The translations under genes and the position numbers were made by a program. The notes below the pieces were generated by a model. That model was not told the origin of the DNA. It worked only from the letters and a program-made list of their open reading frames with translations, and did not search any database. Below, piece by piece: positions 1 through 64,000 of a stretch of 64,000 bases of DNA. The stretch's first letter is position 1, and every line of letters starts with the position of its first letter. Origin of the DNA: Agarophyton chilense (lineage: Eukaryota > Rhodophyta > Florideophyceae > Gracilariales > Gracilariaceae); assembly GCA_030374765.1 (NCBI GenBank), contig JARGXX010000079.1, positions 434,001 to 498,000 on the forward strand, given 5' to 3'.

Positions 1-115
1 GATACATCTAGGCCATTTATCCCGGCCTCAGGAAAGTTGCGTTTCACCGCGCACCTTCCATCTCCATAACTGGATCAACCACAGGGCCAGAAGCTAACCG
101 CGAACGAGCGGTTGT
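1..115 (+). pseudogene. Element B, left part of the protease-to-RT linker of pol
   Basis: This stretch matches 31117-31231 of element C with few differences and ends exactly where element A begins. Its continuation is at 11021 (the A target duplication is shared by both sides). It encodes the linker downstream of the retropepsin fold; the catalytic part lies outside the window. Confidence 0.8.
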
Positions 116-400
116 TGTAGTATTCTACTATGTCGGGGAATCCGATAGGTTGGTTTTTCGCGAAGTCGCGGTTGGAACTCATAAGTGAGTGATGTCATCA
201 AACTTGTGATATGAAACGGCACACCGCGTATGATGCCAGGAGGCAGGGTACATTGTTGGAACACGTGGCATCACGAGTGGAGTGGCTTGCAACGGCGCAT
301 GTACTGGCGATCCACGAGGCGGGTTTTACTACCCTTTGTAGATGTAAGTCCATTAGGGACCGTACCCATACAGTGGTTTCGCTAAGTGGCTGACCTGGGT

Positions 401-447
401 ATTATTTATATATTTATTTGAGCACTCACCCTGGCACACAGTATATA
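401..447 (+). promoter_or_regulatory. TATA-like stretches in the U3 part of the A LTR
   Basis: A T/A run (TTATATATTTATTT) and, 30 bases later, GTATATAG stand out in otherwise mixed sequence. The same motifs occur at the corresponding place in the 3' LTR and, on the other strand, in the solo LTR near 43.4 kb. They are plausible core promoter elements for sense transcription; no start site can be read from sequence alone. Confidence 0.4.
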
Positions 448-576
448 GTGCACCAGAGGTGAGCGCCGACTCCAAGTAAAGGAGACAACATGGGCATCAT
501 GACTATTCTGTTCCTCGCTTAGGATTCCTTAACCGGAGATCCGGACGAGCTATAATAGATAGTCAGCCCGCAACCA

Positions 577-752
577 CTTCACGAGCCGTCTCGTACCTAC
601 GCTCCATCAACGTTTTACAGTTGCACTGTTCACCCTCGCTGGCGAGTAGTCGCCTTACACCCCACTTCACGAGCCGTCTCGTACCTACGCTCCATCAACG
701 TTTTACAGTTGCACTGTTCACCCTCGCTGGCGAGTAGTCGCCTTACACCCCA
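577..752 (+). repeat. 88 bp tandem duplication inside the A LTR
   Basis: Two consecutive copies (577-664 and 665-752) begin CTTCACGAGCC and end ACACCCCA. The same doublet is in the 3' LTR (10729-10904). The solo LTR of the same family at 43075-43738 has a single copy, which explains its shorter length. Confidence 0.9.
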
Positions 753-868
753 CTTCCAGCTCGCTGGTGTTGTACCTCTACCACCCCTTTTCCTTCGCCG
801 CAAGCGACCCATCGGCAGTCCGAACGCTTTCGCAGGTGTCTGCTCTCTCCGTTAGAGCGGATACTACA

Positions 869-1083
869 AGTGGTCTCTCGACTTAGAACCACTGTGGTCA
901 GCTGCACTGAACACTTCGTTCCTGGAACGTGGAATCGATATCGATACTTGGAAGAAGTGGAATCACTGCAGTTATTGTTTATCGAACCTCCTCCGGCAAT
1001 TGCGGAATTCATCGTGGTTGAACACGTGGTCCGGAAGTCGAAGACACCATTTGGTTCGCACCTGGACTCAGGTTTGGTCTAGG
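869..1083 (+). other. Leader of element A with a candidate primer-binding site
   Basis: The untranslated leader runs from the 5' LTR to the gag start codon. A stretch beginning TGG two bases after the LTR (871 onward) is where a tRNA primer-binding site is expected. I cannot match it to a particular tRNA. Confidence 0.45.
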
Positions 1084-3237
1084 ATGCCGAAGACCCCAAG
1101 CCAGTCGAGTACTGGTCGCCCCGGTCCTGCGGGTCAACCCCCGAAGCCGAGGCTGGCCTCATCTATTGAAGCCGGAGAGCGGCTGTATCGTCAAGCGACG
1201 TCGCGCTCACGCTCGGTGAATGATGAACGAGATCTCTTGGATGTACGGGCCCCTGTGGCAGCGGCAGTCACGCCCACCACAGAAGCCGTAATTGACCCTG
1301 AGGTCGTCGGACCTCAAGAAGAGGATGATTTGCGCAGGGAAGTGCGTCGTCTCAAGTCTGAGTTAAGCGCTTCGCGTGTGCGCATGGTTGCGTTGGAATC
1401 GCAGATCGCTGCTCTTATCGCTGATGTCGAACACTTACGCAGTGCGCATCAAGCACTCGTTCGTCAAGACGATGGGAAGCAGGTCTCTGCATCAGTGAAA
1501 ACACTACGTGAGGATTTGAACCATCTACTGGAGAGGTACGGGAATACGCCCGATGTGCTACCTGGCTTAACCGTGGATGTAGAGGAAGTCCTTACTTGAG
1601 TCAACCCTCCTTTAGAACGCCTGGAGGCGGCAATTCATGCGCAGACTGCTGCTAAACCAGTCGTGCTGGAAGAGGAAGGAGCTCCTTTGGAGGAAGCTCG
1701 TTCGAAGAAGTCGAAGTCACGACGTAAGAAGCGGAAGTCCGCACGTGATTCGAGTGATGAATCGTCAAGTACGGAGGTTTTCAGTTCCAGTACTAATTAT
1801 TCTGATGATTCAGATACGTCAGATGACGACGACAGTGACGATGGTCATCGAAGGGCCCGATCTCGGAAGAAAAACACGTCTTCGTGGTTAATGAGAAAAA
1901 AAGTCTCACTTTACAGAGGATTGAAGGTGCTCACGTGCACGAATCCACTTTATCGGAAGGTCCTGAACTACAGGTACTACCGTCTGAAGGTGAAGAGCAA
2001 GAAGCGCTCAGGATGCGAAACCGCGAAGATAAAGGATCACATCAAACGATTGAAGATCGGCCTAAATGATTTAACATTTGATGGGAAAACCCCCATTCTC
2101 GTTATAGAGTTTCTCAATCGATTCGTTGCCGAAGCAGACACTCTAGAGATGAGTGAACCACAGGCATTTTTGTCTTTACCACACTTCCTGAAGGGTTTTG
2201 CTTTAGAGCAATATCGTTCCGTATGCGGATCATTGACAGCCGATGAAGGCGGCGTTACCTCATGGCCAGAGGCGGTGCAGTATTTGCTGCGCAGTTACTC
2301 GACTTCAAACGCGATACGTCAAGCGATCCTGGACCTAAGGGATGTGACCCAAAAGCCTGAGAAGGGCGAAGCTAAGTACAACTCAAGGCTTAACAAAGCT
2401 TCAGTCCGCTGTGGAAACGTCCACTCGACGGAGGACAAAACTACTTTGTACATCGATGGGCTGGACCAGAGCATCAAGTCATTAGTAGCTCGATATCGAG
2501 GGAAGCATGGAAGAGTCTCCTTTTTGGAGTTAGTCCAGTTTGCGAAAGCTGAAGGAGACGCGGTCAGAGCGCGTGGTAGCCCCCGTCGTTCAGTGGCTTT
2601 TGGAACCTCAATGGGTAAGGAGAAGATCTCCGCCACAATTATTCAGCGCAGCAAACTGCTACATCTGTAATCTCCAGTTGACTCGCGAGATTCTTCGTTG
2701 GCACCGAAAGGGAGTGACTCGCATGAGGAGGCGGTCCATTTAATGGAATATACGGACTCTTCTGTACCTACAGTAGATCTCCCACACTCGGAGTCTCAGG
2801 ACGAGGAAACCCTAATGGCTATGGAGGGCCGTCGCCCTATGTACCGCCCCTACACGGTGCCTCCACAAGGAGGTTTTAAGAACGGGAAACCCGGATGGGT
2901 GGATACTCGCACGGCATACCGTTCACAACCTATGTTGACCAACCGTCGTGACGGTTTGATATGTTATTCATGTTATGGAAAACACCATTTGAGTGCAGAA
3001 TGCACGCTTCCTGCAAAGGATCTGAGTCGTATCATGACGAATTATGAAGCACTCTCAGAAGAGGAAAGGAGCCGCGTACCGGCGGGCATGTATTGGAAAG
3101 CCAAAAGTTGGTTTTCTCAGACACCAATGCGCCGGACGGACAAGCAGGTTGTTCAGAATGCTGAAGTGTTACAACCCGGAACCCCTGTAGGAAGAGGCGC
3201 CTTTGAGGCGAATAAGCCGGTGCAACCGGAAAACTAA
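1084..3237 (+). pseudogene. gag: Element A gag polyprotein, broken by two stops
   Basis: One continuous frame of about 717 codons starts at ATG 1084 and is interrupted only by TGA at 1597-1599 and TAA at 2668-2670. The product would form the particle that packages element RNA. In order: a Ser/Pro-rich N-terminus, a probable coiled coil (about residues 79-126, rich in L, E and R), a Ser/Asp/Lys-rich spacer, a Ty3-type capsid-like region (nucleotides about 2040-2560), and a CCHC zinc knuckle (C-x2-C-x4-H-x4-C, around 2960-3003) for RNA binding. The same knuckle spacing is present in the D gag. A degraded relative of this gag lies at 28.3-29.5 kb. The start is the first ATG in frame after the leader. 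Confidence 0.85.
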
Positions 3238-3286
3238 GTGAGGGAGCCCCTAGGGGGTCGGCACTAGTCGATCCCGTAGTGCTGAC
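3226..3286 (+). promoter_or_regulatory. Candidate -1 ribosomal frameshift signal at the gag-pol junction of A
   Basis: Gag ends GAA-AAC-TAA (stop 3235-3237) and pol continues in the -1 frame through the same A run. A 9 bp stem (3257-3265 with 3278-3286, one G-U pair) and 12 nt loop lies 19 bases beyond the stop. Element D has the same AAAAC-TAA context and a 10 bp stem with a 12 nt loop. The site does not match the canonical X-XXY-YYZ heptamer exactly, and the spacer is longer than usual. Confidence 0.55.
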
Positions 3287-6200
3287 CAGGGAGAGCTCGC
3301 CTCCCTGCTCCCGCGCTTGGAAGCCCAAGATTCTCTTGAGGCCTCAGAAATTTCCGCCGTACGGAATCAATCCGCCGGACGGAAAGCGAGTACAGTTTGA
3401 CTGTGAGTTACATCGTCCTTGGAGACGTGATACTTGCCCGTCAAAACGGGAAAGTTACCTCGTGGTAATGTCTAAAAGAAACTATAAGGTCTATGCCGAC
3501 ATCGGCTCTGACAGGAATCTGTTATCTCGTCGATTGACTATCCTGGACACAGGTGCTGGTCCGAACTTTATACGGGAATCGGAGCTCGCTCCTGCTGACT
3601 TAGAACGTATTCGCTACGGTCCTTTACTGGACATCCGGGATGCCAACAAAAATGCTGTGAAGACACTGCGAACAGTTCGACTCGTTGTGCGTTTGGGACG
3701 CTTTGTAGTCCTAGTCGACTTCATCGTCTGTAAGACGTTAGCTGCACCAGCGGTACCGGGATGTGATTGTTGCGACAATTTTGTCGAAGCCATTCGCCCG
3801 CGAAGAAAACTAGTGTAACTAGATGATGAATCAATGGTACCAATTGTTCGCAAGCCAATGCGTCGTTGCTCTGAAGCACCTCCCCTTCCACCATCTATGG
3901 TATACGGGAAATCCGGAGGACCTGTCTCGCCGAGGATTGGAGTAGCGAAGAGTGCCATGCTGAAGGCGCAAACCCAAACTTGGGTTCAAGTAAGAACAGA
4001 ACGACACGGACTCGCGGTAATTCAACCAAATACCCGGATGTACGAATCCCGTGGATTGCTAGTCGCCAACGACATTGTTCAGGTTGATCCTGGTAGCCCC
4101 TTTTGGATACTAGTGAGTAACTTCACCGATAACGATTGTCAGATACCGAAGAATCAGGTTGTTGCAACAGCTTTGCCTCATCCCACAGTGGTGGTACCTA
4201 CTCATATTTCTACTGCACACGTATTGGGATTAACCCATGTCGGTGACACAGACGAAGAACTACAAACTCCGTCTGGAGATCAATTGCAAACGGCAAAAGA
4301 TCCAGAGAGCCTGGTCGATGAGCTAGACTTAGCACATGTGTCGGAACACTACAGAACGAAGATCAGGTCTATGCTGAAGAAGTATACATCCATGTGGAGT
4401 GGAAAACTAGGAGAGATCTCCGCTACGGAACACCACATCGACTTGGTCCCAGGATCACGACCCATCTCCCAACCACCCTACAGAGCGGGACTGCGAACTC
4501 ACCAAATGGAGGAGGAGAATGTCAGCAAAATGCTGGAAGAAGGAGTAATCGAAGCAGCTCAATCTGCTTGGGCCTCACCAGTGGTGCTGGTTCCAAAACC
4601 AGATGGTTATTTACGATTTTGTATCGATTATCGAAATCTGAACGCAGTTACAGTTCGAGATACGTACCCGTTTCCTCGGACGGACGAATGTATTGACAGC
4701 TTAGGAGAGGCGAACGTGTTCATCACGTAGGACGCCCACTCTGGCTATTGGCAGGTGACTGTAGCGGAAGAAGACCAAGATAAAACCGCATTTGCGTGTC
4801 ACGCCGGTCACTACCGTTTCAAAAGGATGCTCTTTGGCTTAACGAATGCACCGGCTACTTTCCAGTGTACTCTGGACATCTTGCTCTCGAGATACAAGTG
4901 GAAGACTTGTTTAGTCTATTTGGACGATGTCATCATCTTTTCCCAGGATGTAGAAAGCCATTTACGGTATGTCGAGGAGATCCTCAAAGAACTACAGAGC
5001 GCAGGTATCACCTTGAAGTTCAAGAAATGCGAATGGTTCGCTGGCACCGTCCGGTACTTAGGACATGTGATCAAGCCGGGACAGCTTGCCATTCAAGAGG
5101 CACAAACAGCGGCTCTCCGCGAAGTACAACCTCCGTCGACACAGAAGCAATTGCGTTATTTCCTCGGCTTGTGCAACGTCTACCGACGATTCGTGCCGCG
5201 ATACTCGCATATAGCGGCACCGCTCAACGCAAAGCTGCATAAAGGACAACCAGTACAGCTGGAACAATTCAGACAAGCTGAAGCGGAAGCGTTCGACACG
5301 CTGAAGACAAAGATTATTACAGCCCCAGTCTTGGCGCTGCCCATCCCCAACCTGCCATACTCAGTGCATACCGACTCTAGCGAGTACCAAGTAGGGTGTG
5401 CCCTTTTTCAAACACACCCTGATGGTGAACCCAAACCCATTGGTTACTGGTCAAGATCGCTGAACGCAGCTGAGAAGAAGTATTCAGTTTCAGAAAAGGA
5501 ATGCTTTGCAGTCGTTTGGGCTCTAACCACATTGCGACCGTATCTCCAAGGAGAACGTTTTACCGTCAACACGGATCATTCGTCTCTACGATGGTTACTG
5601 TCCATTACAGACCCGTCTGGTCGTCTCACACGACGGCGCTTACGCCTTTCTGAATTCGATTTCGAAGTGAAGTATAAGAAGGGATTGGCCAATGTCCAAG
5701 CTGACGCGCTATCGCGACTCAAAACACTGTGCGAAACCCAAGGCGAAATCGATGAAGAGATACCTTGCTTCTACATGGAGACCCATTCACCATCTTTTGA
5801 AGAAGAGGAACAAGAGACACTTGATGATTATTCGGATGCAGACCCGTTCCTTGCATTAGCAGACACTGACCCTTCAGTTCAACTCGAGCGAATCTCTTGC
5901 ACTGAGCTCCTCAATGAGCAACACGCCGATACGTTTTGTGCGTCGATACGCTCTCGTCTTAACGGGGGGGAGGAGCTCCCCTTTTCACTCGATTCACGAG
6001 GAATACTGTTAAGACATGTCGAAAAGCATGATCAAATTGTGATTCCACACGTCTTGAAGAGTCGAGTACTCCATCTGGCACACTACAGCAGGCTGTCTGG
6101 TCATCCAGGAGGAACGAAGTTGTTCATGACTCTAAGAAGAGATTTTTACTGGCCTACTTTGGCCATGGACTGCCATGCTACAGTGAGGTTGTGTACAACG

Positions 6201-7985
6201 TGTGCCAAGAATCGCGTGAAGCTTGACAGGAAGCGGAAACCGATGACGTTATTCCAGGCGAAAGCGCCTTTACAATACGCCAGTATCGACATCCTAGGGG
6301 AATTGATTCGCTCAAGGCGAGGTTATCGCTACCTATTGGTAATCACCGACCGCTTCTAGAAGCTAGTGCGGACTGTGCCGCTGAAGCGGATAACCGCAAC
6401 CATAATCGCACAGGCGTTTATCAAAGACTGGGTATTTATATACGGACCACCAGAAGTTCTGTTATCAGATAATGGGAGGTAATTCCTTGCGAAGTTCTTT
6501 CAGAATGTTTGCCGCATTATGGGCATTCGAAACGTGTTTACTACTACCTATCATCCGCAATGAAACGGTCAGGTGGAGCGTTTCAACCGCACGCTGATCG
6601 CAGCATTACGACACTACATCGCAGACCACCCGAAAGCATGGGACATGTTTACAGATACTCTGTGCTACGCGTACAATACGCATGTGCATACCTCTACAAA
6701 GACGGCACCGTTCGACCTCGAGCTCTCACGTAACCCTCCGGCTTTACCGGTTGCGCTGGACGACGAGACAGAATTGGACGCGCCGACCCCGGCTAAGTAC
6801 CATCTGAAATGGAGGAATGACCTGAAGGCCAGAGCGGAAGAAGCGGTTAAGGAGTTATCAAAGACGCAAGCTCGCTATAAGTGAAACTATGACGCCAGAA
6901 GGCGAAGAGGAAATCCGGCAATCCGAGTAGGAGGTCCCGCCTTCGTGCGAGTTGAAAGACCGGACAAACAGGAAGAATCTCGTCATAAGTTGTTGCCGAT
7001 AGCGGCTGGGCCCTTCAAAGTAATGGACCTTGACGAAGACACAGTGGTCATCAAGACAGGTGAGGATGTTGAACGTGTATCGCGCGATCACGTTGAAGTC
7101 GCGCCTGACCCGCAAGTGGAAGTCCAGGTATCTGGTAGTACTAAGGAGGCAAGTGCGACGCAACGTCAAGGCAAAAGCCCAAGTGACTCTGAAGAGAGTG
7201 AACCGCCACCAATGGCTCGAGCGGAGGAGAAAGCTCCTGATCTCTCACCGCCGGCTGTTTCGTACGACAATCACGAACAGCTTCCGAAGTATCGGGATAT
7301 GCCCCGTGGCACGCGCACACCCGTAAACACAGAAACGGAACCTGAAAGCAGGAAAGATGTTTTGGAATTTGGCCCCAACGACGTGGAAACGAGTGCACGC
7401 GAAAAAGCGCCGTTGCCGCTTCAGGCTGAACCGTCCGGTGAAGCTCCACTCGCTGTTCCGCCGATATCGGCTCCCATCCCTCGTCGGCAGGAAGAAGAAG
7501 AGGTATCGCCTCCTGTCGTGGTGCAAGCACCATCGTCCACCCATCAGCGGTCAGAATCGGATAAACCGAAGGACGTTCATCCACGAATGGAATTGAGAAG
7601 TAGCAAGAAGTACGCTTCTATGGAACCTGGAAAACAGGATAGCTCTTTATCTGAGAAGGGTTCTCAAGGAATGAGTACACTGCCCCTGCGGGCAGAACGA
7701 CAGTTAGTCGACGAGCGAACGCTTTGCGACGCTGAGACTGCTAACACAGAGACGCTTGGGTCAGCCATAAGGTATTTCAAACATGTTAACAGGAGTCTCG
7801 CGCCAACAACGAAAGAATTGGGAAACGCCCAGAAATATGTTATGGATCGCATATGTGAACATGGCGAGCATGAAGATACTAGAGAATTACTGTATCGAGT
7901 CCGTTGGTACGGTTTTCCTCCGGAAGCGGATACGTGGGAACCTATAGCTCATATCCCCCGTTCGCAACTCGTGCGATATCATTGA
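3238..7985 (+). pseudogene. pol: Element A pol: protease, RT, RNase H, integrase, chromodomain
   Basis: A single frame carries all of pol. It has six in-frame stops (3816-3818, 4728-4730, 6357-6359, 6480-6482, 6561-6563, 6882-6884) and no frameshift. Visible landmarks: retropepsin LDTGAGPN (about 3543), RT YLDD (about 4918), RNase H TDSSEYQVG (about 5368), integrase zinc region H/H/C/C (about 6075-6210), integrase acidic residues near 6286, 6467 and 6576, and a C-terminal chromodomain (about 7835-7982) with RVRWYGF and DTWEP. The last 300 codons before the chromodomain are Pro/Glu/Ser-rich and look disordered. The product would copy the RNA and insert the DNA. This copy cannot make it. Confidence 0.9.
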
Positions 7986-8578
7986 TGCATGCGATTACCA
8001 CTCCCCAGAGAGATTGACTCCTCGATTGTCGGGCTCATGGGCACATCCCATCTCTAAGTATGGGCTACAAAGGTAGTAAAAACTCGAAAGGCGAGAAGAA
8101 AACAAGAATTCATGTGGAAGAAACGTGAAAACACGCATGCACAGGACATTTACTGATTATCACCTAGGACAAACTCGAGAAGCGAGAAGAAGGATTCAAG
8201 AACTCGAGAAGCGAGAAGAGATGATTGAAGAACTCGAGAAGCGAGAAGGGAAGTATGAAACTCGAGAAGCGGGAAGAAGAAGTTAAGAACTCGAGAAGCG
8301 AGAAGAGATGAAGACTAGAAGATAAGAAGGGGACGTGAAGACACGAAGTCACCGGAGTTTTATTGGTATCAAGATACCACCGCAAGGGTGTTGACTAGGA
8401 GGCTTTTCTAGGATCATCAAAGAGACGTGCGAGCACGCAGATTCGCAAGAAGCTGTGCGCGATCACTCTCAACTTGGTCCACGGGAAAGCCCGCGTCTAA
8501 GAGGAACTGCCTCAGCGGATCCAAGCCTGGATCTTCGACCGGCACTGCACTCGGTTGTTGGGTAAACCCATGAAATTA
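7986..8578 (+). repeat. GA-rich spacer with 29 bp tandem repeats between pol and the antisense gene
   Basis: No gene here. Five units beginning AACTCGAGAAGCGAGAAG start at 8172, 8201, 8231, 8259 and 8288 (spacing 28-30), with a degenerate unit at 8081. The pol-sense strand is strongly purine-rich. Element D has a corresponding polypurine/polypyrimidine stretch (57.8-58.0 kb), but without such a clear repeat unit. Confidence 0.85.
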
Positions 8579-10246
8579 CTATTGAGCAACTCCCGCCGCT
8601 GCGGATCGATCGACGGAAGTCGCTACGCCTGCCAGCTCTGGCTCGTCCTCGTAACCGAGTTCAGCCTCAGCTCCCAGCGCTTCCTCATACGGTTCCTCTC
8701 CGTTCTCGGATGGAGTGACGTCGTACACGTATCCAGTATGCTGGTTCGGTGGCATGTCACGCGGGTTCTCCCGAAGAAAGCGAGCCTGCTCGGAGGTGAT
8801 CAACTGGCGCGTCCTGGGGTCGCACCAAACGAAATCTCCAGCACTTGCTGTTCGCCCAGGAGATTGGTCGTAGTGTCCTGCACGGGTTTTGCGAGCGGAT
8901 TGATCAGCTGGCACTCCAGACCAATCGACACGGTCGATCAAATCCACAAGATGGAGGAAGTCGGCATGGTTCGCACGGGATCCCAGGATAAGGGAAAGAT
9001 CGAGTTCTCTCGCATACTTTCGCGCTGTTGGCGGCATGTACCAAACTCTAAAGGTATCATAAGCATCCAACAGGAGGAAGAGGGCCAACTTGGCGATAAA
9101 CTCGGTATAGACCACCGTCTAATATCCCGAGAACGGGTCGTTAACCAACGCGGACCCGATGTAGGAGATCCCCGGTGGGAGCTCCACAGGGCAACCACGA
9201 GGACTCTCGATCGCCGCCCAATGCTCCGGAATACCGATGTAGCGCCCGAAGCGCGCGTTCCGCCGGATGCGGTCAATCTCGATCATTTGATACGGCACCA
9301 AATAGCCCAAACGTGATCGAGTACGACGTTCCCAAAGGGGATATTCCCAATACGGAATGTCCCGCTTTCGAAGGAAGCGGAACTCCGCACGGAGAAGAGG
9401 TTTCTGAAAGCAGATAGCTGCATCACGCACACCGCGCACACCGCGCCAACCGCTAACATAGACTTCAACGAGTGCCTCGATATACGATTAACCTTCACCG
9501 TCGGTACGGGCTTTCCAGATATCTAGTTCCCAGTCCTGCCGGAAGAGAACCGTACTGATGAATCGGTGAAGACGCTGGTAAATCAGCTTGGTGAACCGCG
9601 TACGGGCTTCGGACAAGGTTTCCGTTGAATATCGCGCAATCGCGTTGTCTGGCAAAGCGATATGGCTCGCCCAGTTGTCGCTATGAATCGCGTGTTTCGG
9701 AATACCGTCAGGGAAGTACCCTCCGTGTACATACTGTTGTATCAACGTGTCATCGCGGATAGCAACTGGATCAAACCAGGGCGCTTGCGCGAAAAGTTCA
9801 AAGTTGTCGAGAGGATTTCGTCCATAGAAATTTTCAGGGTGCGGCTAGCTCCGCTGAGCACGACTAAAAGGAGCTAGAATCACACCCGCAGAGACGACGT
9901 AAGCCGCGTTCGGCATCGGAGCCACGGTGGGCTGAGGTAACGGTACCGACCGGAATCCGGTGTACGGTGTAGAGAACGAACGGTATGGACCGAGATGAGC
10001 AGTAGGCTGCGACGCATAACCAGCAGTGTTGGACGGAGCTTCAGAAGGCACATCCTCAGAGGAGGGCTGAAACGGGTTGGACCCGGCGTTCGGATTCATC
10101 GCGAGAGATCGAGGTGAAGAGCGGTGGGGAACAGAATGCTGTTGAGAACTGTAAGAGTTGGTCGGGCGGCGAAGAATTCGTGATGACGATGTGTACCCGG
10201 AACGCCGGTCCGACTGCGTATAAACGCTTCTTGCGTCGCCCATCAT
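8579..10246 (-). pseudogene. Antisense gene of element A (unknown function), three in-frame stops
   Basis: A frame of 556 codons starts at ATG 10246, only 22 bases from the 3' LTR, and runs toward pol. It is interrupted by TAG (9845-9847), TAA (9488-9490) and TAG (9116-9118), all in the same frame and without indels. The protein aligns with the antisense product of D (55921-57776) over most of its length: a Ser/Thr/Pro-rich N-terminus, a region ending RDDTLIQQYVHGG, a basic segment with LRAEFRFL and LVPY, NDPFSGY, an aromatic stretch (FRVWYMPP), SPGR, then an acidic tail. D has Trp where this copy has the last TAG. I recognise no known domain, and it is not a retroviral env, having no signal peptide or membrane anchor. 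The role is unknown. Confidence 0.8.
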
Positions 10247-10254
10247 TTGCGCTT

Positions 10255-10267
10255 AACGAGGGGGGTA
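10255..10267 (+). promoter_or_regulatory. Polypurine tract of element A
   Basis: AACGAGGGGGGTA lies directly before the 3' LTR, in the position where plus-strand DNA synthesis is primed in LTR elements. Confidence 0.75.
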
Positions 10268-11020
10268 TGTAGTATTCTATTATGTCGGGGAATCCGATAG
10301 GTTGGTTTTTCGCGAAGTCGCGGTTGGAACTCATAAGTGAGTGATGTCATCAAAATTGTGATATGAAACGGCACACCGCGTATGATGCCAGGAGGCAGGG
10401 TACATTGTTGGAACACGTGGCATCACGAGTGGAGTGGCTTGCAACGGCGCATGTACTGGCGATCCACGAGGCGGGTTTTACTACCCTTTGTAGATGTAAG
10501 TCCATTAGGGACCGTACCCATACAGTGGTTTCGCTAAGTGGCTGACCTGGGTATTATTTATATATTTATTTGAGCACTCACCCTGGCACACAGTATATAG
10601 TGCACCAGAAGTGAGCGCCGACTCCAAGTAAAGGAGACAACATGGGCATCATGACTATTCTGTTCCTCGCTTAGGATTCCTTAACCGGAGATCCGGACGA
10701 GCTATAATAGATAGTCAGCCCGCAACCACTTCACGAGCCGTCTCGTACCTACGCTCCATCAACGTTTTACAGTTGCACTGTTCACCCTCGCTGGCGAGTA
10801 GTCGCCTTACACCCCACTTCACGAGCCGTCTCGTACCTACGCTCCATCAACGTTTTACAGTTGCACTGTTCACCCTCGCTGGCGAGTAGTCGCCTTACAC
10901 CCCACTTCCAGCTCGCTGGTGTTGTACCTCTACCACCCCTTTTCCTTCGCCGCAAGCGACCCATCGGCAGTCCGAACGCTGTCGCAGGTGTCTGCTCTCT
11001 CCGTTAGAGCGGATACTACA
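10268..11020 (+). repeat. 3' LTR of element A (753 bp)
   Basis: Same length as the 5' LTR, with four substitutions and no indel. It is followed by the target duplication GTTGT at 11021-11025. Its left end lies 22 bases from the start codon of the minus-strand gene, so it is the likely source of any antisense promoter. Confidence 0.95.
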
Positions 11021-14000
11021 GTTGTCTCCGAAAACACGAAGTCCAATAAGGTTCGCCTGTCAAAGGCCATAACGATACCACCGATGACCCAAATCGCTGT
11101 ATCGGTCCATTACAAGTCCTCAAGTCTCGTTAGGATTCAGAACCACCCGAAAACGGTTCTGAAGCACCTTACCTTGATGGCCAATGGAGTAATGGACATC
11201 CAACCCAAGAGCTCCTTTTTGGCCACAATCAGCAACTTCCGAGATAAACCTGTGCGGCTACCTAACGTTACAGTGATTGGTATCACTCTACCCGAACCCG
11301 TGGCCATTATGGAGGCCCAAGTTGATATCCTTGCGACGCAAACTCCCGAGGAGGACGTCGAATCTTGGGAAGGGACGATCGCTATTGGCGCAGACTTCGA
11401 GTCGTATGGGCCCCAGGTACTTGATCTCCTCAAGGAATACAGGGCCATGTGGTCAGTTAGATTGGGCGCAATCAGAGCCACTACACACCGCAATGACCTT
11501 TAGGATGATGCTAGACCACAGTTCCAGCACCCGTACCGTACCGGCCTTAAGGGTAGGGAAATTGTCGCCGACCAGATGGAAAAGATGTGCAAAGATCAAG
11601 TCATAGAGCCGGGGCCTCCAAACCGATCCGAATGGGCAAGTACCCTTGTCCTTGTGGCGAAGAAAGATGGCTCCGTCAGGATCTGTGTCGACTACAGGAA
11701 GCTTAACGCACTATCCAAGAGGGACTCATACCCGATACCCGTCATGGACGAGTGTCTGGATTCCTTAGGCAAAGCTGTCGTATTTAACACACTGGAAGCT
11801 AACTCGGGATATTTGAAAATCCCTTTGGCCGAGGACGCGAGAGCGCTGACAACCTTTACCACCCATGAAGGTCTGTTCAGATTTACTCGCATGCCCTTTG
11901 GTTTGAAGAATGCACCAGCCACGTTCCAACGGGTAATGGACATTATACTGTCCAGAGTCAAATGGAAGCCCGCCCTGGTCTATTTGGATGACTTTATAAT
12001 CTTCTCACGGACCGTAAAGGAACACTTTCGCCACGTGAAGAAGGTGCTAACAATCCTACAGGACGCTGGAGTAACACAGAAACTCCGCAAATGCGCTTTC
12101 TTCCAGGCCTCAGTGGACTATCTCGGTCACGTCGTCCTCCCAGGAAAGCTAAAGGTGGCCACACGGACAACGAATGCGATTCGCCAGGCTAAGCCTCCTA
12201 GGACCCACACCTAACTACGATCCTTCGTGGGCTTGTGCAACGTTTCTCGACGGTTTGTCCAAGGGTTTGCCAAGATCTCAGCCCCTCTCAACGCGATGCT
12301 GGAGAAGGGAACACCTTCGGAGTTCGAAGCCCTAACGGACGACCAATAAGAGGCATTTCAGACCCTAAAGGACAAATTGCTGATCCCACCCATATTGGCC
12401 TTACCGAAGCCCAATAGGACTTTAGTCCTGGACACAGATGCCTTTGATATCCAAGTGGGTTGTGCATTGCTACAGGAACAGAAGTCACCGAAGGACTATC
12501 GACCTATTGGCTACTGGAGCAGAACGCTGACCAGCGCGGAGCGAAACTACAGTACGACCAAAAAGGAATGTCTAGCCATCGTATGGTACGTATTGACACT
12601 CTGTCCGCACCTCGAGGAAACCAGGTTTACCATTAAGACAGACCATGACTCACTCCGCTGGCTACTCAATATGACCGATGCATTGAGTCGCCTCGCTAGG
12701 TGGCGCCTCAGGCTGTCAGAATATGACTACGAGATAGCCTATAGGCCAGGAATCAAGCACCAGGCAGCAGATGCCCTGTCGCGAATCATTACCAACGGAA
12801 CTGATGACACCCATTGGACGACCTAATTCCCACCCCCTTTACAGATGATGGACCTCAGGACTACACCGAAACAGATGACCTTATGGGTAATGTGCAATCG
12901 GAGGATCCTGAGGTAAAGAAGAACGAATTATACGTATGGAACTGGGAGACCGTACCACCCAATTTGGCACGACCTCAGGTTAATGCGATAACCCCGGAGG
13001 AAAAAGAGCTGCTCCCTATAAGCATGGAGAAACTCCTACAGGCGCAGGTCGAAGACGAATCCTGCAAGGAAACAGCCCAATTCGTAAGAACCCCAGGATC
13101 CCTGGTTGACTATGAACGATTTGGACTACTATGTCGCCGCTCACCGCTGGATGGCGCACTCCAACGGGTAATACCAACTTCGCTAAGGGCGCCATTCCTA
13201 TACCTCGCCCATTTCCCCCGCTTGGGTGGCCATCCTGGAGGCCGTCGAGTGTACCAGACCCTAAGGAAGTTCTTCTACTGGCCACTAATGGCGCAGGACC
13301 TATGGCAAACCGCACGGAACCGTGCATCTTGCGCACAGATCCGAGGGTCTCGCGCCAGCCATCAGGCCAAACTGAAGCTCTTCCCCGCCGCAGGTCCGAT
13401 GTAATTTGTCGCAATTGATATACTTGGGCCTTTGCCTAAGTCGTCCAATGGGAAACGGTTTGTTTTCGTTATAACCGATAGGTTTACCAAACATATCCGA
13501 ACCCGACCCCTAGGAAAGACAATTGCCACGGATGTCGCCACGGCCTTCTTGTCCCACTGGTTATATCTATATCACATGCCACTCTAGATCCTTACGGATA
13601 ACGGCAGCCAGTTTGTATCCAAATTCTTCTCGCATGTCTGTGCTACCTTAGGTATGAAAAATGTGACCACCACGGCGTACCACCCGCAAAGCAATGACCA
13701 AGCCCAACGCTTCAACCGCACCCTTCTGGACCCATTGGCGCACTACGTTTCGGAGCACCAATTGGATTGGGACGAATACGTTGAGCCACTGGTTTATGCC
13801 TACAACACGCAGGTGCACGCTTTTACAGGGACAACGCCTTTCGACTTAACGTTAACAAGAGCGCCGCCCCCGATAGCCTTTGACCTTCCGGAGTCTATCA
13901 TACCCCAGGACATAACCGAAGGGATGACTGCTACTCAGGCGAAGCGCTACTCGAGCCGACGCATTGACCGCATTCTCCAATCGGTCAAAACTGTACTAAC

Positions 14001-14862
14001 CAAAGCCCAACGGCGCTACAAGTGCAATTTCGACAAAGCCGATTGGAAAACACCGACCTTTGAGAAAGTAGATCTGTTTTACCTGGACTGGCCACCGAAG
14101 GACAGTGAGGAACTCGAGGACACTACTTGGAAGCTCTTACCCCGCTCTACGGGACCATACAAAGTCCTTAAGGCCAATGAACACACCATCATTTTACTCA
14201 TTGACGGCCTACAGGACACCGTGTCTATTTACCGCGTGACACGAGCTCCCAGTTCCTCCAGACCACGAAAGTCCCAGCCCCCTGACCCAGGGGAAGCACC
14301 ACGACCTCAGGTCGACACTCAAGTCTCTACATCCCCCAAGGCGGTTCCCGCGGACTGGACTAGCCCCACGGACCCGATGGTCAACGCCAAGTACCATGAC
14401 CCATCTCTCCCAACCGACTCCGATAGATTCGCTCTTATGGACCACACTCTCCTTCCGGAGGATGAATACCAACAGGAATATTTGATTGAGCGCATCATCT
14501 CCGCCGGTACGGGAGAAGATGGAACTCTGCGCTATCGCGTCCGTTGGTTCTGCTACACACCCGAGGAAGATACTTGGCAAGAAACACAAACCATTCCCGT
14601 TTCTTTTATCGCCCACTACTGGCGCATAATCAGCTACTCGGAGCGCGGCCCTCAAGAGGGGGCAACCAATTGGCGCAGAATCAGCCACTCGGAGCGCGGC
14701 CTTCAGGAAGGGGCAACCATTTGTCCGAATAATCCAACCATTAGCCCGAAATATCCCAAAAAGTCTCCCGAACCGCCTCCAGACACGATGGTTCGCCGGA
14801 GCACGACGGTTCGTCGTAGCTCCCGCATCAGGGAACAAATCCAGCCCTTCGGTGACACCTGA
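11021..14862 (+). pseudogene. pol: Element B pol: RT, RNase H, integrase, chromodomain (defective)
   Basis: Resumes at the A insertion point. It shows the protease-RT linker, RT (RICVDYRKLNAL, then YLDD near 11980), RNase H (DTDAFDIQVG near 12430), integrase (zinc region about 13205-13345, second acidic residue in TDNGSQF near 13598, catalytic Glu replaced by Gln in the AQRFNRT segment), and a chromodomain (about 14485-14630; RVRWFCYTPEEDTW). Stops occur at 11501, 12212, 12346, 13402 and 13585, and the frame changes near 12810. The Glu-to-Gln change in the integrase triad would by itself disable integration. The sequence is very close to element C. Confidence 0.88.
14629..14731 (+). repeat. 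51 bp tandem duplication after the B chromodomain
   Basis: The segment encoding SYSERGPQEGAT is present twice in frame (17-residue period, slightly diverged). Element C has a single copy at the same place, so the duplication is specific to B or its sublineage. Confidence 0.8.
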
Positions 14863-15035
14863 GGAAGACCCGGGACGCTCTCAAGATCGGATGCCGTCCC
14901 GGGGCACGCACGTTTGAGATACAAGAACGACCTTGGGAAAGCACAAGCATTTAATTCATTTGACAACTAACAGGGGTAGAGCAGCCCTCACCATGACCTC
15001 AAGGTTCGAGGAAGCGCTCGGAACACCAATAGGAC

Positions 15036-15530
15036 TCACTGGGGCCGCAAAGGAGTAAATTTGTCGTCCTCATTGGAACCTGCAGGAGCGAAACCGGAAC
15101 TAGGGTCACCCGAGGAGCCAACTGGACCACCAGAACCGGCCCCAGCGAGCCGAGCACGCTTCTTCGGCGGAGATTCACCTGTGGAACTATTGTCACCATT
15201 GGGAGCCTCCCGGTCGCTCACATTTAGACCACACCAGGCATCCAAGTTGGCAGTAACCCTCTGGGACATCACTTGGGCATTCTGCTGCAAGATATTGACC
15301 ATAACGGTTTTCAGATCTGGACCCTGTTGGACCACCGCGGCGTAGCACACCGAGCGACGCGCCCAGAAGCACGCTTCCCTCAGGATTGTCGTAATGTCCA
15401 TCGAGGCAGTAATACCAACTTAACGGCAGAATGGCATGATGCACTGCCCGCGGATTTTGTCCGATGGTATGGTCAAAGCGGTCCCTGGCGCGCTCTTAAG
15501 CTATTTGGTATTCAGAGGAGCTCCCCCTTG
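15036..15530 (-). pseudogene. Antisense gene of element B, C-terminal part
   Basis: Reads leftward from the insertion boundary at 15530 and ends at 15036, 170 bases beyond the end of pol. The clear part encodes a helix rich in Q, N and A (ILQQNAQVMSQRV), a basic nuclear-localisation-like PKKRAR, then a Ser/Pro/Asp-rich tail. The C counterpart (35164-35604) is open over the same range. A stop interrupts the B copy upstream of the initiating region. Function unknown. The N-terminal part lies at 20711-21354 because the 5.18 kb insertion separates the two. Confidence 0.6.
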
Positions 15531-15547
15531 CCCTGGAAGAAAGTTTT
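15531..15547 (+). repeat. Left terminal inverted repeat of the 5.18 kb insertion
   Basis: CCCTGGAAGAAAGTTTT; pairs with 20694-20710 read on the minus strand with three mismatches. Confidence 0.5.
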
Positions 15548-15941
15548 TCTTTTTTGGGAGGGTAGTTGGAATGCAATGTGCCACAGTTGGTTCGCATGGC
15601 GGTTAATTAGAGTGCAATCGGAGGGCGTCGCGACACTTTCGCTGAGGGGTTCTGTAGACGGAAAGTTGCGCGCAGATGGACGGCGCCGTTTCTGCTGATT
15701 ACAGACTCACTTTCCAAAACTTCTTTACTGAAACATGTATGCGCCCAATTCACACTCCAAGTACCGCTGTACCGCTGTACCTTCGTCTTTCAGCAACCAC
15801 ATCATCCGAATTCAGAGAGTTCCCCGCCTCCCTCAATCCTGTAATCCTCTTACCATTCCTTATTTATTGTGCCCATGTTAACATTATGTAGTCTGTAGTA
15901 TAGCGAAGGGCGCGCTGCGTTAGTTGCACTAAGGCAGCCCT

Positions 15942-16286
15942 TTGCACATCATGCAAACCGAAGCCGCACCCAACCACGTCTCCGCCTTGCTTGAACCGCA
16001 GTCAGCGCTTGCTCTCGCCGATCGCTTGCGTCACCCTCAACCTCAGTCTTCAGTGATTCCCCTCGAAACTATGCATGCATTCCATCTTCTCGATCAACGT
16101 GTTCTTCCTCCATTTACCAACTTGCTAGATCCGTTTGGTCTGTATTTTTCGTCGATTTGCGCTGCGATAGATGGCTCCAAACCCCGCTGTGTTCCTGGTT
16201 GCATACCAACAACGCTCTGTCGTTTCTGGCCGCATTGGCTGTACGAGAGGGGTCCCACCACTATCAGAACTTCATTAGCCACGTGA
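15942..16286 (+). CDS. Hypothetical protein inside the 5.18 kb insertion
   Basis: An open frame of 114 codons from ATG. The composition in the first half (Ala/Leu/Gln/Pro with HVSALLEP and FTNLLDPFG) looks more protein-like than its neighbours. I recognise no domain, membrane segment or signal peptide. It may be a chance frame or part of a captured exon. Confidence 0.2.
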   Translation: MHIMQTEAAPNHVSALLEPQSALALADRLRHPQPQSSVIPLETMHAFHLLDQRVLPPFTNLLDPFGLYFSSICAAIDGSKPRCVPGCIPTTLCRFWPHWLYERGPTTIRTSLAT

Positions 16287-18374
16287 TTGCGATGCCAGCC
16301 CGCAATGGCTGTCGAATACTCACTCATATCTCGGATGATAACTATGCATTTCACTCCTCTATACATCATAAGCGCGTACATTAACTTTTCCATGCAATGG
16401 CTTTCACTCTTTCAACCATCCTTCCGTTCAACACGTCTGCAGCTGACAACGTCCACAACACTGTTACCTCCAATTCTCTCTCACCGCTGCACGGAGCATA
16501 CGATCTTTTCTGTCATGGACCTCACATAACTTGCAGTTCTCTATGTATGTTGCTCATTCATGTTTCATGCTGGTTTCCGACCCACGCGATAAAGTACAAA
16601 ACGAAGATTTAAACGCACTTTTCGATTTTTTTGGAAGAACCTTGAGGTTAGCATTCGTCACAGAAGGTGGGGTCAATCCGAATGGGGTGGATCTCCGTCA
16701 GAGTGGCCCTACAGCGTGGACATAACTGCGAGGAACGTGGCGAGAATGAGTCTGATCGCCCGCCGAGAAGAACTGTTAATGCTGAATCAGCATTTTGATG
16801 ATCACGGCAAGAGCTGATGTGCGGCGATGAGAGCAACTCAACGGATGATTTCACTTAAATTAAGAATTGCTACACCGTGCGAACTCCAAAGCACTGTGGG
16901 TGCTGAATAAGAAGCTTGATGATCAACGCAGTAGCTGATGTGCGGCGGTGAAAGCACCTTAACGGATACTTCCACTTACATTAAGGATTGCTACATCTTT
17001 CTAACGCCAAAGCACTGTCCAGTGTACCAACCACGCAGTTGGGAGCGAGCCTCTGGCTACAGGGCTACCTAGCTAGTAGAGCTCAGGGCTTGCTGTAGCG
17101 CTAGCGATCTACCGTTTATTGCATTGGGTTAGGTTGCCAGCAATTTCTATGCCTGAAGTCCCAGAAATCCAAACGGGTAACATTGGAACACCTTCCCGCC
17201 CTTCAGATTGATGTTGTGATTTGTGCGTTTTGTGGTTATGACCTGGACCGTAATCAACAGGAATGCGACAAAGTCAGAGAAACCGCAGAATTGTGCTCGT
17301 TTGCAAAAGAAGCCCAAGTATACGAAACGAATGCCAGTGCGTTTTTTTCTCACGCCCTGGAAATCGATTAATAGGTGGAACAGAGCTCCTTGTAATTCTG
17401 CTTCATCTTACAGAATAGTTACGACCCGAGAGCGGTTGTGCTTCTCTGCTTCGAGAGGGGGATTGGATTGATGCTTCTGAACTTTGAGTGGAGACAATCC
17501 GGGCTTTCTTGCCATTTTTCTTAATGCTCGCTTTGTCTTTCATTCGCACGTTTTGAACGGGTGTGGGACAGAATGAAAAACTGTTCGCAATCATCAAGAA
17601 CTTTATGTTGCTCAACTTTTGATTGTAGCCTAAGAATGATGGGTTCTGATGCGAGATCTGCTTTGTGCTCTGCAATCCCTGCGGATATGAGTATGCAAAT
17701 GTATTCCCCATGAAAAGAAATTGTTTCTGATGGATTGGAAATCGTGTAAGTTCTTTGTTGAGTATGTATGAAAGGAAATAAGTTCTTCATACTGTTTATT
17801 GAGCGGTTAAACGTTTCGGATCGCCGTGTTGCCATCACTGCAAAAACATGGACTTGTACTGAGGACAGTATAAATACAAAGTTGGCAACTGCGAAAAGGG
17901 CAGAGAAGAGAGCGCTCTTTACGCTACGCTGGGACGGCGACCTTCGTACACATTTGCGACAGAATCTGTTGATTCCATCTGATGTTCAAATTGACAGGGC
18001 TGGTGTAAGGTAAGACTTTTCGCAATTGTGCTAGTTGCCTGTATTCATTATGTTCCGTGATTGTTGAGGCAAATCGGGTGAGTTCTTGAAAAACGTAAGA
18101 TGTTTTTTGACGTGATGTGTTTACTAGTTTCATTGGCCTGGTTATCACATGTACTAAATGCATTGGGTTATTTCAAAACTCTTTTGTTTCCCGGGACAAT
18201 GTGCGAGTCGCTAGGAAATCAGTGACTCCAAAAGTAGGGTTGTGCGAGCAGTTGGATTATAGCAAAACAAGACGCGCCTAACGCCACACAGTGCGCCGTG
18301 GCAGTACAAGGCCAAACATCTGTAAATAACTTTGTCCTCATTATCATCGGCTCTTTGTTAGAGCGATTCGTAAG
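16287..18374. other. No recognisable gene (interior of the 5.18 kb insertion)
   Basis: Only short frames with unconvincing composition. The one structured item is a diverged 121 bp tandem duplication at 16780-17019, listed separately. Confidence 0.5.
16780..17019 (+). repeat. Diverged 121 bp tandem duplication
   Basis: Two copies start TGCTGAAT at 16780 and 16901 and share GAGCTGATGTGCGGCG-like and CAAAGCACTGT blocks. Divergence is clearly higher than in the LTR duplications, so it is older. Confidence 0.8.
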
Positions 18375-19615
18375 TCATTTTTTCATCAAGATGCTGACGG
18401 CGGCACCAACGACAAAAACCCCGCCAATGGCGTCAATTATACACACAATAACAATGGACCATGGCTGCAACTTGAACGGCCCCGCACCAGCGTTTGTAGT
18501 GGTGGAATGCAGGTTATGTCTGTTCGAATAGTCGGGAACTTTACAGGCACGACCTTTGGGGGTACCGGAAGAAGCCCTCCTCATGGCTCGATACACTCTT
18601 AACGTAGTTTCTCCAAGATTCCTTTGAGTGTACCTTGTTAGTAATTCATGAGGCATTATATCTGAACATTGAGCATTTGAAATGCCCATTCGTTGACAAT
18701 CTCTGTTAAGTGAATCGGTTTGGTTAAAATGATAAACTGAGGAACCACTAGCAAAAGGGTATGGTGCGTAGCGCCCGAAAGTAGATCTGCTCTGCTTGTC
18801 AACAAAACGTAAGTTAGGACTAGTAACAGCCTTGAACAATTCATCTCCCGATGAACAAGATTTAGCGACACCGATGTTGCCTTCGACCTGCATGAATTGG
18901 TCAAAGCGGCTCGGATTGTCGGTAGTACACTCGGTAGTAGCACGATTTCCAGTCGGAACCTTCAAAGTACCAGTAAAGAACAAGCCGTGGGTCAGCTCAT
19001 CCAGCACGGTAGTGGCCAGATCGTTCTTCCTAGCAGGCGCACGAGTTCTGATATCCAAATGCCATGATATAGCCCTGTTTAAAAGCATATGTAAATGAAA
19101 TTTGGTTGTATCGTCGATGGAATCTTCGCCCTGTAGCGACGCGACAAGAGCGGAATTGTAAATGGAATCGTCATAGATGCGGCGGTTGAGCCAAGGGTTT
19201 CGTCGCCCATGGGCACCCAAGCAAAACAAAGACGAACTCTGATATCACTTTCAAACTTGTCGGCCCACTTTTTGACGGAAAACTCGACGGGGGGTTTGAT
19301 GGATGCAGGAGTCTTGGGGGCATAACTGATTAGAAAGTCGGACTTGTGGCCGACAATAACGACAGGCGTTGGTGCATTGTTGTAGTGCTGGATGTTTTGC
19401 CGGTCGGTGGAGAGTAATTGGTGTGCCGGGTCGACGCCGCGCACGTGCAGACCCATCAAGCGCAAAATTTGCAAGTCAGATGTTGGTTGTTGGGGCGCAG
19501 TTAGGTATCGTGGCGCGACGGAACCGTCTGGTCGGCGCTCATAAGCGTATTCTCGAGTGAAGGTGTGGAGAGGGATGTAGATTAAATTCCGAGAGAGATT
19601 CAAGAGTTTTTGCAT
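18375..19615 (-). CDS. Unknown protein with a C-terminal membrane anchor (two overlapping frames)
   Basis: Two minus-strand frames overlap at 19079-19229 and together look like one protein of about 410 residues. The first part (from ATG 19615, MQKLLNLSRNLIYIPLHTF) changes frame near the sequence encoding VRLCFAWVP and continues to 18375. The composition is that of a folded protein: mixed polar residues, several Cys (TECTT, KSCSSGD, NRDCQ, NAQCSD), and a last 25 residues forming a clear membrane segment (IVIVCIIDAIGGVFVVGAAV) ending MKK. It resembles the outline of a type I or tail-anchored surface protein. No family is recognised. The upstream minus-strand sequence to 20185 is open but Pro/Leu/Ala low-complexity and may not be coding. 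The frame change may be a mutation, an intron or a sequencing error. Confidence 0.5.
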
Positions 19616-20188
19616 GCGCTGCTGACCGCCATTTTCAAGGTAGAAGTGGACTGTGTTATGCAGTGAGGCGGCTGGGGAGTGAGTATAGTGGGCTCTTGAG
19701 GAAGGGAAGCATGTTGCAGAGGGAATTTGCAGCAGCGACAGCAGCAGAGGCAGGGGTGGGGAAGGAGAAGAGGTTATAACTGCGGTGCGCGAGGGAGGCG
19801 GCGCGTCGCAATCGGTGCCCGGAGCGGGGAAGGCAGATAAGGGGGGCGAGTTTGGGGGAGGGAGGGGGGTGTGGAGGGGAATGCTCTGAGCGAACTGAAA
19901 CGGAAGAAGCACAAGGGGCGGGATGGGGACGCGACGCAGAGCGGTGGAAAAAGGGTGACGAAGTTTTGGAGTGTAGGTCGTACGAAGTTCGTAAAACAAA
20001 AGGCGCGCGCGGCTGTGAGCGGAAGGGGGAGCGGGAGGACGAGGAGGAAGGCGCCAGAGGGGGGTGCAGGAGGGGGGGCGGGCCAGGGGAGTACAGCGAG
20101 GAGCAATGGCAAGCGGAAGCGCATGCGTTGTGCTTAAACTAAGCGGTGCCAGCACAGCGCGCGGCGCCCAACCGCTCCAACACACGCT

Positions 20189-20690
20189 TTACTCGATCTG
20201 CGCACGCGCTTGCAAAAAGAACAAATTCATCGCACCGCCGTGCCCGCCATCCCCATCGTCGCCGCGCTCCGTCAGCGCCCCCTCCACGTCCTGAGCACCA
20301 CGTAGCTGCGTCTCCAACAGATTCATCTCCATGTCGATGCGCGCGCCCTAAGCACATCTTAGCTTGTTGTCCGTCGTCGGGCACCGTTGCAAGTAGTCCA
20401 CCACCACCGTGTGCAGTCCACCATTACCCTCCTCGCCAGCCCCCAGCGCTCCACTCACAGACGCGCAGCTAACGGTTTCAACATCGCCGCTGTTGCGATC
20501 CACTTTCAGTCCAGATGGACTTCCCTCGACGTAGCCGCTAGCCAGCGTCTCGCCGATTCCAATCGCCAACTCCACGTACATCTTGTTCTGGTCCTTCGTC
20601 ACCGGATGATGACTTCACGGCACAAACGACAAGTCCAGTAAATCAATTCCTGAACTACCACTGCCATCGACACCAAGTGCATACAATTGT
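20189..20690 (-). pseudogene. C-terminal fragment of a phosphoglucan/glucan water dikinase gene
   Basis: On the minus strand the fragment starts right after a splice-acceptor-like TTTTCAG next to the terminal repeat. It reads, in order, MAVVVQEL, DLSFV, YVELAIGIGETLASG, a PSGLKVDR segment, VVVDY, AQDVEGAL and FFLQARAQIE before a final stop. This order is that of the C-terminal part of the pyruvate-phosphate-dikinase-like domain of glucan/phosphoglucan water dikinases, which phosphorylate starch granules. The GETLASG form points to the PWD (GWD3) type. It is broken by a one-base frame change after VQEL, a TGA after DLSFVP and a TAG after NKLRCA. The catalytic histidine region is not included. 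It is a dead captured fragment, not a working gene. Confidence 0.7.
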
Positions 20691-20693
20691 CTG

Positions 20694-20710
20694 AAAATTT
20701 TCTTTTAGGG
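20694..20710 (-). repeat. Right terminal inverted repeat of the 5.18 kb insertion
   Basis: Reads CCCTAAAAGAAAATTTT on the minus strand; followed on the plus strand by TTG (20711-20713), which also precedes the left end. Confidence 0.5.
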
Positions 20711-21354
20711 TTGGTTGTTCGAAACCATTGTGCCGCTGCCCACAGGCTGGTCCACCGGGAAATGCATAGGAAAACCGACGGAAGCGACAAATTCCGGAGG
20801 GAGAAGAGCGTACCCGACGGGCTTACAAGGCGATTGCGGCATCGCGCACGACCAATGAAGGAATACCGCGACGGGAAGTAGAAAAGACGAAACCGAATTG
20901 GGCAGGATAACCGACGTCACCCCAAATGGACGAAGCGCGCACCGTTGTTCATCGCGGACGACGCGGGTAGGGTCGCCAAAGGAATACCGAAGGATAGGAA
21001 AAGCGGCAAGAAACCCTCCCCGGTGCGCGTAGAGTACCCTAGGTGAACTAATTGCCAACCTGGCGCCAAAGGTGAGCTCTTACGCACTGGTGCCCAAGTG
21101 GATGGTGGCGATGCGACGCCCCGTCGCGCCCACTGGTAACGAGAGCAGCTAAACCCCGGATTGGTTATATGACGCCGACATGTCGGGCACGGCACCTCTC
21201 GTGTGCAGGCCATTAGGACGCTCAGGATCACGAGGTTCCAGCCCCGAAGGCAAGGTCAGAGGTTCACCCATAGGTCAAACTAGAGCCAGACCACCAGGAA
21301 GGTGTGAGGCAATATGGACTTCGCCGTGACGGTCGACTCCTAAACATGGAGATA
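20711..21354 (-). pseudogene. Antisense gene of element B, N-terminal part
   Basis: Starts near the 3' LTR (21355) and runs left to the 5.18 kb insertion. The frame that is most protein-like contains LAAFPILRYSFGDPTRVV, ILPNSVSSFLLPVAVFL and FPVDQPVGSG, and matches element C at 35624-36306. It shares a skeleton with the A/D antisense proteins: an I-L pair, F-L-x-V, D-W-S (C copy) and a P-x-N/D-Q-x-x-G motif. Stops interrupt the first third at the same places as in C. A second frame on the same strand is also open for 100 codons, so the choice of frame rests on the shared motifs. Confidence 0.5.
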
Positions 21355-21787
21355 TGTGATGGTTGAGCACTGTAAGCCGCCGGGCCCTGAAGGATCTTGC
21401 AGGTGACACGTGTACTGATCGACCTCAGGTGAACTGATGTAGATTATTAATTTATTTTAAGTAGTGTAATAGGTTAACACTACAGTGCCAGGGAGATCTC
21501 AGCGCCTCGCCAGTACTATTTACTTGGCTCGAGTGATGCTTCTCCGTTACAGTACTGTAGGCACCGTTAGGATACTAAATAACTCCCTTTGGTATATTTG
21601 TTCCACCCTTTGGTCTTCAAACCATCGTTTCCGTATCTCTAACCTGTAGGACTACGCTGTAATCGCCAGCCCATTGCCCCAAGTACTCTGGGAGTGCCGC
21701 CGTCAAGGATTCGAACCTTAGGACCCGCTTTACCACGCTACCACCGGTCGAGACCCGTGCGCTGACTTAACCCGTCATTGCATCACA
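21355..21787 (+). repeat. 3' LTR of element B (433 bp)
   Basis: Begins TGTGATGG after a short purine stretch and ends GCATCACA, giving inverted ends TGTGA/TCACA. It aligns end to end with the C LTR (36307-36751), which is 12 bp longer because of a small insertion near its start. The 5' partner is outside the window, so the target duplication cannot be checked; the next five bases are GTAAA. Confidence 0.75.
21689..21752 (-). other. tRNA-like segment with a B-box in the B LTR
   Basis: On the minus strand the LTR contains GGTTCGAATCC, an exact match to the RNA polymerase III B-box/T-arm consensus, preceded by a D-arm-like GGTGGTAGCGTGGT. The spacing is too short for a complete tRNA and no cloverleaf closes. 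Element C has the same segment with one base changed in the B-box. Confidence 0.35.
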
Positions 21788-22806
21788 GTAAATATCGAGC
21801 CACAAATCGTCGGTACACGTTACATAAGCCCAATAAAGAGCGTAATTGCTTCTGTGTAGACGGAGGTTGGGTTTCGCGGAGAGCCGCTATCCGTGTCTTC
21901 TGAATGGAAAGCGTTTAAGGCTTGAATACGTGTCCCGACTTAACGGTTCCATGGACCCATTTGCAATTCTTGACCATCAAGGTGATAGCTGTGATCTTTA
22001 GTTTTTTGAGAATCTCCTCGAAATGTCAAAAGTGGCTTCCTACATCTTGGGAAAAGATGACATATGATCCTAATAAACTAAAAAATTCTTCTACTTATAG
22101 CTTGAGAGCAAGACGTGCAAAGTACGAGGGAGAGTAGCTGGTGCGTCTGTTAAGCCAAATTACATTCTAATAAAATGGTAGAGACCGGGCGTGATCTGAA
22201 AATACGCCAATGAGCCATTGAGATGCGCAATACATATCCTGTAGATGTGCGCAAGAAGGACCGAACTATATGTATATATGGATGTTCAGTAGATGTACTT
22301 TCGACTTTCATTAGATATCCATCTGATGTGCACTGAATATATCCATTTGATTTTCTTTGGATATTCATTAAATGCGCGACAGATGTGCAATCAAATTTCC
22401 TTCAGATGCCCGTGATAGAGAGTGAAATTGTACGAAAAGAGGTACAAAAGATCAACTTCAGATGTTCATCGGATAAACAGTAGGGGCCAATAGAATTGTA
22501 GGCTTTTATGAAAGCGAGCTAATAGTACTTCGACATTTGTAACAATTCTGTTCCAATTGATATCCGTGTCATGTGCGTGCAAAGTGAACCAGTCCTTCCA
22601 AATACCACCATATAAATGGCTAATATATAAATATAAACTCTATTTGCATGGTAACAAGTATCAGGCTATATAGCGCTCAAATTGATGCTAAAATGTTGAT
22701 ACGATATGCCATCCGGGAGCTGTTGCGATTTTGAATTGCTTCGTTTGCACAGTTGCTACGCCTCATAATATTATTTTCGCTCTGGGTCGTCCATAGGGGC
22801 CCCATT
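21788..22806. other. No gene seen; AT-rich with degenerate GATG-type repeats
   Basis: Between about 22200 and 22480 the motifs TAGATGTGC, TGGATATTCATT and CAGATGTTCATC recur at roughly 20-25 base intervals. They are too diverged to define a unit. Nothing else is recognisable. Confidence 0.4.
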
Positions 22807-25800
22807 TTAGAGAACAACGCCAAACTCCAATCCCCTACCGAACATCATATCTATTCTGCAGGGATCCAAAAAGCCTCTCCGGCCACCATAGTCAAAGAAT
22901 CTGACCAGACGTTTTATGCAGTGAATATATTCTACTGTCCTACGACTATCACAAACTGATCCCCTCCGCGGCCCATTCCCAAGACGAACTGATAGAACAC
23001 CTGTCACTCTGTCTACAGATAATCCATACTGCCAGTCGACACGCACAACTTTCATGGATTTCGAATGAATTAGTTGCTTATCGGTGCGCCGGTAGGAGAC
23101 TGACAGTTCCCATATCTCATTCACGCAGCCGTAATAGACTGTACAGCTCATGATTTCTCCGTCTACTGAGCCATCCTCTCCTTAATTGTCAAAATTTCCA
23201 GCAATCCAGAAACGCTGCCTAGCCCTGCATCCGTTTTGTTGCTGGGGATTTGCGAATTGTTTCAAATTTTCCGACGGGAATGCTTCTGAACCATCCGAAA
23301 CCTCAACGTTTTTGAATGTCTTCATGAGATCAATTTTGACATTAAATGCAGTGATCGGTAGCACATTCATGGTATATGTCAGTGCTTGCGTTCTTCTGCC
23401 CTCCCCACCAACCACCACTCCCAGGCAACCCAGTTTACTAACGCCAAAATACTCATGACCCATTGCATGTAAGTCATCATCGACCTCCAACTCCTCGTCA
23501 TATCCAAGCTCTTCATCAGTGGTATCTTCCTTAGAATCACCCTCTCTGGATGGACCGTACTTAGAGAGGCCCATGCCACCGTTTAACAGCCTTAGACAAA
23601 ATATGTGCAGCGTCTTGTGCTATAAATTTGCTCCGGGGTGTAATATTGACTGCACCATATCAGAAATACCTCCGGCTACTCTTTCAGTGCTAAATTGCGA
23701 AACGTTGACCATTGGACCACATTCATTCATCATTGACGGGAAGTGTATTATGTGTGTTGTTGGAGTTAGGCAAAATGTGTGCTTCGAGTCAATAAATAAT
23801 ACTTCTGCAAACAGGACATACATGTGTTGAAGAATCTTTTTTAGATCTTCAATATGTGTCCTTCATGGTACAGTTTCGAAAATGATGTGCGTTGCGTCGG
23901 TGGTCAATGCCCATAGTTTTGTTATCCGTGAATTAAAACGTCTTCCGTGGAATACAATGGGTCCATACAACAGCGAAAGGCTCTTGGAATGTTCAAACTT
24001 ATAGGATGAGAGTTACTCATATGATTGAGGCGCCCTGCCTCACATAGAAATGATATCATGGGAGCCGCTCTCCAGTGATTCATTTATTGTCCGCAGAGTA
24101 ATTTGGGATATTACGGAAGATGATCTATTGGCTACACAATCCAGGTGAGTACCAATGTAAAGTGCGTTCAAGTGCTTCACTCATCCCAGGAGCCACTGAT
24201 GCATAATGTCATATGGAGAACCGTTAAGAATGTCGAATGATAATCGAGAGATATAAGGTCTTCGCTTCATCCCACTATCTTTCATGATGCTTTCAATCAC
24301 TGTTTAGATGCTACCTCGTCTTGCCGAATCCAGCTTACTCCATCCTTGCTGCATTCCAGTTCGTGTTGTGAAACTTGCGCATTCAATTCCAATCAAAGCA
24401 CTCTTGCCTCCGACCATCACTCCTTGTTTTGCCAAATTTGCCTCCTGACTTCCAAAATCAGGTTTCATCAAATTCCTACCTCTTGATAGACCAGTTAGTT
24501 TCTATTTCCCGTGGCACTTCCGACATGGCTTGAGAGCGTTACGACCCTTCAATCAGAGATCCGTACTAGCAGCTGGCCAATCCGCTGTGAAGAACATGAC
24601 ATATACATAAATACTGCGATAGACACCGTCCGCATATTTCACGAAAATACCTGTTTCTAAATTGCAAAGGTAATCCACGACAGGTTTTAAGAACATACCA
24701 AATTGTTGAGGAGTATGCAATCCTGGTACGAAAGCTGGCTACAATGTGTCACAGGACTTGAAACGCTGTTCCGGGCAGAGGTTCAGAATGACAAATATGA
24801 TGGGCTAGATTGACCTCAGGCCGCGGTTTCCTCTGAATATTTCCAATCCACCCGATGACATTGTGAGAAACACGAACAGATCTGAGTTGTGGTCGCAGTT
24901 CTGCAGTCGGTTCCCATATGCACGACGGAAGTATGCTCCATCGTAAAATTCGCTAAGATATTCCGAACGGCCTCTCCTAGCTGCTTTTCACGCTTATTGA
25001 CAGACAGTGAAAAGGCTGCTAAAAGAATCAGGCTTAGCGCACATGAGCGTAATCTGGTCTGATATAGTAGTATACCAAAATCTACAACCGGCGGGTACGG
25101 ATTCCTAGCAATGCCTACTTGGGCAGGATTTATCTGCTGCAAACTCGTTGAGAATGGGAGCATGTCGATGCGGAGAGGTTACACCGTACGATTTTCTGAT
25201 TCCCGACTGTTTCAGAGGGAACCGAATCACAACCTTGTAGCTGTACTTTGAAGAAAGTACGTTTGTCTGAAGAAAGACTGTCGTCTGCCTTTTGGAAAGA
25301 CCTTCCAGTTTAACAACATGTAAGACGTCTAGAAGTCGCGGCGCTTCCCTTCGCTTTGCATCATAAACTTCCGGTATGGCCCAATCATCAGTGTCCTCTG
25401 AACTGTCGTATAGGCTGCATTCATAATCTTGATCGTATTTTCCAGGTTTTTCTTGCGCTTCGCTTTGTACACTTGTTCTGAAGGTCTCTGAATGACCCTG
25501 TCCTGGCGTTTTGTGGTGATTGGTGAAAGCTTGTTGCTGGTGGTGGACAATTGTCTCGGTGTGGTGAAGGCCAAACGATTCATTCTGATACAAATTCTCA
25601 TCTTCAGTGCCAATGAGACCGCGGGGGTCTGTGTTTTTCGAGATGAGATCAACGATGGCGCATGTTGTTGAGTCCACGAGAGGTCTGGAGATAGTAAAGG
25701 GTTCTCTCCTCGCTGTTAGTTTGCGCCGGCGTCTCTTCCGGAAGCGTTCTGCCATTTGAATGCCCGAGCCACGGCTTTCTCCATACATAGGCTGGTTTTC

Positions 25801-26079
25801 GTCAGCGCAATGGTCAGCGGAGAGGCTTATCTCAGGAGGAGAGCGCGGTTGGTGGTTTTCTTTGTTTCGGTTGGTATCATTACTAGTAAGGTGGGCGGTG
25901 GAAATCGGCCCTCGCTTTAGAATTCTACTTATTATATGACCCATTCTGAAGTACTTACCTTTTCTGCTGAGAATACCAACAGCTACGCTGGCATAGAGAA
26001 GAATGGCGAAGGTAGGTCGAGACGGAATAAGGGAAGAGAAATACGAAGGTAATAAAACGTAGCGGGGGTTTCTGATCAC
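22807..26079 (-). pseudogene. Tnp2/Plavaka-like (CACTA-type) transposase relic in one frame
   Basis: A single minus-strand frame from 26079 to 22807 (about 1,090 codons) reads like one protein interrupted by well over ten stops but no frameshift. Landmarks in order: a basic, disordered N-terminus; LEGLSKRQTTVFLQ; FYDGAYFR; a region in which the Trp of a WPI motif is replaced by TAG (24793-24795); PEQRFK; FGMFLKPVVDYL; VYVMFFTADWPAAS; KPCRKCHG; DILNGSPYDIMHQWLLG; then HIIHFPSMMNECGP followed by SQFSTERVAGG. This order matches Tnp2-type transposases of CACTA and Plavaka elements, including the Cys pair and the terminal P-x4-FS-x-E-R-x-x-G motif. Terminal repeats were not found. It is a dead DNA transposon. 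Confidence 0.65.
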
Positions 26080-26131
26080 AACTCATGGAAGACTCCAGAT
26101 TTTACGCCAGCCAGAATGAATAGGTGCTCAA

Positions 26132-26791
26132 GTGTCTGAAAGAGATTTACTGGAAGTCCTAGCTGGTTTTGTTAAATTCCCGCGCTTCTTGTCGAAACCA
26201 AACTGTACGCCGCCAACGAGAATATTTAAGATGTACGAACGAGAGCAGATCAATGTGTTTTTCGTTCCTTCGTGTTCTCTCAACGAGTCCCCAAAGGTCT
26301 CTGTAGCTTCTTTTGGCTTTTTTTCAGCCGATCTTTGCCACGATTCATACCATTGGCTTGGTTTTACTGGAGTTGGAAACAGCTTTTCAAATATGCTGGA
26401 ATCGCTAGAGAACCTCAGCAATCAAGCCGATCAATCACAGGCCTTGGAACGCTTTCTAAGCATCCCAACCCGATTAAAATCCAGACGTAAGGATAAGAAT
26501 GGTTTGGAAGGAAACGGATCCCAGCGCCGTATGAGACAGATTTTCAATGCAAAAATGGCTTCATACGAAGATAAAGATTATGATGAAAATCATCCGATTT
26601 CTGCAGAATTCTTCTATGCTGTCTTGCGCAGCATTCGACATCACGTTTGTGATGTTCGGAAGGTTGCCGATGATGGAAGCTTAACGTATCGCTCATTGCA
26701 AAAGAATTATCCTCTTGTCGTGACGAAACTTCGTTCCAAAATGGAAAAGCACTACAACATATTGAAGAACGCTGAAGGGCTAACCTTCTAA
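26132..26791 (+). CDS. Hypothetical 219-residue protein diverging from the transposase relic
   Basis: An uninterrupted frame starts at 26132 (TTG-type first codon; the first ATG in frame is at 26231, giving about 186 residues). It begins only 52 bases from the start of the transposase relic on the other strand. The C-terminal half is basic and helical (RRMRQIFNAKMASYEDKDY, SIRHHVCDVRKVADDGS, KLRSKMEKHYN), which would fit a DNA- or RNA-binding protein. No family is recognised. Being open beside a relic with many stops, it is either a younger host gene or the accessory protein of the transposon. Confidence 0.4.
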   Translation: MSERDLLEVLAGFVKFPRFLSKPNCTPPTRIFKMYEREQINVFFVPSCSLNESPKVSVASFGFFSADLCHDSYHWLGFTGVGNSFSNMLESLENLSNQADQSQALERFLSIPTRLKSRRKDKNGLEGNGSQRRMRQIFNAKMASYEDKDYDENHPISAEFFYAVLRSIRHHVCDVRKVADDGSLTYRSLQKNYPLVVTKLRSKMEKHYNILKNAEGLTF

Positions 26792-28329
26792 TTCAAGACG
26801 CGTATCTACTTGATCGTAACTACAAGAATTGTCGCAGGACTTCGACAGATATGAAAGGGGATAGCCCAAATGGCATTGCTTCTCAACCAAAGAACACAGA
26901 TTCGGCTGCAAATTATTTCATCGCAAATGCCAGGGGTCCCTACCTGATTGAGTCTGGTGATGAAAGTATTCCGGTTCAGGTCGTAACAGGAAGAATTCAT
27001 GACCGCAGTACTCCGCTTTGTCAGGAGCAGCCAACCTCTTTGAATACTCCGAGTCCTGGGATCTCCTCGCAACATGGTCTTGTTGCAGCGAGACCACCTC
27101 AGCAATCTTCACTCCACAAAACATAAGAAAAAGGCGCTTTGGTAAGGGAACTGGTACGAACCACTCACTCAAGCGCCGCAGGCGTTCGTATAATTTTGTT
27201 TGAATTATACGTGTGCGTGAGGAGACTAAGACCTAGGGAAGAGAAGACCAGCAATTTATTCCGTAACAGGGGGCTGTATTCGACGAGCTCGTAGATGAAG
27301 ATGCGTAAATCTGATCCTGCTTCACTCATTGCACAATATCTCATTAAACACATACACGATTCCTCCCGACTTCAAGCCCGCCACCCTCTCTATAAAAGTT
27401 GTTCAAATTTTTGAGACGTAGGATCTTCTATTGGTTATTATTGAACCTCATCCCATCCCCAGCACCCTGCGAGGAAGTGCTCGATCCCACATTCTATCCT
27501 AAAGCTATTTTTCCCCTCCTCCCCCAATGCTACGCTTTCGAGCTTCCCGCTCATCAATTACCTCCTTTGCACAACTCATCCTAAGCATCCAATGCGCCAC
27601 TCATCAATGTGAACGTTCGTGACTTACGCGGCTGCCCAGTTTGTTGGCCTTGCCCAAAGGGGAGCCAATGCAAAGCTAAGAACACCGGCATAACCGCAGC
27701 GAACACCTTGGACTTGGCGCACGCACGGATTCGCCGCAACGTTCTAGTAGAGGGCGGCAGCACGATGGTGCCGGTCGAGGATTGCATCGTGGCAATGGCC
27801 TTCGGAAAGAGCTGTGTGGTGACGCAAAAAGACGCAATGAGGTGCGATGGAACGCGTGGCGTTCATTGCATGCGGAGAGGAAGTGCTGCGGCTTGAAGAA
27901 AGTGCAGCGGCTTGGAGGATTGCGACGGCGTGGTGTAGTGCAGCAGAGCTTTGAAGTGAGGTAAGATGTGAGAACGAAGCCTGTTGCAGCTTTGGCGTTC
28001 GAAGAGCTCAGGCGATCGTAGAGGTCACTTGACGGGCTACGCCGTCTTATTCGCCAAAAAGGCCCCCTTCCTTTCAAAGATTCCGGGTTCTAGCACTACA
28101 TCTCCCAACAGCAGGCTGGTCTGGCCGTTGAATTGGAGTTTGAGAAAACCCACTCTTTGTTTTCTTATATATTCTTGCTGGTCTTCTCTCTTCCCGAAGG
28201 GCTTCATAAGTTGTCTTGATACAATTCAGATCCTTCGCAGGAAGTGTACAGTCTGCAATGAAATGGTGTTCTACGTATCCCGAATATCATATCAAACCAT
28301 CACGACGGGTTAAAAAAAATTAGGTTGTG
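26792..28329. other. No convincing gene
   Basis: Short open frames on both strands (for example 27609-27896 plus, 27676-28077 minus) overlap each other and have biased Arg/Ser/Cys composition typical of chance frames. I see no transposon match. Confidence 0.4.
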
Positions 28330-29510
28330 AACGATGGAGCGTACGAGTATCCGCCCATCCGGGTTTCCCGTTCTTCTATCCTCCCTGTGCGGATACAATT
28401 TCTGGACGGTACATGTAGCGCCGGCCCTCCATTGCCATAAGGGCTTCTTCGTCTTGAGACTTTGGGTGTGGTAGGTTTACTATGGGTATGGGTGAGTCCA
28501 AGAATTCTAATAAATGGACCGCCTCATCATGCCAATTAGTTCCTACTGAGGCCAATGACTAATCTCAGAAGCCTACTGTAGATTCCAGATGTAGCTGTTT
28601 TCTGCTCGGATTTCATATCGCACAGCTCTTCTCCCTACCACCTAGAAGTAAGAAACGCCACTGAGCTGCGGAGGTGACCTTGCGCTCTTACCGTACTCAC
28701 TTCAGCTTGAGAAAACTGCACAAATACCAAAAAGAGGACAAGCCCATCTTTTTCTTAGTATTGAGCTCCCAACTATTTAATGCTCTGGTGCAACCCGTAC
28801 ATGTACAAGGTGATTTTTTCTTCCGTTGAGTAGACATTGTCACCGCGGACTGAAACTTTGGAAAGCCTTGGGCTGTTCTCAGCTTGGTCCGCATAAGACT
28901 TTTAGGTTGCGCCTTTTAGGCCCAAAACTTCTTGACGTATTGCCTTTCATTTCGCCTAATTGCGCAGCAAGTACTGCACAGCCACCGGGCAGGAGGTAAT
29001 CCCGCCTTCATCGGCTGTCAGCGATTCGCAAATGGAGCGATATTGATCTAAAGAAAAGCCCTTCAAATTAATCCATTAAGACTTTTGTTTCACCCATTTC
29101 TAAAGTCACTGGTACGGCCATGAATCGGGTGAGAAACTATATAACGAGAATTGGGGGTTCTCAATCAAAGGTCAGGTCATTAAGGCCGATCTGCAATTGC
29201 TTACTCTGGTCCCTCACGTTCGCGATTTCGCACCCTCAGCGCTTCTCGCTCTTTACCTTCAGACTGTAGTATCTGTAGGTCAAAACCTTTCCATACAGTG
29301 GATTTCTGCACGGCAGGACCTTTAATCGTCTGTAAGGAAAGCGTTTCATTTCTCAGTACCAACGAAGACGTGTTCTTCTGCCTAGATCTGAACATTCGAT
29401 AATCATCATCGCTGTCGTTGTCATCTAACGTAACCAAATCATCGGAAATGTAAGTACTGACTACCAGAATTACGGGCTGGCCGACAGGTCCGCGAAATTT
29501 TCTGGTTCGG
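28330..29510 (-). pseudogene. gag: Relic of an A-family gag
   Basis: Read on the minus strand, this matches element A from about 1790 to 2870 in order: the Ser/Asp-rich spacer with SRQKNTSS, the segment read as VRNRE, the capsid-like region with the counterpart of AYFS-type residues, the GGCGTTACCTC-like block near 28990, and the segment just before the zinc knuckle. It is heavily diverged with indels. It abuts the 5'-truncated end of element C at about 29.5 kb. Confidence 0.7.
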
Positions 29511-29549
29511 TGGCTCGCGGAGTCGCCAAATAAGCCAAATGGATGCAAC

Positions 29550-30616
29550 TAACCATAACGGAAAATTTCTCGGGTTCCGTTCCCATCGCTGTCCTAAGCA
29601 TTCTCAGTTTGTTCCGTACAGCCAGTGATCAGAATGGTGTCCACGAGGGCGCCGCTCTGTACTTTTTCCAATTGTTCCTTACAGGATAGGCGCTGGACCG
29701 AGTTGTTTCGAAGGTATCTGGAACAATTGACCTCGTGGGTGCTCAAGACCGTGAGCTCCTCAGGTCATACTCCCAGGGTGTTCAGTACCTATTGGAAACC
29801 TACGCCACGGATGACGTCATAATTGATGCCCACCAGTAAGTCATCTCCTTTAAGCAGAGCTCCAAAATGACCGAATCGGCTTTCGCAGACGACCTATGGA
29901 AGAAGTATTACCGATGTGGAAACATGTTCTCCGAAGGACGGCTTAAACGTCACTTCATCACGGGATAGCTCCCTGCCATTCGGGCACATGTGCGAGATTA
30001 CCACACGGAAAGCCCGCAATTCTCCTTCCGAAGGCTCGTTACCTACGCCGAGGGTTATGGAAAAATCTACAGGACTTCCAGGCACAACGCTGATAAAACC
30101 AGAGGACACGCAACTCTATTTCGTAAACCCAACCAAGGCCATTTGGCTAGCTCCACGTAGTCGGACATGGATGCATCACTCCATTACGCAGATTCGGGAG
30201 ATGTCTTCGCGGTCAATTTCAGCGCTTCTCCGTCCGGGCCCCCATCATATACCTCCCAAGGCACTACAGCGACCCCTGGACCACCCATACCCAAGTATTC
30301 TCTCTATCCGCCCCCCCGCAAGGACGTCTTTGTTCGCTCCCCAACGGCTTGCTTCCTCTGCCTTTCCGTAACCCAACCTTGTGACTGTACGAGATATTTT
30401 CCTGAGAGCCCACGGAAAAACCTCCTAGCCCTAAGGGAAGAGAATTTCTCGGTGGGAAGATCCGAAGGGATGTATAACAGGGCACAGCATCGAGCCACAG
30501 GGACCCTTGGAAGCTCACGCTATGCCACGCCTCCGGATACTCTGATCAAAGCCCCACAGGTCCACGCCATTGAAGACCCTACGGACGACCCCGAGGAAGA
30601 ATCCTATCCTCAATAA
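29550..30616 (+). pseudogene. gag: Element C gag, 5'-truncated and broken
   Basis: Reading frames together show a Ty3-type gag core: LFPTASDQ-like start, ETYATDDVIIDAHQ, SKMTESAFADDLWKKYYRCGNMFSE, LPAIRAHVRDYH and FRRLVTYAEG. In-frame stops interrupt it after LFLTG, DAHQ and FITG. A zinc-knuckle remnant (CFLCLSVTQPCDC) keeps the first two Cys but has lost the His. The tail ends DPEEESYPQ before TAA at 30614-30616. The N-terminus is missing at the truncation. Confidence 0.7.
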
Positions 30617-33600
30617 GAAACGGAAACCCCACCGGAAAACGCCTAGAGGGACGACTCGAGGCAAATTCTCCCTCTTTAAGCCCCTGCCACAACCGATTGC
30701 ACGTTTATGAGCCAAAGAGCTCCTCACTTCCCAATACGAGCCATCCACAATGGACCACTCAGGATGAACCATAATTAGAACACAGTGAAGACCCCGTCTG
30801 TATCCTCAGAAAAAAGAGATCTATAAAGTTCGAAAAACCGTAGAACTTCGTTCCAACAACTCTCGAGTGACCACAGCTCTATTGGACCCCTCTCTGGTTC
30901 CAATTTGGTCCATCGTAAACAACTCCCACTGAGTTGGCAAGATTTCGTTCAGGCAAGGAAGACCCCAAGGAGTACCGATGCATCACGTAGACCAATGGAC
31001 GTTAAAGAAATTGTACCACTTTACCTCCAGGTAGGAAAATTCAAAGTCCGCACGTGGTTCCTTGTATGTCCTAACTTAGGCGCCTAGGCAATCCTAGAGA
31101 CCTCCTTTATCGATCGATACATCAAGGTCATTTATCCAGGCCTAAAGAAAGTCGCGTTCTACCACGCACCTTCCATCTCCATAACTGGTTCCGCCCCAGG
31201 GCCAGAAGCTAACCGCAAACGAACGGTTGTCTCCAAAAACACGAAGTCTAATAAGGTTCGCATGTCAAAGGCCATAACGATACCGCCGATGACCTAAATC
31301 GCTGTATCGGTCCAATCCCAGTTCTCAGGTCTCGTAACGATTCAGAGCCACCCGAAAACGGTTCTGAAGCACCTTACCTTGATGGGCAATGGAGTAATGG
31401 ACATCCACCCCAACAGGTCCTTTTTGGTCACAATCAACAACTTCCGAGATAAACCTGTACGGCTACCTAAAGGTACAGTGATTGGTATCACTCTACCCGC
31501 ACCCGTGGCCATTTTAGAGGCCCAAGTGGATAACCTTGCGACGCAAACTCCCGAGGAGGACGTCGAATCTTGGGAAGGGACGATCGCTATTGGCGCAGAC
31601 TTCGAGTCTTATGGGCCCCAGATACTTGATCTCCTCAAGGAATACCAGGCCATGTGGTCAGTTAGATTGGGAGCAATCAGAGCCACTACACACCTCATTG
31701 ACCTTCAGGATGATGCTAGACCACAGTTCCAGCACCCGTACCGTACCGGCCGTAAGGATAGGTAAATTGTCGCCGACCAGATGGAAAAGATGTGCAAAGA
31801 TCAATTCATAGAGCCGGGGCCTCCAAACCGATCCGAATGGGCAAGTACCCTTGTCCTTGTGGCGAAGAAAGATAGCTCCGTCAGGATCTGTGTCGACTAC
31901 AGGAAGCCTAACGCACTAACCAAGAGGGTCTCATACCCGATACCCCTCATGGACGAGTGTCTGGATTCCTTAGGCGAAGCTGTCGTATTTTACACACTGG
32001 ACGCTAACTCGGGATATTGGAAAATATCTTTGTCCGAAGACGCCAGAGCGCTGACAACCTTTACCACCCATGAAGGTCTGTTCAGATTTACTCGCATGCC
32101 CTTTGGTTTGTGCACCAGCCACGTTCCAACGGGTAATGGACATTATACTGTCCAGAGTCAAATGGAAGCTCGCCCTTGTCTATTTGGATGACTTTATAAT
32201 CTTCTCACGGACCGTAAAGGAACGTTTTCGCCACGTGAAGAAGGTGCTAACAATCCTCCAGGACGCTGGAGTAACACAGCAACTCCGCAAATGCGCTTTC
32301 TTCCAGGCCTCAGTAAACTATCTCAGTCACGTCGTCCTCCCAGGAAAGCCAAAGGTGGCCCCACGGACAACGAATGCAATCCGCCAGACTAAGCCTCCTA
32401 GGACCCACACCGAACTACGATCCTTCGTGGGCTTGTGCAACGTTTCTCGACGGTTTGTCCAAGGGTTTGCCAAGATCTCAGCCCCTCTCAACGCGATGCT
32501 GGAGAAAGGAACACCTTGGGAGTTCGAAGCCCTAACGGACGACCAGTAAGAGGCATTTCAGACCGTAAACGACAAATTGCTGAATCCATCCATATTGGCT
32601 TTACCAAAGCCCAATAGGCCTTTCGTCCTGGACACAGATGCCTCTGATGTCCAAGTGGGTTGTGCACTGCTACAGGAACAGGAGTCACCGAAGGACTATC
32701 GACCTATTTGATACTCGAGGAGAACGATCACCAGCGCGCAGCTCAACTAAAGTACCACCTAAAAGGAATGTCTAGCCATCCTATGGTCCGTATTGACACT
32801 CCGTGTTACCTCGAGGGAACTAGGTTTACCATTACGACAGACCATGATTCACTCCACTTGCTACTCAATACGACCAATGCATCAAGTCGCCTCGCTAGGT
32901 GGCGCCTCAGGCTCTCCGAACATGACTACGAGATAACCTATAAGCCAGGCATAAAGCACTAGGCAGCAGATTCCGTCTTGCGAATCATTACCGATGGAAC
33001 TGATGACACCGCACTGGACGACCTTATTCCCACCCCCTTTACAGATGATGGACCTCAGGACTACACGGAAACAGATGACCCTATGGGTAAGGTGCAATCA
33101 CAGGATCCTGAGGTAAAGGAGAACGAAGTACACCTATTGGACTGGGAGAAAGTAGCGCCCTATTCGGCAGCACCTCAGGTTAATGCGATAGCCCCGGAAG
33201 AAAAAGAACTCCTCCCAATAGCTATTGAGGAACTCCTAAAGGCGCAGGTCGAAGACGGGCACTGCAAGGAAATAGCCCAATTGGTAGGAACCCAAGGATG
33301 CCTGTTCGTCTATGACCGATTTGGACTTCTATGTCGCCGCTCACCGCTGGATGGCGCACTACAACGGGTAATAACAACTTCGCTAAGGGCGCGATTCCTA
33401 TACCTCGCCCGTTTGCCCCGCTTGGCTGGTCACCCTGGAGGCCGACGAAAGTACCCGACCCTAAGGAAGTTCTGGGTCTGGCCACTAATGGCGCAGGATC
33501 TATGGCAAACTGCAGGGAACAGTGCATCGTTCGCACAAATGCGAGGGTCTCGCGCCAACCATCAGGCCAAATTGAATCTCTTCCCCGCTGCAGGTCCGAT

Positions 33601-34966
33601 GGAATTTATGGCAATGGATATACTTGGGCCTTTGCCTATGTCGTCCGATGGGAAACGGTTTGTTTCGGTTAAAACCAATAGCTTTACCAAACTTACCCGA
33701 GACCTACCCTTAGGGAAGACAACAGCATCCGATGTCGCCACGGCCTTCTTTTCCCACCGGGTATATCCATATGGCATGGCACTCTACCTCCTTACGGATA
33801 ACGGCAGCCCGTTTGTATCAAAATTCTTCTCCCATGTCTGTGGTACCTTAGGTATCAAACATGTGACCACCACGGCGTACCACCCGCAAACCAATGGCAA
33901 AACCGAACGCTTCAACCGCACTCTCCTGGACCGATTGGCGCACTACGTTTCGGAGCACCAATTGGACTCGGACGATTACGTTGAGCCAACGGTTTATGCC
34001 TACAACACACAGGTGCACGCTTTCACAGGGACAACACCGTTCGACTTAACGCTAACGAAAGCGCCGCCGCCGATAGCTGTTGACCTTCAGCAGTATATCA
34101 TACCCCAGGGTGTAACCGAAAGAATGAATCCAACCCAGGCAAAGCGCTACTCGTGCCGACGCATCGACCGCATTCCCCAATCTGCCAGAACTGTACTAAC
34201 CAAATCCCAACGGAGCTACAAGTGCAATTTCGACAAAGCCGTTTGGAACACACTGACCTTTGGGAAAGGAGACCTTGTTCACCTGGACCGGCCACCGAAG
34301 GACAGTGAGGAACTGGAGGACACCACGCGGAAGCTCTTACCCCGCTTTACGGGACTATAAAAAGTCCTTAAGGCCCATGAACACACCATCACGTGGCTAA
34401 TTGACGGCCTACAGGACACCGTGTCTATTGACCGCGTGACACGAGCTCCCAGTTTCTCCAAACCACCAAAGTCGCAGCCCCCTAACCCAACGGAAGCACC
34501 ACGACCTAAGGTCGACGCGCAAGTCTCCAAACCCCCTAAGGCAGTTCCCCCCGACTCGACTAGCCCGACGGACCCGATGGTCAACGCCAAGTACCATTAC
34601 CCATCTCTCCAAACCGACTCCGATGGATTCGCTCTTAGGGACCACACTCTCTTTCCGGAGAATGAACGCAAACTGGAATATTTGATTGAGCGCATCATCT
34701 CCGCCCGTCGGGGAGGAGATGGAAATATGCGCTATCGCGTCCGTTGGTTCGGCTACACACCTGAGGAAGACACTTGGCAAGAGGCTCAATCCTTTCCGGC
34801 TACTTTTATCGCCCACTACTGGCGCAGAATCAGCTACTCGGAGCGCGGCCCTCAGGAGGGGGCAACCATTGGACCGAATAATCCCAAAACGCCTCCCAAA
34901 CTGCCTCCCTACACGACGGTTCGCCGGAGCATGACGGTTTGTCGTAGCTCCTGCATCAGGACATAA
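30617..34966 (+). pseudogene. pol: Element C pol: protease remnant, RT, RNase H, integrase, chromodomain
   Basis: The protease is badly decayed; only its C-terminal part (WFLVCPNLG, SFIDRYIKVIYP, about 31050-31150) is clear. RT follows (ICVDYRKPNAL; YLDD near 32178), with a 5 bp deletion near 32108 relative to B that shifts the frame. RNase H (DTDASDVQVG near 32632) is scrambled around 32700-32800. The integrase is the best part: one frame of 460 codons (32978-34360) with the zinc region, MDILG near 33613, TDNGSPF near 33797 and the Glu of KTERFNRT near 33902. A stop at 34358-34360 separates the chromodomain (about 34675-34820; RVRWFGYTPEEDTW). Unlike B, the integrase Glu is intact. Confidence 0.88.
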
Positions 34967-35163
34967 GGTCAGTCCTTCGGAGACACCTCAGGAAGACCCG
35001 AAACGCTCTCAAGAATGAACGCTGTACAGGGGCACGCACGTTTGAGATACAAGAACGACCTTTGGAAAGCACAAGCATTAATTTATTCGACTAACTAGCA
35101 GAAATATAACAGCTCTCACCATGACCTCAAGGTCCTTGGAAGCGCTCGGAACACCAACAGGAC

Positions 35164-36306
35164 TCATTGAGGCGGCGCAGGAGTAACTCCGTCGTCCTCA
35201 TTGGAACCTGCAGGAGCCAAACCGGGACTAGGGTCATCCGAGGAGCTAGCTGGACCATCAGAACCGGCCCCAGCGAGCCGAGCACGCTTCTTCGGCTGAG
35301 ATTCACCTGAGGAACTATTGTCACCATCGGGAGCCTCCCGATCCCTCAAATTTAGAACATACCGAGCATCCAATTCGGCAGGAACCCTCTGGGACATCGC
35401 CTGCGCATTCTGCTGCAAGATATTGACCATGGCGGTATTCACATCCTGACCCTGTTGGACAACCGCGGCGTAGCGAGCCGTGAGACACGCCCAGCAGTGA
35501 GCTTCCCTCAGGACTGTCGCAATTTCCACCGAGAAAGTAATACCAACGAGACAGCAGAATGGCATGATGCACTGCCCGCGAATTTCGTCCGATGGTATAG
35601 TCATAGCGGTCCCCGGGGCGCTCTTAAGCTACTTGGTATCCAGAAGAGCTCCCCGCTTGGTTGTTCGAAGCCATGGCGCCGCTGCCCACAGGTTGGTTTG
35701 CAGGGAAATTGATAGGAAAACCGACGGAAGCAACAAAGTCTGGAGGGAGAGTGCCATATCCAACGGGCTTATAAGGCCATGGCGGCATCGCGCGCGACCA
35801 ATCGAGGTATACCGCAACGGGAAGGAACGAAAATGAAACCGAATCGGGAAGGATGACCGACGTGACCCCGAATGGACGAAGCGCGCACCATGGTTTTCGG
35901 CGGACAACGCGCGTAGGGTCGCCAAAGGAATACCGAAGGATAGGAAAAGCGGCAAGGAACCGCCCCCCCCCCCGGGGCGCGTACAGTTCCTTAGGTGAAC
36001 TAATTTCCAACCTAGCGTTGAAGATGAGCTCTTACGCACTGGTGCCCAAGAGGATGGTGGCGATGTGACGCCCCGTCGCGCCCACTTGCAACGAGAGCAA
36101 CTAACCCCCGGATTGGTCATAAGACGCCGAAAGGTCGGGCACGGCACCGCTCGTGTCCAGGCCATTAGAACTCTCAGGATCACGACGTTCCGACCCTGAA
36201 GGCAAGATTGGAGGTTTACATATAAATCCAACTAGAGCCAGACCCCCAGGAAGGTGTGAGGCAATTTGGACTTCGCCGTGACGGTCAACTCCTAAAGAGG
36301 GAGATA
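35164..36306 (-). pseudogene. Antisense gene of element C (unknown function)
   Basis: Runs from just inside the 3' LTR (36307) toward pol and ends 198 bases from the pol stop. The upstream part has GVDRHGEVQIASHLPGG, then TAG and TAA stops shared with B, then an open stretch (36010-35624) with LAAFPILRYSFGDPTRVV, ILPDSVSFSFLPVAVYLDWS and FPANQPVGSG. The frame changes by one base near AGCTTAAGAG (about 35628) and continues as IPSDEIRGQCIMPFC, a Gln/Asn-rich helix (ILQQNAQAMSQRV), PKKRAR and an acidic Ser/Pro tail. The DWS...PxNQxxG skeleton is shared with the antisense proteins of A and D. Nuclear localisation is suggested by PKKRAR only. Confidence 0.6.
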
Positions 36307-36751
36307 TGTGAAGGAGCAATGATGACGGTTGAGCCCTGTAAGCCGCCGGGCCCTGAGGTCTCTTACAGGCGACACGTGGACGGGTCGACCTCAGGTGGAC
36401 TCATGTAGATTATTAATTTATTTTAATTAGTGTATTAGATTAGCATTACAGTGCCAGGGAGATCTCAGCGCCTCGCCAGTACTATTTACTTGGCTAAAGT
36501 GACGCTTCTCCCTTAGAGTACGGCAGGCACCGCTAGGATACTAAATAACCCCCCATGGTATATTAGTTCCACCCTTTGGTCTGCAAGGCTTTTTTCCGTA
36601 GCTGCAACCTGTAGAACTACGCGGTAAATGCCAGCCCGTTGCACGAAGTACTCTGGGAGTGCCGCCGTCAAGGATTCGAAGCTTAGGACCCGCTTTACCA
36701 CGCTACCACCGGTCGAGACCCGTACGCAGACCCACCCGTCATTGCGTTACA
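36307..36751 (+). repeat. 3' LTR of element C (445 bp)
   Basis: Begins TGTGAAGG after a purine-rich AAAGAGGGAGATA stretch (polypurine tract candidate, 36294-36306) and ends GCGTTACA. Collinear with the B LTR apart from a 12 bp insertion near the start. Contains the same tRNA-like minus-strand segment (about 36657-36715). Confidence 0.75.
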
Positions 36752-37730
36752 CTTTGAAGTTTGCTTACGTGCTTATATGCTGGGTATGTCTACCTCTTTT
36801 TACTGGTATAAGAGAGCAAAGCTTTCCAGAAGGCCTGGCGAGTAATATCTTGTAAAGCATTTGAGAGCACTTATTTGGCCGGAATTATTTCGTCGCGGAG
36901 GAGTCCGTAAGAGAAAATGATTTTACGTTCAAATACAGTGAATCCCATCAATGGGTCTTGCTGAATCCGGATCGAGTATCATCCGCAGAAAATGGTCTGG
37001 CAGACACGGCTGATATTTTTTCATTACAACCAAAGGATATTTAGCTACCGTATATGACAAAAGAAAGTATTCGAAGTGAAGAAGAGGTTCTGAGAACTAA
37101 GAATCTATTTTTCTGGATTGCGGGCTTAAAAATATTGGGGACTGGGTAGGGATTTTGCTGAAGGCGAGCTATTACAGCCAATACAAAATTTTTTCGGCTA
37201 CAGGACCAGATAAGTAAATGCTGAGGACGTCGGAAAAGCGATAAAAATTTTAAGAGATACAATCAATCACATAAACTCTATCAGCACTCAATGAAATATT
37301 CTCGGCCCAACCTCTGTCATGCGAAGCGGCTTACATGATTTCAATCAAACCTTTCAACGTTCCGTTGCAGAATTTGGCTGTGGGTTCGGATCATCATGTG
37401 GATACTTGAGCCGAAAATTGTTTATGTCCGTTCGTCAGTATTTTGTACCCGATTAGCAGAATTCTAATATTCGGAATCAGTTTTCTGAATAAATTTTCAT
37501 AACCAAAAAATGCCTCTTAGAACAACAACATAGCGCTTGGAAACTATACCAAAAGTAGGAAATGTAATTTGCAATATAGAAATGGACCTGATGGGTGGAA
37601 TTGAAATGTATTTTTCGATTAAGATTTGTCTTTGGGGAGTGGGGGTGAGCTTTCTGGGACAATAAGTTTTTTGGTAAATTTGCTCAGATTCCATCGCGTG
37701 GTAGTTGAGAACACTATAGCCTCATTTTGA
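36752..37730 (+). pseudogene. Fragment of a second DIRS-like element (plus orientation)
   Basis: Bases 36765-37090 encode, with broken frames, CLYAGYVYLFLLV, NYFVAEESV and HQWVLLNPDRVS, matching the N-terminal part of the RT protein at 42.0-42.2 kb. Most of RT and the recombinase are missing. From about 37205 the sequence matches the recombinase end and 3' tail of the DIRS-like element at 39200-39720, read in the opposite direction. So it is an internally deleted copy whose tail faces the tail of the larger copy. Confidence 0.65.
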
Positions 37731-38276
37731 AAATCGAATTGTTGTAGTCAAAAAGAAATATTTTTACTTGTCAATACTACTTAGTTGAAATACAGAGCGT
37801 TATAGTACGTGCGTAGAAAGCTTTCACTGTAGTCAATGAGAAGAAATGGCAGTTACCGTTTCATCCTGGTGAAACTCCTCAACGTGGTTTGCATCTGCTC
37901 TGGCTGTCATCATGGGCAGTTCTGCCGGAGTCTGTACGTTTATCAAATTGGTACTATGATTCGGTTTGCATCTCTTGTGTCGCTCGTAGAACGTTTCAAT
38001 TTGGCAATAAACGCCCAATTACTTCGTTCAGTCTAAAAATGCTAGCACGATGACGAAAGACGCATTTCTGAGAGATCAAAAAAACAATGCTGATGCAAAT
38101 GATATTCATGAGTAATAGTGGGAACTCAAAGCCCAACTCCTTCCAAGACTAAAACCGGTATATTTTATATAATTTCATAAGGGAATTGGATCCTATAATT
38201 TATTATAATGAAGAAAGAGACACCATAGATCTCTGCGGAACTAGTGTTCAGCTTTGAACCCATCCAATTTCAGAGA
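37731..38276. other. No gene seen
   Basis: AT-rich sequence between two facing DIRS-like tails; no convincing coding signal. Confidence 0.4.
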
Positions 38277-38702
38277 TCATGTTTTGGAATGAGATGTAAG
38301 GAGCCTAGCGCCATCCAGAGTATTTGTAACGCCCTGGCTTTCGAAGATAATGTCTCTCTTAAGAACATGTCGCTGCAACTTGCATGTTGAACTCAATTTT
38401 TTACGCTGCCACTCGTAGAATCGGTGACCTATGGTATCGCACCGCAGCTGGACATCACAGCCGTCGATCTTTCGGCCTCCGCTGTTTGAAGGATTTATGG
38501 CATCGACAAAAGGCCTATGCAAAACTACTGCCCCGCAGCCCATCGAGGTGACTTCGCTGTTCCCCGTATCTCCAAATTTTCGAAAAGTTATCTGAACCAT
38601 AATTGAATTCAAAATTTCAAGACGAATAAACTTTTTTTGGTCTTGCATAGTTACAGTTGAGCCAGACTGCAACTGCTTAGCCCACCAATCTAATTCGATC
38701 AC
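38277..38702 (-). pseudogene. Possible RNase H remnant of a retroelement
   Basis: An open minus-strand frame of 141 codons begins IELDWWAKQL and later has SEVTSMGCGAVV. A Trp-Trp motif followed by a T-x-x-x-S-x-x-G-x-G-A-V segment is the layout of DIRS-type and related RNase H domains. The catalytic Asp is not where it should be. It could be a remnant of another element or a chance resemblance. Confidence 0.3.
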
Positions 38703-39199
38703 TCTTGACTATCCTTCCGACTATTTCGGAAGATCTTATTTATGTGTTTCTGTATATAATTATGAGATTCGATGCCCGGAGTCTACCGTAACGGCTATAT
38801 AGCAAAACGGCCTGCGCCTATTCTTTGCAGCTTCCTCTAGGTGTTCTATCGATACCTCTAATATTAAAACCTCATAGCTGTTACTGGAAAAGCGACCCAG
38901 AAATCGTTACTCTTTCTCTATGGCTAGTAATATCGGAAGCCACTGACAATATGACTGAAGCATTTTTGTACCTGAGATTGACACAGTATTCTGAACAAAC
39001 GGCGTCTTTTGGAACGAATGTTTTAAGTGCGCCCTTACGTTTTTCATTCTCCTCCGCGGATCCATGGAAGAGAGTCACGCCTAAACATTATTTCCTCTCA
39101 TTGACTACATGCCAGCTCGCTACGCTCGTACTATTACGCTTCGCATTTTTTAACTAACTATTGACAAGATAAAAAATAATTTTTTGACAATAACATTTC
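38703..39199. other. No gene seen
   Basis: Only short frames of unconvincing composition. Confidence 0.4.
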
Positions 39200-39539
39200 A
39201 ATTTTTAATACGAAGCTATAGTGTTTTAAACTACCACGCGATGGCATCCGAGCGACTTAACCAAAAAATAACTAAGTCCCAGCCAGCTCACCCCCACTCC
39301 CCAAAAACCAATCCTAGACCAAAACCCATTAAATTCCTACAACCAAGTCCACTACTACTATCCAAACTAAACTTCCTTCTGATATAGGTTCCAAGCTCTA
39401 AGTTGATATTCCATGAGACAGTTTTCTGTTATAATGATTTTTTCAGAAAACTGATTCCGAATGTCAGAATTCTGCGAGTCGGGTGCAGAATTCTGACGAA
39501 CTGACTTAAACGAAAAAAGATTTTCGGGTTAAGTTTCCA

Positions 39540-40529
39540 CATGATAATCCAAACCCCCAGCCCAATCTGGCGGCGGCACGTTGAAAGATGTGTATGCCCT
39601 GGTGCAAACCGCCTCAAATGACTGACGTTGGGCTGGGGATGGTTCGTTGAGCTCGTGGTATAAATTGTGTGGTTGAATATATCCCTTAAAATTCTTATCG
39701 CTTTGCGAACGTCCTCAGCATTTAATATCCTGATCGGCGAGACGAGCATAAAGCTTGTCGGTGGTCGCCCCGCCGTACCAAAGCATGTGTGGAGTGATCG
39801 CGAACGGAATCCCTAGACGTTCGACCGCTCTTCGGAGACCGGCCCGAAACCGGGCTGCTTCATACGGGAAAAGAACTTCTGATTCTGCCAACTTCCTTAT
39901 TCTAACTAATTTGTTTAACAAAACCGCCAAAAAAACGGCCTTATCGTGACGGATTCATTACGGCCACGTTTTCCTATCGCAATGTTGAGCATCCCATAGT
40001 GCGATCGCTTTTCGGTTAGTGGCAGCATGGCGACGTCCAATACTTTTAGCTGCAATAAATCCCCTAGCCTGAGATACCAATCAAACAGCTGCAGCAATCC
40101 TACCCCCAGATCCGGATCCCCGTGTTTGAAAAGATCCAATGCCAATCCGTATACAACGATTTCCGGACACACGCCAATATGAAGGTTAGGGCGCGACGCT
40201 GTCCAGCCTTGTATACTTTGATTCGTCAATACCAATTTCCCGCTGAGTTCGGGGAGAAAAAATTCCAACGCTGATTTTGCCTGAGCTACACCTCCTGCCT
40301 TCAATTGTTGATTACCATGAGCAAGATCAATGCAATACCTCGTGAACAACTTATCAACTTTTTCTGCGTTCCTACATCGACGGCGAGCAACTGGTTGTTG
40401 CGCCAGCCACTCCACGAAATAGCCAAGGTTCTTACGGTATCCCTGCAGCGTTGCCGCTTTTACTCGCCGGTGAGCTAGATCAAAAAGCCCGTGACGGTTC
40501 ATCGGCTGGATTTTTCCCACTAGGGACAT
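39540..40529 (-). pseudogene. DIRS-like tyrosine recombinase, broken
   Basis: Starts at ATG 40529 overlapping the RNase H end. N-terminal core-binding part (YRKNLGYFVEWLAQQP), then the catalytic domain with the first Arg in WYLRLGDLL, the H-x-x-R box as HMLWYGGAT (Arg replaced by Trp), and the Tyr nucleophile probably in FKGYI. The frame slips at a seven-base A/T run near 39929, and TGA interrupts just after DQDIKC (about 39713) where family members have residues of the GRW segment. The loss of the box-II Arg plus two breaks makes it inactive. Confidence 0.75.
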
Positions 40530-40880
40530 AAAAATAATCCATTGTTAGGTCACAAACGAGTACCAAAGCGGCAACGCGTCTGCAGATTCGGTTAAAGCTT
40601 CGCTCACTGCTACGTCCCTTTAGCAAAGCTCCAAGAAGCGACTGGTTATCAATAAACATAATTATCCGTGTTCGATAGTTGTTCCGATTTCGAAGAAGCC
40701 AACGCAGACCAAGAATGACTGCTCCGCCCTCTAAAATGTGTATTGGGTGTTTTTTCTTTCAACGATTTCTTATCGCAATTTTCCACTCCTGTTCTTCAAT
40801 CCATTCAATCCGATCCGATCCTTCGCAAATTTTCAAAGGATCTCGGCACTCGGTATAAACTACTCCTCCACCAATTAAGC
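40470..40880 (-). pseudogene. DIRS-like RNase H domain
   Basis: Follows RT in a different frame. Readable segments are CTDVCLIGGGVVYTE, ILEGGAVILGLRWLL, IMFIDNQSLLGALLKGRSSE and VPSGKNPADEPSRAF, which give the acidic residues and the terminal NPAD-x-PSR of DIRS RNase H domains. An internal stop follows IRNR. A one-base slip near the RT stop separates it from RT. Confidence 0.7.
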
Positions 40881-42344
40881 ATACATCTGTACAAAGATTT
40901 TTGTGTTGAACGGCGTAGAAATCTTAGTCCGGATCAACGGTGCTAGTTCTAAAATTAATTCCAGCTCCTTCCGGCTAACCACGTTGCCGCCAACATATTC
41001 TTTGGTTGAGGACGTAATGGAATATATTCTTTCGAAGACCGAAAAGAGTGGCCTCCTCAATAGCATAAACCAAGCCCATTTTCCAATTATGCTTTGTACT
41101 TCTTGTACCTTCCATATCATCTTTTTCAGCATGTTTTCAGTAGTTGTTATCAGCGTTCTCATGTTTTCCCGTTTTGGCATCAATACGCCATTTTTCCCGA
41201 TTTCGATTCCCAAGACTTCTGTACTTCCTCCTTCTGCAGGCCATGATACTTTTGTCGCCTTCCAAGGCAAAGAGCTACGCTCAGACTCCTTTATCACGGC
41301 CGGCAGATTTCTTTCCGACATCTCTTTGCTTGTTCCAAACGAAAAATAATCGTCCACGTAAGCTCCATATTTATATTCGCCAACGGAAATTGAATCCGCT
41401 ACCCAGTCGTCCGTGCAGAGCTTAGCGCGAGCTAAGGTTTCTAGATGGATTTTCTGAGCCACAAAGACGAAGTGTGACCACCCCATGGGCATTGAGAGCA
41501 TGACGGGGAATAATTTTTTCCTTTCGACTTCGATTGGTGGCAATCCAAAATACATATTCATCCATCCTGGTAACTTCATTCTGTGGTATTGATTGTCCAT
41601 GTCTGACTTTCCAACATAAAGTGTTCGTCCTTCCGGGATGTGTAATCTCGCCAGATGCCCTGGGTTAGGAAGATCGATTTTTGGTGGATCGATAATCTGA
41701 AGGGTAGCGTTCCGAGCTTCGATTATGAGCCTTTGTTTTCCCTCTTTTTTAGGAACCGCAAACACACCATTTACAACTCTCGGTTTTCTTTCGCTCAAAT
41801 CTACTAACCCCCCTTCCACCAATTTTCTAATCAGGGCATTGAAATCTTTCGCCTTCACTCCACAAAACGGCTTCTTAGCTCCTATCACCTCTTCATCATC
41901 TGGGAAATTTTTTCTAGTCATATATAGTAGTTGTATATCCCTTGGTAGTAATGAGATAATACCAGCCGAGGCTGCCAGAACATTTTCAGGCAATGATACT
42001 CGGTCCGGATTCAGCCAGACCCATTGGTGTGGGTCACTATATTCCAACGTAGAATCAACCTCTCCTACGGACTCCTCCGCAACGAAATAATTTCGGCGGT
42101 ATGAGTCCTCCCCGATGCCTTGCAAGATATTGCTCGCCAGGCTTTGGACAGCGTTCTTCTCTTGTACCGGTAGAAAGGGGTAGACGTGCCCGGCATACAA
42201 GCAACTAAGCCCACTTCGAAGTCCCTCAAGTATACTTTGGATTTTCTTCTTGCGTCTCCACTTTTGTCTTTTTCGTGCGCTTGCTTTCTTTGTATCCCCG
42301 TCCTGTATATCAGACGCCCCTGACATAGGAAGCACGTCCCGCAT
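40875..42344 (-). CDS. DIRS-like reverse transcriptase, open frame of 489 codons
   Basis: Starts at ATG 42344 and is uninterrupted to 40875. The N-terminal 200 residues are basic then family-specific (HQWVWLNPDRVSLPENV). RT motifs follow: GVFAVPKKEGKQRLIIEARN, SDMDNQYHRMKLP, SMPMGWSHFVFVAQ and the catalytic YVDDYF near residue 318, then EVLGIEI. It would copy the element RNA. The frame stops at the join to RNase H (a probable one-base slip), so the product lacks RNase H and the element is defective, but this is the best preserved part. A fragment of a sister copy lies at 36.8-37.1 kb. Confidence 0.8.
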   Translation of the reverse strand: MRDVLPMSGASDIQDGDTKKASARKRQKWRRKKKIQSILEGLRSGLSCLYAGHVYPFLPVQEKNAVQSLASNILQGIGEDSYRRNYFVAEESVGEVDSTLEYSDPHQWVWLNPDRVSLPENVLAASAGIISLLPRDIQLLYMTRKNFPDDEEVIGAKKPFCGVKAKDFNALIRKLVEGGLVDLSERKPRVVNGVFAVPKKEGKQRLIIEARNATLQIIDPPKIDLPNPGHLARLHIPEGRTLYVGKSDMDNQYHRMKLPGWMNMYFGLPPIEVERKKLFPVMLSMPMGWSHFVFVAQKIHLETLARAKLCTDDWVADSISVGEYKYGAYVDDYFSFGTSKEMSERNLPAVIKESERSSLPWKATKVSWPAEGGSTEVLGIEIGKNGVLMPKRENMRTLITTTENMLKKMIWKVQEVQSIIGKWAWFMLLRRPLFSVFERIYSITSSTKEYVGGNVVSRKELELILELAPLIRTKISTPFNTKIFVQMYA

Positions 42345-42360
42345 GCCCGTCGAATTAAAA

Positions 42361-42400
42361 ATTGTTGTTGTTGTTGTTGTTGTTGCTGTCGTTGTTTTTA
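42361..42400 (+). repeat. GTT microsatellite between DIRS gag and RT
   Basis: A run of eight GTT units, then GCTGTCGTTGTT, in the short gap between the gag stop and the RT start. Confidence 0.85.
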
Positions 42401-42402
42401 TA

Positions 42403-44244
42403 TTATTTTTCGTTCCCGTCTCCTTGCTTCCGCAAGGCAGACTTATCCTTCTTAAACTCCTTACGAAGTTTTGCCGACTTGTGAAGCCTTCGCTTCATTG
42501 AATCGCTTATCAAATCGTCGTGCTCCTCTTCGGGTTCTCTGGCCGCTTCCCAGTTGCCAGTCTTATCAACCGTTGTCACTGCAGCCAACCTGCGAATTGC
42601 CAACTCCACCGCCAACTCATTTTTAGCGCACATGACGCCCAAAGAGCTGATGAGGCAGTCAATAACCCGAGCTAGTGTTGCAGCTTCCCTGCGGTTCCGA
42701 ATGCCCGTCAAATGACGCGCTTCAACACACGCAGAGACCGTCGGATAATTCGTCAGGGCTTTGAGCAGCATATCTTCCCCTCCAAGGCTTTCAACCTAAA
42801 CATATTGTTCAGGAAACAGTTTGCTAGCAAAAGCAACCCAGAACATTTTGCTCGCCTTCTGCCGCTTCGAATTCAAAGCCTTCTTCGCAAGACTCGAAAT
42901 CCCCTCGTCTCCATAGTCGGACTCTGAACCAGGGTCATTGTCGGAATCGACAAGAACTCCTTCCATCGCCTGTCTGATGTCAACAAGAAAATCCTCCCCC
43001 TTTGACTTCTTCTTTGAATTTTTCCGCGACTCCTTCAATTCCTTAATGTCTTTAGTCATGCGTTTCTGCGCCTTTGTAGTATCCGCTCTAACGGAGAGAG
43101 AAGACACCTGCGACAGCGTTCGGACTGCCGATGGGTCGCTTGCGGCGAAGGAAAAGGGGTGGTAGAGCTACAACACCAGCGAGCTGGAAGTGGGGTGTAA
43201 GGCCACTACTCGCCAGCGGGGTGAACAGTGCAACTGTAAAACGTTGATGGAACGTAGGTACGAGACGGATCGTGAAGTGGTTGGGGGCTGACTATCTATT
43301 ATAGCTCGTCTGGATCTTCGGTTAAGGAATCCTAAGCGAGGAACAGAATAGTCATGATGCCCATGTTGTCTCCTTTACTTGGAGTCAGCGCTCACCTCTG
43401 GTACACTATATACTGTGTGCCAGAGTGAGTGCCCAAATAAATATATAAATAATACCCAGTGGTCAGCCACTTAGCGAAACCACTGTATGGGTACGGTCCC
43501 TAATGGACTTACATCTACAAAGGGTAGTAAAACCAGCCTCGTGGATCGCCACTACATGCGCCGTTGCAAGCCACTCCACTCGTGATACCACGTGTTCCAA
43601 CAATGTACCCTGCCTCCTGGCATCCTACGCGGGGTGTCGCTTCTTATCCTAGCACTGACCAGGCCACTCAGTAATGAGTTCCAAACGCGACTTTGCGACA
43701 CAGAAACCATCGGAACGCCGAAGTAGTAGAATACTACAGCCTTCTCCAACCCCTCCATGAAAGAAAGAATTTTCTGCATCTGACAGAGGCGCGTAGTAGC
43801 CTCTTCCTCAGAGTCAGAATCCGGAGCGGACTCGGACTCGTACTCACTCGAGGATTCACCCTCTTTGCCCCCTGTCACGCGTTTCGAACTCCCTCGAGGT
43901 TTTTGATCCGAGACGGTTACAACTCGAGTACTTGCTACTCCCTTAGAAGACCCCGCTTTCGACGTACTCCCTCCGAAACTTAGTGGTTATGTTTTATCTT
44001 CAATGAAATGGAACAAGACGTCCGTCTCTCCCTCTTTAGGGATTCCCGGAATCTCATTCCTGATTACACGAAGGAGAGCATTTTTGCTCTGTGACTTTTC
44101 TCCAGGGTAGACTGAAAGCCTACCCCGAAAAGCTTCTCTTACGACGCCCAAGGAGTATTCTCCCATGCCCTCGATTTTCTGCCCGAAAGCTCTGCAGTTT
44201 GAAATTTTGTTTGTAGCAGGTCCATCACCTCTAAGGACGGTCAA
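42403..44244 (-). pseudogene. DIRS-like gag protein, split by a solo LTR
   Basis: One frame from 44244 to 42403 if the LTR and its 5 bp duplication (669 bp, a multiple of three) are left out. About 390 residues: a mixed N-terminal segment (FGQKIEGMGEYSLG), TAA at 43987-43989, a Ser/Glu/Asp-rich stretch (SSSEYESESAPDSDSEEE), the LTR after FMEGLEKA, a Lys-rich segment (KELKESRKNSKKKS), a TAG after FPEQYV, and a C-terminal part with VSACVEARHLTGIRNRREAA. Its position upstream of RT and acidic/basic composition suggest the DIRS gag role. No zinc knuckle is seen. Confidence 0.65.
43075..43738 (-). repeat. Solo LTR of the A family (664 bp) inside the DIRS gag
   Basis: Reversed relative to A: begins TGTAGTATCCGC on the plus strand and ends GAATACTACA. 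GCCTT is duplicated on both sides (43070-43074 and 43739-43743). It has one copy of the 88 bp unit that is doubled in A, and several differences from the A LTRs. It arose by recombination between the LTRs of a former full insertion. Confidence 0.95.
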
Positions 44245-46554
44245 CCCATTCCGTCCTCGGGACTACTTTAACCCGTAGTGAAGGCTTGCGCTTTTAAGAG
44301 GGCTGCTCCTGACTGAGCGCGCGACCTAAATAGGTCCAGCCGTCACCCGACCCCCATACAAGTGGAATTAGGTCCGGGCCTCGTATCCGCCAGGTCCCTG
44401 AGATTCGTGCCTCGACAACAATACCCACAGTTACTACTGGACAGACCTTGGTGCTTTAAACACCCCTGTCTTACGTCATTACGCAAGGCGCATGGTACAG
44501 AAATTTGAACAATTGTTTTTCAGAAAACCCTTCAAAAACTAAACACCAATATCGCAAAAACCGTTAATTCCGATATGCAACTTCAAAGTTTTTTTATAAG
44601 ACTCGATTAAAAAACACGCAGAACCCCCAGCCATATGCGACCTTCACGCGAGCTTCCGGATTGCACTGACGATAAACTTGCGCACGTGGGAAAAACCCCT
44701 GATCACCCAATTAACGAAAGACCTTACATAAATCCGTTTCTGGACTCTAACACAAGCAACGCCAGCAAAGCCCAATGGACAACAACCCATACGGGAACAC
44801 ACTTAAGCTCTGCATTTCGTCGAACCTAGCATTAAAAAATTATTTTTTACCAGCATACCGCAACGCCCGGCATCGAAGTACCGATAATCTAAATTCCTCA
44901 GAAAATTGAAACGAGTCTCAAGAATTCTGAAATACACACCAACTTGATAGGGATCACTGGCCTACGGAGGCCTGATCACTTCCCTCTCCAACAGGGAGCC
45001 CTCCCTGACTTACTCCGTTAGCCAGCTCACGCTGCCCAGTCGACACCACGAGGAGGTGGAGTAAAGCTTTAGTCGACCAAATGCAGAGGCGTCAATTTTT
45101 CGTCAAGTCTCCGGAAATAATAATCCCTACGCAGGCTCCCAGTACCCAGTGACTTTACACTTGTCTTCTGCCAGTATTATTTCTGAAACAATCAAAAAGG
45201 ACTGTCGTTTTTCTCATGTCCGAAAATTGTTTTTGACTAAGCCTCTCACAAACGATATACATTTGCCCCTACCAAACATAATCAAAAGAATGAGAGGGAC
45301 TCTTTCATCATTTTGTATGTTACTCTACGCATAACAGAATGGAATACACCAAATGAGCGCTCGTACGTCTAGAGCGCTCCAATGACGTTCACTTCCGTCA
45401 CGAGTGGTGCTTCATAACCATCAGAACCCATGCCTGCCATGGCTTTCCCTTATACGAACAGTATTGGTCTCGAACATAATATCAACCACGCCGAAAGCAA
45501 AGACCGCTCTCGATCCAACTGGAGCATCTGGAATTGTAAAAAATTGCGTAAAATGTCGTTTTCTGAAACGACGGCGGAAGACAGACTGCACTTATACCTT
45601 AAGCCTGCTGAGATGATTGAACATGATATTGCGTTTGTACGAATTACTTCTATCGTTTTCTTCTATTATGTTGTCTTTCGGTGCTCTGGATTGGCTGAGG
45701 ATAAAAGGAGTACTACCTCGCTTATGATGTACAATTATGGTTCTGGGGGCTCTTCTGACAGACAACATCGTTGAGGCGAAGCTGGGCAATGGTGGCTTGC
45801 TTTGATAAGAGCTAGTAACAATTAGGAAAAGAAAACACGGTGTCACGGCTGGCCTGTACCGATGCGAGGCGATGATTTTCGGGATTTGTTGGCGCTCGAG
45901 GTAAGGTTGACCATTCTGGACGTATCTCGGTGCTTGTCATCGACGTCGACGTAAGTTTCTACCGCTAAAGTCAGATGCCAGATATGTTGCGGGTGCATAC
46001 CCGTTCTGTTCTTAGAGAAGTACGTTCCCGTCTATCCATAACGCCGTTGTTTAAATACCAATTTTTGATGGTTATCGCCTAGCGAAGCGTATCATGTTGT
46101 AATAAACTACCCTCAGCACCCCCTGAAAACACCCCGTATGTTTATTTCGTACTTTTTTCTTCTACTGCAACCAGATTCCTTCGCACGGGTGTTCTGCTCT
46201 CTATTTGCGCTGAAAAACCCGCAAAAGTCTTAGATTATCAAGTAACTCTCCCGAAGCATCCGTTCGAACTCTATTTGCAGGCTCTCCGCATACTTTAGCC
46301 ACATACAAGCCAACAATATGCCTGATTTAGTCTTTCGGAATCGCTTTTGCGGTAGTTCCCCTGTTAAACAAGCCCAACCCTGCTTTTCTCCGAAGGTGTC
46401 CTCCTTGTCAAATTGGAATCGATCAAAACCTCCACAGCGTTTCAATCTCGACTTTCGACCCACCCAATATCCTTTCTTGTTTTCTCCCGTACCACCAAAA
46501 CAACACTTCTCCCACCCACCTTAAACGCCTTCCGCCTCTGTATATCCTCACTGT
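44245..46554. other. No recognisable gene
   Basis: Short frames only (for example 45430-45774 plus, 46230-46463 minus), none with a known motif. The first few hundred bases may include the gag-side terminus of the DIRS-like element. Confidence 0.4.
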
Positions 46555-46949
46555 TGTAGTACATATGCGGATCCGCCTTATGATACGGAATGAATCTTTC
46601 ATTGGTGTACCACCTTCAGCCTACGTACTCTTAAGCCCGAACGGGCTAGAACGAATGGTGCTGACAACCTCCACGGAGTTCCCGCGGAATCCGGGAAAGG
46701 GCAAGTTGGTGTCACCGAGGAAGTGTGCGAGAAGAAAAGGAGAAGGAGCAATTCACGTACTACGCGTAAGCTCACCTCCTCTGCTTGTTCTTGGCCTGAA
46801 CGGCCGAGTTAAGCTCATCACTGTGTATAACTACCCCAGCTATTGGGGTCCAATAAAGACACAGCGATCACGACTACACAAACAACAACTCTATTGCCAA
46901 CCACCTCATCCTCCTTTACCCAAACTCAGACTCAGTTCCCTACTAGACA
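46555..46949 (+). repeat. 5' LTR of element E (395 bp)
   Basis: Starts TGTAGTACATATGCGG and ends CTACTAGACA. Highly similar to the 3' LTR apart from the 80 bp duplication there and a change at the last bases. I see no clear primer-binding site after it. Confidence 0.88.
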
Positions 46950-47003
46950 GATATATCTTTGCCCGCAAAGCTTTCCGGACCTGTGTTTGCTTGACCGAGC
47001 AGG

Positions 47004-47825
47004 ATGTCCGATCTTGATCCTGACCATGATGGGCAGAACCCGACTAAGGACAACGATGTGGTCTTGACCAAAAATCAGACCATCGTCGATACGATCAAAG
47101 CGCCTCGACTCCGTGACGTTACTTACTTGCATTTTATCAAGTTCAAGAAAGCACGTGAGAATTACGAGCGCGAAGTTCTCGAGAAGAACAAAGACCCAGG
47201 TGTAAACATCACCCTTGCAAGCTATGCAACGTCGGTCGACCACAATGTGCTAGAGCAGTTCATCGACAGACAGTACATCCAGCGCGAATCCGTTGCCGAT
47301 GTGACGGAGGAGGACTTGCTCGACTGCATCAATCGTCGGTGCGAACGTCCCAAGGGGGAGTTCGAACTCAGCGATGTCGAGAAGGCAATCAAGTCCGTCC
47401 GCTTGGATATGAGTATCCTCGGGGCAGAACCTGGCATCGATACGCTAGTGCTCGCCTACAAGCGCGCACTGGAGGCATCTGGGTATAGCAACTTCACACG
47501 AGAGTGCCCCAAGATTGCCATTGGACACATCCACGACCGTCTGAAGCCGTCCATCCTGAAAGACATGATGGAAGATGAGTTCGAGAAACAACACAGTAAG
47601 GGGCTCCACAAAAAGGACTTCAGATACTTTATCTCAGAACTCGTCAGACTCGCGGAGATCGTGGAGAAGACCAGCTCTCGACGCGGTCACTCGCACGGTG
47701 ATAAGGATGGAAAGAAACCTGATCGAAAAAACGGCAGAAGAGACAAGCCTTCAGGGAAGGAAGGTAAGAGTGGACGGAATAACAAACGTACCGAACGACC
47801 CGCTCCGCTCTGCTTGTACCATTAG
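47004..47825 (+). CDS. gag: Element E gag (273 residues) ending at an in-frame TAG
   Basis: Starts at ATG 47004, 54 bases after the LTR. It has an acidic/helical N-terminal part, the capsid-like middle (LLDCINRRCERPKGEF, FTRECPKIAIGHIH, FRYFISELVRLAEIV), then a long Lys/Arg-rich tail. The frame ends LCLYH-TAG, and the same frame continues CKAKSIHHMLRDC, so the stop falls inside what looks like a CCHC-type knuckle. Either the stop is a mutation or gag-pol is made by occasional read-through of TAG. Confidence 0.8.
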   Translation: MSDLDPDHDGQNPTKDNDVVLTKNQTIVDTIKAPRLRDVTYLHFIKFKKARENYEREVLEKNKDPGVNITLASYATSVDHNVLEQFIDRQYIQRESVADVTEEDLLDCINRRCERPKGEFELSDVEKAIKSVRLDMSILGAEPGIDTLVLAYKRALEASGYSNFTRECPKIAIGHIHDRLKPSILKDMMEDEFEKQHSKGLHKKDFRYFISELVRLAEIVEKTSSRRGHSHGDKDGKKPDRKNGRRDKPSGKEGKSGRNNKRTERPAPLCLYH

Positions 47826-50089
47826 TGCAAGGCTAAGTCTATTCACCATATGCTCCGTGATTGCCCGCATGTGAAGCACGACAAAGCCAAACAGGTGAAG
47901 CTGATCCAGGAATGGCGACAGGAGCACGGTAGAAAACGTAAGAAGCATGATCGCGGCGGAATGAGGACGATGGCGGACGACGCTGACATGAGCAACTCGA
48001 CACTCTTCAGTGCGAAGTTCCATGATTCCCTCGAAGTGATGGTGCTCGCGGACAATGGAACTGATGACAACCTCATGCCCCCCGCAGTGCTGAAGAAACT
48101 CCTTCTCGCCAAGTCCAACCTGAAGGTGACGCTACTGGATATGCCGCTCGAATACGGCATGGCCGTTGAAGCCGAAAGCGCAGGACCCGCCGCCAAGGTC
48201 ATTTGTGACAAGATCGCGCACGCTGATGTCGAACTCCGCATCCGCCACGGCACAAACCTTCTGCTGAGAAACGTAGAATGGGCGGTTAGTAAGCAAAATG
48301 CAAAGCATGTGCTGATCGGCAGGCCGCTCCTGGAAGCTCTAGGATTGGTTACGAAAACCATCCTCGAAGCTGCAAGCAATAAGCACAACGGTATTGTGAA
48401 CGTACCTGACATTCTCCCGCAGCAGTTCTCCTCGAAGGAAGGGACGCTAGCGAAGTTCATCCGCGATGGTGTGTACCATTATCAGCACGGGGATGACGGT
48501 TACAACGATGATGAGGAAATCTACATTGGCTTGGGAGAAGATGAGCCTGGTGAAGTAAGGACGACGCTGAACCACAAACTGGAAGAGGCCAAAAATAATG
48601 GAATTTCCAACAAAGGGCTTACAGAGCTAAAATGCTTACTCCAGGAGTATGAGGATATCTTCAGAATCCGCCTTGGAAAAAGCGCCCCCGCAAAGGTTGC
48701 GCCAATGAAGGTGCAGCTTAAGCCGGGAGCTCGTTCCGTCATCGTGAAGGCTCGTCGCTACAGAAGCGATCAGCGCAAGTTCCTTAATAGGTACATAAGC
48801 GATCTGGAGGGCATGGGTTTCGTGCGCAAGAATGAGAACGCCAAGTGGTCGTCTGAGCCGTTGCTCGTGCCGAAGATGTCGAGCGCAAAGTTCCGTATGA
48901 CGGTTGACTTGCGCGCTGTCAACTCCGCTACCGAGCCCGTCGCTTGGCCGATGCCTCATGTTGACTCTGAGGTGTACGATTTTGCTGGATCAGAGGCTTT
49001 CGCGACGGTCGATTTCGTCAGCGGGTATTGGCATTTGCCACTTGCTGAAGAAGCTCAAGGAGCTCATAGCATCGTAACCCCCAACGGGATATACTCCCCA
49101 ACCCGCAGCCAGCAAGGAGCGGTCAACTCCGTGGCTAACTTTCAATCCAAGGTCGAGCCGCTATTCAAAAGTATGCGCACGAACCTGAAAGCCTGGCTAG
49201 ATGACTTCATTGTTGATTGCAAAGATGAAGACCACCTACTACTACGCCTCCGAGAGTTTTTTCGGTGTGCCGACAGTACAGACTGTACTTGTCGGCCAAA
49301 AAGTGCGTCTTCTTCACCCGCGAAGTAAGGTGGTGCGGCCGCTTGATCTCGAAAAAAGGAGTCACCATGGACCCTACTCGAGTATCAGCGCTGCAGGAGC
49401 TCGACCAGCCGAAGACGGCTGATGAACTGTGTCAGTTGATACACTGTCTCCGTTGGATGGCCAATTCTATCCCAAACTTCGTGCAGAAGGTGGCTCCCTT
49501 GAACGATGTATTGGAATTGGCACATAAGAAAAGTGGAAGAAGGACTAAGAAGTCCATCATGAACATTCCCTTGCAGACATTGTCTTGGGGTACAGTGCAG
49601 GAGGATGCCTTCAAGAGTCTTCAAGACACTATCCGCAATGCAGTACGATTGGCCTTTCCGAACAAACACAAGCGCATAGGTATTTATACAGACGCATCGG
49701 ATCGCTACCGGTCGGCTGTTGTAACTCAAGCATTCCCTGATGAACTGGCGAAACTGTTGGAAGAGCAGATGCACGAACCGCTCGCCTTCCTCGGAGCGGC
49801 CTTCCGGGATGCTGAAGTTAACTGGAGTACGTTCGAGCAAGAAGGATATGCCATCTTCCAGGCGTTTAAGAAGCTTGACTATCTCTTCTACAACGACCAG
49901 CCCACGCATGTGTTCACCGACCATAGGAACTTGCTGTTCATCTATGCGCCGTTTGTGGTAGAACCAGTCTTAGGACGACACATCGTGAACAAAGTCCAAC
50001 GATGGGCCTTACACCTCTCGCAGTTCAATTACTTGATTGAGCATGTCAGTGGCGATGCCAATGTGTTCGCCGACATACTGACAAGGTAG
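47826..50089 (+). pseudogene. pol: Element E pol, first part: protease, RT, RNase H
   Basis: In frame with gag after the TAG. Protease: the active-site motif reads DNGTDDNLMPP, with Asn where DSG/DTG is expected, and HVLIGRPLLEALGL downstream. RT: KFRMTVDLRAVNSATEPVAWPMP, then WLDDFIV near 49194. A run of six T (49257-49262) marks a one-base frame slip. The rest of RT and RNase H (YTDASDRYRSAVV near 49686, VFTDHRNLL) continue in the other frame to a TAG at 50087-50089 just after the final FADILTR. The VAWPMP style of RT is unlike A-D. Confidence 0.85.
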
Positions 50090-51703
50090 CTCAAAGGATA
50101 CAGGCAGGAACGAAAATCGCTCAAGACTCTGTCTAAGTTGGCCCGCATTGATGGGATCGTTGAGTCCCCGGCGGATGAGACGTTCATCTGGCCCAGCACC
50201 GACGCCTTCCGCAACTCCCAGCAGCGATACAAGGACAGTATCGACAAGACCAAGTTCAAATGGGATGAAGAGGAGAAACTCTGGACCAAAGATGAGCGCA
50301 TTTGCGTCCCTGATCCAGACCTCCAGTTGCAGATGAAGCTGATCGTCACCGCACACTGTGGCTTGGGCGGTCATAGAGGGTGTGACGCAACCGAGAGTGC
50401 CATTAAAGAGAAGTTCTCCTGGACTTCTATCAAAGCAGAAGTTCATGGGTTTGTCTCCACCTGCATCCATTGTATCATTACAAGGACAGGGGAAGTAGTG
50501 CCGCGACCGCTTGGAACCGCCATGCATGCCACGATACCTAACGAGGTGCTGCACATGGATTACCTGTATATGGGTGCAGGCGTGGATGGACTCAAGTATC
50601 TACTCTTAGTCCGGGATGATCTGTCATCCTACATATGGATAAGAGCTACCGGTTCTGCTAACGGTGCCTTCGCAGCTCAGGTTTTATCCCAATGGGTAGC
50701 CGCGTTCGGAACCATGAAATGGTTAGTCACGGACCAGGGCAGCCACTTCATGAATACTGTTCACACAGAGATGGTGAAGAAATTCCGTACCAGGAAGCAC
50801 TTTACTACTGCCTACAGCCCGTGGGCGAACGGTACAGTTGAAAGGGTGAACAGGGAAGTACTCAGGACTTGCAAAGCCTTGCATTCTGACTGGCGTCTAG
50901 CTGCGCAAGATTGGCCATCAATCGTTGAGTGCATTCAGAGTATTCTGAACTCGGCACCGCTGAAGCGCCTGGGCCCGAGTCGGCCAGGTGTTCTACGTAC
51001 TCCTTTGGAAGTGTTTACGGCCATCAAGCCGTCGAGACCATTGATGTCCACACTACCTATGCAGAAGTACCCACGCGCATTCAGTGATGATGAAGTGCAT
51101 CTGCGCCAAGTCATGGAGATTGAAAAACTGCAGGCTACGCTGGATGGTATGCACAAGGACGTTGCTGAGAGATGCACAGCTGCACGAGCTCGCAATATCC
51201 TCAAGCACAATGCGAAGACACATGTTCTTCCAGCTAACTTCCGGGCTGGAGATCTAGTCTTAGTGCGCAGGGCTCAACAGAGTAAGGGACACAAACTTCG
51301 TTTTGTTTGGCGAGGTCCCCGGCGCACAACGCGTGTTATCAGTCGATTGGTGTTCGAAGTTCAAAGCTTAGTTGATCACAAGCTGGAAACCGTGCACGCT
51401 CGTCGCTTGATCTGGTATAGGGCTGATCGGGAAGGTGAAGAGCTGAACCCCGCTTTAGTCGCCCACGCAGAGCACACCGAGACGGTGTACCAGGATTTCA
51501 AGAACATCTGTGGTATTCGCTCAAAGGAAGGAGTCTTTGAGCTACTCGTGGAATGGGAAGGACTCCCTGACTCAGTGGATCAGACCTGGGAGCCCATGCA
51601 GCAGTTGACTGAGGACGTGCTGGACACGTTGATGAATTACCTCAAGTCTCCCCGCAAGCGCTCACTCAAGGACAAAGCACTTGAGTTGTTGAATGACTCC
51701 TAG
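50090..51703 (+). CDS. pol: Element E pol, second part: integrase and chromodomain (open)
   Basis: Same frame as RNase H after the TAG, open to 51703. Integrase zinc region: HCGLGGHRGC ... CIHC (about 50350-50475). Catalytic residues: Asp in LHMDYLYM (about 50560), Asp in VTDQGSHF (about 50730), Glu in GTVERVNRE (about 50837). The chromodomain follows (about 51490-51650; GVFELLVEWEGLP and QTWEPM) and a basic tail. It would insert the element DNA into target chromatin. All key residues seem present, so this is the best preserved integrase in the window besides D. Confidence 0.85.
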   Translation, partial: LKGYRQERKSLKTLSKLARIDGIVESPADETFIWPSTDAFRNSQQRYKDSIDKTKFKWDEEEKLWTKDERICVPDPDLQLQMKLIVTAHCGLGGHRGCDATESAIKEKFSWTSIKAEVHGFVSTCIHCIITRTGEVVPRPLGTAMHATIPNEVLHMDYLYMGAGVDGLKYLLLVRDDLSSYIWIRATGSANGAFAAQVLSQWVAAFGTMKWLVTDQGSHFMNTVHTEMVKKFRTRKHFTTAYSPWANGTVERVNREVLRTCKALHSDWRLAAQDWPSIVECIQSILNSAPLKRLGPSRPGVLRTPLEVFTAIKPSRPLMSTLPMQKYPRAFSDDEVHLRQVMEIEKLQATLDGMHKDVAERCTAARARNILKHNAKTHVLPANFRAGDLVLVRRAQQSKGHKLRFVWRGPRRTTRVISRLVFEVQSLVDHKLETVHARRLIWYRADREGEELNPALVAHAEHTETVYQDFKNICGIRSKEGVFELLVEWEGLPDSVDQTWEPMQQLTEDVLDTLMNYLKSPRKRSLKDKALELLNDS

Positions 51704-51733
51704 AATCTGGAACCGATCCGAACTCATGGGCTG

Positions 51734-52212
51734 TGTAGCACATATGCGGATCCGCCTTATGATACGGAATGAATCTTTCATTGGTGTACCACCTTCAGAC
51801 TACGTACTCTTAAGCCCGAACGGGCTAGAACGAATAGTGCTGACAAGCTCGAATCTTTCATTGGTGTACCACCTTCAGCCTACGTACTCTTAAGCCCGAA
51901 CGGGCTAGAACGAATGGTGCTGACAACCTCCACGGAGTTCCCGCGGAATCCGGGAAAGGGCAAGTTGGTGTCACCGAGGAAGTGTGCGAGAAGAAGAGGA
52001 GAAGGAGCAATTCACGTACTACGCGTAAGCTCACCTCCTCTGCTTGTTCTTGGCCTGAACGGCCGAGTTAAGCTCATCACTGTGTATAACTACCCCAGCT
52101 ATTGGGGTCCAATAAAGACACAGCGATCACGACTACACAAACAACAACTCTATTGCCAACCACCTCATCCTCCTTTACCCAAACTCAGACTCACTTCCCT
52201 AAAGTTACTACA
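51734..52212 (+). repeat. 3' LTR of element E (479 bp) with an 80 bp internal duplication
   Basis: Starts TGTAGCACATATGCGG, ends TTACTACA. An 80 bp unit is present twice in tandem (51771-51850 and 51851-51930); the 5' LTR has one. The first unit carries private substitutions. This accounts for nearly all of the length difference. Confidence 0.9.
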
Positions 52213-53999
52213 CTGTGTAGTTTGACAGCACTGGAACTCTTACCCTCCAAAGTTCCCTCTAACTCCTTCTTCCTTTCCACACCTGGAGCAAGAATGGGTT
52301 CGACACTGGTGTTAGTCTACATAAAATGTGCACGAACATCAATGTCATATGAATTACCATTCATACCATTCTAATTGGTTTCGTACACATATTTGTTCTT
52401 TGTTCTCTTTTTATTGGTCGTTCAAACTTCCATACTTCAGCACTTTCCTCCTCCTACTATTCTACGTACTTTTCACTTTTTAAAAAAGAACAAACCTTTT
52501 GGTGAAAATTTATTTTCAATTCAGTCCTACAGCTCGACACACAGATAAATATGCCGGTCATATTATGACACCCATAGTTATTGAACAGCTTTTAGTTCGC
52601 TTCAGTATCACTGTCAGCAACCGCAGAAAGTAGCTCGGTTGCTCTCAATGATTTGAGGATGCTTACTGCCGCCTATATTCTTCTACTCATCACATTGGAA
52701 AACCTTCGACGAACATTACGAGTCGAAACTAAACTGAAGTCGGCATCTCCTTCATTTAAGTGGGGTAATTAGTTCTCTCTGCGGTACAAAAAAGGGTTCC
52801 GAACGACCCACCCTCACTGGCGTTCTCCCATCTTCACCTTCATTTCCTGGTATAAAAAGAAAAGCATCCCATTAAAGCTCCATTTCCATACAATACGGTC
52901 AGATTAGAGCAGGCCCTGTGGGAAGCCTTCCCTTTACATACATGGTATGGACTTCATCCTGCTTTATCCATTCGTGATACACCAGTGTTCCGTAGAAGTG
53001 ACAATTCACATACATATCCATAAGAAAAATAGTCGCAAACCCACCCCTTCAAGCTTTCTCGTGCCTGAATATAAACGGTGATAATCGTCGAGGAAAGCTG
53101 GTGGAGTCTCGTAAAAAAACGCCATTTCCATCAATTCGATCTAAGGCCGCCCTTCTGTAGTTCGAGGGCTAGTCTCCGAGAGATGTATAGAATTCAATAG
53201 TATGAAAGAAGGCGTCCTTTCAGACGTTCTCAAGGTACTTGATGATGTGTGGTAGTAAACGTTGTTAAAATATAAACCAAATAGGAAGTCTCGAATTCTT
53301 TGTAGCTCATTTACTAAAATGAAAGGCTTCTACAATCAGTCTCGTGGTCTGAAGGGTACCCTGGTCGACAGTAATGTGCGGTTGTATGGAAATGGAGAGA
53401 ATTGTGTGTCAAACGTCTTTACAATGGCGTTCGAGAAAACTGAAAAGCAGGATTCTAATGCTTTAGTAGGGTGATGGAAGGGAGAGAAGAGAGGTTTATG
53501 TTTATGATGTTGAAAAGAAGTGCAAGGTTGAATGAACTAGCAGCTATTCCAAGCTTGCTAATTGGAAAATGCGCTAACTACTTGGCAGTATTGGAAACGT
53601 AGCTAGCACGAGTGAATATTCAGGCGAGGGTCCTGGCAATATGTACCTGTGAGCAGGGTGGGCGCTATATCTACCACGAGTCTTCTAGTTTCTACACGGC
53701 GGGAGGATTGGCCTCATATGAGTCCAGTTCTAATATCCAAAAATGGGAAAAAAACGCTGGTTGGCATTCTGCAGCTGCGTATTCTATTTTCTAAGTAGAA
53801 AACTATTTTTCTAAACATGTTCTATCTGCTTTAAAGTACTTTATTCAGACAGTTGTCTTCAGTAACACCAGCTCAGTGGTTTCACGACCGCTTGAGACTG
53901 ATAAACAAATAGTTTGAACCTCGCTGAGTTCAGTGAAACTCGAAAATTGCTACGAGAGCTTGAATAATTCTAAAAATTATTACGGTCTGAGAACTCATT
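52213..53999. other. No recognisable gene
   Basis: AT-rich sequence with short frames only (for example 53262-53474). Composition changes to GC-richer at about 54.0 kb, taken as the left limit of the D LTR. Confidence 0.4.
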
Positions 54000-55839
54000 T
54001 GCGTACTCTATAGGACAACGCTTGGAGCGGAGACACCACGAAGATGTTCGGTATCTTCCTCTTTTGAGAGACACGCCTCAGGCGGAGGAGACGCGTCTCA
54101 GCGAAGCACAGAAACAGAGCCACTCTGGAAAGGCACGACGAAGTCGGGTGTAAGACCGAGGCCAATCCGGCGGGATATACCTAGAGTGTTTAGGTGAGCA
54201 CGGCACAGTCCGGGGTGTTACCAATCCTAGACGCAGCGGTATCACGGCGATTGTCGGAAAAGGAGCGAGGAAACACTCGTATGAGGGGGGCGAGCGGGGT
54301 GCGTGAGGCGGCCACTCACGAGAGCCAAAAAGGAGAACAAGAGGAAAACGGGGGCGAAACCCTATACAGGGGCGATACTACGACAAGTGTCGGCGATTAA
54401 ATATGAACTAACGGTGGTGGTAGCACTCTGGTCGACAGAGAGGTGGATGAACTAACGTGCAACGGGCGCTCACGCAGTATGCGGTGAAGACGCACCGAAG
54501 GCGAAAAGTTCAGGGCCAAGACTCCCTCCTTGGGATCTCCCAAGAGGGTGTTTACTGGGGAGCGGTGCTCAACCTCCTAAGTAGTGTGGCGCGCGGCCCC
54601 TGACAGTGGGCGCGCGCCCGAAAAATAGACACTAAATAGCGATAGCGTAGCTAAATAAATACTAAAAATTACTAAATAATACTAACCATTATATAGAATC
54701 CGGGCCACGTGTGACACGCCTCGCACTCGAGCGTCGGCATCCGTGCAGTCCACGTGTTCCACCAGTGTGCACTTCCGGTCCTAACCGGCCATCAGAACGC
54801 AATAGCGGTATAGCTTGTCATAGACCAAGCTAGTCCTCAAGCGAGCGAAATCTCTAAGTCCTGGGAAGAAACCTTGAAGCATTTTCCTTCATACTCTTGA
54901 ACGTCAAACAGAATAAGGTGACATCTGTGGAGCAAAACCCGGCGACGGGAAGTGCTCTCAAGGTGTTCGAAGCCTTGCTCCCTGGGCGAGGCAGACTCAG
55001 AGACAGAGCCCTCCGTTCCACCCGTAGTGTGGGCTGTAACTCCCACGGGGGATTCCGGCAGTACCGACGGAGGTGAGGGGTAGAAACCGTTGGATCGGGA
55101 ATGGGTATGGGTATCCCAAAGAATGGGGGAAAATCCGGCGAAGAGGAAAAGCGGGGCGAGGGTCGGGCACTAACAGGCACCAGACCCGAGAACCAGAAAA
55201 GGGGCAAAACAACAAAAGAAACCCAATACAGGGGCGAAAACCTGTCCTCGAAAGGAAACACAAAAAGCACGCAACAAGTAAGCAGAACCCCCACGGGGTA
55301 TCGTGCACGCAGGTCGTCTGAGCGGTCCAAAGGGGGTGGTTGCACGGAACCCAAACGTGAGCACTCTCCAAGTGGAGTCGTGTCCCTACGCAGGCGTTGC
55401 TAACCAGAGCCCGTTCCGGGTTGTAAGGCCGAAACGATGGCGACGAAGAACCTCTAAAGGTATCGAAGACCAACCTTGGTTCTCACTTACTCTGAGCTCG
55501 GACTGTCAGATCTCGCCTCCCTAAGTAGGGCCCACTAACTAAACTCTACAGTAGTGCACACCTGCTCAGGGCCATACACGTGGAGATCCCACTGCCAGGG
55601 CCGAAAAATCCAACGTTCTAACAAATATCCGAAATTCGGTGGCAAAATTAAGCCACGTGTATCACGGGGCCAATCCAACCATGGGCCATCCGAATTTTCC
55701 CTTATAGGCGAAATATAACCAGAAAACAGTGCCACCTCAGCACACGTTAGAGGGGATCATAATCATAACCCTCGGAGGGTTCAATCCTCATTCTATGAGT
55801 TGCATCTTCAAGTATCCCCTGACTGGGCGTTGCTCTACA
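54000..55839 (-). repeat. 3' LTR of element D (left limit uncertain)
   Basis: The right end is well set: on the minus strand a polypurine tract is followed by TGTAGAGCAACG. The left end is inferred only from the composition change near 54.0 kb; no partner LTR is in the window. A TATA-like CTATATAATGG lies on the minus strand near 54690. Confidence 0.45.
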
Positions 55840-55840
55840 T

Positions 55841-55854
55841 CTCCCCCTCTTTAA
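55841..55854 (-). promoter_or_regulatory. Polypurine tract of element D
   Basis: On the minus strand AAAGAGGGGGAG lies directly before the LTR start TGTAGAG. Confidence 0.7.
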
Positions 55855-55920
55855 GACGAGGAAGAACATTCCGAGCCGCGGTTGTCTAACTTTCCGATCA
55901 CTATACATACTTCTTTCCCA

Positions 55921-57776
55921 ATGGGGTCCTTCACCACTTCTGAGGATCGCCACAAAACCGGCACATCGGTACAACTTTCTTCTACTCCTCCGACTTTCGG
56001 CGATAAGCAACTTCTCGCAACAGCGGTTTCGACTAGCCCTCTCAAGGGAATGAACCCGTACGTCATCAACCCACTCTCGGGGCCATCGGCCTCCGCGCCG
56101 GCGGACAACGAAGCTCCCCAGCAGGGTGGATATTTCTCCGGTTTGGATGCGGCTCCGTCAGGTACCGATTCTTCCGCCTCGGCGGGCAACCGACATCCTC
56201 AGGAGGATTTGGACATCAACGCGGTGGCGTGGAACTCCGCTCATGCGATGCCCTTGGTAGCAAACTCCAGAGGTTGGATCTCAAACGAATCCTTTCGAAG
56301 GTGGAGTCCCCTTACCGATCCGGTGATATATTCCCGCGCTCCGCGGTTCCATCCGACAGCGGTTCGCGACGATGAGCTCATCGACTCCTACGTGGAGGAC
56401 GGCTTATTGCCGGGTGGCCTACCTGTTGAGGTTGTACGTTCTCCCGATTGGAGGGCGCGGGTAGCCATAGAGCCTCAGTATTTATACCGCAGTCGCGGGG
56501 AATCCTGGACAAGGGGCGCGCAGCGATGGCGGCTCTGGCCTACCAGCGATTGGAGAGGTCACGCTTTGACCATCTGGTTCCCCCGGAGTACGGGTTCGAC
56601 GTCGCCTATTACTGCACGTACGGTGAGGTCTCCTACGGGGATAACCTGGCAGCCTTTCCAGAAGCCGAGTTCCGCGGACCGGGTTTTCCTCTCCGAGAAG
56701 ATATGCTCAAATGGAGTCGTCCCATCCTTCGGGCTGAATTCAGGTACCTTCAGCGGCAGTTTACCCAATATGGGTTCGATCGACGCGTGCGCTTCGAGCG
56801 CCGCTCGCGCTCCCGTTTCGGGATCCTGGTCCCGTATCCTCACGTGGAACTGGAGCGTATCCGTAACACGGCGAAGGTTGGGCGATTCGTGCCCCTTCCA
56901 GCTTGGTGGAGTAAGGTCGAGGTCCCCCGAGGGTGCTTTGCTGAACTGCCCCCATGTATCTACTATTTCGCGTCTCGTTTGATGCACGACCCTAACTCGG
57001 GATACTGGGCCCTCGTTGCAGCCGAGTGGTCAGCCCGCGTAGCGGCGCATCTCCTCTGGGATGCTCATGACCATTTCCGTATCTGGTATATTCCTCCGAT
57101 GCTACGGACCATCATGCGTCAGATCGACCTTGTCCCAGCGTTGGGTTCGGCCAGCAACGTGCAGGACCTGTATCCAATCTTGGACGTGATCGACAACACC
57201 CAATGGGATCGAGTTCCAGTGGCAAATCAGCCCGCAGGGGAAGGATCCGCGCGAGACAATTCTCCTGGCCGGTACGATCCAGGCTCCGGTAACTGGGTCT
57301 ATGACAATCCCTTCGAAGGGGTTCGCATCAGCGTGGCGCAAGCACGGGCGCTGATTGACTCGCCTCGACCGATGCCGGTGGGACACCCGACGGGGTTCAT
57401 TTATACCGACGAATACGAGTACGAGCCTCCAGTAGACCTGGACGATCCAGCGTTGGATAACGAAGTGCCAGCTCCTAGTGGAGTACTCCCTGTGGAGCCA
57501 TCTGCACCCTTCCAACCAGTGGGAACGACCTCAGCTGCAGCGGCGAATGCATCCGGTGGCGGTCCATCTGCTCCCCCCGGGTGGGGTGTGAACACCCTTG
57601 CGCAGGCGCCGGTTGCCACTCCGCAAGCGGATAGTGTGCGACAAGGCCTCGTGAACGCAGGCATTCCGATTCCCCCGGGTATGACGGATGTGATCCAGAT
57701 GTTGGCTTTCGCCTCGGCGTACCATCAGGGTCAGAATCCCAACGGTGGGGCGGGTCCCTCCTCGGGCTTTCCGTAG
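55921..57776 (+). CDS. Antisense gene of element D (unknown function), one frame slip
   Basis: Starts at ATG 55921, 82 bases from the 3' LTR, and runs toward pol; about 617 residues if a one-base slip near 56490-56505 is allowed. The slip is placed by alignment with the A copy, where the same region is continuous. Segments in order: Ser/Pro-rich N-terminus, RDDELIDSYVEDGLLP, RFDHLVPPEYGF, ILRAEFRYLQRQF, RSRFGILVPYPHVELERI, HDPNSGYW, HFRIWYIPP, DVIDNTQWDRVP, SPGRYDPGSGNWVYDNP, then a long Pro/Ala/Gly-rich tail ending SSGFP. No known domain, signal peptide or membrane segment. The conserved middle with aromatic and basic residues suggests a folded nucleic-acid- or protein-binding core; that is inference. 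Confidence 0.75.
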
Positions 57777-58165
57777 TTCCGCCTTCGGGCAATTGTAGAG
57801 TCCATAGCTTGGCGACAATAGTAAACTTCTGATAATTGCATAACTTCTTTTCTTCTTCCTTCCTAGGATCTTAACTTCTACTTCATCTTCTTCATTCCTT
57901 CTTAGGATCTTCTTCATCTTCTTCCCTTCCTAGGGTCCAATCTTCTTCTTAATCTTCTTCTCCACTTCGTGGGTCTTCTTTTCCTTTTTCATTATAAACT
58001 GTCCCGATAACCGGTGTTGTGTTCCCCGGTTAACGGCGCTAGGCCGAGGGCCAGTAAAAATTCCCTCTCAATACGTGTTCTTCGGGATACTCTCCTCAAT
58101 TTCTCTTCAGAGGTCTAACATCTTCCTCACTTCGAGGTCGCATCCACACCAGTTCCCGTGGTGGC
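57777..58165. other. CT-rich (pol-sense GA-rich) spacer between the two convergent genes of D
   Basis: No gene. Between 57840 and 57980 CTTCTT and TTCCTAGGATCTT blocks recur, so the pol-sense strand is purine-rich. Same position as the 29 bp GA repeats of A. Confidence 0.7.
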
Positions 58166-58456
58166 TTACCCGACTTGGGCACGATCCAGATTTGGAGGCA
58201 AGGTTACCCGAGCGCGTCGGTGATAGGATAAAACCTTAGACCTCGGAGGGTGCTCAATGGGTTCCACTGTATCCTCATCAGGCGAGAATCCGTACCATCG
58301 GACTTGGTAGCGAACTTCTCCCTCGGGGGTGTAGATGTGACGCACGATGCGATCGATAACGAATTCCTGCGGGTACACTTTTCCCTGTTCGGGCTTTTCT
58401 TCCATCTTGGAACGCTCTAGTTCCCTTGAGGGTGTCAACGTAGGGTCTAGACACAC
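58166..58456 (-). pseudogene. Element D chromodomain
   Basis: In the same frame as the rest of D pol but separated from it by about 550 bp. FVIDRIVRHIYTPEGEVRYQ, VRWYGFSPDEDTVEP and RSKVLSYH align with the A chromodomain. The conserved Trp of DTWEP, which helps bind the methylated histone tail, is Val here (ACA-GTG against ACG-TGG in A), so binding may be lost. Confidence 0.8.
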
Positions 58457-59005
58457 CCCGGTGGGTTCTTTTCCGTGTTGCGAGCGGGTCTCAGCACTTC
58501 GTCCAAACGGCGCCGAGTGGCCTGTGGGCTACGTTGTAACTTCCGTCTACCGAGTCAAAACAGCCCAGTTTTGGGTTCTTCTTAAAGCTAAAATCTTTCC
58601 GATAACAACAGTTTTCTTAGATTCCGTGACGGTTGAGAAACCGCGACGCGGTAGCGTCTCCAATCTCAGGGGGGTAAGACTTCAACGTCAACCCGAGCTA
58701 CGGGGACGAAGGTTGCTCTTGTGCAACGCGCCGTGCGACAGAGGCGGTTTGCGCGACGGTTGGTCGTCAGAGCCTTTTGATTGGCTCGGTGAGGCGGGTT
58801 GCGCGACGGTTGGTCGTCAGAGCCTTTTGATTGGCTCGGTGCCATTCGACGTGGGCCACATAAATGCGCGGGCGCCGGTTGCCACTCCACAAGCGGATAT
58901 GAGGTGGCGCTTTAGGCACGCGCTAGCACTCTCCTGAGCTGTCCCCGACGGGTCTCACTCATTTCTTTCCCATTCCTGAGGGTTCCAGTGTCTCCATAGG
59001 AGTTC
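58457..59005. repeat. Disrupting segment between pol and chromodomain of D, with 50 bp tandem repeat
   Basis: Bases 58741-58840 are two 50 bp copies (unit GAGGCGG(T/G)TTGCGCGACGG... to GGCTCGGT). Bases 58869-58897 repeat the antisense gene around 57604-57632 (GGCGCCGGTTGCCACTCC...). The segment also ends the main pol frame at 59006. Confidence 0.7.
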
Positions 59006-62000
59006 CTATTCCCATCCCATGACGGAGAGCCAAATTTGGTCAACCTCGTCGTCGATATCTTCCCCGTGCGGGTTCGCTGACACAACTCGTTCCCGAGAAA
59101 GCGGGGTTTGAGTGTGCGACACCTCAGTGTCTCTTCCGCGGCGGCGGGTGATCGTCAGCTCTGTAGGCGTTCCGGGTGCGGAGTTCTCCACACGACTCTC
59201 CCTAGGCGGGTTTTCGTCATCTTTTCTGACGTCGTGCTCGGCTGGGTCGGTGGTGATGTCGCTACCCATACGCTGGGGTTGTGACTTCTCTGTCGCCGGC
59301 TCGGTCGGGCTCGCCGTCTCACTGTGAGAACTAGATTCCCTGTTAGGGCGACTGGCTGACGCCGAAACATCGTCCTGCGAAGGAACTAAGTCCTCCTCCC
59401 CCTCCTTAGGCGGAGAGCCAGGAGGCTTGATTACCTCCGGTGGGGGAGTAACTCTGTAAGAGTTCGTTGGCTGGGCCCTTGAGGGAGCGGGCCCAGGTTC
59501 GGGAGTATCCGAAGTTTCCGGTAGGTCGGTTAAACCACGTTCCGGGTGCGGAAGTATAACGGGGCGGGTGTTCGAATCTCCGCCTGACGGGTTAACTTCC
59601 GTTGAATCATCCCCTGTGGAGGGCGTTGGTGCCGACACCACTTCCACATTTGGGTTGGGCGCTCGTGTGATGCGGTCTCTGTAGATCCGTTCGTGGCGGT
59701 TAGCGATATCCAATACCACCGTGTCCGGGTCTACAGAAACCACCCGATAGCGTCCGTCCACAATTGGCGAAAGCTTGTGCCTACGTTCCTTTTCAGGATT
59801 GTAGTATTCCTTTCGAAGGAAGACGAAGTCGTCGGGCTCCACCTGAGGTAGAGGTTTGCGAACCCGATTGTCAAAGTCCTTCTTGTAGGCGCGTTGAGCT
59901 TTGTCCATTGCTTTCCGGGCTATCGGCACCATCTTCGTAAGCCACTCCTTCCAGGCTTCTCGGTACAATCCCGGTGACGGGTACGTCGACAGCGTCGGTT
60001 GAGCCTCGATGGCGACCGGCGGCGGTGTCCTCGACAGTACCAGTTCGAATGGGGATAAAGATGTAACCCGATGTACCTGGGTGTTGTATGCATACGTGAT
60101 AGCGTCTGTGTACAAGTCCCAGTTTTTGGGGTGATCCGCAACATACGATCTCAAAGCGTTGAGTATCGTGCGGTTAAACCTCTCCACCTGGCCATTCCCC
60201 TGAGGGTGATACGTAGTAACAAATAAATTCCTTACATCAAGGATTCGACATACATCTTGAAAGAACTTTGATGCAAATTGCCCTCCGTTGTCGGATAACA
60301 ACTGCACCGGCGGTCCATATACGAACACCCAATGGGTCACGAACGCTTGCGCGACGGTAGCGGCGGTGATCCGCTTCAGCGGCACAGTTCTCGTTAGCTT
60401 AGAGAATCTGTCAGAAATGACAAGCAGATACCGATGACCTCGGGGCGTCCTGATAAACTCCCCTAGGATGTCTATGGCTACGAATTCGAGTGGAGCCCGT
60501 GCCGGGAACAGCGTCAACTTCTTAGAGTGCTTCCGAAGTTTGACGTCATTCTTGGCGCAATTGGCGCAGGCCCGTCTGACGGCGTAACAATCGAATGCCA
60601 TTGCCGGCCAGTAAAAGTCCCTTCTCAACGTGAGGTACAGTTCTCTTCCCCCGGGGTGGGCGCCAACCTTCACATAGTGAGTGAGGTGTAATACCCTCTG
60701 TTGTAGGGTATGCGGCACCACTATCCTCGGGCGAGGTCCAACGGTCCTGATTAGGTAACCCTGATCGTCGTCCTCGAAAGGTAACTGAAATCCTCCGTTG
60801 AGGCGAGCCCGAATCCGTGTACAGAATGGGTCGAGCTGTTGCTCGCGTATCATCTCCTCTGGAGAGATAGGTATAAAAGAGCCGGTCGGCGAATCCAGAC
60901 TCTCGTTGACGAGTATATCGTAACAAACATCATCCGTCAGCGGTTGAGCTCCTCCCTCGAGGTCCGATACCATAAAGCATGGGATGTCATCGTCCTCGTA
61001 GGGGTCCGTTTCCGCTGTTGTTCCCAAGCGGGATAGTGCATCAGCCTGAGTGTTCAGCTTCCCTTTCTTATACAGGATCTCAAAGTCGAATTCCGACAGT
61101 CGGAGACGCCAGCGCATAAGGAGGCGGCCCGAGGGTTCGGAGATCTCCAGGAGCCAACGAAAGCATGCGTGGTCCGTATGGACTTTGAAACGAGTACCCA
61201 TCAGATAGGGGCGAAGTGTAGCTAAGGCCCACACAACGGCTAAACATTCTTTCTCGGAGACCGAGTAGTTCCTTTCATGGACATTCAGGGAACGTGACCA
61301 GTACCCAATAGGGTGACGTTCACCATCCTTAGAGGATTGGAACAGTGCACACCCTACTTGGTTTGCACTAGCATCGGTGTCCACTTCGTAAGGGAGCCCA
61401 GGATTGGGTAGAGCCAAGATTGGCGGTGATGTTACGGCATTCACCAGTGCCGTGAAGGCATACGCTTCCGCGTCGCCAAAAGGTTCCAGTTCAACTGGTT
61501 GTCCCTTCGTCAGGAGCCTGTTGAGGGGGGTGGCAATATCCGCAAAGTTCGGGACGAATCGGCGATACACGTTACATAGACCTAAGAACGATCGCAACTC
61601 CGTTTGAGTTTTCGGGTGTTTTGCTTCCTTCAAGGATTTCACTCGTACTTCATCGATTGAAAGCTGTCCGGGACGGATGATATGACCCAGATACTTAACC
61701 GAATCGGTGAAAAACTCGCACTTCTTGAGTTTCAAGGTGATTCCCGCGTTGCGGAGTATCTTCATTACGTCCCTGACGTGTTCGAGGTGGTCATCCAGGT
61801 TGTTGGAGAAGACAATAATGTCGTCTAAATACACTAGACACGTCCTCCACTTGAAGGGAGCCAACAGAATGTCTATCGCCCGTTGAAACGTTGCGGGGGC
61901 ATTTGTCAACCCAAAAGGCATCCTCCGGAATCGGAAAAGTCCTTGATGACACACGAAAGCCGTTTTGTCTCGATCTTCCTCCCTAATAGGGACTTGCCAG

Positions 62001-63541
62001 TAGCCCGAATTGGCGTCGAGGGTAGAGAACACAGTAGCGCTCCCAAAGGAGTCGATGTATTCGTCCATCCGAGGGATCGGATACACATCCTTAATGGTTA
62101 CCTCGTTCAGGCGTCTGTAATCGATGCAGAAACGCCACGATCCATCCGGTTTCGGAACTTACACCACTGGTGAGGCCCAAGCGGACTGGGCAGGTTCAAT
62201 TACGCCCGCTTTAAGCATCTTCTCCACCTGAGATTTCTCCTCATCCCGAGCTTTCGGTCCAGCCCTGTAAGGGTGTTGGGCAATAGGCCGAGTGTTCGGT
62301 AACAAGTCGATGCGGTGTTCTGTAATCCCAATAGTTCCAAGGGAACCATCCCACATGGGGGTAAATTCACGAAGCATGTGCCTCAGCTTCTCCCGATAAG
62401 ATGCGGGTACATGGTTGAGATCCCATTTCTCCAATTCCTGAACAGGATCCGTCTGGTCTGCTCCTGTGATAGGGGCCGTAACCTCCTGAGGTTTAAAGTG
62501 TTCAGCGTGTGGAGCTGCAGTTGTATGCTCACCGTCTTCCGCGATTTCGGCAGTGTCCTCCCCCTCCTTAGGGTCCGCCATACCAAGGACCTCTGCGATA
62601 GAGATCTTTGTAGGTACGACCGCATGCGGGTGTGGAAGAACAGAACCCAGGATCTGGTGTTTGACCAAATGCTGCGTTGTCTTTCCAAAGTTGGCTACCA
62701 AAACCTTGAAAGGTTTATCCGGTTCCACGGAGACAACCCCATTCGCAAGGGCTTGTTGACGCCGCGTATACAGAGACGGGTTCGGTTGTACCACATGCAC
62801 ACCAATTTGCTTGGTAACAACTGTGACCCAAACCTGGGTTTCTGGCGGGATAGCCACTGACTTCGCAACCTTTACCCGTGTAGACACCGGATCCTTCTTC
62901 ACAGATTCCTGCGCGACGGGGAGAGGAACGCGTGTTCGCGCTGTTCCCTGTAAGGGTTTACGAACGATTGAGATCGTAGACCCGTCTTCGAGTTCCACAG
63001 TTCTACTCCGAGGACGGATGGCTTCCACGAAGCGGTCGCAAAAGTCACAACCCAGTATGACTGGTGCTGCAAGTGACTTGCATACAATAAACTCCAGTTG
63101 GACGAGATAGGAGCCTAACCTCACCATGAGGGAAATTGTACCCAGTGTCCGTAGCGGGTTGTTGTTCGCATCGGCGATATCCAAACGTGGACCGGTACGA
63201 ACTTGGACCCGGAGCAGCAGGGGTAACAATTCCACATGAATTAAGTTAGGAGCGGCTCCTGTATCCAGGACAGATATTTGACGAACCATAAACTGGTTGG
63301 ACAGGCCGAAGTCGGCGAATACTTTATAATTCCGCTTGGCCATTACCATAACTCGATCCGGAATACGGAGATTACGGGACCGTATCCACGGGCGACGGAG
63401 GACATTAAAGTATCCCGAGTTAACGTCGGTGTCAGCCGTTTTACTTGAAAGGATAGTCACAGCTGGGGAGCGAAGCTGGAGCGCCTCGGGCGTCTTCAAC
63501 TCCGGCTTAGAAGACGCCCCTCCCGCAGGGGAGACTCCCAA
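59006..63541 (-). pseudogene. pol: Element D pol: protease, RT, RNase H, integrase (one in-frame TAA)
   Basis: One frame with a single stop (TAA, 62156-62158) inside RT between SPVV and VPKPDG. Protease SVLDTGAAPN near 63275-63250. Counting from 62086: YLDD at residues 86-89, RNase H DTDAS about 236-240 to ADALSRL about 348, integrase zinc region about 467-510 (H, H, CANC), catalytic D539, D599 and E635 (D-x59-D-x35-E), then the C-terminal domain and a long Pro/Ser/Glu-rich tail. The product would carry out processing, reverse transcription and insertion. Apart from the one TAA, all catalytic residues are present, so it decayed recently or the stop is an isolated mutation. Confidence 0.9.
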
Positions 63542-63557
63542 GTTTAGTTTTTCGAAG
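63488..63557 (-). promoter_or_regulatory. Candidate -1 frameshift signal at the gag-pol junction of D
   Basis: On the minus strand gag ends TCG-AAA-AAC-TAA and pol is open in the -1 frame across the same bases. A perfect 10 bp stem (63510-63519 with 63488-63497) with a 12 nt loop lies about 26 bases downstream, with a smaller CTCCC/GGGAG hairpin between. The G-AAA-AAC context is one base away from the canonical A-AAA-AAC. Confidence 0.6.
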
Positions 63558-64000
63558 CGGACCCCACCGAATTCGGTGCAGCTGCCTCGAAGGGGACCGG
63601 TTGTTCCCCGTTCGCGGGTACAAGTTCTGTATCCCTGTCAGCAAGGTGAGCTCGGAGTATCCTTTGTTCCTCATAGGACCTACTCGGGACTCGAGCTTTC
63701 TCCTCAGGGGTCAGAGCCTCGTACTGAGCGATAATTCGTGAACCCTCCCGCAGGGGAAATGTGCAGTCTGGTGCTTTGTGACCACGGAGGTAACACAAAT
63801 AGCAAATCAGCTCTGCCGGGTTCGGTTGTGGACGTGAATCCACGCGACGTGGTGCTGTATCCCTCCATCCGGGGCGAGAGAACCGAGCAGCGGTATTCGC
63901 AAAGGGTAGAGATGCGGCTGGCACCCTCCGTCTGTGGGTATAGAGCGCAGGGTCTTCATCCGTAGTCGGAGCGGATGTCGACGGCAACTCAGACGTACCC
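63544..64000 (-). CDS. gag: Element D gag, C-terminal part (continues beyond the window)
   Basis: Open to the window edge. Contains the zinc knuckle ICYLCYLRGHKAPDC (C-x2-C-x4-H-x4-C) followed by a conserved ALTPEEKARVPSRSY segment matching ALSEEERSRVPAGMY in A, then a short tail ending SVGSASKN. It would bind element RNA during packaging. Confidence 0.85.
   Translation of the reverse strand, partial: GTSELPSTSAPTTDEDPALYTHRRRVPAASLPFANTAARFSRPGWRDTAPRRVDSRPQPNPAELICYLCYLRGHKAPDCTFPLREGSRIIAQYEALTPEEKARVPSRSYEEQRILRAHLADRDTELVPANGEQPVPFEAAAPNSVGSASKN

Follow-up and report, generated by a model that had tools for sequence, protein, structure and literature searches.

Antisense accessory genes in LTR elements come from flowering plants and some animal retroviruses in the portions of two papers drawn on here (PMC7264820; PMC11963269). 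According to the same portions, Grande of maize (gene23), RIRE2 of rice, PvRetro13, and Retand have an antisense ORF between pol and the 3' LTR (PMC7264820; PMC11963269). The antisense ORF of Retand carries a Transposase_28 domain (TRP28, PF04195) in all but two clusters; in the sections cited, this domain is said to be confined to flowering plants and the Retand lineage is described as non-chromovirus (PMC11963269). Antisense genes of HTLV are mentioned in the cited portions of both papers (PMC11963269; PMC7264820), and in those of one, plant LTR elements are said to carry env-like ORFs in sense orientation, again in the interval from pol to the 3' LTR (PMC7264820).

Here we analyzed a window of 64,000 nucleotides from the genome of the red alga Agarophyton chilense (the whole stretch of DNA, in contig C79 of a 79.76-Mb assembly of 135 contigs), in which two Ty3 elements, A and D, carry a long frame opposite to gag-pol. 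A search of this genome gave nine matches to light-harvesting proteins. To our knowledge, antisense accessory genes in LTR elements have been described from flowering plants and some animal retroviruses. Among the latter, HBZ of HTLV-1 is a bZIP protein and trans-acting regulator whose antisense gene is transcribed from a 3' LTR promoter.

Two elements with a gene opposite to gag-pol

Element A is framed by a 5' LTR (116..868, plus strand), with GTTGT directly before it, and a 3' LTR (10268..11020, plus strand; TGTAGT...ACTACA), followed by the 5-bp target duplication GTTGT. Between them lie gag (1600..2670, plus strand; Retrotrans_gag, E 2e-6) and a pol in broken frames (3819..7985, plus strand), in which Pfam detects reverse transcriptase (RT), RNase H, an integrase zinc domain, and a chromodomain; positions 3819-4730 align with the gag/protease region of D. 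The chromodomain (PF00385, E 1.1e-7, residues 318-360 of the frame at 6885-7982) bears out the original assignment of A to the chromoviruses. The antisense gene runs on the minus strand (8420..10246) and has 608 codons in open copies found elsewhere in the genome. The frame first noted at 10246-8579 exists; it is interrupted in the window copy by three stop codons, and the homologous reading extends beyond it to ~8420. Its start codon is separated from the 3' LTR by a leader of 21 bases (10247..10267) that includes a purine-rich tract. Element A is itself nested in another repeated element (window 1-115 and 11018-15530, with a copy at 31116-35659), with the GTTGT duplication flanking it.

Element D lies in the opposite orientation. 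The window holds the C-terminal part of its gag (62159..63637, minus strand; a weak protease match, E 0.031, falls below the cut-off), pol with RT, RNase H, and integrase (59006..62158, minus strand), and a 3' LTR of ~915 bp (54926..55840, minus strand) whose boundaries were taken from the limits of the repeat in other copies. The antisense gene occupies 55921..57776 on the plus strand. Its full frame of 618 codons is open elsewhere in the genome; the predicted frame is present in the window copy, split by a one-base deletion near 56503 so that one frame runs to ~56503 and another beyond. The start codon lies 80 bases from the inner end of the 3' LTR (55840), across a leader (55841..55920) whose purine-rich tract is by position the polypurine tract. 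In both elements, this tract sits where it is expected, right before the 3' LTR, and the measured start-to-LTR distances of 21 (A) and 80 (D) bases are close to the 22 and 82 first given. D had also been called a chromovirus. Pfam found no chromodomain at the integrase C-terminus in either D pol searched, that of the window and that of the copy L051, so this part of the prediction is not supported; the RT/RNase H pieces of D are 58% identical to those of A. Antisense gene and pol had been described as ending tail to tail; the orientation is as described, with a spacer intervening, of ~0.4-0.6 kb in A and ~1.2 kb in D (57777..59005).

Both spacers contain short tandem repeats of ~50 bp, at 8171-8311 in A and at 58741-58841 in D, where the unit is 51 bp. 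A short piece of the antisense gene, from its 3' end (APVATPQAD), recurs in the D spacer at 58866-58898. The sequence directly before the start codon divides the D copies into two types (L041 889-985; L051 901-967), in which the stop-to-stop frames around the same methionine are 650 and 640 codons long, suggesting two subfamilies that differ at the LTR junction. One 10-kb stretch of a D copy (L044, reverse strand coordinates 6853-8370) has tandem partial LTRs of ~914 and 604 bp. Another element in the window, C (46551-52201), is a complete Ty3 element with a chromodomain match slightly under the Pfam cut-off (E 3e-5); ~30 bases separate its pol stop from its 3' LTR, and an antisense gene is absent, indicating that the gene is not universal among the Ty3 elements of this genome.

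Conservation, linkage, and selection

The antisense proteins of A and D align in order, as first noted, with 36% identity over 414 amino acids (E 3e-60) and a second, N-terminal stretch of 32% over 81 amino acids. A shuffled-sequence control had been named beforehand as a refuting test, and the alignment survived it: an open A copy against an open D copy scored 269 bits, and 200 shuffles of the A protein reached at most 29.3 bits. When an open A copy was compared with an open D copy, identity at codon positions 1/2/3 of the core was 52/61/30%. The next-best A-D frame was the mirrored frame on the opposite strand (132 bits), and because this frame shares its wobble position with the antisense frame, the codon-position pattern alone cannot fix the strand. 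The mirrored frame, however, is full of stops: every one of 11 D copies has 19-23 of them, and two A copies have 29-30. This identifies the antisense frame as the coding one. From these sequence comparisons, we conclude that the antisense frame codes for a protein and that this protein is conserved between the diverged A and D families.

Twelve database proteins are homologous to it (P0002 and P0003-P0013), so the further homologs that the prediction called for exist. P0003-P0006, P0008, and P0009 are from A. chilense and 56-89% identical to the A-type antisense protein; the remaining six (P0002, P0007, and P0010-P0013) come from ENA or 'lgn' sources. Judged by these homologs, the protein family is not confined to elements A and D of A. 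chilense. In the core, P0002 is 55% identical to D and the other relatives are 32-40% identical to it. A tree of the core pairs D with P0002 (100/100) and groups A with P0007 and the proteins from A. chilense; P0010-P0013 branch deeply, with a less firm placement. Across nine distinct rows, 72 alignment columns agree in eight rows or more, mostly in the core, and the proteins diverge outside it. The genome also holds a third, A-related subfamily, 67-79% identical to P0009, residues 1-363 of which match the genome at 100% (C88:2924699-2925778). The six A. chilense entries are public gene models ('unnamed protein product') that represent antisense genes of transposons, complete or fragmentary. 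One of them, P0006, starts within LTR-like sequence, and we considered this as a sign of an LTR-started transcript; we rejected it, as P0006 is a gene model.

We then searched the assembly for further copies. There are at least 150 A-type antisense copies. For D, the search returned 1917 candidate places, and 59 of the best-scoring 94 had no stop in the matched stretch, a list biased towards good copies because it is the best-scoring part of the candidates. From the stop-free rows of these 94, we drew 15 stretches of 10 kb, and 11 of them contained the whole 618-codon frame from the same start. In three others (L046, L048, and L053), residues 1-618 aligned in one piece and the exact start key was absent; in the last (L042), the frame was cut by the end of the fetched stretch.

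We measured linkage between the antisense gene and the rest of D by comparing 80 listed pol places (one split match being counted once) with 112 listed antisense places, the best 94 plus 18 more. Thirty-five pol places had an antisense place within 12 kb. In 34 of these 35, it lay convergent on the opposite strand, 2.70-2.93 kb from the RT piece; in the single exception, it was 10.4 kb away. The other 45 of the 80 had no partner among the antisense places listed; as both lists comprise the best-scoring places, this does not imply absence. Thus, in D, the antisense gene belongs to the mobile element; for A, the gene layout was observed in the window copy alone. Paired LTR pieces were 96.1-99.6% identical in five D copies, indicating that D is fairly young.

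The prediction had named a dN/dS near 1 as counting against a functional gene, and here the two families gave different answers. Among 11 open D copies, the pooled dN/dS was 0.40, not near-neutral. The mirrored frame gave 0.45, because its wobble position is the same, and the remaining four frames gave 1.04-1.20. Variants common to at least two D copies are mostly older than the insertion. In the 11 copies, shared variants fell on codon positions 1/2/3 as 8/6/23 and singletons as 48/50/60 (shared variants against the singleton share, binomial p 0.0025). In a larger set of 18 copies (the window copy, two others, and 15 that had been picked for having no stop in the matched stretch), the counts were 14/11/28 for shared variants and 72/72/89 for singletons. 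For the shared variants, p was 0.003 when compared with one third and 0.021 when compared with the share among singletons; a 2x2 test of shared and singleton variants gave 0.07. D pol behaved similarly to the antisense gene (shared variants 9/5/26, p 0.0007, 14 copies). We saw no codon-position signal in the D spacer (15/25/20, 17 copies) and no third-position excess in D gag (9/7/12, 15 copies). Thirty A-type copies showed no clear bias (variants shared by at least three copies 30/18/30, singletons 221/238/234, p 0.13); A looks like an older burst decaying near-neutrally, and its pattern offers no support for selection. Taken by codon, these comparisons point to purifying selection on the antisense gene that is strong between A and D and moderate within D.

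The protein and its possible role

The prediction knew of no described family with the motifs of this protein, and the domain and fold libraries agree. Pfam gave no match at its cut-off across 16 members (best E 0.029); NCBIfam gave nothing better than E 0.042, PHROGs nothing better than E 0.18, and a sequence search of the PDB found no relative (best E 0.77). A fold search with a structure model found no match, capsid-like folds included; as the model is of medium confidence, a fold may have been missed. Profile comparison with the elements' own gag, for which the profile comprised two sequences, found no similarity. Neither Transposase_28 (PF04195) nor bZIP matched any of the 16 members at E<=1 in Pfam. 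In the A. chilense genome, PF04195 has no match above the cut-off; a single weak one (20.2 against 26.2 bits, C115:1611170-1611286) is not among the antisense places listed. A literature search, mostly at title and abstract level, found no description of this antisense protein family.

The maximum 19-residue hydropathy ranged from 0.93 to 1.86 in 13 proteins and was below 1.6 in 11 of them; with no strong hydrophobic stretch in these 11 on this measure, an env-like role seems less likely. Eleven of the 13 are acidic (pI 4.9-6.4), and nuclear-signal-like clusters are few. A conserved basic patch with a net charge of +1 to +8 across 48-50 residues is found in all 16 members, the core has a conserved arginine-rich patch (ERRxRSRxGxLVPYxxIE), and the tail is acidic in 15 of 16. 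In the structure model, the core is mostly helical. The model and these properties suggest a soluble, intracellular protein with a probably disordered N-terminus, a helical core of ~350 residues, and then a usually acidic tail; basic patch and acidic tail would fit a regulator that binds a partner or RNA, although they do not prove one.

We lean towards the view that the antisense gene is an accessory gene of one red-algal Ty3 lineage, that its transcription is driven by the 3' LTR, and that its product benefits the element in trans. Transcription would start within the 3' LTR, at its U3 end, on the minus strand of the element, and the RNA would cover the antisense gene and terminate before pol. 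We place the start in the LTR because only 21 bases, purine tract included, separate LTR and start codon in A: any antisense RNA of A with a leader longer than this must begin in the LTR, an argument from geometry and not from a promoter assay. The trans-acting protein would then have the RNA or chromatin of the element as its target, with the nucleus as the most likely place of action, and by analogy with what has been proposed for other antisense accessory proteins, it may raise the element's expression or export. Nucleic-acid binding and nuclear action draw on the basic patch and on analogy, given that 11 of 13 proteins are acidic and nuclear-signal-like clusters few. LTR-driven transcription and control of the element or its particles, the roles first suggested for the gene, are plausible. 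A bolder form of this reading, to which we give an even chance, is that an ancient protein family, folded in a way not previously observed, is the defining accessory gene of a red-algal Ty3 lineage and is expressed from an antisense promoter that lies within the 3' LTR. It would then represent independent evolution of the kind of trans-acting antisense regulator found in retroviruses and Retand.

The same gene could instead work in the cytoplasm, in particle assembly, as a structural partner of gag, or in limiting copy number through gag interference. A mostly helical core, as in many structural proteins, and the acidity of most members are in keeping with such work, but the lack of profile similarity to the two-sequence gag profile and of any capsid-like fold is not, and self-limitation fits poorly with a high-copy family; we consider this fairly unlikely. 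Somewhat less likely still is a suppressor of host silencing, by RNA interference or at chromatin. Convergent transcription would give double-stranded RNA at the 3' end of the element and so a need for such a suppressor, and the convergent gene layout, high copy number, many open copies, and divergence outside the core are as it would have them; against it, the protein resembles no family in the libraries searched. The gene might also be a passenger, captured from a host or virus and hitch-hiking without benefit to the element, and element C in the same window, which has no room for such a gene, is compatible with a capture. A passenger would, however, decay over the divergence between A and D, and here the gene shows signs of selection in D and is present in families whose RT pieces have diverged as far as given above, making this reading improbable. 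Finally, antisense non-coding RNAs are known in other retroelements, in the portions of the source cited (PMC7264820), but an RNA that matters in itself, with the open frame incidental, is strongly contradicted by protein conservation, namely the codon-position pattern, the many copies in which the frame of 618 codons is open, and homologs that are 32-55% identical in the core, and we hold it to be very improbable.

Comparison with known systems

If the bolder form of the trans-acting accessory gene is correct, an ancient undescribed family with an LTR antisense promoter exists in a group of eukaryotes where our searches found no such gene described. D offers a high-copy, fairly recently amplified system in a seaweed with a public genome, in which minus-strand transcription can be checked directly. 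For annotation, it follows that six or more of the 'unnamed' gene models of A. chilense are antisense genes of transposons, whole or in part.

Like Retand, the A and D elements have an antisense ORF between pol and the 3' LTR and a long pol-LTR region with tandem repeats, in the account given by the portions of the papers cited (PMC11963269; PMC7264820), where such repeats are reported in about half of Retand elements; both A and D spacers have theirs. Unlike Retand, they reside in a red-algal host, A has a chromodomain, and no PF04195 match was found. The likeness to HTLV-1 HBZ and related retroviral genes is that of an antisense gene adjoining the 3' LTR, with an LTR promoter and a trans-acting protein that are here inferred; the difference is that the 16 members searched have no bZIP match. 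With the sense env-like ORFs of plants, they share an additional gene between pol and the 3' LTR, but it is on the opposite strand and, in 11 of 13 members, has no strong hydrophobic stretch. Finding a second antisense protein family in red algae, one that has no Transposase_28 match yet occupies the equivalent site and strand, suggests that such a placement and orientation have been favored repeatedly. Genes of this general kind are known; A and D add to them a protein family that is new and, for the familiar site, a host group that is new as well.
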